Shown here piece after piece: positions 1 to 64,000 of a stretch of DNA of 64,000 nucleotides (its first letter is position 1; each line of letters begins with the position of its first letter). The notes below the pieces were generated by a model. That model did no database searches, was not told the DNA's origin, and was given only the letters and a program-made list of their open reading frames with translations. Both the position numbers and the translations under genes were made by a program. This DNA comes from Tomocerus qinae (lineage: Eukaryota; Arthropoda; Collembola; Entomobryomorpha; Tomoceridae): positions 37,510,001 to 37,574,000 of the forward strand of contig CM034546.1 in the NCBI GenBank assembly GCA_020055645.1, in the 5' to 3' direction.

Positions 1-439
1 AACTGTTTATGATATCCCCTATCTGTAATTTAATATTTATGCTCTTCTGGACTGTGAATATGATCAACACTAGGGGCAAATCTTCATTAATGTTGAAATC
101 AATTTTTGAAAGCCTTCGTTTATTGGTTATATTTGGTTTAATTCACCCCAAAATTTACATTTGATATTAATGATGCATATAATACATATATTAAAGGAAA
201 CAAAATGCGAAGAATTAACTGCATGTCATAAAATAGTTTTTGAAAGCATTGTTTGCTGATTGAATCACCTTTGTCACTTTAAATTATGCGGAGGTATAAT
301 ACAGTGGGAAAATCCTTTGAAATAGCATAATATAATTATTACATAATAATTACGTTTGATTTAACGACTGAACATCATCCAACAAATGACAAAAAACCGG
401 TGAGGTTGATCAATGAAACAAGAGATACCGATCTGGTTC
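1..439. other. AT-rich sequence, no gene recognised
   Basis: Low-complexity AT-rich sequence lying 3' of the minus-strand Ly6-type gene. It presumably contains that gene's 3' untranslated region. I see no other coding signal here. Confidence 0.5.
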
Positions 440-704
440 TCAAACTTCCAGTGTTCCAGTACTTTTTCCATTCTTATTCTTACTGCCTTCAACTTCAATA
501 ACTTCACCAATGCCACGAAGTCCTGATCCATCGTTACATAAATCCGTGTCGCAATAACATCGAAACTGGTCTGCCCATTCCCCTGGATCCTTTTTGCAGC
601 TTAAACCTTCCTGAGGATTCGCAGCACCAACGCAAGACTTCGACAGAAATGATTGTGGACTACCAGAGGGTGCTCGTTTGTAAGCAGAGAAGCTATCTTG
701 GCAC
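440..704 (-). pseudogene. Ly6/uPAR three-finger protein, C-terminal part, separated by hAT insertion
   Basis: This is the C-terminal part of a small secreted or GPI-type Ly6/uPAR domain protein. The diagnostic end is a CYC-x4-CN pattern (CYCDTDLCN), which closes the three-finger fold in this family. With the N-terminal part at 10532-10778 there are ten cysteines, the usual Ly6 number. The two parts are separated by a 9.8-kb hAT transposon. The 8-bp target duplication (697-704 and 10532-10539) lies in the same reading frame on both sides (codons for W-C-Q), so the pre-insertion gene was open across the site. As it stands the gene is broken unless the element is excised or spliced out. The tail after the last cysteine is lysine- and glycine-rich and I see no clear GPI hydrophobic tail, so another exon is possible. 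Confidence 0.7.
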
Positions 705-739
705 CAGTGATGGGCGGCCAGACTACTCTGAGTCAGAGA

Positions 740-1100
740 TGACTTGTGTGGGACTAGTCTCATTCTCGTCTTTTCAATGTTAGAAGTCATCTGAGATGAC
801 TTTTTAACTAACCATGTGATTAAGATGACTTAAGAGATTACTTTATAAGAGTTGAATATTAGAGATGACTTTAGGGATGACTTATTAAGAGAACACGTGA
901 TCGGGATGACTTTAGGGATGACTTTTTAAGAACAATTTACCAAAGATGACTTGAAGGATGACTTTTTATGAGAACACGAAATCGGGATGACTTTAGAGAT
1001 GACTTCATAAAAACCGTATACTAAAGATGACTTTAGGGATGATTTTTTAAAAGGTCATGTGATTGGGACGACTTAAGAGATGACTTTTTAAGAACCGTAT
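740..1100 (+). repeat. Left subterminal GATGACTT repeat array of the hAT
   Basis: About a dozen copies of GATGACTT occur, often as pairs of the type GGGATGACTTTAGGGATGAC followed by TTTTTAAGA. They are separated by variable stretches containing CACGTGA or CATGTGATT. The same array in the same orientation sits inside the right end (10125-10450). The arrays are therefore direct, not inverted, copies. Subterminal repeats of this sort bind transposase in other hAT elements; that role is inferred here. Confidence 0.75.
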
Positions 1101-1226
1101 CCTACAGATTTTATTCTTATCAATTATTATTTTCGATAAAATAGACATTAAATTTCATTCTAATTGTCAAATTATTTTTTTCCACTTAGATGTTCAGTTT
1201 TTGTAAGCTCGGCGCTTCTCCCTCTG

Positions 1227-2292
1227 TTATTCCCTTAGACGCTTTTTCTCTATTTCCCATTCTTTTGAATGTTGATTGTACCAATCTTTTCCTGCTTTAG
1301 ATTTGGGTTGTTTTCCTTGTATGCAGTTAACACCTTGATAACCAAATTGGTGACACCTATAACACATCCCATTAAAGGCCTTTGTTGGAGGAAAAAATTT
1401 CTTTTTTTCTTGCACGTCTACAATTGCAGCTTTTAAACCAGGAGCCAGATTGGCTGGCACCCTTCCTGTTTCTGCTATTCTTTTAAGATAATCAGTAGAC
1501 AGTACGCTTTTTGGTGGGATGTCTAGCTTACGAGCGGTATAGTCGCAAAGCTTGTACAGTTCTTTAGCAACAGTATTGATATCAACTCTTGTTGAAGATA
1601 CAGAAACTTCTTTATCAAACGAAGGGTACTGTTTATCATAATAGAGATTATTTAGCATAAGCTTCCTTGACATTAAGATTAACTCGTTAATGAAGATCCC
1701 GGTCGGTCCGGTATCTAATGTTTTGCAAAATTCCAACCACACTCCAAGAAGTAACTTGACATCAAGTATGCAGTACTTATCAAGGCCCTCGTGCAATGGT
1801 CTTTTACGAAAATCTGCCAACTGCTGTTAAGGAATTTCAATTCCCAAATATTCTTTCACCAAAGCTTTGAATCCTATGGTCTTATTATAGGTAACGACAT
1901 CTTCTTGTTCTTTAAAAGCCGCATATACTGTTTGGGTGTCAATGTACGGGTAAAAAAATGTCGAAATCTTGTTGTAGACGTCGTTTGCACCCCCGTGAAC
2001 TATTTATATGATGTTTTCACTTTCCAAAATACATTTAAAATGATCTTTTATTTGCTGTGGCAACTTGAGTGCGTCTATAACGAATGTATTTTTGAGCGTT
2101 GAAATTTGCACTGTGCAAACAATCCCCGTATAAGAATACAGAGACTGTCCTTCCAAATCCAAAAATATGAAAGATTGATTTTTGAGAAAGTCTTTCAAAG
2201 CATAGCATTCAGCCGTAGACTCAATACAATAATGTTTATAACAATGCCAACCAAAAGCTAGTTTTTCAAAATCCAGAATGTTTATAGATCTC
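1227..2292 (-). pseudogene. DEDDy 3'-5' exonuclease with zinc knuckle, two in-frame stops
   Basis: One minus-strand frame encodes a 3'-5' exonuclease of the RNase D/EXD1/Egalitarian type. Motif I is FIFLDLEGQSL (D-x-E). Motif II follows IVHGGANDVYNKI with a downstream DTQ. Motif III is a Y-x3-D (YCILD) after a typical ADFRKRPL segment, so all four metal-binding acids and the tyrosine are present. After the domain comes a CCHC-type zinc knuckle (CYRCHQFGYQGVNC) in which the histidine is replaced by tyrosine. The frame is interrupted only by two TAA codons, at 2004-2006 (where lysine would fit) and 1827-1829. No frameshift is apparent. It lies inside the hAT, antisense to the transposase, and looks like a captured or resident cargo gene that has decayed. 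Confidence 0.75.
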
Positions 2293-2466
2293 GACTTATC
2301 CCACTTCCAAATCGACTATAGATTTAAGTTAGCCCGGAACTTTAAATAGCTTGCTTTTTCTTTGGTTTCTCTTTTTGCTTTATCAGGAGGGTTCAGATAG
2401 GCTTTGAAAGAACCCCTGGGTTATTCCCTAAGTGACCTCTGTTGGCCACTTTGTGTCTATCTTGGA

Positions 2467-3655
2467 TGTCCAAATCGGACATTTGTGGATGTCCAAATCA
2501 GACATTTGTGGATGTCCAAATCAGACATTTGTGGATGTCCAAATCGGATATTTGTGGATGTCCAAATCAGACATTTGTGGATGTCCAAATCGGACATTTG
2601 TGGACGTCAAAAATGGACATCTGTGGACGTCCAAATTGGACATTTGTGGACGTCCAAATTGGACATTTGTGGACGTCCAAATTGGACATTTGTGGACGTC
2701 CAAATTGGACATCTGTGGACGTCCAAATTGGACATCTGTGGACGTCCATATTGGACATCTGTGGACGTCCATATTAGAAATCTGTGGACGTCCATATTAG
2801 AAATCTGTGGACGTCCATATTAGACATCTGTGGACGTCCAAATTGGTCATCTGTGGACGTCCAAATTGAACATATATGGATGTCCAAATTGGACATCTGT
2901 GGACGTCCATATTAGACATTTGTGGACGTCCATATTAGAAATCTGTGGACGTCCATATTAGACATCTGTGGACGTCCAAATTGGTCATCTGTGGACGTCG
3001 AAATTGAACATATATGGATGTCCAAATTGGACATCTGTGGACGTCCATATTAGAAATCTGTGGACGTCCATATTAGAAATCTGTGGACGTCCATATTAGA
3101 CATCTGTGGACGTCCAAATTGGTCATCTGTGGACGTCCAAATTGAACATATATGGATGTCCAAATTGGACATCTGTGGACGTCCATATTAGACATTTGTG
3201 GACGTCCATATTAGAAATCTGTGGACGTCCATATTAGACATCTGTGGACGTCCAAATTGGTCATCTGTGGACGTCGAAATTGAACATATATGGATGTCCA
3301 AATTGGACATCTGTGGACGTCCATATTAGACATCTGTGGACGTCCATATTAGAAATCTGTGGACGTCCATATTAGACATCTGTGGACGTCCAAATTGGTC
3401 ATCTGTGGACGTCCAAATTGAACATATATGGATGTCCAAATTGGACATCTGTGGACGTCCATATTAGAAATCTGTGGACGTCCATATTAGAAATCTGTGG
3501 ACGTCCATATTAGAAATCTGTGGACGTCCAAATTGAACATATATGGATGTCCAAATCTGGACATCTGTGGACGTCCATATTAGAAATCTGTGGACGTCCA
3601 TATTAGACATCTGTGAACGCCCAATTGAACATATATGGATGTCCAAATTAGTATC
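2467..3655. repeat. 23-bp palindromic minisatellite with 138-bp higher-order unit
   Basis: About fifty tandem copies of a 23-bp unit of the form TGTGGACGTCCAAATTGGACATT. Each unit contains two overlapping palindromes (GGACGTCC and TGTCCAAATTGGACA). From about 2870 to 3430 a variant unit containing CATATATGGA recurs exactly every 138 bp (2871, 3009, 3147, 3285, 3423), i.e. six monomers. It then recurs at 115 and 92 bp (3538, 3630), i.e. five and four. Because 23 is not a multiple of three and the unit lacks stops, long spurious reading frames appear on both strands. These are not counted as genes. Confidence 0.95.
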
Positions 3656-3659
3656 TGTT

Positions 3660-4355
3660 GATGTTTCAAATAGGATATCTGTGAGTTTCCAATTTCAGAC
3701 TTTATTCTGAAACTTTTCTCTGACTATATTCTAACAGTTTTTCTTTATTTTACAAAAGTCATGTCCAAGGAAAATTAAAGTTATTTAACTTCCATAGTGA
3801 AATGAATGCCATCAATCCCTTTTATTTATTTTACCACTTAATTTTATTTCCATTTTTCACTTTTCAAAATCAAGCAACCACCACCGAGAAATCCCGACTG
3901 GGATTTGTCGAGGCGCTCAACTTCATGCTTCTGCTCTCACACAGCTTAAGGTTGGCATAAGTTTTGAGACTAATACATTAAAATGGGGCCACATTTTTAG
4001 ACTGCAAGAGCCTTGGCAAGAGGTTTAGATCTTACTATAAATATCCATCTAGACTTTTCACTTCAATATAGCCGAACTCGAAATTTTTGAACAGACATTT
4101 AAATATAAAAGCATAAAGTTTATGCCAATATAAATGTGATCATTCCGATTACATATACAATATAAATTACTTTTTAGGTATTAGCATCATTCACTGATTT
4201 ACTCTCTCACAATTTAAACGTTTTTATATTTTATTGGCAAAAATTACGAAATTAATAATCGTTCAACAAATTAATTATATCAATTTATATTAAAGGCTTT
4301 ACATCAACTATATGCATCTGGAAGTTTAGAAATACTGGACCATCTAGTATTTTGT
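3660..4355. other. hAT interior without recognised gene
   Basis: AT-rich sequence between the minisatellite and the minus-strand coding remnants. A short hairpin (AAATCCC/GGGATTT) lies near 3890. Nothing else was recognised. Confidence 0.4.
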
Positions 4356-5120
4356 TTATTCTTCAGTATTGTTAACTTGGCTACTCTCAGATCTCACAAC
4401 TTCAAAGTCTGCTGGTGTTAAAAGCCAAGGTCCATGATTCATATACTCTTCCGGATAAATATACGTATTTTCCGGTTCGGTATCATTCCAAGTTTGTTGT
4501 TTTCTCAAATACTTACAGATGGCAGCAAATGATTCTCGAGGTGAAAAAAGTAAAATTCATGAAACAAAGAGTATCAATAACAAAGTCAAATTTTTCTGCA
4601 TCCTCAATATCCATCTCTAACAATTTGATTCCATACCTAGTATAATTATAAATATATTTATTAGGTTATTTCATGCATAACAATAATGGGATAGTCCAAA
4701 TGTTTTCCGATCAGGTTATAGTCTTGCTTATATTATACAGCTTATATGAATGTGCGGTAGCATTACCTGCGGGCGTACGCTTTTTCGATTTCAGTTAAAA
4801 GAAATCTCATTAAAATCATTACTACTTGATCAACGGTCATCTCATTGTGTTCAAATATATTTTCAAGCCATCGAGGAACAAGTCGGTCATGTCTAGGAAT
4901 CAATGTAACCTTAAAATCAATATTAAAATACCGCAAATTAAGTGTTAAATCGTACACGTATGCGCAACTTATTTAGTTTTAATTTTTATTCAGTATCTGT
5001 CTATTTATTGCTTGCTTCGTAAGTATTGGAATTAAAATTACCATTTCGTACAGAAAACTTTGTATCTTGCCCCTCCTGTACAACAATACGGATAGATTCC
5101 AATGATGTTTCTTCAGCCAT
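4356..5120 (-). pseudogene. Possible minus-strand exons of unknown protein inside the hAT
   Basis: Three coding-looking blocks on the minus strand can be joined. An ATG at 5118-5120 opens a block beginning MAEETSLESIRIVV, with a possible GT donor after codon 23. A block at 4767-4909 (contains LVPRWLENIFEHNEM) is followed by a consensus donor. A block from 4636 (YGIKLLEMDIEDAEKF) follows a CTAG acceptor in matching phase. A further C-terminal stretch (KYLRKQQTW to a TAA at 4356-4358) is open only in another frame, so a frameshift or unseen intron is needed near 4535. I do not recognise the family. It could be a decayed cargo gene, or chance open frames. Confidence 0.3.
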
Positions 5121-5694
5121 ACCTTTGTCACTGTAATCCTTTCCAGGCTGATACACAATGCAACAGTAATGCAGAATAGCAAGCTAAAATACTAAAATCT
5201 AGCACCGGCTACTTTTAATTGAACAATTTCTACATCCAAAGAATGTAATTGATGTGGTAGAATTGTTATCGATGACAATATATCCAGTGTATAATTTATC
5301 GATCAATTAATGTGCACCAAGCCCCAACTCAAATACAACTATAAGAAATAAGAACACGCGACACAAACATGATTGAAATTGAACGCATGCTTTGCTTTGT
5401 GTAGTCAATACGTATTTTGATTTAAACCGCATCGCAGTTTTTGATCTTAGTGTTGTATTGTCAACACTGTGCGTAGCGTAGATAGCATACTTTGAGTTTC
5501 TGTCCTGTGCCAAGAACTGACTACCGACGATTCCCCGACAATTCAAAACTTCTAATAGTTTATAGCAGATAAAGATTTCCAAACCAATTTGCAGCAAAAC
5601 ATTGATAAACAAAACAGTAACTAGATTATCACATCTTTGTGTCATTTGTGTACCATTCCCCGGCTGTCAACTTACCGTAATTTTAGGATACTAT

Positions 5695-5715
5695 ACTTTC
5701 GGACTGTCCGAAAGT
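5695..5715. promoter_or_regulatory. 21-bp GGAC-T-GTCC palindrome upstream of transposase
   Basis: A perfect inverted repeat with 10-bp arms around a single central T, sharing the core CGGACTGTCCG. It lies about 50 bp upstream of the inferred transposase start codon. Two related palindromes occur at 7743-7761 and 8784-8806. Confidence 0.6.
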
Positions 5716-5763
5716 TGGGTCGATTTCGATTCATTGGTTTTGGAGTTGGAAACACAACATACA

Positions 5764-8750
5764 ATGGTAAGTAAATTGCAATACATTCACAATGTCACAA
5801 TGCAATGCTCTAAACTCAGGGGAAAGAAATAAGATTATGAACAGTTATAAACGTAACTTGCATACTAAATTATGCTGTTGTAAAATTTTGCAGGACATTG
5901 AAAGTGAGGATAATGTCTGCTGCGATATAATTGTTGTAAATGAAGATTCGCTTAATGACCTAATTACTGATTATAATGACAGTGCTGTATATTCAAGCCC
6001 TCCAGAAGACAACGAAATAACAGTAGAAAGTGAAGAACAGGATATACGCAATAATGATATCGAGCAATCGAATGATGCCAGCACTTCTAAGGAAGACGAT
6101 GCTACGAACATAAAGACATCATTAGTTGAAGGAGAGCAACCTAAAAACGATTTAAATTCTACTGTTGAAAGAATTGGTATATTAGGAGTGCCTAAATATT
6201 AGTTATCATTCATATTAGTTAATATTATTTTTAAAAGACAAATATCTTTATTGTAATTTAATTACTAATGATAATAATGCTAATTCTTAAAGGTTATTCA
6301 TCAAAGGTTTATACTCCACGCAGAAGAAGAACAAATATTAAATCCTTGTCATTTTCGCAAGTAATTCAATATTTTCGTCCTTTGGAAGCAAATGAAATTA
6401 AAAAGGGGGATGAAGGTAAACCGCAATATAAGTGTATTTATTGCCAAACTAAAATCACAGGGTTCCAAAGACAGACAGGGAATTTCCTTCGGCATTTAAG
6501 GGTGAGTAGTCATTCGGAAATAAAAGTTTAAAAAATTAATGTAAGAAATTGTATTATCCTGCCATGAATTTGGGCACTCTACAATCAGCGGATAACGCGT
6601 CTATTATTAGTTCGGTAAAAAACGACATTACAAAAACAAGATTTAACGGTTATTATGTCAAGCTATAAATTTGGTTTGTCCAAATTGTGGTAGGATATTA
6701 TATCATAGCAAAAGAATTAATGACATTAAAAAATTAACAGAATAGTCACCAAATTGAGCCGGAAACAATTGACAGCAATGGTGGACAAACTAAAATTCAA
6801 GCATTTGGGACCGCTACACTAAAGCTGCCATTAGAATCTTCTAGACAAAAACAATTTGAACAAGCTATTTTAGATGTCGTCGCTGTAGACGGCATGCCAT
6901 TTTCAATAGTGGAAGGATCGGCTTTTAAAAAATTAGTTGAAGTTCTGTCGCCACAAGTAACTTTACGTAGTAGAAGAACTGTGAAGAGACATTTAGATAA
7001 TAAAATGTCAGCTATTCAAGACAACTTGAAACTTAACATTAAAAGTCAACCTCCCGGATCCGTTCACCTAATTGTTGACCTATGGACTAGTAAGGATGGC
7101 TATTCAGTTTTAGGAGTAAAAACTCAATACATCAACAGTGTTTTTGAAAACGTAAATAAAACCATTGGATTTGAAGAGTTCAATATGTCGCATACCGGCG
7201 CGAACATTGAAAATACAGTAATGACTGTGGCAAAGAAGGTGGGTCTGAAAACCAATCAAATTGGATTCATAGTTGCGGACAATGCATCTAATATGCAAAA
7301 AGCTTTTAAACTTCAATTCCTTTTAGAAGACAATGGATCGTCCAGTGCCTTGCTTGATCTGGATAGAGAAGATGATGATAATTTTGATACGGAAAATGAA
7401 GAGGACGATTCAATTGATAATAATTTTGAATCTAATGATGCCAGCTCCATAACATATATTGGGACATGGAAACGAATTGGGTGCATGGCTCACCTTTTGC
7501 AACTCGCTATAAATGATTCCATAAAGAAAGATCGTGATGTTAGCCAAATCGTATTGTATGCCCAAAAGATTGTAAAGTTTTTCCATCGCCGCCCTAATTA
7601 CATGAGTAAATTACGCGAAAAATGCAAAGGACTAGGATTACCAAACATTGGAAATACAAGATGGAATGCAATTTTGTTAACTTTGGAACGCCTAACAGAC
7701 GTAAAGGTACTTTCATAAATGTACAATTTATCTTAACTAACAAAATTGGACTGTCCAATTTCAAATTTCACGTCAAATTTCATTTTAATTTCAAATGACA
7801 TTTTTTTCATTTTGATAAATGCTTCTTTGTAGACCAATATGTTTGTCCATGCGCAACAACTAATTTTGGAGTACAGCGCTACGACCAAAGAAAATTTTCA
7901 TTTGGAACCTCCAAAATACCTTGATCGCACAAAACTTTTAGAACTTGTAAGGCTCTTAAAGCATTGGCAAACCACAACTGACGAACTTCAAGGAGACTAT
8001 ATAACGTCTTCTTTAGCCATCCCGTGTATTATAAAGTTGTTTCAGGATACGAAAAATACTCTATGCCAGCATTATGAGTCCTTCAAACGAGATCTTCTTG
8101 GAAACATCAAGCAACGATTTGAAGATAATGTAATAAATAATGATAATTTTATTATTGCAACCATTTTAGATCCTCGGATGAAATTATCTATTTTCGTGGG
8201 ATGTGAAAGACATCCTGAAACGGTTGAATATTCGTCTGAACGAAAGCTCCTTGTTCGCTTAAATGTGCCTTCCGAAAATTATGCTAAGACCATTTTTGAT
8301 ACATACGTAGCAAAAGAAACATCCGAAATTCCTTGTACTAGCACTGCATCTCTCACAACAACCTCAAAAAAGAGAAAACTAACATCAAAAGCAATGCCCT
8401 CAAGCAGTTCAGGAGTATTTAATTTTGTTCAAAATATTTCAGAAGATAGATCGTCTAACTTGAACACGGAATGCGAGTCTTATCTATTTCATGAAGAGAA
8501 ATGCAATTCAAATTCAGATCCTTTACAGTTCTGGCAATCTAAAAAGACCAAATATCCGATTGCTAGTTCATTAGCCAGAAAATATTTAGGAATACCGGCT
8601 TCTTCTGGTTCAGTTGAAAGATTGTTTTCGGTAGCGGGGGCTATGAGGCGACACAGAAGAAATAGACTAAAAATAAATACTCTTAATGACATTTTGACCT
8701 ACAGTGATTATCGTACGCCTCAATTAGAAAATAAGCTGCAAATGGAATAA
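5764..8750 (+). CDS. hAT-family transposase, BED zinc finger and hATC dimerization domain
   Basis: Cut-and-paste DNA transposase of the element at 705-10531. Model: ATG 5764-5766 directly before a GTAAGT donor, then exons 5894-6176, 6293-6501, 6741-7706 and 7833-8750. All junction phases agree and give 792 residues. The N-terminus is acidic. A BED zinc finger spans about residues 125-170 (CIYC at 143-146, then TGNFLRHL and the final histidine across the exon 3/4 junction). RNase-H-type catalytic aspartates are likely D278 (VDLWTSKDG) and D345 (IVADNASN). The GCMAHLLQLAI segment is typical of hAT. The hATC dimerization domain lies near residues 715-785 (ARKYLGIPASSGSVERLFSV). No internal stop is present. 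An AATAAA signal overlaps the stop codon (8746-8751). The very short first coding exon is the weakest part of the model. Confidence 0.88.
7743..7761. repeat. 19-bp GGAC-T-GTCC palindrome in transposase intron
   Basis: Perfect inverted repeat with 9-bp arms around a central T (core TTGGACTGTCCAA), in the last transposase intron. It has the same core as the palindromes upstream and downstream of the gene. Confidence 0.6.
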
Positions 8751-8783
8751 AGGTGTAAAGTTTTAATAGTGTAAAAGTATATC

Positions 8784-8806
8784 AGAAGTCGGACGGTCCG
8801 ACTTCT
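8784..8806. repeat. 23-bp GGAC-G-GTCC palindrome 3' of transposase
   Basis: Perfect inverted repeat with 11-bp arms around a central G, about 35 bp after the transposase stop codon. It could act in RNA 3'-end formation or as a protein-binding site; neither is shown. From here to 9239 no gene is seen. Confidence 0.6.
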
Positions 8807-9239
8807 TTTATTTTGATATGCAAAATAATTTAATAAATGACATACTTCAGTAGGAAACAATAGTGAGTAAACGTTGCTGGAAATCAAATATCAATTGTAA
8901 TTCACTTTAATTATACAAACGTTTTTGTCCAATTCAATGTTTGTTCCTTAATAATTATGTCCAATTAATTATTGTGGCATGTAAAATTGTCTTAAATTTT
9001 ATATTAGTTAGTATTTATCATATATTAAAGCGTCAATAATCTAATTGAATTTTATGTGATGAAATAAAGTATTTTCTGTAAGCAGTAATTTTAATCCACA
9101 TCATCATTTATTTTAAATCTGTTGCTCAGAATAATGCCCATAATTAAAACCGATTTCTCTTAACATCAAAAGACATGTTATGTATAGACTAATTTTATTA
9201 ACACAGTTTTATCTGCAGTATGAATTTTTTGTCGGATTC
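8807..9239. other. hAT interior without recognised gene
   Basis: AT-rich sequence between the transposase 3' end and the nested MITE. I see no coding signal or repeat here. Confidence 0.4.
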
Positions 9240-9247
9240 ATCTAAAC

Positions 9248-10089
9248 CAGGGTTGTGGGTCGGGTTTTTTATGGGTTGAGGTTTTTTGGGTTTTTTGGCA
9301 AAAAACCCATCCCGCTTCACTTAAAAAACCCGGAGTTTATTGGGTTTTTTTACAAAACATACTATAATGTACACTAAAGCTACATCTATGTAAGCAAAAC
9401 ATACTAACTTTGTCATATTTCAATTCGAAAATGTAAACAAATGCATAATCAGGTGGAAACAAAATAATATTATAGCTTTTTTACACTTTAGTACTTGCAG
9501 TAATTCTGTAGAGTGAATCACTTGAATATATAAGAAATCACGATCATGATGTCTATATATTATTATTTGTTTTATGTATATTTTAATCGCTGTGAAGATA
9601 TTGGTTTATATAATTAACTTTTACTTACAAATCGCCAATGAATGAATTAAGTGGAAACATTAATTATACTGAATTTTAATTAATCACGTACATATTTATT
9701 ACTGTACTGCTTTAAGCTCCACATTAATGAAGGAATTTCTTAAAGTCAATTCGTTAATATGTAATAATGCATAGTTTTTCACAAGTTGTTATCAAACAGT
9801 ATAATAATTAATATAGGTGCTCATGAAAAGTATTGCGTGTTAACTGTGCTAAAACATGTTAAAAATTAAATTTTGATGCCTTAATTTTTTGATTTTATAG
9901 ATGTATATAATGGTAGTTTTAGGATTACATGGTTGTTGTTATTGTCAGCTGTAGTTTTCCTATATATGCTATAGTATACTTAGTATAGGCTTGTATTTAT
10001 GCCTATAATTATATAAAAAAACCCTTAAACCCAAAAAACCCGGGGTCGGGGGTTTTTTCCTAAAAAAACCGGATTTTTTTGATACCTTG
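9248..10089. mobile_element. Nested non-autonomous hAT, copy 1
   Basis: An 842-bp element flanked by a perfect 8-bp duplication ATCTAAAC (9240-9247 and 10090-10097). The ends are CAGGGTTGTGGG at the left and, read inward, CAAGGTATC at the right. The termini are followed by poly-T/C tracts of the type GGGTTTTTTGGG. No coding capacity is visible. A second, inverted and older copy is at 21185-21918. It is inserted inside the larger hAT, so it is younger than that element. Confidence 0.85.
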
Positions 10090-10124
10090 ATCTAAACTAC
10101 TTCGTAAAACTTACAGGGTGGAGA

Positions 10125-10450
10125 TATCTTTAAAGATGTCTTTTTAACGAGACATGTGATTAAGATGACTTAAGAGATGACTTTAAGAGAGTTGGATATT
10201 AGAGATGACTTTAGGGGTGACTTTTTTAGAGATCACGTGAATGGGATGACTTAAGGGATGACTTTATTAGATATCATGTGATTGGGATGACTTAAGAGAT
10301 GACTTCTTAAGAACCGTATATTAGAAATGACTTAAGGGATGACTTTTTAAGAGATCATGTGGTTGGGATGACTTAAGAGATGACTTTTTAAGAACCGTAT
10401 TCTAGAAATGACTTTAGGGATGACTTTTTAACGAGTCACGTGAATGAGAC
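10125..10450 (+). repeat. Right subterminal GATGACTT repeat array of the hAT
   Basis: About eleven GATGACTT units. A long stretch is clearly homologous to the left array (both contain GTGATTAAGATGACTTAAGA), in the same orientation. An ATGAGACTAGTC near 10444 is the inverse of the GACTAGTCTCAT near 753. Confidence 0.75.
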
Positions 10451-10531
10451 TAGTCTTTTCCCGAAAGAAGTCAACTGGCTTTAGTCTAGACTAGTCTCAG
10501 TTGACTTGGGATGAGCTCCCGCCCATCACTG

Positions 10532-10778
10532 CTTGGCACCAATAAGTTTCAGTCCTTCCATTGGCATTACAATCAACTTCCTTTGTGTTTTCGCAATTTG
10601 CGCGCGGCGAACCTTCTGGGTTATTGCATATGTGGCAGGAGAATATCCAAAATCCAAACAGAACAGTCAAAAGAAAGTAATATCCAGAATTAAGTTTAAT
10701 ATCTCGTGCATTTGAATGTTTGCTTTGCACCACGTAACCAACTACCTGCACTGCTTTACACAGCCGAAACTCAAGCAC
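10532..10778 (-). pseudogene. Ly6/uPAR three-finger protein, N-terminal part, separated by hAT insertion
   Basis: This is the N-terminal portion of the gene whose C-terminal part is at 440-704. A hydrophobic segment (YYFLLTVLFGFWIFS) serves as signal peptide. It is followed by CHIC and the next three Ly6 cysteines, ending at the target duplication in the codons W-C-Q. The first ATG in frame is at 10776-10778; a real start nearer the hydrophobic core or an upstream exon is possible. Beyond the duplication the reading continues a short way into the transposon, which would replace the last five cysteines with unrelated residues. Function in this family is typically extracellular or membrane-associated modulation of receptors and septate junctions in arthropods; the exact role is unknown. 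Confidence 0.7.
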
Positions 10779-10820
10779 CCCGCCACCCTACAAATACAAC
10801 ATAGCCAACAGAATGTTGGC

Positions 10821-11005
10821 CAAGCACGTATCCAGAGGGGGGGCCGAGGGGGCCCGGCCCCCCCTAAATCTTCAGAAAAAGGCGATTTCTTTTTTCAAAA
10901 AAGGTTAAAAATCCAAAAAATTTTCGCGCTTCGCGCGAATATGTCTTATTTTTACCAATATATTTTGATGGCCCCCCCTTGGTCAAATTCCTGGATACGT
11001 GCCTG
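10821..11005. mobile_element. CACGTATCC-family MITE, copy 1
   Basis: A 185-bp element with termini CAAGCACGTATCCAG and (inverted) CAGGCACGTATCCAG. It is flanked by a perfect 8-bp duplication ATGTTGGC (10813-10820, 11006-11013). It has G/C-homopolymer tracts just inside the ends and a central hairpin TTCGCGCTTCGCGCGAA. It is hAT-like by duplication length and has no coding capacity. Relatives are at 11097-11642, 43329-43598 and 61819-62005. Confidence 0.85.
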
Positions 11006-11096
11006 ATGTTGGCGGTACGTTTGAAGAAGGTTATGTTTGCTTCAATGCATAATAATAAATAGTGAATGCTTAGTGCATAGTGGTGCGTAATAGTAT

Positions 11097-11642
11097 CAAC
11101 CACGTATCCAGTAGGGGAGCGCCCGACAGGGGCGCAGCACCCTCCCCCTAAATCTGAGAAAAAAAGAAAAATTTTCTCAAAACAGGCCAACAATTGCAAA
11201 AATACAATGTTCCACTATTGGGATTATTTTTGTTTGCGCCCCCCTTGACAAAATTTCCAGATACCCTAGCAGAAGGTGTTGGTTGAAATAACGTTGTGTG
11301 TTCGTTATTTAGTTGTAGAATCGTTTTGATCAAAAAATGACCGTCAAGCCACTAATATATATTTGTGAGACTTTGACGTCAAATTCTGACATTACGATAA
11401 CCTATCTACAACGTAATATTCATAACGGAAATTTTTGGTCAATTTTTAACGTTCTGAGGACGTCTAAATGGGGACGTTAGCTGACCGTCCCAATTTGACG
11501 TCAACTTTACGTTAAATAATAACGTCCAGCCGACCCTAACTTCAACGTTAATTTGACCAAAATAAGGATTTGTAGGTGAATTACAACCCCAACCAGCCGA
11601 GTTGAGTTGAACAACCAAAATTTCTGCTAGGGTACGTGCCTC
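11097..11642. mobile_element. CACGTATCC-family MITE, copy 2, interrupted
   Basis: Left terminus CAACCACGTATCCAG. The right terminus is split, AAATTTCCAGATA at 11250-11263 resuming as TACGTGCCTC at 11633-11642. The split is caused by the TA-flanked element at 11264-11632. Flanking octamers AATAGTAT and CGTAGTAT match at 6 of 8 positions, consistent with an old duplication. Unlike copies 1 and 4 it has no CGCGC hairpin. Confidence 0.75.
11264..11632. mobile_element. TA-flanked MITE nested in the previous element
   Basis: The terminal inverted repeat is CCCTAGCAGAA followed after a short gap by TTGGTTG at both ends. It is flanked by TA on each side (11262-11263, 11633-11634). Removing it restores the ATACGTGCC end of the host MITE. 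The TA duplication suggests the Tc1/mariner superfamily. No open reading frame of note is present; several CGTTAA/TTAACG and GACGTC pairs occur inside. Confidence 0.8.
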
Positions 11643-11713
11643 CGTAGTATGCACTACATACTGTAAAAATAAAACGAGGTGCTCCAAGTGGCTAAATATT
11701 CAAATGCTTGAAT

Positions 11714-11842
11714 CAAGGTTGCAGTGCCCCGATAGGAAGGTATGGATAAAAGCAAATAAAATTTGTTTTTTTTCTGGAAGAATCAGTTGTGTCCATTTTT
11801 GTCTTGGAAAAATGTGGACAAAACTTGTGGGTTGTAACACTG
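11714..11842. mobile_element. Short GTTTTGTCC-type MITE, degraded
   Basis: The termini are CAAGGTTGCAGTGCC at the left and, read inward, CAGTGTTACAACCC at the right. Flanking octamers GCTTGAAT/ACTTGAAG match at 6 of 8 positions. The GATAGGAAGGT and GTGGACAAAA segments resemble those in the element at 57860-58034, so it is probably an old, shortened member of that family. Confidence 0.5.
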
Positions 11843-12307
11843 ACTTGAAGAGCGAAACTTAAGTGAGCACGAGCACAAATTGACACAGTTGACAGTACAA
11901 CTGTCAGCTGTCATTTCATACGTCACGCATGGCAACGAATAGTAATATGAGTCAAAATCAAGATAAATGTAGAAATTAGGAGGTATAACAGGTTGGCCAG
12001 TGTGGTAGTTTTCAGTTAAAAAATCAACTTTTTTCACTTCTGCAGGAACTTGAACGACTTGAAAACATGTATCTCTCAGAAATTTTTAATCTGATTTCAT
12101 TGAACAAAGTTGTATTTTGCAATACCAAAACTACACGATTGTGGTAGATGCAGAAATCAAATACAGCTATATTTACAAATTATTCCTCTTAGAAAAATTA
12201 GTAAATAATGCACCATCCAAAATGTTTTAATTAATTTAATTTTTGATTCTCTGGTTGCAAATATATTCACAAAATTTTAACCTGGAAATATTTTCTGTAT
12301 GAGACCT
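11843..12307. other. AT-rich sequence, no gene recognised
   Basis: 3' flank of the first IR gene. It contains a TGTCAGCTGTCA segment near 11900. No coding signal is seen. Confidence 0.4.
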
Positions 12308-14284
12308 TCACTGGACAAATGGAACATTGGTTATCGCATTTCGGTGCTTACGTCTGACGTCATCCGCGCGAAACGGAAACACACGATTTACTCCTCGAAC
12401 ACGGACGTTTTTTAGTTTGTATATAAGATTATTGACGTGCAGTGTCAACATTAATTTACAGTGCCAGAGCCATTCCAGAAGAAGAGTGATTAATGCTCCA
12501 AGTAGAAAGTATCCACAAACGAAGAATATTGTATGGATTTTCATTGACAGACTAATAGGCAATATCTCAGATTCTTTATGTTTCAGTTTTGAATGGGATA
12601 TTGTATCTTTTAAATCATCAATGTAATCCCATTGTTGCTTAAAATATTTTAAAAAGCCTCTCTGTTGCATGATCTGAAAATATGAATTGAATTTATAACG
12701 GTAACAATCTACGAATGTATAAGACATCGGATCAGCAAGATTTGTTTCCATTACAGTCATGCAAATTCCATCAGAAGATACTTTAGACGGTATTAAGGGT
12801 ACAGTGTTTTGACTTTGCTTTGCATCATAAGTACTAAATAGTTTCAAGGAGAAGTTGGTCAACATGATCCAAGAAAATGTTTCAAAGTTTATTTTCAAGT
12901 CTTCAGATGTTCCATCAGATTGCCAATCAAATCGGTAGACACTTGTATTCATCTTGTCCAGAATTTTATATTTTTCAAAAAAATTGTCTTTCCGTTCGTC
13001 AATATTCCACCATTTGTTTTTCTGTAACAACAACTTATATCCATTATCAACGAGATCCTTAAAATCTTTAAATTGCTTTCTGTCTGGTGGAGCAATAATC
13101 TCGCTTGTTATCCACGTTTCATATAGAAAAGCAACAACAAAACCCATCGACACAATTACCAAATACAAAATGTTTCTCCTTTTATTGGAAACATCCTGAT
13201 ATAAAAGGACGGCAATTGTGGATACAAAAATAAACTCTAATTTCTTGTAGAAAGTAGAAATTCTAAAGCCTAAAACATAAAATGAAATCGGGAAAAGCGA
13301 AAATATCAGCCACCAGCAATAATCATCAAATGTATTTTGAATCAGAACTGACAAAGGAATGTCCAACAATCGAGGGTTGGCTTCACAGTAGTATGGAATA
13401 ATCTCTTGAAAGTATTCAATGAAAAGAGTTGCATACCATTCCACAACAAAAGTATCCCTGTATGATCCCAACATCGAAATAGAACCACATCGACGATGAT
13501 CTTTTTCTAGATTTTCATATCGCCTTGAATATATGGCAGTGAAGTTCAATCTTTCAGACATCAATTCAACAGCGCCCACTGAATTTTGACAAATGCGATT
13601 TAAACGATTTGTTTTTACTACTGCATAAGAAGCCGAATTACATTGTGGCATTTTTCTATAACTGTCGAACAAAAAGAAGCCAAATAGACCCCCAATTTGA
13701 ATGCCATGAAGATGTCCGTTTAAAGTATTCCAAATTCTTTCCCATTCTTCTTCCGAGTCTTTTGGTTCCATTGGATGAAGAATTAAAGACTTATTATTCG
13801 GACTGTAGAGGATTGTAGTGTAAACCGAATATTTATTTCCAACTTGCATTGCCAATATAAAAAGAGGAGCAACCAATTGTTGAATGAGTTTTGATCGCCA
13901 CTTTGGGTTCATCCATTTCAATTCATCTTTTATGATGATTATGAATCTAGAATCCGGACGATTTATTTCTTTTCCGAAAAGGAATTCTAAATATATTAAA
14001 GCAGGGTGTGGCTCCATTAGAATATTTACAGTGCAGAAACTTGTAGAGAGATCCCGTGGATTATCTTCATGACGACCAAAGAGAGTTTTATTATAGTTCC
14101 AATTTGCTAACGTCCACGGTTGACCATTTTGGTTAGACAGGATAAAATCTGTCTCCCATTCGGATTGATGGAAAGTAATCATGTTAAAATCACAATTACT
14201 ATAAAACGACAAATTTCGAAAGCAGTTGATGTTGTTTATAATTATAGAAATAAAAAATGCTACAATTAGATACATGGAATACAT
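12308..14284 (-). CDS. Divergent ionotropic receptor, tandem copy 1
   Basis: Putative chemosensory cation channel of the ionotropic-glutamate-receptor-like IR family, acting in the plasma membrane of sensory neurons (family knowledge). It is 658 residues, single exon. I start at the ATG at 14282-14284, because it opens a signal peptide (MYSMYLIVAFFISIII) and matches the start of the paralogue at 18506-20446; the 45 upstream codons are likely 5' leader. A cysteine-bearing extracellular N-terminal region is followed by TM1 around WWLIFSLFPISFYVLGF. A hydrophobic pore/TM2-TM3 stretch runs from LEFIFVSTIAVLL to YETWITSEII, and TM4 is around IHTIFFVCGYFLLGALITLL. The canonical glutamate-binding residues and the classical SYTANLAAF-type TM3 motif are not evident, as in divergent IRs. 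A cognate ligand cannot be inferred. Confidence 0.8.
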   Translation of the reverse strand: MYSMYLIVAFFISIIINNINCFRNLSFYSNCDFNMITFHQSEWETDFILSNQNGQPWTLANWNYNKTLFGRHEDNPRDLSTSFCTVNILMEPHPALIYLEFLFGKEINRPDSRFIIIIKDELKWMNPKWRSKLIQQLVAPLFILAMQVGNKYSVYTTILYSPNNKSLILHPMEPKDSEEEWERIWNTLNGHLHGIQIGGLFGFFLFDSYRKMPQCNSASYAVVKTNRLNRICQNSVGAVELMSERLNFTAIYSRRYENLEKDHRRCGSISMLGSYRDTFVVEWYATLFIEYFQEIIPYYCEANPRLLDIPLSVLIQNTFDDYCWWLIFSLFPISFYVLGFRISTFYKKLEFIFVSTIAVLLYQDVSNKRRNILYLVIVSMGFVVAFLYETWITSEIIAPPDRKQFKDFKDLVDNGYKLLLQKNKWWNIDERKDNFFEKYKILDKMNTSVYRFDWQSDGTSEDLKINFETFSWIMLTNFSLKLFSTYDAKQSQNTVPLIPSKVSSDGICMTVMETNLADPMSYTFVDCYRYKFNSYFQIMQQRGFLKYFKQQWDYIDDLKDTISHSKLKHKESEILPISLSMKIHTIFFVCGYFLLGALITLLLEWLWHCKLMLTLHVNNLIYKLKNVRVRGVNRVFPFRADDVRRKHRNAITNVPFVQ

Positions 14285-17200
14285 TTTAACAAGAATTTCA
14301 GTAAGTAATGTCTTCGCCTCTTGATGGTTCGAATAAAGAGAAAGAATATCTAGTTTTATATAACGTCGCACTAAATGTAGTATACCTAGCCACTTCTGAG
14401 ACACCAACTTGATAGTCAAGTTTGGCAGTTAATAGCAAAATAGAAACCAGCGTCTGTCAACTATAAAGTATACCATGAAATTCTGAATAGTTCTCACTAC
14501 TATTATCATAATATTTTTCTGTTATGCCGAGAAGGATCTCAATCAGTGTACAAAATACCATTTACCACTTACCAGTGGCATGTGGTTTTTAATGGTATGT
14601 ATCGTTAAATACCAACACCTAAATTGTAGTGGTATAAATGTTAAAAAATATTTTCATTTAAACTTCGTGTAGAATTTTGAATAAAATTTGGTGTCAAAAT
14701 ATGAAAACGCTTAGCAGACAGACATGAAAACTACAAAAATTGACATTTTAGCTGTATCTGTAGCATTTTCGACAATGGCCAGGTGGGAGTGGTGAACTTT
14801 CTTAACTAAAAGTACTCTGAGTTAATATATACCGGGCTGAAAAAGATCCTGTAATTTTAATTTTAGCAAAGCAATACGAGTCGGCTGGAAATGAAATTTC
14901 AATTTATAATACCGCGGCCTTTATATATGTTGTTCCATTCATTAAGCAATCGTGTGGTATTCTTGATCGTATTCAGGTTACGTACGAGTCGCTGCACAAT
15001 TATATGTGATTAATAACCCTAGTTTGCGAATTCGAAATAGTTCGCTGTACATTTTTGATGTCCGAATGACATCCAAAAACATGTTAGATGACACATAAGT
15101 CTCCATATGCAGAATTATTCACGGTTTTTTGGAATTATTTCGCAATTTTGTCAATGTTCATAAACGTTAATGAAAATAATGACTCTTGAAGTCTTTTAGA
15201 GATCATTATTACCTACTCAAAATAATGCCTTTAGCGACATCGGAGTCCTTGTCAGCTTTTGATTGATTCGTCAGACGGTGAAATTCTTCAAAATACCAAG
15301 GTTTGACCTTTGACACCCTGCAGGGGTCACCGAAACTAAAATATTTGATATGTCCAAAAAGTGTTGTTTTATAATGTCTTTAATTTGAACAGAACAGAAT
15401 TTCGAAAAAACCTTTTTTTGATAAAAGTCCGTAAAAACCTCTTTTTAAACTTTGCCGGGTCTTTAGAAATTGAAAAACTGAGAACTTCCGACGGCCCTTT
15501 CAAAAACCTCTAGAGATATATTTATGGCGGGTCTATACATCAACTCTCATTAAAATCCGTCCTAGGATTCAAAAGTTATTTTGCTTTCTTTTTTAAAAGG
15601 TCTTTTTCATGTAACTACTGACAGTATCAAAAAGGATATTTTTCCCGAATTCCTATTATCATTCCTCAAATGTAGAGAGAGGAAATTGGCATTTTGGAAG
15701 CTATTTGGAAAACCATTTATATATCAAATAAAATCTGTCACTACCGTGTGCAGTATTTGTCAATAATGTACAATTTTGTCAAATTGCCTTCTCACATGGC
15801 CCAAACCCTATTATAAAATATACTAGTAGACTGATAAAAATTTACCTAACTTTTTGTATGATTATGCAGATTTGAATTTTACGAGTATGATTTTAGACAA
15901 CTGCAGAACCGGGCTTTTTCAAACACGGATTTATTAGGTGCATTTTATACAGATTTTATCATCATCATCATTTATTAATCGAACATAGGACCCGTCCGCC
16001 CGATGTAAATTGCATTGCTAATTTACATTTACATTTATTATGTACGCACAAAATGTTTATGTTGAAATATATTTCAAGTATTTGTATAAATTGAAGTAAA
16101 AATCACGATTTTTACTTTGAAATAATATTAGTAGAAAATTATTTTCCTCCAAGTTGGTGATTGACAATATGAAAGGAAAGACTTGTTGTCTTTCCTTTCA
16201 TAGAGATAATGCAGATTTTATACTTACTTTTAAATCAATCAGCATGGGACGGTTAATATCGAAATAGGGAAGATTTACTTTTTTGTTATTTATTAAATAT
16301 TGTTTTTAAAAAATATTAAGGAGTAAAGAAGTAGATTTAATAATTACAAAGTTAGAGTTTGAAGCGATTTTGGCATTCACGGTATTGTTATCCAGGCAAA
16401 AGTCACGCAAAGACTTAAACTACTTCATGTGGTCTAACCACGACATTGTGGTAAACAACTTATTTAAACAAATTCAGACACGAATAATCACAACTGTATT
16501 ACGTATATATGTCAGCGTGCATAACCCAAGGTCCAGCAATTCACGGCAGCATGTAATATAATATCAATAAAAAATGATGTAAATTGGGTTTATAAAATTA
16601 ATATTGAGAGAATACAATTTCATTGCATTTTATCTTATCCCCAAAATGTCTAGCAAGCAATGATACCAATTTAAATTATATCCATTCCTTGCTGGATAGA
16701 GTTCACTTTCCCCCAGCACAATATCCACGATTGGCCATGTACTGCAAGTGCATGATGTCTCTGCTAAGCTGCATGCACAGAATACAACATACATGACAAT
16801 GTGATTATTATCATTTATATAAACCTGTGATTTTTTATGCAATAACGGACAACCATTTTCTCATGTCTCTTTTTGTCTGTCAACTTGGACAGAGCATCTT
16901 CCCGCTCTTAGTATCTATATATTCCCATTTAATTATTACTTATTAAAATATTTCTTAAAATTATTCCTGCCGCTAATACATTATGCAGTCGCTTTACCCT
17001 TTACTTCAAAAATAATCATATGGGCTTCCTTACCCTTTCTTAAGTACTTAAGTACATTACGACGAACCGTCTTTTCATTTTGCACATCCTATTCTATGTA
17101 AAATACTATATAAGACATTCAACAACAGTACCGACATAAGCATTTTACTCTGACAATATGCAGATTCCTTTCTAGTGAAAGAAGAAGAGTTATGGAGAAT

Positions 17201-18505
17201 TATTATGATCGATGATAAATTTTCATAATTCTTCAGTAATTAAAAATAACACGTAAGTATACCACATAATAAAAGATATCCTTACAATAAATGATCCTTT
17301 ACCATTTATTAATTGCCTTTCTTTATTATTAGAAACATTTTCTATGGACTATGTTTCGGACAAAAGTATCATCAAATATTTACAATTACCACACTTGTAT
17401 AATTGTGGCTCGGCAGGTTGTGCTTCTAAGAAATGAAGAACTCTTCTGACGTCAATCGATTTCTACAAAACACAATGTGGGTCCTACTTAACAGCAGGCA
17501 ATGTATAAAATTTACCACTTTTCAAGGTATTTTACCATCACAGTGGTAAAAATGCACATAAAAGTAAAAATGCATTACTGGTTAAAAAAGGTAATTTATT
17601 ACAATTACTTGATGAAACTACACACATAAAAGGAAAAGTTTTATTGTTCTATTTTTTCTAAGATACATTGAATTTATATTATTTATATTTAAATGTTTAG
17701 TGCAAGCACAGTGAAGTAAACAACATTTTTATTCATTCAGCACAAGCAACTTCATTTAGTTGGTTGTGATGTACAATGTGACAATTTATATACTTTCGTG
17801 TGAACAATGAACGGTCCATTTTAATCAAAATTAATTATTGGATCGGCAAGTAACAGTGACGATTTTTCTTTTACTGAGTATGTATTAGGTTAACGAACTC
17901 ACGCACACTATCCGGTACACTTTATGTCGTAACAACTTTCAGCTGCTAAGTTATTTCATACTTAAATGTTAAATTTTATTTAAAATTCGGAAAGAAATTG
18001 AAATAAAGCTATTATTACTGTTTTTGAAAGACATTCCCCTAATAACTGATCATTATTATTTGATTTGGGAAGGGGGTATACTAATTTAATTGCCAATTAA
18101 TTGATTTTTAAAGGTGGTGTCATATCATCCAAAAGAAAGTGTTTCATGTAGCATTATTTGCAAAAACCCACCACTTATGGGGGCGAATCTCTCCATCCAA
18201 AAAATGGACCACCTTTAAATAGACTTCAAATATTATGTAACGAAATAATATTCAATCCTATTTTTTAGCCTTTTTAGTCACTTTAAAAAAATAAAGTTAA
18301 TAAATAGAGTTAAAAAAAATTAACCCCGTTAACTTTTATATATTTCGGGGGCATAAACGCTCACGTTTCGGTATTTATATCCTATAATACTAATATTTAC
18401 TTTTTACTTTAATTTTGATTCTGTGGTTGCAAATATATCGACAAAATTTTAACCTGGATATAAAATTAACTGAATAAGGCCTTAACTGGACGTATGAAAC
18501 CTTGA
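14285..18505. other. IR intergenic region with duplicated upstream flank
   Basis: No further gene is recognised. The block just upstream of the IR start (about 14425-14480, with GTTAATAGCAAAATAG and GTCAACTAT) recurs upstream of the second IR (about 20590-20640) and may hold the shared promoter. Sequence at 16320-16410 and 17150-17550 is homologous to 22040-22620. So gene and 5' flank were duplicated together, followed by insertion and divergence. Confidence 0.6.
16168..16202. repeat. Perfect 15-bp hairpin
   Basis: Inverted repeat TATGAAAGGAAAGAC with its exact complement, separated by a 5-base loop TTGTT. It is isolated between the two IR genes. Function unknown. Confidence 0.85.
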
Positions 18506-20446
18506 TCATCGCAATTTGATGCTTACGTCATCCGCCGGACAAACGCGATTTACTCCTCTAAAATCGACTGTTTTTAGTTTCCATATAAGATTATTGACGT
18601 GCATTTTAAAGATTATTCCACAGTGCCAAAACCATTCCAAAACAAGAGTGATGAATGCTCCAAGTAGAAAGTATCCACAAACGAAGAATATTGTATGGAT
18701 TTTCATTGACAGACTTATAGGCAATGCCTCAGATTTTTTATGCTTCAGTTTTGAATGTGATATTGTATCTTTTAAATCAGAAATGAAATCCCATTGTTGC
18801 TTGAAGTATTTTAGAAAACCTTTCTCTAGCATGATCTGAAAATATGATTGGAATTTATAACGGTAACAATCTACGAATGTATAAGACATCGGATCAGCAA
18901 GATCTGTTTCCTTTACAGTCATGCAAATTCCATCGGAAGATATTTTAGATGGTATTAAGGGTACAGTGTTTTGACTTTGCTTTGCATCATAAGTACTAAA
19001 TAGTTTCAAGGAGAAGTTGGTCAACATGATCCAAGAAAATGTTTCAAAGTTTATTTTCAAGTCTTCAGATGTTGCATCAGATTGCCAATCAAATCGGTAG
19101 ACACTTGAATTCACCTTATCCAGAATTTTATATTTTTCAAAAAATATGTCCTTCTGTTCGTTAATATTCCGCCGTATGTCTTTCTGCAACAACAATTTAT
19201 ATCCATTTTCCACGAGATCTTTAAAGTCCACAAAGTGTTTTCTGTCTGGAGGAGCAATAATCTCGCTTGTTATCCAAGTTTCATATAGATTAGCAATTAC
19301 AAATCCCATGGACACAATTACCAAATACAAAATGTTTCTCCTTTTATTTGAAACTCCCTGATTTAAAAGGACGGCTATTGTGGATACAAAAATAAACTCT
19401 AATTTCTTGTAGAAAGTAGAAATTCTAAAGCCTAAAACATAAAATGAAATCGGGAAAAGCGAAAATATCAGCCACCAGCAATAATCATCAAATGTATTTT
19501 GAATCAGAACTGACAAAGGGATGTCCTCGAATCGAGGGTTGGCTTCACAGTAAAATGGAATGTACTCTTGGAAGTATTCAATGAAAAGAGTTGCATACCA
19601 TTCCACAACAAAAGTATCCCTGTATGATCCCAACATCGAAATAGAACCACATCGACGATGATCTTTTTCTAGATTTTCATATCGCCTTGCATATATGGCA
19701 GTGAAGTTTAATCTTTCAGCCGTAAATTCAACAGCTTCCACTGAATTTTGACAAATACGATTTAAACTATTTGTTTTTACTACTGAATAAGAAGCCGAAT
19801 TACATTGTGGCATTTTTTTATAACTGTCGAACAAAAAGAAGCCAAATAGACCACCAATTTGAATGCCATGAAGATTTCCGTTTAAAGTATTCCAAATTCT
19901 GTCCCATTCTTCTTCCGAGTCTTTTGGTTTCATTGGATGAAGAATTACAGATTTATTATTCGGACTGTAGAGGATTGTAGTGTAAACCGAATATTTATTT
20001 CCAACTTGCATTGCCAATATAAACAGAGGAGCCACCAAACCTTTAACGAGGTTTGATCGCCACTTTGGGTTCATCCATTTGAATTCATCTTTTATGATGA
20101 TTATGAATCTCGAATCCGGACGATTTATTTCTTTTCCGAAAAGGAATTCTAAATATATTAAAGCAGGGTGTGGCTCCATTAGAATATTCACAGTGCAGAA
20201 ACTTGTAGAGAGATCCCGTGGATTATCTTCATGACGACCAAAGAGAGTTTTATTATAGTCCCAATTTGCTAACGTCCACGGTTGACTATTTTGGTTGGAC
20301 AGGATAAAATCTGTCTGCCATTCGGATTGATGGAAAGTAATCATGTTGAAATCACAATTACTATAGAACGACAAATTTCGAAAGCAGTTGATGTTGTTCA
20401 TCATTACAGAAATTACAATTGCTATAATTGGATAGATGGAATACAT
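18506..20446 (-). CDS. Divergent ionotropic receptor, tandem copy 2
   Basis: This 646-residue, single-exon IR-type receptor is closely similar to the gene at 12308-14284 over its whole length. The signal peptide is MYSIYPIIAIVISVMM. The conserved N-terminal motif CFRNLSFYSNCDFNMITF is shared with copy 1. TM1 begins near residue 322 (after DDYCWW), the pore/TM2-TM3 region is about residues 350-400, and TM4 is near 590-617. Differences cluster in short patches, for example the segment after the YKLLLQK motif and the C-terminus, which is shorter here. The gene is in tandem, same strand, about 4.2 kb from copy 1. It is full-length and without disruptions, so probably functional. Confidence 0.82.
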   Translation of the reverse strand: MYSIYPIIAIVISVMMNNINCFRNLSFYSNCDFNMITFHQSEWQTDFILSNQNSQPWTLANWDYNKTLFGRHEDNPRDLSTSFCTVNILMEPHPALIYLEFLFGKEINRPDSRFIIIIKDEFKWMNPKWRSNLVKGLVAPLFILAMQVGNKYSVYTTILYSPNNKSVILHPMKPKDSEEEWDRIWNTLNGNLHGIQIGGLFGFFLFDSYKKMPQCNSASYSVVKTNSLNRICQNSVEAVEFTAERLNFTAIYARRYENLEKDHRRCGSISMLGSYRDTFVVEWYATLFIEYFQEYIPFYCEANPRFEDIPLSVLIQNTFDDYCWWLIFSLFPISFYVLGFRISTFYKKLEFIFVSTIAVLLNQGVSNKRRNILYLVIVSMGFVIANLYETWITSEIIAPPDRKHFVDFKDLVENGYKLLLQKDIRRNINEQKDIFFEKYKILDKVNSSVYRFDWQSDATSEDLKINFETFSWIMLTNFSLKLFSTYDAKQSQNTVPLIPSKISSDGICMTVKETDLADPMSYTFVDCYRYKFQSYFQIMLEKGFLKYFKQQWDFISDLKDTISHSKLKHKKSEALPISLSMKIHTIFFVCGYFLLGAFITLVLEWFWHCGIIFKMHVNNLIWKLKTVDFRGVNRVCPADDVSIKLR

Positions 20447-21011
20447 TTTAACACGAATATTGGTAAGTTATGTCTTCCCTTGTTATATAACGATTGGAAT
20501 AAAGATAACGAATATCTAGCTTTAAATAACATATCGCACTAAATTTAATACACCTAACCAGTGAGTCCCCAACTTGGTAGCCAAGATTGGCAGTTAATAG
20601 CAAAATAGCAACCAGCGACTGTCAACTATTAAGTGTACCATATTATTCTAAATAGTTCCTACTACTATTTTTTCTTTCATATGAGGATCTCAAAGTTCAA
20701 AGTTAGTTTTATTACAGTGACAAAAAAGACATATTCAACTGCAAAATCAATTCACAATCAAAACTCAGCTAACATATTACTGCGGCTGCTCCTCCTCTAT
20801 GGTCACTATCCTAATACAATTTGAGTTAAAAACAATCAATATTTCTAGTAATATAACATATCCATTTCCCTTTCCAATATAATTTCATTTTTGACAAGAT
20901 CCATCAGTTTTCCATCAGTTAGTTTTCCATTAGTATCAAGATATCATCTACCATAGTCTGAACCGACTTCAGTCTGAAGTGAGACGTTCTATTGCTTGCA
21001 TTATATTCACA
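20447..21011. other. Upstream flank of IR copy 2
   Basis: Contains the block around 20590-20640 shared with IR copy 1 and presumably the promoter. No gene is seen. Confidence 0.45.
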
Positions 21012-21171
21012 AAGTATATCGTCGTTTAAGGAACGGAAAAGCCAATATCTATTTTTTGTTTGGTGCACGAAAAAGCCTATATCTTTACGCATGTTTGTGG
21101 AGTTAGGCTATTTCCTGCACCAAACCAAAAATAGATATTGGCTTTTTCGTTCCTTAAATGACGATATTTAT
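21012..21171. repeat. Long imperfect fold-back (about 65-bp arms)
   Basis: The left arm (about 21012-21077, containing GCCAATATCTATTTTT) pairs with the right arm (about 21106-21171) with few mismatches around a loop of roughly 28 bases. It could be a small fold-back MITE or, if transcribed, a long hairpin RNA. No target duplication was resolved. It abuts the hAT MITE that begins at 21185. Confidence 0.75.
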
Positions 21172-21184
21172 ATTGTATTGAATG

Positions 21185-21918
21185 CATGGAATCGAAAAAC
21201 CTGGGTTTTTTAGGAAATAACCCTCGATCCAAGGTTTTTATATAACCATAGGTTTAATTCAATCCAAGCCTACATTATACCATACAGGAACACTACAGTT
21301 GACATTAACAGTGTAATCTTGTAACTACTATTATTTACGCCTATGAAAACAAAAAAAATAACACATAAAACATTAATTTTCACACGATGTAGCGTAGCTA
21401 ACACGCGATATTTTTAGTGAACACCTATATTATTGCTGTTTAATAACAACTGGTGACAAATTATGAATCATAATATTTTATTTATTAAATTGACTTTATG
21501 AATTATTCCTTCTTTAATGTGGAGCTTTAATTATCAAACAGTGCAATAATGAATATGTAAGTGATTAACTAAAATTAAGCATAAATATGTGTGCAACAAT
21601 CTTCACACAGACTAAAGTAGACATAAAAGTAGTATATAGTCATCACATGACATTTATTGCAAGTAGGGTTGTGTAAAGTGTAAAAATTGTGGAAAAGCTA
21701 TATTTTGTTTTCACTTGATTGTGTATTTGTATTTGTTTACAATTTTGAATAGAAATATGACAAAATTAGTTTGTTTGGTTTATCCAGATAGTTTATATTA
21801 TTATATGTTTGTAAAAAACAGAAAAAATCCCAATTCATCCCATGGATTTTTTAGTGAAGCGGGGTGGGGTTTTTGCCAAAATATCCCAATTCATAAAAAA
21901 CCCGACACCAACTCTTTT
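21185..21918. mobile_element. Non-autonomous hAT, copy 2 (inverted, older)
   Basis: This is an inverted relative of the element at 9248-10089. It begins CATGGAATCGAAAAACC and ends in AAAAAACCCGACACCAACTC. The interior shares long stretches with copy 1 in reverse complement. Flanking octamers ATTGAATG/ATCGAATG match at 7 of 8 positions. More divergent termini indicate greater age than copy 1. Confidence 0.75.
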
Positions 21919-22039
21919 ATCGAATGTGCGCAGTAATAATAATAATTTGATTGTGTTATGTATTGTGTATTCCTGTTATACTTATGGCCTTAGATTGTCA
22001 GAACTTTGGGATGGGAAAATATCCTTTTTGGTAGTCATG

Positions 22040-22620
22040 AAAGTTTTATTTTGAATTATATAAGTAAAGGAGCAGATTTATTAGTCATAAAACTAGAGTG
22101 CAGAAAGATTTTGACATCCACGGTATTGTTATATCGAGGAGAAAGTCACGCAAAGACTTTTCTGGCGTTTAACTATACAGCATATATTATGGGTTCCACA
22201 GTTCCCAGTAAAAGAAGGAGGTTTGTGAGGAATTAGATTATAAGACCGCAGATAAATCAGTACTCTTTAGTAATTGTGATCTAATATGTAAGTTAACCAC
22301 AGTATAAATGATGTCCTGGCACAAGCAAATCCTTTTCTCTTTATTAAATGCCAATTCTTATTTAAGGAACTAATTCTATAGACTATGTTTCTGAGAGAAG
22401 TGTCATCAAATATTCATAATACCATACTCGTGTGTTATTGTTCGGAAGGTTGTGCTCCAAGAAACGAAGAACTTTGCTGACGTCAATCGGATTCTTCAAA
22501 ATACAATGTAGGCCCTTCTTAATGGCATGCAGTGTACGAAATTAAACATTTTTAGTGTATTTTACAACCACAGTGGTGAAAATAAATGTAGAATTACCAA
22601 AATAGTTATTAATCGATGGA
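22040..22620. repeat. Duplicated IR upstream segment
   Basis: Homologous to 16320-17600. Shared landmarks include CACGGTATTGTTAT, AGTCACGCAAAGACTT, GACTATGTTTC and TGACGTCAATCG. The first copy contains extra sequence, so the duplication is not collinear throughout. No coding function is apparent. Confidence 0.7.
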
Positions 22621-24584
22621 ATTATAACATGGATGAGAAGATCTTTTACCGATACGATATGGAAACTTCTTTATGCCACATTGTTTTTTTATTATATTAG
22701 GTCACAACAGTATGACTTGCATAATTATTTATTTAAATTTTCAAAAAGCTTGCAGTTGATATTTGAAAATAAAAAGTTCCAAAAACCTTTTGTTGGGAGT
22801 CAGGATTTGCCTCTATGTACTAACAAACTGAAAGGTTTTGTAATGTATTCAATTTGCAATTTAATTTTGTTCGGGTGGGAAACACTGGGAAACTAATATT
22901 AGCTACATGCGGTTGTGGAAATCTGATCTAATATTTCTTATGGTGGAAATTTTGTTAAGGCTAAGTACAGTTTCAATTTTTAGACTCATAAAGCTGTATA
23001 AATTTGGATTTCTAGCGTCTGTTTCGGTAAATATAAATATTAACAAATCAATTTTATTAATTTAGTGAATGTGGATTTACATTTCTTCTATGGATATGTT
23101 AAGTATCATTAATCGCCTGTTATGCGTATTTGTAGTTTTATTTTTGTCAAATGAACCAGTTTTAGAAAACTAGGTCACCTGTTTGACTCCTTTTATTATT
23201 TCACATTTACCCATCCACTACCCACTTTGACTATATAAGTAGCTTTCTGATTCCAACATAGAAATATCTTATTTTTTCATATCCTACTCGAAAATTCCTG
23301 ACCAAAATAAAAGGTAGTAAACTCACTTTCATATCATATATGTTGTCTGTAGGATAAAATACAGTAATAAACTGCATAAAATTATTGTTCAGTAAGAACA
23401 ACAAATTCACACGCGTAAATTGTAAAAACTTGTTAATACAAGAAGATATATATGTATCTTTAAATTAATTATCCACTTTGTGTATTAAGACTCAGATATA
23501 TTTCTAGATATGTTAGTTTGCATTTGCATGTTATCCGGTTTTTGTTTCCTCAGCACTCAGCAAGACAACTCATGCAGTAGATGATTTGATGAAAAATGGA
23601 TGTGCAATTATGCACCTGTATACAAGAATCGAAGCACGAACCTGATAGAGCAGTTAGCACGAGACCGTAAGCCAGATTATTAGACTTTAGAAAAGATACA
23701 ATTTCTTCTCAAGCTAAAAATTCACATTTTAAGTATCCATGCTTAATATTGTATAATATTATATCAATTATTTTTAATTTTTTAACAATTCTCATTTATA
23801 CAACTTTTATTTTCACTAGGTCGTTGATAACACTTCTAACATTTCTACACTTTCTAGAGATCAACTGTTATTCTATGGGCAAATATTTTCCATCGAGAAT
23901 TGTCCCCAAAAATAAAAATCCAAATTTTTTCATAATCAGGAAAGGAAACAATGAAATTCAGAATGCAGTTGTTATTATTTCCACAACGAAAAAGTGCATA
24001 TTTCATCTTTCATTATTAACGACACAGATTGATTTAAATATTATCTTCGATTATTAAAGACCTACCTTGTTAAAAAACATGTTAGTTACATGTACAATTA
24101 TGACAAAATAATATCATCCAACCAAGGAAAATAAGTTAATTGCTCCAAATAAATTATTATATTGTTATTATTGACCAAATATGATTATAATTTTTGTTGT
24201 ATGAGTGAGACATGGAAATTCAACCCATGTAAGAAGGTGTAAGAAGGGGTAGGGGCAAGCAGCGTTTTTGGTTACGGGACTAACTACCTACAGTTACTTG
24301 CATATGTAAACAGCTTTTATTCTTCCATGCTTTTTGATTGAATTGATTGTGCATCCTAATTATATTTTAGATAACTGAATTATCATTTATATATGCAAAA
24401 AGCTGGTTTTTGAGAACTGAAAAGTCCAAATATGTTGTTAATACTCTTGTGTAATATCTATAGATCCGGTTGTTAACGCAATCGAGAGTGGTTTCACTTT
24501 ATCCATTTCCGACGTACCTTATTTTGGCACAAAAATAACGTTGATAATAGTTACTACGTCTACTAACATTAGTAGAATTTAAAT
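22621..24584. other. AT-rich intergenic sequence, no gene recognised
   Basis: Only short open frames without recognisable motifs are present. I looked for a tRNA-like fold around 23600-23690 and did not find a convincing one. Confidence 0.45.
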
Positions 24585-25162
24585 TAGGGCATCCAAACTC
24601 GGACCGTATTTTCAAACCCGGGTGTTGAGTTAACCCGGGTTGAGACACATCCAACCCGGGTTCCATATCAATGTTCTAAAACATCCTTTTTTCTACTAAA
24701 ATATTCGAAAAAATTATAAATTCAGTTGCATAAAAATTCAATTTAACAAGTTAAGTCCGGGTTTAGCTGGTGTTGCATGTTTCAAAACATTTGTAGATTT
24801 AACTAAATGAATTAATGCATAATTCTACTACTAAATAAACAAATAGTTACATAATTTACGAAGTAGTTGGAAAGAAGCGTATTATGATGCGCATTGCGAT
24901 GATGATGGATTATTTTGGAAAACATTCTGCAGTGGCCTAATCCATTTGAAAATAACATTAAATATCTGCATTATGCTTTTTGAAGTCTGGCTACATTCTA
25001 CATTTTTACACTTTCTATTTTGACTTGCACTTGCACTTTTATCCGGCGGAAAGTAATAACTCGAACCCGGTTTTACAATGTTGAAAACCGGGTTTGAGTT
25101 GACTCAAACCTAGGTTATAACCCGGGTTTTCAACCCGTCTGGAACCCGGGTTGGATGCCCTA
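24585..25162. mobile_element. CCCGGG-rich hAT-like MITE
   Basis: Terminal inverted repeat TAGGGCATCCAA at both ends, flanked by the octamer ATTTAAAT on each side (24577-24584, 25163-25170). Because that octamer is itself palindromic, it could also be read as an extension of the inverted repeat. Both subterminal regions are crowded with AACCCGGGTT palindromes. It is 578 bp with no coding capacity. Confidence 0.8.
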
Positions 25163-26533
25163 ATTTAAATACCAAAATTCTTTCTAAATTTGTTCTGTTT
25201 GGGGACCAAAAACATTATTGCTTAGCATACTACTTCTGTATAACATACTAAAGTGCTTGCTTGTCACTTATTTACAGAATAATGTGGGTACTGAAAAATA
25301 AATCCGTATTTAAACATACTTTAAAGCTAAATATACTAATTAAAGCGAAAAAATGGTAAGAGTAACATTTTTTTAAATTACAGTTCCAAATAATCTGGCG
25401 TTATTGTACATACTACAATATTGAAAACGATATCTTTGGGATTGGTATGTATTCTTTGATGTCGATACTGATTCCTGACTATTAATAGGTTAAAAGAACG
25501 AATGCATACAAGGAAGTTTGCAAGGCGGTGTGTGGGAAAAAATGGTGTGCCCAGAAGAGGTTGTTGCTCAATATAGACAAATAATTAATTCACTCACGTC
25601 AATTATAAAAAACTGGATGTAATATTTTATGTAGAGGAAATGTCTACAAATTAATTGCCATTGCAGAGTTTTACGTCAGAAATAATTCTATAACTAATTA
25701 TGTGCTCCTTTGGATTTGCAATGCCGATTATATTTTCCCAGGAGTATGCAATTGGTGATTAGATGAAAACTGAGTGTAAAAACAAATAAAATATTAGCAC
25801 TTGTACACTACAGCAAAGAACACAAGACCACTTTATTTTCTTGTTATCCAGGTTACATTGAACGCATGTATTGCTGCATTTCACTTTCAATAAATATATC
25901 TCTGCATGTGATAAAATCTTTTCCGTGAAGTAGCCTGCTTATTAATTTTACTTTCTTCCTCCTAGGTATCATTGACTCTTAGCTTGTAAAGACGACGATG
26001 TATTATCTGTTGTGCAAGGTTTGCCTTTATACCTAAATGATGATTGTGGGTTTTAATATGGGTACCAATTATCTTGAAAGCCGCACAACTGAAACTTTTA
26101 TGAAAACATTATTTGGAGCAGTAGACTGCTCCAACAGAAATATCATTGTCAATACTATCTTAATTGTGTATAAATGCCCGGTATTGAATCTTACAGGAAA
26201 ATTATTCCTAAAAGTAGTCTTTCCCATATGCCGCATATTAATTATAAGTTTATGAGTATTTTAAAATTTACTATAAAACAAAATACATAAGTAACTCTTT
26301 GATTGAGTTTACATTACATGTTATTTTCAATGACATTGAAATTTAAGATTTATCCCACACAATTTTAATTACTATTTAAAATTACCAGACATACAAATTA
26401 TAGTTTTGTGCCATACAAAATAATATCTACTCTTGAACTTAAAAACCCATTTTGATGATTATGTAATATTTCACCACAGAGTAAAGAAATAAGTAGGTAA
26501 ATGCAGCAAAAAATTTATTTCATGCCACCTCAA
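25163..26533. other. Upstream region of acyltransferase gene 1, with duplicated block
   Basis: The block at about 25780-26020 (GGTTACATTGAACG, GATAAAATCTTTTCC, CTGCTTATTAA) is homologous to 30590-30800 upstream of acyltransferase gene 2. So the upstream region was duplicated with the gene. No gene is recognised in this stretch. Confidence 0.6.
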
Positions 26534-26543
26534 TATATAAAAG
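26534..26543 (+). promoter_or_regulatory. TATA box of acyltransferase gene 1
   Basis: TATATAAAAG lies 184 bp before the start codon. The following segment with ACTCACAAGAAACC is also found after the TATA-like boxes of the other two acyltransferase genes, marking a shared core promoter. Confidence 0.6.
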
Positions 26544-26717
26544 CTAATACCAGTCACAATAGTAAACTCACAAGAAACCCAGACTAACTCAACTTCCATT
26601 ACATAAAAACCTTTGACTGGTAAATCATAACTTTTTCCGACTTCCTGTCTTTTGTAAAACACAATTTATTTTTCAACATCATATTGCTACCTAAAATCCA
26701 ATTGTTTTTAATACATA

Positions 26718-29339
26718 ATGTCCAATACTAACTCAAATAAGTTTAATAATTTCAAAACAATTATCTTATATCCCACTTTCATTTTGGTGATCATTTTAAG
26801 TTTACTTCCTTTAACATTTCTTTACTTTTGGAAATGTATTATAACCCTTTGGGTCAATATTTTCTATCATGATTTGACTCCAATGACATTTGTAGATTAT
26901 GCAACAGTCACCACATTAGATACTGAAATAGATAACACTAAATCAAATAGCTACAACAGTAATGGTGGGATTTATTATAAACTCAAAGGAAAAGTAAACG
27001 GCCGAGGATTTTTTAAAGCGTTTGAGGAAAAGGTAATACAGATTGACTATACTAAAGAGATTCCTCTGAATCATGAACATATACGTTTTCATCAAAGCAT
27101 TTCAAGATTTGGGGGCTACTGGTTTTTCAAAACTTTTAGAAATCAATTGAAATACGAAGATCATATGACTTGTATTACTTTGGGAGATAATATTTCCCAT
27201 GAAGAAGAAATCTGCAATTGGTTGAAAATTCGCTACGATATAAAGAAGTGTCCGTTGTGGGGACTTTTATTAATTTGCCGACGGGAGAGTGGCGACACGA
27301 TTTTTGCCCTCAAAATCCATCATGTACTTGCAGATGGTATTTCTGTAACACGAATTCATGATTTGCTTACTAACTCGCATATCAAATATCCGGTGCAAGA
27401 TGTCCATGAGACAAAGTGGCAAAGTGTAATCTATTCAATTTTATCAAACTTACGTTGCGTCCTGAAGTACTGAAATTACTAATTTAATTTTCGTTTGGTA
27501 CATGAAATTAAATCCGTATTGATGTGGAGGGCATCAGAGGTCAATGTCTCCCCTCCGAAATCAAAAACAGGAAATTGTTAACTTAAAATATCTAAAGTTT
27601 CACACGTCGTTTGACATTTAGGAAATTCAACGAAATGTGTCAACGAAAAGGGAATTAAGGGTTTTCAGTACTTAAGGCACGATTGATATATTTATTTAAT
27701 TAATTATTATTTTATCAACAATATTATTTAGTAAATTACTATTTCTTTGTTTAATATTTCATTGTATAGTTTAAGATTTTGATCAAGGCGGCTTTCAATT
27801 ATTTCGAGTACTTGACGGAAGCTATATTAACCGTAGAAAGTTCTCCAATACATCGACTGAAAGTGGAAGATGATCTTTTCTTAACACAAATATCCATTCC
27901 AGTTTCACTTATCAAAACCATTCGCCAAAAGACAAAAGTTCGATTTCAAGCGGTGATGCTTGATATAATTGTCAATTACATCAGTTCTGTATTTAACGAC
28001 AAAATTGATCGGGAAGTCATTCCGGACAAAATATGCACATGGACAAGCTTACCATGGCCTAATCACCCACGGAAGGGTCTCTGTAACCATTTGTACGTTT
28101 AGTATTTATTAGTAATAATTTGACTATCTAATAGTATTACCAATCCAACGAAAGTATTCCTCTGCTGATAAGAGGACACAATAGCTTTGTAGATAGTAGA
28201 TGGTCTCCTTTGTCCGTGCTCAGTCTAGCGCGAAATCCCTTTTGTTATCGTATCAACAGAAGAAAACTTTCGTTGGATTGATAATACGTACTTTGCGTTT
28301 AATGAAGAATTAGGAATGTGTGTAAATCTGAAGCATTCTAATATAACTTAGATAATAATATTATTATTATTTTAACATAATGAATTCTACTTAAAATTAC
28401 TTCCATGCATGGTTTCGAATACTTCTATTAAAAGTTGATCTGGTTAAATCTCACAATGCCTTCAGCTTATCTCAAGTTAGTTAGAGGTATATATTTGATA
28501 TTTGACCTACTATCAGAAAAAAGCTGCTTTTTCGAAGTAGTATTATACTTTGTTTTCTTATGATTTTTTGTAAAATTCCAGTACGGTGGCACCACTTACA
28601 TTTAACATAGAGAGCAAAAATAACCTTCGTCAAGAGATAACAGATATCAGTGAGATCTTTCAAGAGTTTCACGACAACTATTGCGACAGAGGAGCACATC
28701 ATTTCTTAAAGCCAATGTCGCTTTTACCAGTGAAGCTCATACAAGTGGCCCACAGAAGATTTTATGGAAAGTTAACTGCTGTATTTGGCCATCTAATGTG
28801 TTATGAAAAAAATTCAAAAATATTGGGAATAGAATACTGCGATCTTAACGGCTATTTGGTACCTGCTCAACAAAAATGTAAGGATCACTTTACTTTTCTT
28901 TAAAAGAACCAAAATGATAGAAAAATAAAAATATAAACTAAAATATCTACAATAAGGTATTGAACAAATACACTTTTGATGGACATCTACTGTGGGTAAA
29001 AAATTGTGTTTAGTCTATGCAGGGCCTAATAGTATAAACTCAACCTACGTTGAGGATTTTCTTTCGTTATGTATATCTGTACCTGGATTGATCATAGACA
29101 ATGTACACTGTAAATTTATTATTAATATTATTTTTGGCAGTTGTCAAATTGAATTTTTTGTTTTTATGTATACTGCAGTACTCTCTTTTATTGGTTTCAC
29201 CGTATCCAATGAAATTAAGATGACTATCCTTGGACCCAAATCATTATTTTCTTCGCAACGACAAGCGGATAAATTTTTAAAAGAAAATATTCAAAATTAT
29301 ATTGCTGAAATCTTTGAAAATGCCAATGTTTTTGATTAG
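26718..29339 (+). CDS. WSD-type O-acyltransferase (wax ester/DGAT family), gene 1
   Basis: Predicted membrane-bound acyl-CoA:alcohol/diacylglycerol acyltransferase of the bacterial-WS/DGAT and plant-WSD family. Exons are 26718-27425, 27770-28092, 28582-28877 and 29179-29339, with agreeing phases and 495 residues. The N-terminal transmembrane helix is around residues 10-40 (ILYPTFILVIILSLLPLTFLY). The catalytic HHxxxDG motif is HHVLADG at residues 201-207. The C-terminal half matches the WS/DGAT C-terminal domain, with a GYLVPAQQK segment and the typical FTVSNEIKMTILGP. It is the first of three tandem paralogues with identical exon boundaries. AATAAA follows at 29368-29373. Likely products are wax esters or storage lipids, possibly cuticular; the substrate cannot be read from sequence. 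A MITE lies in intron 2. Confidence 0.85.
28134..28287. mobile_element. Small inverted-repeat MITE in intron 2 of acyltransferase gene 1
   Basis: The terminal inverted repeat is about 22 bp (CAATCCAACGAAAGT with one mismatch in the outer flank GTATTAC/GTATTAT). Total length is about 154 bp. The target duplication was not resolved. Paralogues 2 and 3 lack it at the equivalent intron position. Confidence 0.65.
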
Positions 29340-30589
29340 TGCACTGCACATCGCACTTTTGAAAAAGAATAAATAGTTAGCCATGTTAAAATAATTAATG
29401 AGAATTGAGACTTTAATAGTATTAATTTGCACTAAAAGATAACTCACTAAACACTAAAAAGATTTTTATGCAAGCATAATAGTAAGTAGCATCGTAGCAT
29501 CGATGCGACATCTATTTTAGGTCATAGGTAAAGAACTATCGATTTAGACCTTTGCCCGGGTGGGTGGGCAAAATTTAAAAAGCCTGCTAATATAGAACTC
29601 TGAATAACACAAAACAAAAAATTCAACGGAAGTCGGAATCGCGATGGTATAAGCTCTAGATGCAAAAGAAAACATCATATTATAGTATACTCAACATTTC
29701 AATATTACCCTTGCAACTATTATCGCTTACAATGAACTATTGGTGATAAAGTTTATAAATATAGCCATAACAAAAAGCGGTTCAATAGAATTTTAATGGG
29801 TTTGGTGGTTGAGAAAATCTACTTACTCTAAAGGAAATTCCTACTTTCCTTATTAACTCCTTTTTTGACTAAATGACGTCATGCAGAACTGTAAATACCT
29901 GAGTTACCATTTAAACATGCACAAACCATGTACTTGGCTGCATAAAAATCGCAATGATTTATTATGCATACTTGATTCCTGACGTTATGTTGCAGTTTTC
30001 TGACGCAAGTGGTTTTTTTGTCAAGAATAACTTCTAATTATACACCCATTTCCATAGTAATTTAGGACACTAAACATCGGGAAACGTTGAAATTGGTAGA
30101 CATTTTTAAACCTTTGAAATTTAGACTCATATAACCTTTGTTAATATTTAAAAATGCGTTTGGGGATAAGACTTATGTATTTAAATTCCAACACTTTTAT
30201 TTGAGCATTGGAATCATTGGATGAATAACTATAAATGCTATCTTTAAAAATAGCATCGTCGTTATGGTAGTATCATTGAAGATGATGTGTAATGCTTAGA
30301 TTAGACCAACATACTAAAACATTAAACCCGTGTATAAAGCATAACCACACTGGCTGTGAGATGAAATGATATTTTACGGGCTTAGAAGATTGTTTTTCAT
30401 GTAATTAATAAATTTAAAATAAATATAAAATTTGAAAGCAACAAAGGAAGTGACTAATAATTATCGTCTCTGTTTTAAACAAGAGATATTTTTAGACTTA
30501 ACTCCTTTGCATTTGTTGTACATGTTTTCCTACTAGTCACGCAGTTTTCGACTACTTATAGGCAAAAATTGAATGCGCAAGCAAATGTA
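29340..30589. other. Intergenic sequence, no gene recognised
   Basis: Holds the 3' end of acyltransferase gene 1 with its AATAAA at 29368. The remainder shows only short frames without motifs. Confidence 0.45.
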
Positions 30590-30800
30590 AGCACTAATAC
30601 AGCAGTAGGCGAAAGAACATTTATTTTCTTCAAACAGGTTACATCTTAGACAGGTGTTATTTCATTTCAGTTTCCATAAATTTATTACTGTGTGCGATAA
30701 AATCTTTCCCCTTTAGTAGACTGCTTATTAACTTTATTTATTTCTTTTTCACTACCATTCATTATCAACTATTCCTGTAAAGGTAAAAGCAATCTAATAT
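30590..30800. repeat. Duplicated upstream block of acyltransferase gene 2
   Basis: Homologous to about 25780-26020, shown by shared segments CAGGTTACAT, GATAAAATCTTT and CTGCTTATTAA. It sits about 1.1 kb upstream of the gene, somewhat farther than in gene 1. It may be regulatory or merely part of the duplicated unit. The rest of the gap to 31700 has no recognised gene. Confidence 0.6.
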
Positions 30801-31703
30801 TAATGATTTGTTATATCATAATCATGACGGAGTCTTAGTATTGTACGGATCATTCCGTAGTGCACATCACTATCACTGAAAGTTGTATGACAAATCATCA
30901 TTTGGAGCAATTGATTGAAAGTGTATGGCCTGGAAAAAGTTAATATTTCCATACATCAACCATGGCATAAATATATAACCTTTACTGTTAATTTATATCA
31001 TAATTACAAAAATAATATGGATGGCGGAGAGGGCTGTAATTTCATTAACTATAACATCCAACATTCCAAAATTGTAATTATGGTAAACAACTTAAATGTT
31101 AAGGGTGGTTAATAGCGGGATAACTTGAACATACAAATTATGTCGTATTACTTAGGATTAGAGTGTGTAACACTCATTTATTTACCAAAATTCTTAAAAA
31201 TTTCAAAAAAGTAGCGTAAGGAGAACATTTAGGACTTGGGCTCAGAAAATTTAAAATTTCAAATAAGTTTTGACAATTACAAAAAACATGATATTATAAA
31301 AGACGTTAGATATAAAGTAGACTGGAAGTTTCGTTTGTTTACTTTTACTGGCGGAAAATACCCGCGAACATTATTATATATATTATAAACTCTACAACTT
31401 ATGACTCTACTGATGTTATATGGCCTACCTCTAAGCAATGACGATGCAAAGTGAAAAAGTACATGGATAGAGATCCTTATCCAATCTAGGGTTAAGTCAG
31501 TTTAACAATTGCACCATACACTTTAATATTTTATCATTCACAACAATCCAAAGTACAAATTAGGTATACACAGCTTTCAGTTTACACGTTAATGTTATAT
31601 GTTTATTGCCCTTGAACTGGAATACCTCTGTTGATGTTGTAATGCAATATTACATTAGAATGGGAATGGGATAGATATAAATGGATATAAATCAATTGCC
31701 TAC

Positions 31704-31713
31704 GATATAAAAC
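31704..31713 (+). promoter_or_regulatory. TATA-like box of acyltransferase gene 2
   Basis: GATATAAAAC lies 194 bp before the start codon. It is followed by ACTCTCAAGAAACC, matching the ACTCACAAGAAACC after the TATA box of gene 1. Confidence 0.55.
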
Positions 31714-31897
31714 CTAACGGTGCTGTTCAAAACTCTCAAGAAACCAAGACAATCTTAATTTCGCTTACATATCACACCTGAGGTTACCTTTGAATGAGGA
31801 ACTATACCTTTTTCAGACTTCCATTCTGTTTCAATTGTCAGAAATTTACTCCGCAACATTTTATTGCTCTTAAACGGCAATTGTTTTCTAACAAATA

Positions 31898-33848
31898 ATG
31901 TACAGTAATACAGTAACTGCGTTTACTCTTTTGAAAAAAATTCTCATTTACACGTGTTTTATTTTGACTATTATTTTGAGTTCACTTCCTTTAACTTTTC
32001 TATACATTTGGAAATCTATCGTCACCCAATGGGTCACGATTTTCCACCAAGATTTATCCCCGTTGACGTTTATTGATTATGTAACAATCACAGCATTGGA
32101 TCCTGAAATAGGTAATGCTAAATCGAACATCTTCAATTGTACTGGAGGAATTTATTGTAAACTCAAAGGAAAAGTAAACGGTCGAGAATTTTTCAGAGCG
32201 TTTGAGGAAAATGTAATACAAATTGATTACAGCAAAGAGATCCCTTGGAATCATGAACATATCCGTTTTCATCAAAGCATTTCAAGATTTGGGGGCTACT
32301 GGTTTTTCAAAACTTTTAGAAATCAATTGAAATACGAAGATCATGTGACTTGTATTACTTTGGGAGATAATATTTCCTATGAAGAAGAAATCTGCAATTG
32401 GTTGAAAATTCGTTACGATATAAAAAAGTGCCCGTTGTGGGGAATTTTATTAATTTACAGAAAAGAGAGCGATGATACAATTTTTACCCTTAAATTACAT
32501 CATGTACTTGCAGATGGTATAACTTGCACGCATATTGTTGAACTACTCACTAACACCCGTTCCAAATATCCAGTACAAGATAACCAGGAGACGAAGTGGG
32601 AAAGTGTAAGTCATTAAATTAAATTTCATTCTAATATATTTAATTCTAATTATAATTCTATTGAAAAGACGTTATTTTAAAGTATTAATTATGTGTATAA
32701 TTATTAGTTTAAGATTTTGAGCAGAGCGGCATTCAGATATTTTGAATATTTGACGGAAACCATATTAACCGTACCCTGTTCTCCAATACATCAATTGAAA
32801 GAGGGGGATGACTTATTTTTAACACAAGTATCCCTTCCACTGTCCCTTATTAAAAAAATTCGCCAAAATAAAAATGTTAGATTTCAAGCGGTGATGCTCG
32901 ATATAATTTTGAATTACATCAATACTGTTATTAACGGCGCAATTGATAAAGAAAACATTCCGGACAAAATATGTGCATGGGCCAGCTTGCCTTGGCCAAA
33001 TCATCCACAAAAGGAACTCTGCAATCATTTGTATGATAACATAAATTAATAACGGTTTTCTGCAAGGCGGTAGATTTTTCTGATAGTTTCTACTTTTGCT
33101 TGGAGGACACTATATTTTTTCTAACAGTTTTTTGTGAATTTTCAGTACGGCGGGGCAACTAGCATTGAAAATAGAGAACAAAAATAATCTTCGCCAAGAC
33201 AATATTACAGAGATCAACCAGATCTTTCAAGATTTTCATGACCAATATTGCGACAGAGCAGCATATCATTTCTTCAAACCAATGTCACTTTTACCAGTCA
33301 ATCTACTACAAGCCTTCAACAAAAGAGTCCAAGGAAAGATTACTGCTGTATTCGCACATCTAATGTGTTACGGGAAATATACAAAAGTCTTTGATATCGA
33401 ATGCTGCGATATTAACTGCTATTTGGTACCTGCTCAACAAAAATGTACAGTATTTCAAAATATACATTTTTTACAAATCGTAGATTTCTAGATTTCCTAC
33501 TCTATAACACCTTCTTCAAATTTTTATGTTTTTTATATAAAATTATTTTGGGGCTTATAGACGTTAGATACGCCATAAATCATTTTCAATCAGTAACCTA
33601 TAAGACTAATTAATTATAATTAAGTAATTATACCGTTAATGTAATGTAGTAGATAAAATAATTGCTGAATGTTTTGTATTTTTGCAGTACTGACTTTTGT
33701 TGGTTTCACCATATCAAATGAAATTAAGATGACAATCATTGGACCCAAATCATTATTTTCTTCGCAACAGCAAGCGGATCAATTTTTAAAAGAGAATATT
33801 CAAAATTATCTAGCTAAACTAACTGACAATGCCAATGTATTTGAATAA
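31898..33848 (+). CDS. WSD-type O-acyltransferase, gene 2
   Basis: Tandem paralogue of the gene at 26718. Exons are 31898-32605, 32708-33030, 33146-33444 and 33688-33848, giving 496 residues. Exon 1 is the same length as in genes 1 and 3 (708 bp). The catalytic HHVLADG is again at residues 201-207. The exon 1 segment FHQSISRFGGYWFFKTFRNQ is identical to gene 1, so the duplication is relatively recent or homogenised. The N-terminal membrane helix is around FILTIILSSLPLTFLYIW. The C-terminal WS/DGAT domain ends with FTISNEIKMTIIGP. Introns are shorter than in gene 1. AATAAA follows at 33872-33877. Predicted ER-membrane lipid acyltransferase; substrate unknown. Confidence 0.86.
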
Positions 33849-34642
33849 TACACTTGGTACCTTTGAAAAATAATAAATGGCTAGGTGGTAAAAATTATTG
33901 AAACCTTATCAATTATACTAAAATACAAACGTCATCCTTTTAACATTTTGTATCGCTTTTTTCTGTTCTACTTTTTCCAGTTTTATCTTCTTTTCTCTAT
34001 TAAGATGCTGGTTTCTGGTTATAAATTACTAATGCAAAGACATTTAGACTACTTTAGTATTGGATGAATAGACAATCCTAAATTTCAGTATAAATGGGAG
34101 ACTTTTGAAATACCTTCATTATTATGAATTAATGACAAAAGAATTGCAATTGTAAAATTAGGCAACTAGGGGGATTTAGTATGTGTGTTTATGTAAAGCA
34201 GGAATTATGGAAATGGATAAATAGGTGAAAAAATTGTACTGGATACTTTACCCAAGGAGCAGTTATACAAATGGTTTCGCAGTACCTGTCCTATAATTAC
34301 TCACAGAATTTGATGCAGTAGATTTGAAATATTGCTAAAATATCAGAGACCTATCATGTATAAGATCTCCATACAGTTAATGGAGTTGGGGAAGCAAAAC
34401 TATATTGCAATACATGACAAATATTACCTGTGATTTTCAGTCTCGTATCGATAGGTAGACAACAGTGCTAAAACGAAAAAGTGGAAACCTACTACTTGTA
34501 TTCAATGGACGAAGCTGCGATCTACAATTGTTACATTCTCTGTTCTTCTCTTACTTACGTATGTAAAATTCTGTTATGAGCTTATTCTTCACTGTTGGTC
34601 TTTGTAGTGACTATTTATAGACTATTTATTTGACTATGTACC
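33849..34642. other. Intergenic sequence, no gene recognised
   Basis: 3' flank of acyltransferase gene 2. It contains only short frames without motifs. Confidence 0.4.
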
Positions 34643-34650
34643 GATTGAAC

Positions 34651-35232
34651 CATAGATGTAAACATCCCATCCATTTTACCCAAAATCCCCGTCCCATCCA
34701 CTATCCTATCCGGATGTTTGGATGGGCTGGAAGGATTGGGAACAATTAATTGGATGTCGGTAATGACGTGCTGGATGGGATGGAGATAATTTCTTGGATG
34801 GTTATGATGGGCTGGATGGGATGGTTTAATTTTTTTGTATGTTGGTGATGGGCTGGATGGGATAGGGTTGGTTTTCACATTCTTCCTTTGGAGTGGATCG
34901 GATGTGCTTTAGGTATACAAAATGCAACTATACTTTTCAAGAAGCTTATTTTTAGAGCTATTGGGTTCGAAATAACCGACCACAGGAAATGAAATGTTAT
35001 TTTTCTAATTTGCGTTCACACAAATACAAATTAAGCAACTTGTACGTAGCGATTTATCATGAAAGTACCCTTTAAGCTTCAAAACTTTGATGAGTAAGTT
35101 CGGTGGGCTGGAAGAGAACCAATACCTTATCTGGATATTAGGATGTTTTGGATGGGATGTTTTAAGTTTTTTGATGTTGGTGATGGGTTGGATGTGATGG
35201 TTTAGCTCTTTTACCTAAAACTTACATCTATG
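34651..35232. mobile_element. GGATGG-rich hAT-like MITE
   Basis: Perfect 11-bp terminal inverted repeat CATAGATGTAA with a perfect 8-bp duplication GATTGAAC (34643-34650, 35233-35240). The interior has many irregular copies of GGGCTGGATGGGATGG near both ends. The apparent minus-strand frame here is a by-product of that repetition. It is 582 bp. Confidence 0.85.
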
Positions 35233-35240
35233 GATTGAAC

Positions 35241-36277
35241 GTGAATTTCAAAGAATTCAGTTTTATGTAACACACTGCAATTAGCTACCTCATATTATAA
35301 GGAAGGATAAGCATGTCTCCAAGGAAATATCTCTTCAATAAGAATACTAACATATTTCGGCAAGTAATTTCTCTAAATACTTAGTAATCACACAATTAAT
35401 CAAGTAAATAAAGTCAGAAGCCATTATTTGACAATTTATTCGCTCCATTTTATATTCATTGGCACTTTCTTGTCTTTAAGATATATGTGCACAATAATAA
35501 AGTCTAGGTTGAACTTTATTATTGTGAACCTAGTAGGTTCATACTTAAATCAATTTTTAGCGTCAGTGTCTTTGACCTAAATATAGCCAATAGCACTCAA
35601 ATACTCATATATTAAAATTTTAGGCCGCACCTGTTGTTCTCTTTTCCTAAGTGTCAAATTTGTCATTTCTTCTGGAGGTGAAATAGTAACACCAGTCGGC
35701 GACAGTATACCCTTGGAAACAAAATTACTTTCGTTTTTGTTTCATAATTCCAACCCAATATTCGTATATAGCTCACACCAGGAATTATTTTACTTAATAA
35801 GATTGAAATTGGTATACGATACGAGTTAAAATCTCCAAGTATAATTTCATTTAAAAGGAAATCATCTTTTCGTAATAAATCTTTTATTGTAATAACATCG
35901 CATGCAATAATTGAAAAGCATAAAAAGATGCAGCCAGAAAGGGATTCTATTTTCCTGGATGGATATTTATAAATGGCAGTAGTATATGGGTAGGTATGCT
36001 AAACCTGACCTTCTTGCCCATTTACTGCCTTAAGACAGTAAGAGCTATCTAAAAGATAATTCTAGTTTTCAGTGTATATCAATATTTAATTTCTCATAAA
36101 CAACTCTCAGCCGTAATAAAACTAAATTGAGAATATTTTAATTTCCTTGGCACTTACCAGACATACCTCTATACATCTCTTTTCTTGAAGTCTATCTTTT
36201 CAGTTACTGTGCGACAATAATAATTTTTGTCAGCTCAAGGGTTGAGTCAAGTGGTTACTATTTATTAAAATTAGAAA
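35241..36277. other. Intergenic sequence upstream of esterase D
   Basis: Presumably contains the esterase D promoter; no clear TATA box is seen. A strong hairpin is noted separately at 35490-35534. Confidence 0.4.
35490..35534. repeat. Pair of overlapping hairpins
   Basis: CACAATAATAAAGT (35490-35503) is the exact complement of 35513-35526, with a 9-base loop. The loop segment CTAGGTT (35504-35510) is complementary to AACCTAG just outside (35528-35534). The two stems interlock in the manner of a pseudoknot. Confidence 0.65.
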
Positions 36278-38116
36278 ATGGCCAAACGCACTCTGAAAGA
36301 GACTTGGAATGAGAGGTGCTTCGGAGGTTATCATCGGGGTTACGGTCATCTAAGTGAAGTGTTGAATTGCGAAATGCAAATGTCGGTGTACGAGCCGGAA
36401 CCGAAGACAAGAGATGAACGTTTCGATGTCCTATTCTTCCTTTCTGGAGCAACATGCAACGAACAGAATTTTATCATGAAATTCTGTCCTCAAAGATACG
36501 CACGAGATCACCGATTCATTTTAGTTGGCCCTGACACCAGTCCAAGTAAATATATTTAAACCGAAACTTAAAATAATAAAAATAAAATAAATAATAATTA
36601 TAAATCAAGGTTTCGACTGGGAAATACCACTAACGGGAAGTTTCCCATTTCCCAAGTAGGAAATGTGGGTACCAAAATGGATTAGGAAATGGAAAATGTG
36701 GGAAATAGTGGGAAATGGATGATGTGGGAAATAGTGGGAAATGGATGATGTGGGAAATAGTGGGAAATGGATGATGTGGGAAATAGTGGGAAATGGATGA
36801 TGTGGGAAATAGTGGAAAATGGATAATGTGGAAATGGATAATGTGGGAAATAGTGGGAAATGGATAATGTGGGAAATAGTATGAAATAGATAATGTGGGA
36901 AATAGTGGAAAATGGATAATGTGGGAAATAGTGGGAAATGGATGATTTATGGATAGTGTGGGAAATGGACCCAAATTTTCGCCAAAATTCAAATTTTTGG
37001 ATTTTATTTCCCATATTTCCCACTATTTCCCATTTACCACAGTTTTTCGCATTTCCTGGACGTTCAACAAAGTGGTGTGGGAAATGGGAGCATTCGCAAC
37101 TCTGATTATAATTGCCATAATTTATTTAGGACATGTGGACATTCCAGGAGATGACCATTGGCTTTTAGGGGTAATGTACAAAGCTTAATTTTGAAATGTA
37201 TAATAATATGAAGTCCTGATAGGTAATCATCTTTGTTCGATTTTAGAAATCTGCCAGTTGGTATGTAGATGCGTTGATGGAACCGTGGTCTAAGCATTAC
37301 AAGATGTACTCTTACATTACCAAAGAACTTCCTGAATTAATTAATAAACATTTCAACACAACCGAAAAATTTGGAATTTGTGGACATAGGTAATTTATTT
37401 TTTGTCTTGATTTATATTTTGGAAAGTTGTTTAAGGGCTTTAAGGATTTTTGAAAATTATTTTTCAGTATGGGTGGTTCAGGAGCGATAATTGCCGGTTT
37501 AAGGAACCCTGACGTTTTTTCTTCCATCTCTGCAATTGCTCCAACGAGCAATCCTAGCAATACAAAACCTATTGAACCGGCGTATACAGCTTTACTAGGT
37601 ATTCAAAATCGCCACAAGTGGCACACTTACGACAGCTCTGAAGTCATAAAACGTTACGACGGACCTTACAGAGAAATTTTAGTCGATCAAGTAATTGTGA
37701 CATTTTATAATAATAAATTAATGTTAAATCTTTATCTAATCAATTAATCTTTATCTTGTTTGTTATGATAAATGATAATCAGCAGAAATAAAGTGTCTAT
37801 AAAATAAAGACAAAAAACAGCAATATTTCTACCGGTTATCATAAAACACAGAGTCGCCTTGCAATCAATCCATAAAGTAGAAGTTTATGTATATGAATTA
37901 TTATTATTATAGGGAACGGATGACGACATGTTGAAAGACATGTTAAAAACTCAAACTCTTTTAAAAGGACTGCAAGAAAATCCCAACAAAGGGATGTCCA
38001 TCGACGTCAATTTACGTATGCAAAAAGGATACACACATTCTCACTTTTGTGTTCAGACTTTCATTGAAGACCATTTTCGCCATCATAAACGATACATTAA
38101 TAATATTGGATGTTAA
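36278..38116 (+). CDS. ESD: S-formylglutathione hydrolase / esterase D
   Basis: Cytosolic serine hydrolase that cleaves S-formylglutathione to formate and glutathione in formaldehyde detoxification. Exons are 36278-36545, 37130-37170, 37247-37389, 37468-37690 and 37913-38116, all phases consistent. The product is 292 residues (human ESD is 282). The substrate-pocket segment FFLSGATCNEQNF, the PGDD region and the FYVDA-like WYVDALMEPW follow the family order. The nucleophile is S151 in GHSMGGSGA. The catalytic aspartate is in GTDDD (228-230) and the histidine is H267 in GYTHSHF. The small second exon encodes the GDDHW loop. A MITE fills most of intron 1 and ends 25 bp before the exon 2 acceptor boundary. 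The gene is single copy and housekeeping in type, placed between acyltransferase genes 2 and 3. Confidence 0.93.
36605..37104. mobile_element. hAT-like MITE in esterase D intron 1
   Basis: Left end near CAAGGTTTCGACTGGG; the right end read inward is CAGAGTTGCGAATGC. Flanking octamers ATTATAAA (36597-36604) and ATTATAAT (37105-37112) match at 7 of 8. Most of the interior is a 26-bp minisatellite. The right boundary is 25 bp from the first base of exon 2, so the element has supplied or displaced the branch-point region. Confidence 0.65.
36686..36965. repeat. 26-bp minisatellite inside the MITE
   Basis: About ten copies of a 26-bp unit GGATGATGTGGGAAATAGTG plus GGAAAT, with one or two shortened units near 36825. 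It produces spurious minus-strand reading frames rich in histidine, proline and phenylalanine. Confidence 0.9.
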
Positions 38117-40605
38117 ACAATTACTAATTGATTGTATTTGTCGAAATATTAAAGTAATTGTAAAGGTTTGAAAAAAAAAACAGATTTTAAAGTAGACTAT
38201 GTGAATATTACAATATCGAAATTAAATTTATAAATTGAAGCACAGCATTAACAATGCTGAATAATTAATAAGTGTTATATTATAAGATGAAGAGAAATAG
38301 GCTAAATAGTGTAGAGATGCATGGTTGGAGGAATGTATGTAGAAATGTATGTAAGAATGTATGTAGGTAGGCAGGATGCATTTTGGGTAACAAAGGTCAA
38401 TTGGTAGAAGGAAGGAAAATGAATAAATAATAGAGGTATATTGGCAAATAAACGGAGTAGCAAATAGCGAAAGATAGGGAAAAACTACACATACGTGATT
38501 CTAGATGGGATTTATTATATTATGATAATAATTTTTATCCTGAGCTCAACGCAGATTATCTTATCCGAGTTATCCGCGATAAACAAATAAAATTGTGAGT
38601 TCAATCACACATGTTCAACCTTGCAGTTTATTTACACTTTAAACTGTAAGTCGGACACTTTCAGAGGTATTTGAACCTAATTATTCATTAATTTAGGTAA
38701 TCAACCTAAATTAATGAATAATTTAATACCGAATAGTAATTTTGCAACGCAAAGTAGGCAGAAGTCTACCTAAAGAGTACCTAAAGAACAAAAATAGTTA
38801 ATTCAACTTTATTTTCTTAAACTTTCCCAGCGTCTAGTTTTTATTATCATTCTTAAGACCACAGAAGAACAAACATACAGAAGTTGCACAACATTATTAT
38901 CAATCAACAAGTTGCATAGGTATTATTCTTAACTAGAAACTTTTAATGATGGTTTTAATAAATTACATAGTAAAATTAGCAAAAGTGTGGCTTCCTAAAG
39001 AAAAATGAGAAATTCGTATTGTCCCTTTCCATGTAATCATTTGTTGAGCTTTATAATAACATATAAATATTCCCTTAGCTTAGCAAATTTTTCCAAACTT
39101 GCAAAGGAAAATTTTTAGTAGATATGTAATTAGTTTGGAGTAAATCATGACATTAACATTATGAGAGCATTATTACATGGGAACAATTACTACGTTAAAT
39201 AAAAATTTACCTATGCTCCTTATAATAAGCATAATGCTATTTATCAGGAATTGCCAGTTCGAAGCAGTGTTGATGCTTCATGCAATTGCAATGTGAACTG
39301 TGAAAATATATAATTTAGGTGCTTGTTTGTCGAATATAAAACAAATGAGTCTACTCTTGACTTTTTCTTGCATACTAGGTAGTTTGCATACAGGTTTATT
39401 TATTTTGTACATAGGGCAATGGTAATTTATTAATGAGTAGAAACATGGATTACAATATTTCGATGACAGCTGTATATATGAAGGTGCACTTTGAATAATA
39501 TAAATCTCATTACATCTAAATTCTATATACGGGAGATTTTCAATATTCAATATTATGCATAATTATTAATTTTTACCATTCAAAATAATTTATTTTAGAA
39601 GTTTTGAAACCATACCTTATTAAACATAAGAGGAAAAACAGGGGAATATAAAACACTGAATTGACTTTGAAGTAGAGTTAAAATAAAAAAACAATAATCA
39701 TTTAAGATTTTAATGCATGTATTACCATTAATACAATAATACTTTTTTCAATACCAGAATATTTTATTCTTTATCTCACCTCGGCAAAAATAAAAATTAT
39801 AGTGAATATAAAGCACTTTAGGTCAGAAGAGGGAAGGAAATCTGTTGCTTAAAAATAATTTTAGTTGTAAGAAAAGCAATAAATTCACACACTTACTACA
39901 AATTGGGAAATATTCATGAATAAATAAAACCACCTACCATAACACATTTATTATTGCACTACGCATTAATCAGGAATATGCCGCTTAAAAGTATTTACAA
40001 TAATATTATAATAATACATATACAAGACTCGAGTATATCCCGGTATAAAATCCCGACATTCTTCATCGCTTTAGAAATAATGCAGTGAATACCTATTGTA
40101 TACATCGAATCTGTAAATACAGAGAACGGGCTATATTCGATCGATAAATGAATTCAGACCTGCCTATGAATTTTAAATAATATTTATTGAAAGGAAAAAT
40201 TTGTAGCTTTGGATGATAATTACCGATTCCGTACGCAATGTTCATTTCTTGAACGTCATAATATGTAATTATAAATATAAGTATAGATTCCAATGTTTTA
40301 TAGCTTTCCGTCTCGGTTGTGGTTCTCATGCATTATACAAAGAACTTGAAACCTGAGTGCATTGTATACTTATGATGAAAATCTTCAATGAAATAAAAGT
40401 CATTTCGACTTTATTTAGCATATTAATCGTATAGCTTTTTATGGAAAAGTACGTCAGTAAAATTTATATGATTATGATTCGGTTTAAGACAGAAGAAATA
40501 AAACTGCAATGAAAAACGTTGCAATGCAGAACCGAAGCTCACATTAAACAGTAATACACTGTTACAGCTTTAAGCTCATCAATTGCTTACACACAATGGC
40601 CAGCA
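38117..40605. other. Long intergenic region with one perfect hairpin
   Basis: No gene is recognised. There is a short GTATGTAG-like repeat near 38330-38370. The 38679-38723 hairpin is listed separately. The remaining short frames lack motifs. Confidence 0.45.
38679..38723. repeat. Perfect 20-bp hairpin
   Basis: AATTATTCATTAATTTAGGT is followed by a 5-base loop AATCA and the exact 20-bp complement. An uninterrupted 20-bp match is notable, though the sequence is AT-rich. Confidence 0.85.
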
Positions 40606-40613
40606 TATATAAG
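40606..40613 (+). promoter_or_regulatory. TATA box of acyltransferase gene 3
   Basis: TATATAAG lies 169 bp before the start codon. It is followed by CCTCACAAGAA, corresponding to the conserved segment after the TATA boxes of genes 1 and 2. Confidence 0.55.
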
Positions 40614-40774
40614 AAAAATTCAGCAAAGTGAACCTCACAAGAATATATGCAATACTTTGAGCACCAAGTAGCTGAATTTAATTCTGGGCTGCAAATAAGT
40701 TCTATCGTTTAAAAATAAAACAAAATATTACAAGAAGTAGAGTTAATTGATTTAAAATTGCATAATCAATTAAA

Positions 40775-43026
40775 ATGTTTAATTTTTGGGCAATTACGTT
40801 TCATTTATTGAAAAAAATTCTGGTATTGACCATTTTCAGTTTTACAGTTTTATTAAGCCCATTTTTCTTATTAGTTTTTTATATCTGGAAAATACTTGCG
40901 ACTTTCTGCGCTCTTATTTTTCACTCTGATTTATCGCCAATGAAGTATCTCGATTATATGACTGTAACTACAATGGATACTGATATAGACGATCCTAATT
41001 CAAAAAACTTTAATCCAAATATTGTACTTAATTTAAAACTCAACGGAAAAGTAGATGGCCCATCTTTTTTCAAACAGTTTGAGAAAAATGTAATACAAAT
41101 TGATTATAGCAAAGAGATTCCTTCCAATCACAAACACATTCGTTTTCATCAAAGTATTTTCAGATTTTGGGGCTACTGGTTTTTTAAAACTTTTCCAAGC
41201 AAATTGAAATACGAAGATCATGTCAAATGTACCACTCTAAAAGACAATATTTCATATGAAGAAGAAATCTGCGGATGGCTGAAAAATCGCTACGATATTA
41301 AAAAGTGTCCATTGTGGGGAATTTTATTACTTTACCGAAAAGAAAGTGACGACACCATCTTTTCTTTTAAAATTCATCATCTACTGGCAGACGGCTACAG
41401 TGTGCTTCATATTCTTGATTTATTGACCAATACACAACGTAAATACCCAGTAAAAGAATTCCAAGATATTAAATGGAAAACTGTACGCTCGCTATTTATC
41501 TGTAAAATATTTTCAATTAATTTACCAATGTTTTATTTTCATATTTAATTTTTAATATTTTTCAGTTTAAAATATTGACAAAAGCAGCTTTTGGTTATTT
41601 CGGATACCTTCTGGAAACAATTATGTCAGTATCTGAATCTCCCCTGTATAAAGGAGAAAATGAAGATGGATTGTTTATAACACAAGTGACCGTTCCACTT
41701 CCGCTCGTTAAAGATATTCGCCATAAAACCAAAGTTCGATTTCAAGCGGTGATGCTCGATCTAGTTTTGAATTATATAAATTGTCTTATTAATGAGACAG
41801 CAACTGACAAGAAAGAGATTCCAGATAAGATATGTATATTCACAAGTTTGCCATGGCCTAATCATCCCCAGGATGAACTGTGCAATCATTTGTAAGACTA
41901 AACGCCACGTAATTACCGTAAAATCTGTAAAAATCTGACCCTGCTTTTATTAGAGGCGTTTGTGACAATTTTTTGAAAATAGTTTTAAAATTTAAAACAT
42001 TTTATCTATTGAGCAGAACAATTATTTTGGATGAAAAATTCTAAATATAAGAAATGCTATCTATCAATCTGTTATCAATATTGACTGGTCACTTTACTAA
42101 AACACAACCAACCCAAGCTGCATGTACCAATAAATATTTTAACCTCTGCGGTGTCCAACTGCAGGGCCGCAGCGAGAGGGGGCCCGCCCCCCCCGAAATC
42201 GAAGAAAAGAAAGGAATTTTTACCTTAAAACCCAAAATTTTTATATATTATTTGTCGGGCAAACTGTCTTTTGTTTAAGACCCGGAAGGCGTTTGTTTGC
42301 ATACCCAGTGCTTAGCTAATCGTAACTGACTTCCCCCCAACGTTTATTACAGATTTTACGGTGTTCCTAAACACTTCCAATTTATATGTAAACATAATTT
42401 TGTTAGCTTTAGTATTTCGATTTAGTATTTCGTGCAATTTTGTTTTTATTTAATTTCAGTACAAATGCGCCGCTAGCATTTGAGATAAAAAACAAGAACA
42501 ACCCTAAAAAAGAAAGTATACAAGAAGTCAACAAGATTTTTCAAGATTTTGAGGATAAACATTACGACAGAGCAGTATATCATTTCGTAAAGCCAATAGC
42601 ATTGTTACCAAAGAAGCTAATATATTTCATTCAAAGAAAACTTCGTGGCAAGATATGCTTGACGTACGCACATTTAATTTGCTCTGAAAAATATTCCCAA
42701 GTATTTGGCATTGAATGTAGCAATGTTAGCGGATTTTTGGTACCTTACCAACAGAAAGGTACGAAATATTCCATAATTTTTTTGTATATAATATACTATT
42801 TGTACGATAGGATTGATCAATTATAAGACGACAATATTTTTCTGTTACAGCCGTCTCTGTTTTGGGCTTCAGTATATCAAACGAAATTAAGTTGACAATT
42901 GTTGGACCCAAATCTTTATTTACTTCACAGGAACATGCGAATAAATTTTTACAAGACAATCTTCAAAATCATATTGCTAAGCAGTTTTGCGTTTTATCCG
43001 AACGAATGTTTAACTGTCTAGGATGA
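40775..43026 (+). CDS. WSD-type O-acyltransferase, gene 3, with MITE-derived C-terminus
   Basis: Third paralogue. Exons are 40775-41482, 41566-41891, 42460-42758 and 42851-43026, giving 502 residues. Exon 1 is 708 bp as in the others, with catalytic HHLLADG at residues 201-207. It is more divergent than genes 1 and 2 are from each other. Intron 2 is longer, with a G/C-rich element fragment. The last exon reads through the conserved FSISNEIKLTIVGP and then into a MITE (42982-43143). This replaces the expected end (paralogues: IAEIF.. or LAKLT..) with 14 residues encoded by the transposon before a TGA. The ancestral end is visible just past the MITE. The catalytic domain is intact, so the enzyme may still work. 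Confidence 0.84.
42162..42300. mobile_element. Possible truncated MITE in intron 2 of acyltransferase gene 3
   Basis: A hAT-like left end (CAGGGCCGCAGCGAGAGGGG) runs into a CCCGCCCCCC tract and then AAATCGAAGAAAAGAAAGG. This resembles the general layout of the CACGTATCC family but not its sequence. I found no matching right end or duplication. Confidence 0.3.
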
Positions 43027-43143
43027 AATTAGTTTTGTTTATTGGACAAAATTAATTTTTGTCTACTTGTATCCGGACAAAACTATCGTTTTCCTAATTT
43101 AACTAATTCATCTATCCCTTATTTTTAATCCTCCTAAACCCTG
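42982..43143. mobile_element. GTTTTGTCC-type hAT-like MITE at acyltransferase 3 C-terminus
   Basis: Left end CAGTTTTGCGTTTTATCC; right end read inward is CAGGGTTTAGGAGG. The duplication is TTGCTAAG (42974-42981) and TTGCTAAA (43144-43151), 7 of 8. The interior GGATGAAATTAGTTTTGT is shared in inverted orientation with the element at 57860-58034. It is inserted in the coding sequence of the last exon. Confidence 0.85.
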
Positions 43144-43328
43144 TTGCTAAACTAATTGACTGAACTGACTGAGTATTTGCTTTTCTACCTACTGCTACCA
43201 TCCCACATGTTGACTATATAATTTTAATATTATAAAATCTATTAGTTGATTATTAATTATCTTTGTATTAAAAGGGACACTCTGAACATAATGATTATAG
43301 TCCCTTATCTTTAATTTATACTAATTGA

Positions 43329-43598
43329 CAAGCACGTATTTAACAGGGTTTTGTTTGAAGGGGGTCCCTAAATTTGTCAGAAAAGGTTAAAAACAGTGTT
43401 AGTAAGACCACCTTTTTGTTTTTGGATGGTCAAACCGGCCAAAACTGTCCAATAAAAAACGATTACTTTTGTATGTTTTGACCAAGTCGTTTTGAAAATT
43501 TTGACCAAAAATTTTCAAAAAAATAAAAACGACGACCCAACCTTGGTTAAATATTCAAAAGAGTTTGTCGCTTGGTCAAATTCCTCGATACGTGCTTG
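43329..43598. mobile_element. CACGTATCC-family MITE, copy 3
   Basis: Termini CAAGCACGTATTTAACAGGG and (inverted) CAAGCACGTATCGAGG. Flanking octamers CTAATTGA and TTGATTGA match at 6 of 8. At 270 bp it is longer than the other copies. It keeps the GGTCAAATTCCT motif inside the right end but lacks the central CGCGC hairpin. Confidence 0.75.
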
Positions 43599-45477
43599 TT
43601 GATTGAACCAAGTCGTATTTAGTTACCAAACTTACTGTTTCCAAACCAAATATTTACGTTATGGCATGGTACAAACATTAATTCTGTTTTTGGAAATTTT
43701 GAATTTTATATTACTGTTATAAAGAAAACTCTAGTGTTTTTCTATTTTCAAAATAAAGTTTATAAAATGTAATTTTCTGTGAAAGTGATATTTATTACCT
43801 CGAGCTAACTCTGTATTGGTACTTGTAACTGTCGCAACTGTAAAAATGGATATCATTCAAAATTGTACAATAGAATGCATTTTCAGATTCAAAATACACG
43901 AAAATATTTCAGCTTAAATTCATATATTCAATCTGTGGTAAAAACAATTGCAATTGCATTCCTTCATTCAATCGTATAAGTTAACATTAAAAATACTTGA
44001 AGGACATGCAAATTTGACATAAAATCTGTCAAGATAGGATGTTTTATCCCATGTGGCAATGCAAAATGGTCATTTACAATGTTACATGTAGGAGTAGCTT
44101 ACAGGTTTATGACGTTTGGTATCACCTGGCATTTATTGCTATTTAGTCATTAGTAAAGTAATTCCCATTTATTACCTATACGTGGAACTGTCAATGTTAA
44201 GAACATATCTGTATTTACTTCCGTACAAATGTAGGAAATGGATTCTAGGTAATGCATTCATATTTCTTATCAGCTATTAGAACTGTCACTTCGAATGAAT
44301 AGACATTAGAGTTAGTGCGAAATAAAATGTGAACAATCTCATAAACATTTTAATGGCAAAACAATGACTAATAATGACTGACATTCCTACTACTATCCTA
44401 CTCTTGACTTTTATATAGTGAGATAACATACACAATCAGCAAACTTATCACGGTCAGACACATTATCACAAGAAATTACTTGTTTACAATTCATGGGTTG
44501 AAATAATTTTATATTTGTTGGTGTTCTAAGTAGGAAGGATTAGTCAATGTATCAATATGAACCTAAAGCAATTCTCTACTTTTTTGATACCAAAACACAA
44601 TACAGTAAAAGTAAAGGTCGGTGTTAAGGTTAATACAGACAATAACTTAATATTAATAACTTTTAGATTATTTTGACAAAACATTTGTTGAAACGACGCG
44701 GACGTAACGCTGAGAAAGATAAGACTTTATTATACCTGGATTAAGCATGGGATAGTTAGACCTGGGTTAGGATACATGTCCTAATCAGCTATGGCATACT
44801 CAGTCTTCGTAAATCTCGTGAAACATGGCAACCCAGTGCCTGTACAAAGCCATAAAGGATAGTGAGTTATAGTATGTACTAATGATTTTTTTGGATTGTT
44901 TTTATTATTGTGATGGGTTGCCTGCTGATTTTCTCTTGAGTGCTATGTTCGTCCCTTTGCTGGTTTCACTAGTCAAAATTGAATCATGGAAACGATTCCG
45001 TTATCACATCACATGTAAGTTTTATTTGCATAAAACTTAAAATTATGTACTTTTATGTTATTAGATGATGAGAAAAGCTTTAACCCTAAAATAGATAGGC
45101 GAAAAAGACAACGTTAAAAGGTGAGGACTGATGCGGGGATGATAATTCCATGCATGGAGAACCAATAGAAGTGAACGTTTATGCATATATAGGACAACTC
45201 TATTGCACTGTGTGTACAATACATGTGTTGGCGCGGGCGTTAAAAATCCCAGTACTTTTCCACTGCTCCTCAATCTTAACAATGTAATCTCCCATTTACA
45301 TTTTTCAAATCGACTTTTGAAGCATACACTAACGACAGAGAGAATTCGTATATACACCATTGCAATCCTCACATTCGAATTGACAATATGTGTCAGTTAT
45401 AGACACCGGCATGGCCCGTGGCTTAAGTTGTAGCTAATTTAATTTTGCATATTTTTCGTTAATGCGACCCTGGTAAG
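43599..45477. other. Intergenic sequence, no gene recognised
   Basis: AT-rich. I searched upstream of the RAG1-like fragment for the N-terminal half of a transposase and did not see one. Confidence 0.45.
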
Positions 45478-46428
45478 GTGTTAAGTGTTATTTTAAAAAC
45501 ACCCTCCAGTTTATCTTGCCCCCTTTGTAAATCTAAACCACCAGATTATAATGTTCTTGAAAACTTCAAAAATGGTAAATTTTTGCCATCCCCTGAGACG
45601 GTGCAATATGGAATGAGTCCACTTCACGCATGGATTCGTTGTTTTGAATTTTGTCTTCATTTGGCATACAAACTTGAGATAAAACAGTGGAGCTGTAACA
45701 AAAGTGAATACGCGGGTCGCAAACAACATATCCAAAGTGAGTTGTTTAAAGAATTGGGATTAAAAGTAGATTACCCCATCCCAGGGGGCAGTGGTAATTC
45801 AAATGATGGAAATACCGCCCGCCGTGCATTTGAAGAATATGAAAAATTTGCTAATATTCTGGGTCTTGAGTTACGACTAGTGAAAGATTTGAGAACATTA
45901 TTGGTGACATTATCTGTTCATCGACCAATTAATGCTGACAGATTTGATGAATTTTGCAAATCACTGCTTCATTACTACGTTAATGATTCGGGTTATAACT
46001 GGTACTATCTTCCTGTTACTCTTCACAAAATACTTGTGCACGGCCGTGACATAATTAAAAACAGTGTCCTTCCACTGGGTGTGATGGGAGAAGATGCTGG
46101 AGAAGCCAGAAACAAATATTATAGAAAATATAGGCTTTCAAATGCCCGAAAGACAAGCAGACGTGACAATATGATGGATGTGTTTTGTAGAGCCTTAGAT
46201 ACCTCGGATCCTTTTGTATCCTCCATCTATTTACCACAACGCATGGCCATTCGAAAACATAAAGAGATTCCGGAAGAAGTGCTTTTTTTGTTGGATATGC
46301 CGAATAATGCCAGAACTTTATTTCCAAACGAAACAGAAGACCAAGAAAATGAAGACATTGAAATTTTTGAATTAGATGACTTGCAATTATCATGCGAAGA
46401 TGAAGAACTTTCCCTGCCAGCTTCATAG
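45478..46428 (+). pseudogene. RAG1/Transib-like transposase, C-terminal fragment
   Basis: An open frame of about 316 codons without an initiating ATG at its start, so it is 5'-truncated or an exon after the acceptor-like ..TAAG at 45477. By eye it matches the C-terminal core of RAG1 and related transposases. It has a CPLC pair (RAG1 has CTLC), a helical segment PLHAWIRCFEFCLHLAYKLEI, and NDGNTARRAF (RAG1 has GNFARKLM). LHKILVHGRDII follows, matching RAG1's two zinc-ligand histidines in HKTLAHVPEII. Then a GEDAGEARNK segment aligns with the region of RAG1's catalytic glutamate, ending in YRLSNARKTSR. The position that should hold the second catalytic aspartate (RAG1 LHCD) reads LHAW, so catalytic activity is doubtful. 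The tail is acidic. The N-terminal RNase-H half is absent nearby. It could alternatively be a host gene domesticated from such an element. Confidence 0.65.
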
Positions 46429-48359
46429 ATAAGATTTGACGTTTCATGTATTTCATTTTTTTAATTTAAAAATTTTATAACATTAATTTAGTCTCTGCTG
46501 GTATGTTAGGCAATATATTTTAAAATCATATGTCTCAGTTTGTAAGGTAAGCTTAAACGTGTTGGTATTCAATGTAAGGTACGTTCGGTATTACCAGCAG
46601 ATTTGCTCACTAAAGCCACTTGAGCTGTACGCCCTTGACAGGGTTCCGAACAAGGATAATTATTATGGAAATGTTCCTTATTATTATCAAAAGTTACAGT
46701 AAGAGTAGTGGAGGTGAGCATTATTTTAGGTCATAATTTAATGATTTTTTTGTTTATTTAGAATGACTGACTGCTGACTTTGCGGACTGAATACCCGTCC
46801 TTGATTTTTATCAAGGAAAATGGGGGCTACGGCTATTTAAAAGGAAATGTGCCAACAATTTACTTCTAAATGTTGTGGCTATTTTCGTTTATTTGGCGTT
46901 GTTCCAATCTGCAGCATTCAAACATTTTTAAGTATGGCAGGAGCAGTGTGTAGGACATATTGTGCAAGCATAATAAAATTAGCCAAATTTATTTTAATTG
47001 TTTGTTTTTATCACTATATGAACGTGAGCTATGTGATAAAGTGTGTCTAATTATGTGTCTAATTATTTTATGCTAGCGCAGTACATATAAATAATAACTA
47101 CAATAAATATTTTTCAATAGAATACACATACTATTCCAGCTTTGTGATTTGTGTTGATTGTCGGCTACGTGAAACTTAGTGTGGTCGGCTTTCATTCCAA
47201 ACGTACCCCTTTCGGTAAAAATAACCCTTTTTCCTTCGCTTCCTACTAGGGCAGCTTGATGCTACACAGTGTATTGGTCTCCATTGATGGATAGCTCATC
47301 CTTTAACGTAGAAAAGTTTATAGTTAATACAGGTTAATGCTTAAAGCAAGCTATTTAAAGAATAAATTTACCGACATGTACAAAGTGTAGAATAAATAAT
47401 TGAAAATCTAATCCTGGATTTCAATATATTCATTTCGAATGCTAAAGTTCCAAAATTTTCTGGTGATTGATAATATAAACATTACTTGATCGCCTTAACC
47501 TATACCCATATAACTTATAAGTTGTGTGGTAGTTCATTATATTATTAGCAATTTGAAATAGCTCCCTTCATACTTTGAAACCGGTAATCGATAACCGAGT
47601 TTACATTATACTTATATATTAGGTCAATGATTTACAAACAGTGCTTACTGAGCTACAAATAACGTTTTTCTGTCAACATCGTCTGGGCTCACATTCCATG
47701 CTTTAAATGTATATGTACATACCTAAAGTAGATATATTTTGATTGAATAATATTGCCAAACGACACAGACGCAGAGAGCATTGACATGAACACAAATATT
47801 TTTATTGGATCCCTTAGTGGCTATTCTGTCAGCAATGTCACCGATTGTTGTATGTATTTATTTCTATTGGTACCAAATTTTATGCCCATATTTGACATTG
47901 TTTCATTTCCTCAAATAATCTTTTACTGAGCACAAACTCTGATAATAAGGGCAATGCATTGTGAGTTGTGACTTTGTGACTGAGGTTATATGCGTATAAT
48001 ATAACAAACCATTTAGATGAATCATAAACTGTATTAGCCATAAAAACTTATCGCCAAGAGTAATATCATTTATCAACTCATGCTATCAAATAATTGTCTG
48101 ATAAGTATGATAAATCACGGGATGCAAATAATAATGTGTTGGTGTATTGCTTAATGGAAACACAAACAAACGAAGCTACGATTCGTGAATATCATGAATT
48201 CTCGTCGCATTTACACGGACGTACATGCGTTACAAAGACAAGTATGATGGAAATAAATATTTCCTTTGGTTGCAGTTTTTTAATTCACATTAGAACATTT
48301 CTGATCGTTGAAAGGATTATAACTGCATAAAAGCAGTGCGTCATAATTAAATTATTAAG
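46429..48359. other. Intergenic sequence upstream of the CARD-kinase gene
   Basis: No gene is recognised. A 67-codon frame at 46847-47050 has no motif. No clear TATA box is seen for the downstream gene. Confidence 0.4.
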
Positions 48360-51300
48360 ATGCCGTCTGTCGAAGGAAAAATTAAAAGTAATTTGGTAGG
48401 CTTAAGTCAAAATTTGACTAATACCAATAAAGTTTTGTTATACCTTGTTCAAAATGGCATTCTTTCTCTCGAAGAAATGGATACAATCGTAAGTATTCTT
48501 TTACATTTTTTATCTTTGTTATTGGTTTAGTGATTTAATTTCTCTCACTTAGAAACGGAAAGACCAATTTGATGGAAATTCAGATATTTTTCTCTGCCTC
48601 ATAAAAAAGGATGTCGATTGGGAATCTTTAAAAAGCATTTTTTTGTCCACTGAAAATGAACACCTTGTTAAATTGGTTCAACCAAATGACTCTTCGCGTG
48701 ACGGTAAATTACTTTTAAAATGTTAAAAAAACTATTAAAATGTCAGAAAAAAATAAAAAAATCAAAACATGATCTAAATAGGCAGGTAATCTAATTGACG
48801 TAAGCAATCTCAAAAGTAACATTATTTTTATGACGTGGTAGTTTTCATTTTGTATTTTTAAGACGCAATATAAGCTATAAAAACTGCATAATACTAAACG
48901 TTTTTGAATCGAACATACAAATGTATGTTAAATAAATACGGAATGAATTGTATGTAGGCTATATACATAAGTCCTTATCTCCGTATATCACTACGTTGTA
49001 GCTTTATACATTCCATAATAATAATAATGTAGGTACTACGCTTTACTGCTTTCCATTTCACAATACTTATACACGATTTAAGTTCAAAATTAAGTTCATT
49101 GGCCTTTAGTTCATTATATCACGTAGTGGAACTGGAATTCAGCTCCGGACAACTTGCTTTTAAATATAGTTGATGCCAGCATAATAGACAACCTCGTATT
49201 TTCTTCACTTTCTACTTTAATTACATAACTAATATAAATAATTGACCTGTAAATATGAGTTGAATGATTTTTTGAAAAATTGCCAATTGTTTTATACTGC
49301 GTCAAAATATGAGTTCATTGAAATGTATTTAAAAATGCATGCACATACAAATTGTTGTCTTTTTCAAAAAACATGAAAATTGCTGTTTGAATCAAACTGC
49401 TTGAAATTATTTTATAATATTTACTATCTATAAGTACTAAGCGGAAATGAGGGAGGCAAGGATTTAATACTGGAATTCCGTTTGAACTCCTTGTACAGTG
49501 AAAACGTGTAACACCATTCTATGAAGCTAATTTAATAAAAGTTAAAGTGGAATAACTGTTAACACTAATTTCAGATACCGAAAACTTGAAACTTGATCTG
49601 ACAATGGTAGGGTCACAAAAGTTACGACTGGGGGATTTTGACAGATATGAAGTAATTGGTGCCGGAGAATTTGGTGCTGTGATGAAAGCAAGGCTTAAGA
49701 AAAACAAAACATATTACGCAATTAAAATTACGTAATAAAGCATTAATTTATTAAATCATTCAATCATTTATTTATTAAAGTACTATTTCAACTTTAACTA
49801 TTTCCAAATAAATGATTTCTTTTTATTGCCTAATTTAGCCGTGAAAATTCCTACCGTGAGATAAACTCACTTTTACGATCTGAACATCAACATATAATCA
49901 AGTTTGAAAATGCGTGGAGAGAAACCATCACAGATGAGTCAGTAGAACTCAATTCTCAATTTGAAGATTACGTAGGACTTCCCATACACTGTATTCAAAT
50001 GGAACTTTGTAATGGACGGAATTTATCTGCATGGATTTTGAAACTACCTCAACAAAAGACAGTAGAGGATGCTAAGCAAATTTGTTATCAGATTTCATTA
50101 GGAGTTCAAAGCTTACACTCTAAAAACATCATTCATAGAGATCTAAAACCAGCGAATATACTTTTACTACATTGCTATCGAAAAGGGGATGAAAATGTTA
50201 TTGTCAAAATTGGAGATCTGGGATTGTCTAAGCAAACTTACATGCAATCAAAAGCAAGCAGAAAAAGTCTGATGACGAATTGCGGAACAGAACATTATAA
50301 AAGTCCCGAGCAGGTTTAAATATTCTTATTTCTATCTCGTTTAAAATAAAAAGCCCGTAGTAGTATCTACTTACCTCTGACTTGACGTCGTTCTAACATA
50401 CATTTGTTGTTGTTTTAAAGGAAACGGAACGAGACTATGATGTATTGACTGATATATTTTCAATGGGAATTATTTTCTTCGAAATTCTGTACTCAATGGT
50501 TGAAAAGAAAGAAATCATTAATATTGTTAATACCAGAAAAGGTTTGCTTCCAAACAACTTCAACCTCGAATTTCATTCCGAGGTGATTATTATTATTATT
50601 AACTTATCCATGCAACTTTTAAAGTAAAAACGATTTACGGAGATCAAGATTATAAGTTGTAATAATAATATGCCTATATTAAACTTATAGGAAAAACTAA
50701 TCAAATCCATGTTGTCGCAAAACCCTAAAGACAGGCCTAATTCAAATTCTGTGACTAAACAGTTGAATAATTTGTGGTACACAGCAGGTGAGATATGTTA
50801 TACACGTCATTTTGATATTCATCTTTTTCTAAAACTGAAAATAACTTCAAATTAACGAAAAATGTATCAATTTAGATTTTAATACTAAATGAACTTTGTA
50901 AAAACATTTGGTTTGTAGCTGATACACCGTTAATTAGTACTATATCATTGATTTACAGGTACAATAAACCCTGAACCAAACATTGATAATGAAAAGACTG
51001 ATGCCGTTAGTACTCCTACTCCAAACGATATTGAAGATTGCCGTTCGACATGTTTGGACTGTTGCAATTTAGATTCCAATGAATCTTCTGAAGAAATCGA
51101 CACATCAGAGAATGAAACATTAGAAGACGATGCATTCATAGAAAATGGCAACGATGAGCAATGGAATCCATTGGCGAGATACACTAGCACAGAAAGTGTT
51201 TATCATTTAAGGATTTATTTACGTGGTGTACCTCATAGTAAGGATCAATTGAATCAATTAGCTGAAATCCTACAACACAACCCTGTAGTTATAAAAGTAG

Positions 51301-52670
51301 CCTGCTTAACTTTACAAAAACGCAGATGTGATATAAAGGCGTATCTAGATAGATACTCTAACTTAGGAAAGCATGAGTTAATTCATAAAGGTGATTTGCT
51401 ACTAATTAAATACCCGCCCGAATTCTTTTGGGAAGTCCTTGAAGCATTAGAAGCCTTGTCGGTGCCAAGCTACAATGCAGAATGTAAAGAGGGTCAGATT
51501 GTATTGAAAATTAGTAACAACGTTGGGCTTAACGAGTTGAAAATTCAATTCCATAACTTGCAACAGTTAGATAGCTTAACATTTAAAGACATTGACATTC
51601 CAAAAAATGTTGGCAATGTAGATATAGAAAATCCCTATAACGACATATCAACACATAATACTGGATTCAGGGTAAAAAACATTCCTTGCTCAGCGGAAGA
51701 AATTACTCTAACAAACTGTACTGTAGTTAGCCAGGAAAAAATCAGTCCACGAATTTTAAACTTGGACAACATAAAAGTATTTGATAATGGGGAAGACCTT
51801 ACAAACTTTGATTTGAGTGTTCTTGTTGATTTTGAACAACTTAAAAAATTACACGTAGATGACAGTTTGGGAAAAACCAAAATGTCAGTGGACTTGGGTA
51901 AAATGGACAAACTAGATAGTCTTGCTTTAAATTGTTCAAAAATACTTAATTGGACTGAGTCAACTGCAAACATTAACAAACTTATTTTGAAAAACTTCAA
52001 TTTAGACGAAAAAACACAAATGACTGTTAGAGAACTTTATTTGTTCTCGCATGTTGATCCTTTGTGTATTCCTTCATCAGTCGAAAAGTTATTTCTTGAG
52101 AATTGCACTTTAAGCTGTACAAAGGACAGCGGCAAAGCCGAATTACGGAATCTAAAAAGCCTTGCTATTACGTCAAATGAAATTGAAACTTTTATTGATT
52201 GCACTAAATGTCCAAATTTGGAAACGCTCGTTGTCTCGACAAACCCCTCTTGCAGGAACATGATACTTAAACAAAACTTTTTAAAGTTTCTCAAGTCTTC
52301 CAAGAAAGTCGACAAAGTTAGGTTAAATAACATTCCAGTGAATTTCTTAGGCATACACAAGCTACACAAGTTAGTTCTCCATTCATATACTTCTGCTAAA
52401 ATGTATTCCATTCTAAAGCATTTTTCTGCTGAAAATCTTGTCCTTCGTTTTAAGTACCCCATCAAGTCCCAAGAAGTAGACAAAGTTCTGCAATTGTTCC
52501 AAAATTTTAATAAACGCAAAACAATTGCTATTGGGGAGTTTAACTTGAAAGACGAAGAGTTTTCAGAATCCAATCTTAAATTGTATGCTGAACGAAATGC
52601 CCGATTCTATTTGTTTGAGAATAATGTAGGAACACCTCTCAACGAAGAGCAATTTGAGACTTATTTGTAA
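48360..52670 (+). CDS. CARD-like / eIF2-alpha-kinase-like / LRR-like protein
   Basis: Seven exons with consistent phases (48360-48488, 48553-48703, 49575-49731, 49839-50313, 50421-50582, 50691-50787, 50959-52670) encode 960 residues. Residues 1-93 form a helical CARD/death-fold-like domain (VLLYLVQNGILSLEEMDTI, then a KKDVDWESLKSIF helix pair). Residues about 112-388 are a protein kinase: glycine loop GAGEFGAV (122-129), K144 in YYAIK, HRD at 245-247, DLG in place of DFG at 272-274, and GTEHYKSPEQ. FENAWRE, IQMELC and SPEQ are signatures of the eIF2-alpha kinase family, with only a short kinase insert. An acidic linker (about 391-450) leads to a 500-residue region of LRR-like repeats (ELRNLKSLAI, PNLETLVV, VEKLFLENC). 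No transmembrane segment is seen, so it is probably cytosolic. Expected activity is stress- or pathogen-triggered phosphorylation, perhaps of eIF2-alpha; that is inference. Confidence 0.8.
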
Positions 52671-53624
52671 ATTATAATATTCTTGGCTGGCCTTTGCATT
52701 AGTAACTGGCTTAATAGCCAACAGGTATTGAGAGAAATATTGAATTCATTGTCCCTACCCTCTGTTAATTGAGAATGTTTCCAATGATATCTTTCAAATA
52801 GAAAATGAGACAAAGCAAAGGTCAAGAGAATAGGATTCGAAAATGCACGTAAAGCAAAATACGTCAAAAACGTATACCCACGTGTATGCCAAAAATGTCC
52901 CACTCCACTTTTCCTTAGTCAAGTAGACTAGCCAGTTAGTTGGAACGGAACTTAGAAAACTTAGAGGCGACCGATTAAACTTATACTTAGTTCAATGCTC
53001 AGAGAATAATGAAAAAACTTTAACTGTTGTAAATAATTGTGCATACTGAAGATTAATGTCTAGTCTAAGATTATAAGTTACAGTTTTTAATTCGACGAAC
53101 GCAGAATAACTTTAAAAGTTGTATGGCCAAATAGTTAATTTTCCAAAGAAATAAAGCCTAACTAGAGAAAGAATTAAAAAAAAGTACTGCATTGTTTACA
53201 AGAATCGAACGGTATTGAATTGAGTGTGCGGTCAATTACGACATAAACGTTTCCTAAATTTTTAATGTTTAATACTACCTCTATTATGTATACCTTCGAC
53301 TATATGTATTACACATACGTGGAATGTATTATCGCAAGAATAAAGGAAATTTTTTTTTATTTGTTTAGCTTGAAGTAATCTTACAATTATCTACCGAATA
53401 TTAACTTCATAATGCATTTTGCTCCTTAAACTTTATTTTCTAATGACCCAATTTATATTTATTTTCCAAGAATTCATAACTGAAGTTCTGCATTTTATAA
53501 TCCGGAATACCGGTTATTACCGGGTATCAAATGGACAAAGTTTGTTTGGTAAATTGCTGGCATTGATTTTATCTTCAGTACTATCGATGTGTTGGTAGCA
53601 GCAAGATTTTTATTCCTAGGAATA
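52671..53624. other. Intergenic sequence between the CARD-kinase gene and an IR gene
   Basis: No gene is recognised. It presumably holds the IR promoter. Confidence 0.4.
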
Positions 53625-55610
53625 ATGTATCCATTAGTGTTTTGCCGTTCACTTCTTCCATTTGAGATATATTTATTGTTTCTCGCGATTAACACAGGGG
53701 ACACTCATATGCTAAAACATCTTGAAATATTATTACAATTGAATTTAAAAGATTTTAGTAATCTTAATATCTCTCCTCCGGATATTACTAATCAGAAGGA
53801 TCAATGTCTGGAATACCAAGGGAAAGTTATTCCTTATAATGAATTTATTTCTTACGTCCTGAATATTTTCCATGTGAACTATAAAATTCCAACAACTGTA
53901 CAAAATGTGATTTCATTTTCTAAAGGTTCAACAATTCATAAACACTTTGGAAATATTGTAAATTGGCACATTGCTGAAATATCTGCAGTGAATATCAAAA
54001 GTATAAATGAGCACTTCAAGATTCCCGGGATATCATTTATTTTTATTGTTTTGCCAAATATATTGCCTACAGACATCTTAAAGCCATTCAGATTGAATAC
54101 GAGAAGATCAACTTCGTATTTAGTGACTTATGACACTGTTTATAAAATGTGCTATTTTTGTGCTGATTTTGGAAATTCATTCTGGTTGGTATTAAAATCT
54201 TATGCCATCCTTCCCAGTCATCGACGTTCGATAAATTATCATAGGGCGCCATTTACTGCCATTTCGGACGCTTCAATTACAACAAAGAAATTATTGGAAA
54301 TGGATCCATTTCCTGTTGCATATACCAAATTGAGCTCCGACCCAACTGCTCCATTTCCACCTCCTCTAAACTTTTTATTGAGACAATTAGTGGATTCCTA
54401 CAATTTATCAGTAAATGTCTTTACAATAGGCACTAACCCTGGTGAGGTACACTATTACGTGCTTATCACTACATATTTAAAATTTATAAGAAGTATGACG
54501 AAATATTACCATGTCTCCACTACTGGAATTAGCTGGGATCTAGCGTTTGTTTCAAATAGTGGAAAATATATACACCAAGAACAAGGATTAGGAATTGTAT
54601 TTGAACCTTTGGGGGAATGGACAGCTTTGACAATTATACCTTCGGTGATGATTGTTGTGCTAATATTTTTGATATTTTCTATTTATGAAGTTGGATATAA
54701 AAATACTCATTTTAGACCATATTTTGGAGCTATAATGCGCCCTCTTCTTGACCAGGCACAAGAAAATAAATTGCCGTCAAATAAAGCATCATTTCGAATT
54801 GTTTTCACAATGTGGCTATTCTACTGTCTTTTGATCTCTGAATGTTATCGTGGAACACTAACAAGTTTTCTCATGGCACAATTACCAACACAGAATCTGA
54901 AAACATTTATCGATTTAGTAGAAAACAATAAATCTGTATTTACAATTCCCAAATTACCGTATTCAGAGACAAATGAAATTGCATCTGTCACTGAAGAAGC
55001 ATTTTCTGAGGAGATTTCTTATCGAAACAACACCGCTTTCAATGATTTACAAATAAAACTTCAAAATCCATCTGCTTGGGTAAGTGGAAACGGTAAACAC
55101 ATTTCAAATGGAGACAATGAGGAAATCTGGCTGGAAATCTACCAACGAATTGTTTCCAACAATGAAGTGTTCCTTGGGGTAAAAACGATGGTTGAATTGG
55201 CTGGTTCGTTAATGGAGAAATTTATTTCGAGGGACGCTTACGTTTTGTCTTCCGAAACTATAAAGCGAGACCAAATGCTCATGCTGTCAAGAGATCCGTA
55301 CCCAGAAGTAATGGGGATATTTGAACAATTTCCAAGCGCAGGAATTACATGGAAGATAGCCGACGTGTATTTGTACTACCGTGAGACTAGGGCAATTGAC
55401 TCACTAACATCTAACAAGCAAAATAAAGATAAAGTTCTGGATATCGTTTCAAAAACAACGATTGGAAATGGACCCCGTTCAATGGCATTTAAAAATATCA
55501 GAGCTCCTCTAATTTGGTTGCTGATTGGAATGGCTATTTCGTTTCCTGTGTTCATTATTGAAAGATTAGTACCTATAGTAACCAGTCAACCCGCATGTAA
55601 TCTAATCTAA
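53625..55610 (+). CDS. Ionotropic receptor (iGluR-like), second type
   Basis: Single-exon gene, 661 residues from the ATG at 53625-53627; the frame extends 12 codons upstream without an ATG. The N-terminal hydrophobic stretch (FEIYLLFLAIN) may be a signal peptide. A long extracellular region precedes TM1 (around WTALTIIPSVMIVVLIFLIFSI). The pore/TM2 segment includes FRPYFGAIMRPLLDQ. TM3 ends in SECYRGTLTSFLMAQ, where YRGTLTSFL corresponds to the conserved SYTANLxxFL of glutamate-receptor channels. The S2 part of the ligand-binding domain follows, and TM4 is around IWLLIGMAISFPVFII. It is only distantly related to the tandem pair at 12-20 kb and closer to canonical IRs in TM3. It lies between the CARD-kinase gene and a decayed CARD/IR region. 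Confidence 0.8.
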   Translation: MYPLVFCRSLLPFEIYLLFLAINTGDTHMLKHLEILLQLNLKDFSNLNISPPDITNQKDQCLEYQGKVIPYNEFISYVLNIFHVNYKIPTTVQNVISFSKGSTIHKHFGNIVNWHIAEISAVNIKSINEHFKIPGISFIFIVLPNILPTDILKPFRLNTRRSTSYLVTYDTVYKMCYFCADFGNSFWLVLKSYAILPSHRRSINYHRAPFTAISDASITTKKLLEMDPFPVAYTKLSSDPTAPFPPPLNFLLRQLVDSYNLSVNVFTIGTNPGEVHYYVLITTYLKFIRSMTKYYHVSTTGISWDLAFVSNSGKYIHQEQGLGIVFEPLGEWTALTIIPSVMIVVLIFLIFSIYEVGYKNTHFRPYFGAIMRPLLDQAQENKLPSNKASFRIVFTMWLFYCLLISECYRGTLTSFLMAQLPTQNLKTFIDLVENNKSVFTIPKLPYSETNEIASVTEEAFSEEISYRNNTAFNDLQIKLQNPSAWVSGNGKHISNGDNEEIWLEIYQRIVSNNEVFLGVKTMVELAGSLMEKFISRDAYVLSSETIKRDQMLMLSRDPYPEVMGIFEQFPSAGITWKIADVYLYYRETRAIDSLTSNKQNKDKVLDIVSKTTIGNGPRSMAFKNIRAPLIWLLIGMAISFPVFIIERLVPIVTSQPACNLI

Positions 55611-56393
55611 TAATTTTAATCTAATCAATGCAATCAATAAATAATTAATTGCAGTCTAGCGTTATAAAATTTAAATTAGTTGTCGTAGTGTACATATTAG
55701 TATTTCTACCACATCATATTATTTTATGAAAAATGTTGAGAATTTTAAATTTGGATGGAGCCATTACTACCCAAAATAGATATGTGAAGCTAAGTATTAT
55801 ATTATATATCTGTAAGACTAAGTATAGCAGGCTTATGATTTTTATTGCACTAAAATGATTGAAAGGTAATAACTCTAACAAGCCAATCCATTAAATGTTT
55901 TATCAGTAATATTGCTTCTTATCAATGCCATGAGTAGTAAACGGCAAATGAACATTGTCCTGTGCCCTGTATGTGTTTATATTTATATGTTTGCCCTTCC
56001 ACATCAATCACAAGCTTATCGTGAATAAGCTACGAATAAAATGCACTGCATACTATATATTATATTGCACTTTTACTATGACCAATAATATGAAATACAA
56101 TTAAATAACAATTATATACACTCGTGTTTTGTTTTGTAAGTTAGTATCATGCATCGCATCGATGTCCTTCACAACAGATAAGTCAATCAACCGTAGTAAT
56201 GAATGTAATGTCTCTATAACTGTTGTAATTTGTAATGTAAATTAAATGTTTAAATAAAGCATTTATATATGCATTTTAAAGTTGAATCCAACAATATTTC
56301 GCTCTCAATTTGTCGTTGACTATCTCATGATATTAAATAACATAATATTATATTATTACATCAATTCAACAATTTATAAGACCATCATTGAAA
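55611..56393. other. Intergenic sequence, no gene recognised
   Basis: AT-rich 3' flank of the IR gene. AATAAA occurs several times, e.g. near 55636, but no gene is seen. Confidence 0.4.
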
Positions 56394-56790
56394 ATGGACG
56401 AAATTCTAAATAAGAACATTGTTTACCTTGCGAAAAATTTGTCTAACATTATTTCAGTACTTCTACATTATAAGCGAACATGAATTAGATTCCATTGTAA
56501 GTATAATTTGAACAAAATTCATCAAACGTCAATCCCTATATAACTAATACATTAATATGTAGAAAGCCCACAATACTAGTCTCGAGCAAAATGAAAAGTT
56601 GATATCAGTAATGAAGAAGAAAGTCTATAACATATTTCCAAAATTTTTTGAAATCCTTCGAAATACGGGAAACTCTCATGTGGCAGCCAAATTGAACGAA
56701 ACGGCCTTGGAGTTTGAAGTGTTACAAAATTTGCAAAATTTTAACATCAAAAATGCCATGGCAAATGATTTGGCAGACAATCAATTTTAA
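56394..56790 (+). pseudogene. Decayed CARD-like copy related to the CARD-kinase gene
   Basis: The first block (ATG at 56394-56396, IVYLAKNLSNIISVL, then after a frameshift YIISEHELDSI up to a GTAAGT donor at 56498) parallels exon 1 of the CARD-kinase gene. The donor sits at the same position relative to the domain. The second block, after an AG acceptor at 56561-56562 (KAHNTSLEQNEKL, then KVYNIFPKFFEILRNTG), parallels exon 2 and has the stronger CARD look. A reading-frame break in the first block and a stop at 56788-56790 mark it as decayed. The break could be avoided if an acceptor at 56457 is used, so a functional short CARD protein cannot be excluded. Confidence 0.55.
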
Positions 56791-57547
56791 AGAACTTGTT
56801 GACAACAATTATAAATCACATCAAATCGGATATCATACTGGAATTGGTGATCATAACTACTCCGTCGATATATTTTACAAATTTAATTTAGAAAGCAAAA
56901 TTAATACAAACTTGCATGTTTACAATTACAACTGGGACAGCGAAAAATCTGCTACGGAAAGGCTACTCTCAGTTTGATTTAAATGTCGAACTAATTATGA
57001 AAACTGGGGCTAAATTGTTTTTACAATATTCTAAATCGAGATTAGGAGAAATATTTTCTGAAATACTAAAAAGGGACGACAAGGCAATTTGCAAAACAGC
57101 AGATGAAAAAGTTTCGAAAAAGTTGCATTCTTATGTTTTTAAATATGCTTTTCGAAATAGGTTTAAAATTTTTTTCGGTACTCTTTTTGAGTCAGGGTTT
57201 ATTAAACTGTAAAGAGACCTGGATGATGTACGGGACGGGATTTCTATTCCTATTGGGAGAAGGAGGAAAAATCAAAATATGAAAACAATCAGGCTGTACC
57301 AATCAGCCTTGGTATGAAAATTCATGTAATATTCCTTTGGTATTTATTTCTGCTCGCTGGCTCATCTTTTATCTTTCTGTTGGAATTGTGTTGTCGACGA
57401 TTTCAATGCTTTTGTTTGGACATGGATAAACTGAAAAATATTGCTGGTCACTTTCTGTCTAGGTGCAAAAGACTAAAAAAAATCCAATTTGGTAGCGTCA
57501 ACATCACGTGGAATGCTCAGGAGACTGTTTCACAGGTCGAAGACTAG
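56784..57547 (+). pseudogene. Decayed C-terminal part of an IR of the 12-20 kb type
   Basis: FKELVDNNYK, then YNYNWDS, correspond to FKDLVDNGYK and YRFDWQS of the tandem IRs. After a frameshift, HSYVFKYAFRNRFKIFF matches MSYTFVDCYRYKFNSYF. An in-frame stop near 57212 and another shift follow. Then ISLGMKIHVIFLWYLFLLAG matches their ISLSMKIHTIFFVCGYFLLG (TM4). So it is the last third of an IR gene with several disruptions. It directly follows the CARD-like exons with no space between them. Confidence 0.7.
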
Positions 57548-57859
57548 GGCCGAATTATGGTTTACACATGTTTTCTCAAAACCATCAAAAATCACTTGTT
57601 TAAAACTCAGAAAATTCAGACAAGTATAATCTTAGATTTATAGCTGATTAATCACTAAATAAAAATAACAATATATATGGATTTATGAGCATTGTACATT
57701 TTTTAAGAAACAAAACATATTTTTTGCGCATTGGTTATTCCTAATATAGTTCAAAACATTTTGCCAAATAACAAAATGGTTATTTAAACCTAAATTAATA
57801 AATAATTTTTGCTAATAAATATTTTAGAAAGTTTTACTCAAATAATTAACAGATATAAG

Positions 57860-58034
57860 CAGCGTTGCAGTGTCCGGATAGGAAGGTGTGGACAAAAAAG
57901 GTTTTATCCAGGGCAAAACTAGTTTTATCCTAGAAGAATTTAGTTTTGTCGCAACTTTAGTCCTGGATAGAAAGTAGACAAAACTAATTTCATCCTGGAC
58001 AGTAATAATTTTGTTCGGACAAAACGCAACCCTG
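57860..58034. mobile_element. GTTTTGTCC-type hAT-like MITE
   Basis: Left end CAGCGTTGCAGTGTCCGG; right end read inward CAGGGTTGCGTTTTGTCCG. The duplication is GATATAAG/TATATAAG (57852-57859, 58035-58042), 7 of 8. Several internal ACAAAACTA motifs occur. Relatives are at 42982-43143 and probably 11714-11842. Confidence 0.8.
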
Positions 58035-58189
58035 TATATAAGTTTCTTTCGATTTTGATCATATTTGCTAGGTATTGTAGATATATCACCATTAATAAAG
58101 TTATTTAATCTGTGTAACAAAAGTCAGTTTTGAGTTTACCGTCTGCCCTTTTCACACTTTTAGCCAAACTGGTGCTGATTTTCTTGCAG

Positions 58190-58770
58190 ATAGGGTCGTT
58201 ACCCCAACCCCAACAGGTTATGACAATATTGTATCTGACGTTGAAATATTACTGGGACGTGATTTGGGTACTGGGCAGTATAGCTGTGATGCAATTTATC
58301 AGGTTTGACAATGATTTCATTTCTTTTAGCAAGTTGATGTTGTTGAAAAATTCGTAAAGATTTGAAAATCTGGAAGTTTTGATTATGATATGATTATGAT
58401 TTTTGTGCTAACAACAAATAATTCCTAATTCCAGCTCTGATGTAATATTATATTAGGGTGTAAACTGATATCATTTCAAAAGACTTCAAAATCACCTTCG
58501 CATTAAATATGGAGTAATATTATTACCATTAGTAAAGTTTAACATAATTATGTGAAATAAAACAGCGACTACTATATTAAAAATGTGCATGCTTGGAAAA
58601 TAAATGACTTACTCCTTTCCTCTTTTAGTATCCAGCAGCCATGTAGACAAACAGAAGTGGTTGAAAAAACATGCCCACATAATGTTACAGGAGCGAATTC
58701 TGTTGATGACATTTTCAAAAGCATTTATAAACTGATTCAATTAAACCACAACATTGGATTTGAAAGATAG
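58190..58770 (+). other. Possible terminal exons of an unknown gene
   Basis: An acceptor at 58188-58189 opens a 113-bp exon (58190-58302, containing DVEILLGRDLGTGQYSCD) with a donor at 58303. A second block 58636-58770 after CCAG continues in phase (QPCRQTEVVEKTCPHNV) to a TAG. I do not recognise the product and no upstream exon is evident. These may be remnants. Confidence 0.25.
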
Positions 58771-59082
58771 ACAGGACAAATTTTGGTCGAAAGTTTGCAA
58801 GTCTCTCTTTACTCTGTAAAATTTACAATTTTTATTGTAAATTCTATTGTTACTGTTCATAGTAATCTTAAATATTATAACATTCACAATGCTTTGAATC
58901 TTTTAGTTCCCTTTTTGATGATTCCGATTTCTGAGGTCCACAGTAATTTCTTTGCCAATGTAATTAACAGAAAAAGACGGACATATTGGGTGATGCTTGC
59001 ATGCAATAACTACGCTACCAACATCCAAATTATTCAAACGAGACAGGAACCGATAATCATTATTTGTTTAATTTGTATAGGC

Positions 59083-61441
59083 AGTAGACTGGGAAGGATA
59101 GGTGACTAGGAGGGATATAATGTCCCTCTCAGACTAGACTGGGAGGGATAGCTCTATACCGCTAGAGGTCCCGAACCATGAGGTTTCAGTCTGGGAGAGA
59201 TACGTCGTAATCGATTGATATGAATGATCTTATGTGTACAAGTGCTACAAATATCGCAGATTTTAGGTTACTCTTCCATTTTCATTTTCATCATTATTTT
59301 CTACAATATTCATAAATATTAAGTATATTGCACTTTCTGTATCAATATAATGCTGCTATAATTATTATTAATTGATGCTTAAGCACCCCCTAAATTTCCC
59401 AAAAACCCACTAGATAATTCTCAAAAATTGATAAAAATTAGTTTTATGCATAATAAAAATCGCTCTTGATGGCAAGTCCTAAACCGCAAAAAATTTAAAC
59501 ACTTCCATAATATGAAGATGGGGTTTTAGTCACCGGTTTTAGTCACTGTAAGTAAATATATTGCACTTCATTTTAAAAGATTGCGCTCATGATAGGCCTC
59601 CGCTCATGACTCCCTCCAGCCTCCAATCACAAGAACAAAAATTTTTAAACACTGACGGTATAGACAATGCGTCATAAAGATATTTCTTATAGTATTATAG
59701 TTTATATATAATACTAGTGAACCCAGCTAAGGGGGACCTAGCACACAAGGGAATTTCTGCAGGCCACCCATCACAGTAACAAAAACAATTCCAAGAACTC
59801 ATCGGTACTTCACTTAGGTGTTAACCAGTACTACATACTGTTATTTAATTTTACAAAAAAGATGTGCAAACTGGCACAAAGAAACCAAGGGGGCAGTAAA
59901 AAGTAACAACAACTCTACTAAAAAATGCCAAAAATATAAAATAATTTGTCGATGTAGCAGAACTAATTTGGATTAGAAGTTTTGAAATGCTAATTGATGC
60001 ACACATACTCGATCATTACAAAATGTCCCCTTTCGCTAATCATTTCCATTCAATCACCATAATCAATTTATGTAAATGTCTATTTTGATGTTACAATAAT
60101 TTATGAAATAAAAACCACTCATTTCGGTGGTTTAGAGGAAGTGAGCATGCGCATTTTGGTTTTAAGGAACCTGCTTTTAATACGTGTGTAGTTGTTGAGG
60201 GAGGAGGAGGTGGTATCCAAAAGTGTTACAGTCAGCACTTGCGTTACAAATTGGGGAGGGGGTTTTGCGTTACGTAATGTATGCAGGTTTCCTAAGCTCT
60301 CCTACCAGACATACATACATAGATAGATTGGTAAATTTATTGCTTTATCTCTTTTCTGTGTTTATAATATAAGAGATATTTTTTCCAAAGCCAGGAGTTC
60401 AATTATCTAAATTTTGGCAAGAACTGCTGCTGCCGCTATAGCATTTAGGACAGGCATCCTTCTTTTTACAGGGACGTTTAATATTTAACATTTACGAATA
60501 TTATAGAAAAACCTACGGCAAGCCGTAATAAAAGCCCGCCTGAGTGAAGGAGACGGTGTACAAATTTTTTGTGGTATATAATAATAGATTTATTTTGAAT
60601 AATAAAATGTAATTCAAATTAGATCAATATTTATAATTATTGAAAAAACCTTCAAAATCAACAGAAAATCAAAATTGACTAATATTGACTATGAAAATTA
60701 ACAGAAAACCAAAATGGATTAATGTTGACTTTGACTATGAAAATCAACATAAAATCAAAATTTATTAATGTTGACTATGAAAATCAACATAAAATCAAAA
60801 ATGATTAATATTAACTATGAAAATCAACAGAAAATTAAAATTGATCTATGTTGACTATGAAAATCAAAAGAGAATCAAAATCAGTCAATTTTATTTATCA
60901 AAATTAAAAGTTAATCGAAAAATGGAAATTTGACTATAAAATTGAATATAAATCCAAAATAGATTTATTTCCATCGTCTAATAGTATTTTCCGGTTTTAT
61001 TTGCTTTATTATAAAATTTTTAATTTGGTAGAAGCGGAGTAAAAAATTTTATACTACCTATTAGGAAACGCAATTGAACTTTTGGTTCGTCACTGGTCTA
61101 TAAGCAATGCTGTTACCATGTTTGGACAACTTCCGTCATTGTGCTCAAAAGTTATCGTGTTAACTGTGGTACGGGCGGACGGACGACGACGAAGACGACG
61201 GACTGTGCGGTTCTATAAGCTACCTTACTCAGGCGACCTAAAAAAATGTAAAAACCTATAATCTGCGTTATTTGTCGCACTATACATAGAATTATTCTTA
61301 TCAATCCTTTACGACATATCCCTCCCATCCCAGACTGAAACCTCATGGTTCGGTACCGCTACCGAAACAGAGCTATTCCTCCCAGTATAGTCTGAAAGGG
61401 GCATTATATCCCTCCTAGTCTCCTATCTCTCCCAGTCTACT
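59083..61441. mobile_element. 2.36-kb element with long (about 130-bp) terminal inverted repeats
   Basis: The left arm 59083-59210 and right arm 61310-61441 are imperfect inverted repeats starting AGTAGACTGGGA. They share long segments such as CCGAACCATGAGGTTTCAGT and GACTAGGAGGGATATAATG. The unoccupied paralogous site is in copy B near 63150. No transposase is recognisable inside, so it is non-autonomous. The target duplication was not resolved; a TA just inside the ends (59085-59086, 61438-61439) is one possibility, and a TGTAT repeat in the flanks another. Long terminal repeats would also fit a Mutator-like element. Confidence 0.75.
60650..60920. repeat. 40-bp tandem repeat
   Basis: About six imperfect copies of a 40-bp unit GACTATGAAAATCAACATAA followed by AATCAAAATTGATTAATGTT-type sequence, within the 59083-61441 element. 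Confidence 0.75.
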
Positions 61442-61818
61442 ACATATATGTATCTTTATTGGTTTGCACTACCTTTATTGGTTTATTCGAGGCAGCAACT
61501 ACTTCCCAGAAGACTCAGACACGAACAAGCACTAGGAGAGACTATATATTACTCGATGCTGGTTAACTCACAGTTAGACTAATTTTGTAGCAAACTGTCT
61601 TACAAACCACAATGTTGGATAAAAGAGCCTTGACATGGAATGGAAATAGGAAATGTTGTGACGTTACTATGGGCCAGCGCCCCTCTGACGTCAATTGTGC
61701 AGAATTTGATATGATAAAAATGGAATGGCAGAATTAACATTTATGTTTTGTTATACCTTACTGTTCAGTACGTCAATCAGTTTGAAAAAAACATTAAATG
61801 ATAAGCTACCTGTGTGAA

Positions 61819-62005
61819 CAAGCACGTATTTAGTAGGGGGGCGGGGGGGGGCGCAGCGCCCCCCCTAAAACTGAGAAAAAGAGAATATTTTTCTCAAAAA
61901 TGGCCTAAAATTGCAAAATTTTTTCGCGCTACGCGCGAATATGTCTTATTTTTGGTATAAATTTTGCTTCCGCCCCCCTTGAACAAATTTCTAGATACGT
62001 GCCTG
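61819..62005. mobile_element. CACGTATCC-family MITE, copy 4
   Basis: A 187-bp element, termini CAAGCACGTATTTAG and (inverted) CAGGCACGTATCTAG. It has a perfect 8-bp duplication TGTGTGAA (61811-61818, 62006-62013). G- and C-tracts lie inside the ends and the central hairpin is TTCGCGCTACGCGCGAA as in copy 1. Confidence 0.88.
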
Positions 62006-62859
62006 TGTGTGAATACACTTTCCATTACAACATGAAATTAAAAATTTGTTTATATTTTATTATTACGCTGTATTAACATTTTAATTTTTGGGACGTAAAT
62101 TTAGTTCAAATGTTGTCTGTTACTCTACATATACATCTCAAAATATTGTGCATGGGATAAAAATCATTTAAACTCTCCGCTGTTGCACTTTTAAACTATT
62201 TCAACATTATTAGTGTGTAAACGCTTATATTACTGTTTAGTACTAGCACAAGTGTTGTGGTATTCAACAGCCAAACTGTCATCTTCGTACCACGCACTTC
62301 GCAATGAAAGTATCTTTTTACACAGCGAAATTTCAGAGTTTCAGTGGAACATAGGGTCATACACAGATCTAATCTCCCTCTGTCAAAAATACAACGAGAC
62401 TCCATTTACAGCGACATAACTTGCTATGTAAAAAATTGGCGATTATATAATTAAATTCGATTAAATTGGCAATTCTTATTAACTAAACTAACGAATTTGG
62501 CGTGGCGGTACTATAATAAAAAAATGGCGTTTAAATGAATATATAAGTTAAAACACAACATTACATATTACTTTAATCTGCCTTGTCTGTACTGTAAGTA
62601 CTTACTAGTATCTATTAATTGTTGTAATTTACAAGTTTTCCATTTCGTACATTTTTATCACCTTGACTGTGCCTTAAAAGTGATAAATTTTATTATACAC
62701 TTAATAATTCATTCGAGCTGTTGGGGTCAAAGCGTCTAATATAAAATATTAATTTAGTTGATTACCCAAATATCACACCATTAAAAACGTTTTTAACTGA
62801 TTCGATTCGGTAAATCCACAATAATGATCTTGAAAGACGGTCAGGTCCAAGTTTGTGTT

Positions 62860-63504
62860 TCACTTCATAATGTAAAAATTTTGTTGTAATTTCCATATTA
62901 CTTTTTACATTAATCATAAATATTATAAATTTTCTATTGCTTTGGATATTTTAGTTCCTATGTTAATAATTCTCATTTCTATGTTTTTAAGGCTCACAGT
63001 AATTTACTTGCGAATAGAAATTAACGGAGCAAGACGGAAATATTGGGTAATGCTTGTACGCAGTAACTCCGCTCAACATCCAAATTATTCAAACCAGACA
63101 GAAATCGATAATCACTATTTGTTTTGTTTCAATTTATCTTTGCTCGTACTAGTTTTATTCGTATATTCCAGGCTTCGACTACTTCCCAGTAGCCTCACAC
63201 ACGAACATTACAATAAGTGAGACTACATCACTCGATAAAAGAATTACAACAGTTAACTCTTTGGTTTGGACTTAATTTGTGCGCAAATTATTTTCCAAAG
63301 GGGCCTTGACATGGAATAGAAATGTTGTTATACTACTATGAACCAGAGCCCCTTTAACGTCAATTGTGTTAATTTCACACGATATAAATGGATCGGCAGA
63401 ATCACATTTGCGTTTTGTTACATATTGTGCTTGTGTAAAACATGCTTCAGTTGAAAATAAGATAAACAATTGGCCATTTGTGTGAAAATACTTTCCAATA
63501 AAAT
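62860..63504 (+). repeat. Duplicated IR 5' region, copy B (intact)
   Basis: Unbroken counterpart of 58780-62140, leading directly into the IR gene at 63505. Promoter elements are presumably here, but no clear TATA box was found. Confidence 0.65.
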
Positions 63505-64000
63505 ATGCATTTGAAAATATGTTTATATTATTACGCTGCGTTAACCATTTTGAAATTTGGAAGATACGTAAATTGCATTCGAAATTTGTCTTCGTTCAAC
63601 AACTGCGATTTCAACTTGATTCGATTTCCAAATTCTAAATGGCTTGAATTGTTCTTGGAGAGAAATCAGAATGGTCAACCTTGGACAATCGCCACGTCGG
63701 AAAATAAAACTTTCAAAGAAGTTGACAAAATGACATTTAAGGATTTGTCGAAAAGTCTTTGCAGTGTGAATATCATTGCTGAACACGATAAAACATTTTG
63801 GAGTGTAGATCAATATTTTGGCCAAAAAGTTTCTCGTCCGAATTTCACAATTCTGTTCCTTTATGACGGGGGACCTGAAAATGTTTATACTAGGTGGCTT
63901 TTGAAACCCATTCAACAGCCAGCGGCAGACATTTACTACATCTTCATAGCAAACGAGTCTACATTCTCAATTTTTACAATATGCATTTATTGTAAAACGC
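63505..64000 (+). CDS. Divergent ionotropic receptor, N-terminal part (runs off window)
   Basis: Open from an ATG at 63505-63507 to the window end. A hydrophobic leader (KICLYYYAALTILKF) is followed by CIRNLSSFNNCDFNLIRF, clearly matching CFRNLSFYSNCDFNMITF of the tandem IRs. NQNGQPWTIA, DLSKSLCSVNII and FGQKVSRP are other shared blocks. It belongs to the 12-20 kb IR type but on the plus strand and more divergent. An ATG a little downstream could also serve as start. No disruption is seen within the window. Confidence 0.75.
   Translation, partial: MHLKICLYYYAALTILKFGRYVNCIRNLSSFNNCDFNLIRFPNSKWLELFLERNQNGQPWTIATSENKTFKEVDKMTFKDLSKSLCSVNIIAEHDKTFWSVDQYFGQKVSRPNFTILFLYDGGPENVYTRWLLKPIQQPAADIYYIFIANESTFSIFTICIYCKT

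Follow-up and report, generated by a model that had tools for sequence, protein, structure and literature searches.

RIPK2, a kinase joined to a C-terminal CARD and devoid of an LRR, acts downstream of CARD-bearing NLRs. The protein analysed here is encoded in a stretch of 64,000 nucleotides (the window, C1:37510001-37574000) and resembles RIPK2 in uniting a kinase with a CARD, but its kinase is of another family, its CARD is N-terminal and an LRR region is present. It shares an N-terminal CARD and a C-terminal LRR with NLRs of the NOD1/NLRC4 type, and an N-terminal CARD with APAF-1, but unlike them it has neither NACHT nor NB-ARC, the 7 families that Pfam reported at E <= 10 including no such NTPase. 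Its best kinase matches are PKR (EIF2AK2) and PERK (EIF2AK3), at about 116 bits each; it differs from both in having a CARD and an LRR instead of an RNA-binding or lumenal sensor, and Pfam indeed returned no double-stranded-RNA-binding domain at E <= 10. Because no NTPase was found, a true NLR was rejected. Judged by its domains, the protein is a kinase flanked by the two ends of a receptor of the NLR type, neither an NLR nor a PKR proper.

According to a 2016 comparison, PKR is vertebrate-only and absent from invertebrates, which have two eIF2-alpha kinases (PMC5025754). Novel immune domain combinations have been described in amphioxus, and in 12 of the 16 matching places of that article none is named with a kinase (PMC2575513). 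The earlier note knew of no described protein with the present domain order, in agreement with the open-access full-text literature (subscription journals lying outside), where no title or abstract start describes it; the same literature gave nothing on NB-ARC together with springtails. Each part of the protein is known, and the combination and its genomic setting are new as far as the open-access literature shows. The CARD-kinase-LRR combination is unusual.

Gene model and its paralogue

The gene occupies positions 48360-52670 of the forward strand (Table 1). Splicing of its seven exons yields 2883 nt and a product of 960 aa with no internal stop, and all six introns are GT-AG with consistent phases, which bears out the seven exons and single continuous product proposed in the earlier note. 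No second copy is present inside the window. The order of CARD, kinase and LRR is real, as also claimed, and a paralogue (L009) located about 19 kb downstream has its exons arranged in this order too. The gene is real and intact, and is not an artefact.

Table 1. Features of the CARD-kinase-LRR gene (positions within the window).
Feature	Positions	Strand	Content
Exon 1, aa 1-43	48360..48488	+	Start codon and first CARD half; PF00619 match on aa 1-93
Exon 2, aa 44-94	48553..48703	+	Second CARD half; CARD alignments A2, A3
Exon 3, aa 94-146	49575..49731	+	Start of kinase N-lobe, glycine loop GAGEFGAV, K144
Exon 4, aa 146-304	49839..50313	+	Kinase core: HRD (D247), N252, DLG (D272), activation-segment T296, SPEQ
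Exon 5, aa 305-358	50421..50582	+	Kinase C-lobe including alpha-G region YSMVEKKEIINIVNTRKG
Exon 6, aa 359-391	50691..50787	+	End of kinase C-lobe
Exon 7 start, aa 391-463	50959..51176	+	Linker, acidic, low-complexity
Exon 7, aa 464-629	51177..51674	+	Stretch conserved in paralogue L009
Exon 7, aa 630-960	51675..52667	+	LRR region; also present in NB-ARC and F-box-type proteins encoded by this genome
Exon 7, full span	50959-52670	+	Stop codon at 52668-52670

The two paralogues share 56% identity. Over 858 codons, the Nei-Gojobori proportions were pS 0.75, which is saturated, and pN 0.26 (ratio 0.35), and the ratio per exon ranged from 0.20 to 0.59, in line with coding constraint in all seven exons. 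Synonymous change being saturated, the protein has therefore been kept over a long time. In L009, a stop lies immediately ahead of the CARD frame, which has no in-frame ATG; this copy may for that reason be decaying or misassembled.

Kinase domain and its close relatives

The kinase domain was clearly recognised by Pfam (PF00069, E 6.1e-40). When compared with PDB proteins, it was nearest to the eIF2-alpha kinases, with PKR (116.4 bits) and PERK (116.3 bits) at the top, followed by GCN2 (87.1 bits) and HRI (76.9 bits), the next family being represented by ULK1 (74.4 bits). The signatures reported in the earlier note were found again at aa 168 (FENAWRE), aa 198 (IQMELC) and aa 295 (GTEHYKSPEQ), as were the core catalytic residues K144, D247, N252, D272 of DLG and T296. 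Like PKR and PERK, the domain carries the IQME/IQMQ-[FL]C and GTxxYxSPEQ motifs and the activating Thr position, T296 being aligned with the Thr of GT in GTLRYMSPEQ of PKR. Unlike them, it has DLG for DFG and a modified helix alpha-G, one residue shorter, in which Glu occupies the position of the docking Thr and the following Glu of PKR and PERK finds a counterpart only if a gap of one residue is allowed. In PKR, the residues that dock eIF2-alpha are Thr487 and Glu490.

In a FastTree analysis of 16 kinase cores, with PKR and PERK as the only two of the four eIF2-alpha kinases, the window kinase grouped with those of three loci of its own genome, L029-L031 (0.843), then with L009 (0.994). PKR and PERK formed a group of their own (0.937) apart from this clade, the deeper nodes of the tree being weak (0.25-0.40). 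The resemblance to eIF2-alpha kinases put forward in the earlier note is thus upheld by the PDB scores, while the small tree keeps PKR and PERK apart. By its best matches, the window kinase is of the eIF2-alpha-kinase type. An output through eIF2-alpha, i.e., translation control, is plausible from these similarities; our caution regarding this substrate is chiefly due to the altered alpha-G. This helix is shorter by one further residue in L009, L029 and L030, and not in L031.

Searches of the whole assembly (334.4 Mb, 115 contigs) revealed 13 places with closely related kinases (66-75%). A CARD second exon was located 0.1-2.4 kb upstream in eight of them, and an LRR was seen with only one, L009, among the best-scored LRR candidates. 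CARD exons also precede kinase exons in L032 (two genes), L033, L049 and L050. The L033 gene lies 2.3 kb beyond the end of the window, between the window gene and L009; it comprises a CARD and a kinase whose frame is interrupted near the activation segment, with no LRR match. The kinases of L029-L031, L049 and L050 share 60-70% identity with the window kinase, and their exon boundaries are at the same places. These genes differ from the window gene at their ends: no LRR was found in L049 and L050, which are two of the eight CARD-bearing places, and L029-L031 have a different N-terminal frame, in which no CARD was found. A PHR-like exon lies downstream in L029 and L030 (16.9 and 20.8 bits, below the Pfam cut-off of 23.6), and L049 has a similar-looking downstream exon without a Pfam match. 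Absences in this genome carry little weight, because scoring was confined to the best candidates, namely 77 of the 524 obtained for the LRR and 150 of the 185 obtained for the CARD.

Homology of both ends to CARD-NB-ARC-LRR proteins

The N-terminal domain was described as CARD-like in the earlier note, which proposed an HMM search of residues 1-93. These residues alone matched the CARD family PF00619 with 25.4 bits (E 1.4e-5), above the cut-off of 23.9, and this claim therefore holds, with the limit that the scan of the whole 960 aa gave 20.9 bits, below the cut-off, and that the match spans only aa 8-48. A single-sequence phmmer search against the PDB gave no real match (one match, E 0.28). 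The identity of this domain was settled by its relatives, since their CARDs and the family profiles match CARDs. Indeed, PF00619 was matched by the CARDs of L009 (28.3 bits), of the NB-ARC gene L010 (29.9 bits) and of L033, the best among the members of alignment A3 (51.4 bits, E 1.1e-13), and all six members of A3 match it at E <= 0.01. A profile of three CARDs retrieved 32 PDB proteins at E <= 10, 31 of them recognised as CARD proteins, and one ribosomal uL29. With six members, 33 of the 38 matches at E <= 1 were CARD or CARD-template proteins, headed by CARD8 (6.1e-7), APAF-1 (4e-5) and MDA5 (4.8e-5), with cIAP1 also matched at 3.3e-4; the other five were a designed protein, two Cdc24 chains, uL29 and lipovitellin. 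The CARDs of APAF-1 and NOD1 are among the PDB matches of the CARD profile. In the window gene, the CARD is interrupted by a phase 0 intron right behind an Ile codon, with donor GTAAGT, and L009, L033 and the two genes at L032 have an intron of the same place, phase and donor. This division between two exons explains why a Pfam scan of the whole genome detected the CARD at three places only. On these matches, aa 1-93 are a CARD.

The C-terminal region behaved similarly. On the window protein alone, Pfam gave only LRR_8 at E 0.01-0.02, below the cut-off, and phmmer of this region against the PDB found no LRR structures. Exon 7 was then compared with its own genome, where all of the best 77 of 524 candidates matched; apart from the gene, these were its paralogue L009 (50%) and 75 further places (25-32%). 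A family profile of 23 of these sequences retrieved 59 PDB matches at E <= 1, of which 56 were LRR proteins and three ribosomal L4, the top ones being osteomodulin (4.7e-6), decorin (8.7e-5) and FLRT3 (1.2e-4). One family member, L013, exceeds the Pfam LRR_8 cut-off (31 versus 27 bits). The LRR-like region of the earlier note thus escapes an HMM check run on this protein by itself and is recovered by its family. LRR motifs numbered 20 in aa 570-900 for 13.7 expected, a count reached by 3% of shuffles; for aa 570-960 the count was reached by 6.5% of shuffles, and in aa 460-570 it was not above shuffles. The stretch of aa 464-629 is kept in L009 (49.8% over exon 7), and its two longest partial matches elsewhere, among the matches listed, are in L022 and L028 (26%). 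Taken with the family profile, aa 630-960 are an LRR region. An iqtree2 tree of the 23 LRR sequences placed the kinase, NB-ARC and F-box-type proteins in separate groups, with support of 100 for the NB-ARC group, 100 for the kinase pair versus the rest and 57 for the F-box-type group.

Both domains occur together in another type of gene. L010 and L011 encode, in this order, a two-exon CARD, an NB-ARC, an FxSxx_TPR-like stretch and the same type of LRR. They resemble the window gene in their homologous CARD, with an intron at the same place, and in their homologous C-terminal LRR, and differ from it by an NB-ARC NTPase and a winged-helix/TPR-like stretch, with no kinase. NB-ARC scored 46.0 bits in a 400-aa part of L010 and 43.1 bits in L011 (cut-off 23.5); it was absent from the list when the full L010 frame was scanned, and a fragment at L008 was below the cut-off (21.9 bits). 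The FxSxx_TPR matches (115.6 and 119 bits) were both below the model cut-off of 300, and a single-sequence PDB search with the L010 protein gave nothing useful. The CARD profile built on three sequences found the CARDs of L011, both L032 kinases and L033, all outside its training set.

At least 126 NB-ARC places of this genome, i.e., all the scored ones, are above the Pfam cut-off, which makes it of interest for animal immunity. Their neighbours were counted on C1 only, which holds 116 of the 126 NB-ARC, 66 of the 77 LRR and 142 of the 151 CARD matches. A same-strand CARD second exon was present at most 1.2 kb upstream in 48 of the 116 places, an LRR downstream in 26, and both in 22; when the NB-ARC positions were displaced by 50 kb in each direction, the counts fell to 0 and 0, and with a displacement of 200 kb to 0 and 1. 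The same LRR type is also found in 17 F-box-type loci (L012-L028). Eleven of these matched an F-box or F-box-like family at E <= 0.05, two of them (L012 and L024) above the F-box cut-off, and L017, L018, L022, L023, L025 and L026 had no match at this threshold. In these 17 loci the CARD profile gave nothing better than E 1.8, and F-box-type relatives were rejected on this ground as the origin of both ends. As judged from these profiles, both ends of the window protein are homologous to those of a large CARD-NB-ARC-LRR family of the same genome, so that the "NLR-shaped" of the earlier note is closer to the mark than the sequence alone had shown.

Possible working of the protein and competing explanations

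We tentatively favour, at not quite an even chance, a cytosolic receptor-like kinase working in the manner of PKR, because of the gene model, the homologies of its parts, the paralogue of the same order and the ends common to NB-ARC genes. The LRR would bind or monitor a ligand or partner, and the CARD would join CARD assemblies nucleated either by CARD-NB-ARC-LRR proteins or by proteins like itself. The resulting crowding may allow the kinase to phosphorylate itself, T296 being at the place of the activating Thr of PKR, and the active kinase would then phosphorylate a substrate, most likely eIF2-alpha, and slow down translation. The RNA-binding sensor of PKR would thus be exchanged for an NLR-type sensor and a docking piece. 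Against this proposal, we counted the Glu in place of the docking Thr in alpha-G, the missing CARD start of L009, the separate position of PKR and PERK in the tree, and the weakness of the CARD and LRR when the window protein is searched alone. A wider version, possible rather than probable, is that of an invertebrate-evolved counterpart of PKR, in which a kinase of the eIF2-alpha type would replace the NTPase between an NLR-type CARD and LRR, would directly arrest translation, and would be wired by CARD-CARD contacts to the large CARD-NB-ARC-LRR repertoire. If true, it would show that intracellular sensing was coupled to translation control along an independent path, PKR being described as vertebrate-only in the comparison cited above (PMC5025754). 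It would also allow NLR-type sensing and a kinase read-out to be studied jointly in a single protein.

The missing docking threonine, the CARD exon upstream of eight of the 13 close kinases and the large family of CARD receptors in this genome are also in line with an output kinase similar to RIPK2, with the kinase-with-CARD layout in reverse order, which CARDs would recruit to CARD-NB-ARC-LRR receptors and which would act on substrates other than eIF2-alpha, in inflammatory or cell-death signalling. We consider this somewhat unlikely, as the kinase is about 42 bits closer to PKR and PERK than to ULK1 and retains IQMELC and GTxxYxSPEQ; the sequence cannot, however, separate it from the PKR-like reading. 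An LRR solenoid of generic protein-binding function could also steer an eIF2-alpha-type kinase in an ordinary, non-immune stress response, in line with the presence of this LRR type behind F-box-like N-termini in 11 of the 17 loci. This is improbable, CARD and LRR being combined in the NB-ARC genes and, as judged with the CARD profile, not in the 17 F-box-type loci.

The start-less CARD of L009 and the broken kinase frame of L033 would fit a relic, or an untranscribed product of domain shuffling in a fast-changing gene cluster; the window copy is nevertheless open throughout and constrained in every exon, which leaves this explanation little room. The least credible explanation is an erroneous fusion of two genes in the model, with either the exons of the CARD or that of the LRR belonging elsewhere. 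Intron 2 is indeed long (871 bases), but L009 has the same order and spacing and CARD exons lie ahead of kinase exons in the L032 genes, L033, L049 and L050, and this explanation was rejected on these grounds.

Regarding the origin of the PKR-like candidate, a CARD-kinase-LRR gene and a CARD-kinase gene are found within about 30 kb, together with a CARD exon and an LRR of the NB-ARC type on the other strand. In such a local mix of architectures, genes could readily be pictured as swapping their ends, and we infer that the window gene may have been born in this way.

Ends and neighbours of the kinase genes

Some close relatives of the kinase of the CARD-kinase-LRR gene are accompanied by other ends at loci of the same genome (Table). 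The N-terminal frame common to L029, L030 and L031 opens with a region of no assigned name, and in L029 coiled-coil-like repeats stand at its end. Compared with Pfam, the PHR-like C-terminal exon (PPIYLKGVGFVGRPS) was matched under the cut-off at two of its three loci (L029, L030 and L049) and was without a match at the third. Downstream of the window, the CARD of L033 was the strongest of the CARD set (51.4 bits), and the kinase frame of this gene was interrupted. At L009, the paralogue with the same domain order, a second copy of the final part of the LRR exon follows directly after the gene end (8567-8710).

Table. Positions of frames, exons and genes at these loci and in the window
Feature	Sequence	Position	Strand	Remark
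Common N-terminal frame	L029	880-2247		350-450 aa, upstream of close kinase
	L030	4838-5884	-	as above
	L031	877-1977		as above
PHR-like C-terminal exon	L029	5096-5395		behind close kinase
	L030	2663-2956	-	as above
	L049	4959-5255		as above
CARD-kinase gene	L033	2276-4485		start 2.3 kb beyond window end
hAT-type transposase	window	6738-8750	+	two frames
Open frame	window	45463-46425	+	weak RAG1 recombinase model match
Ionotropic-receptor-like frames	window	12308-14428	-	
	window	18506-20467	-	
	window	53553-55610	+	
	window	63502-63999	+	
Acyltransferase-like frames	window	26712-27473	+	three mutually similar
	window	31892-32617	+	as above
	window	40766-41548	+	as above

F-box-type and NB-ARC genes

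The LRR region of the window gene is also that of the proteins of L012-L028, products of approximately 480-525 aa from one exon, the N-termini of which are F-box-like (11 of 17 matching at E <= 0.05, two of 17 above the cut-off). At least 126 NB-ARC places above the Pfam cut-off (253 candidates) were present in this animal genome, mostly on the contig holding the window, many of them within frames approximately 1000 aa long that are preceded by a CARD exon and followed by this LRR region.

Other frames in the window

The RAG1 match of the open frame was under the cut-off (E 0.0072), and this frame is possibly a transposon remnant. The second hAT frame exceeded the cut-off for the hAT dimerisation model, with 56 bits. 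The first acyltransferase-like frame matched both WS_DGAT and the condensation domain under the cut-off. Regarding the ionotropic-receptor-like frames, no Pfam match was found for the first, and the third passed as a ligand-gated channel (32.1 bits, cut-off 30.8).
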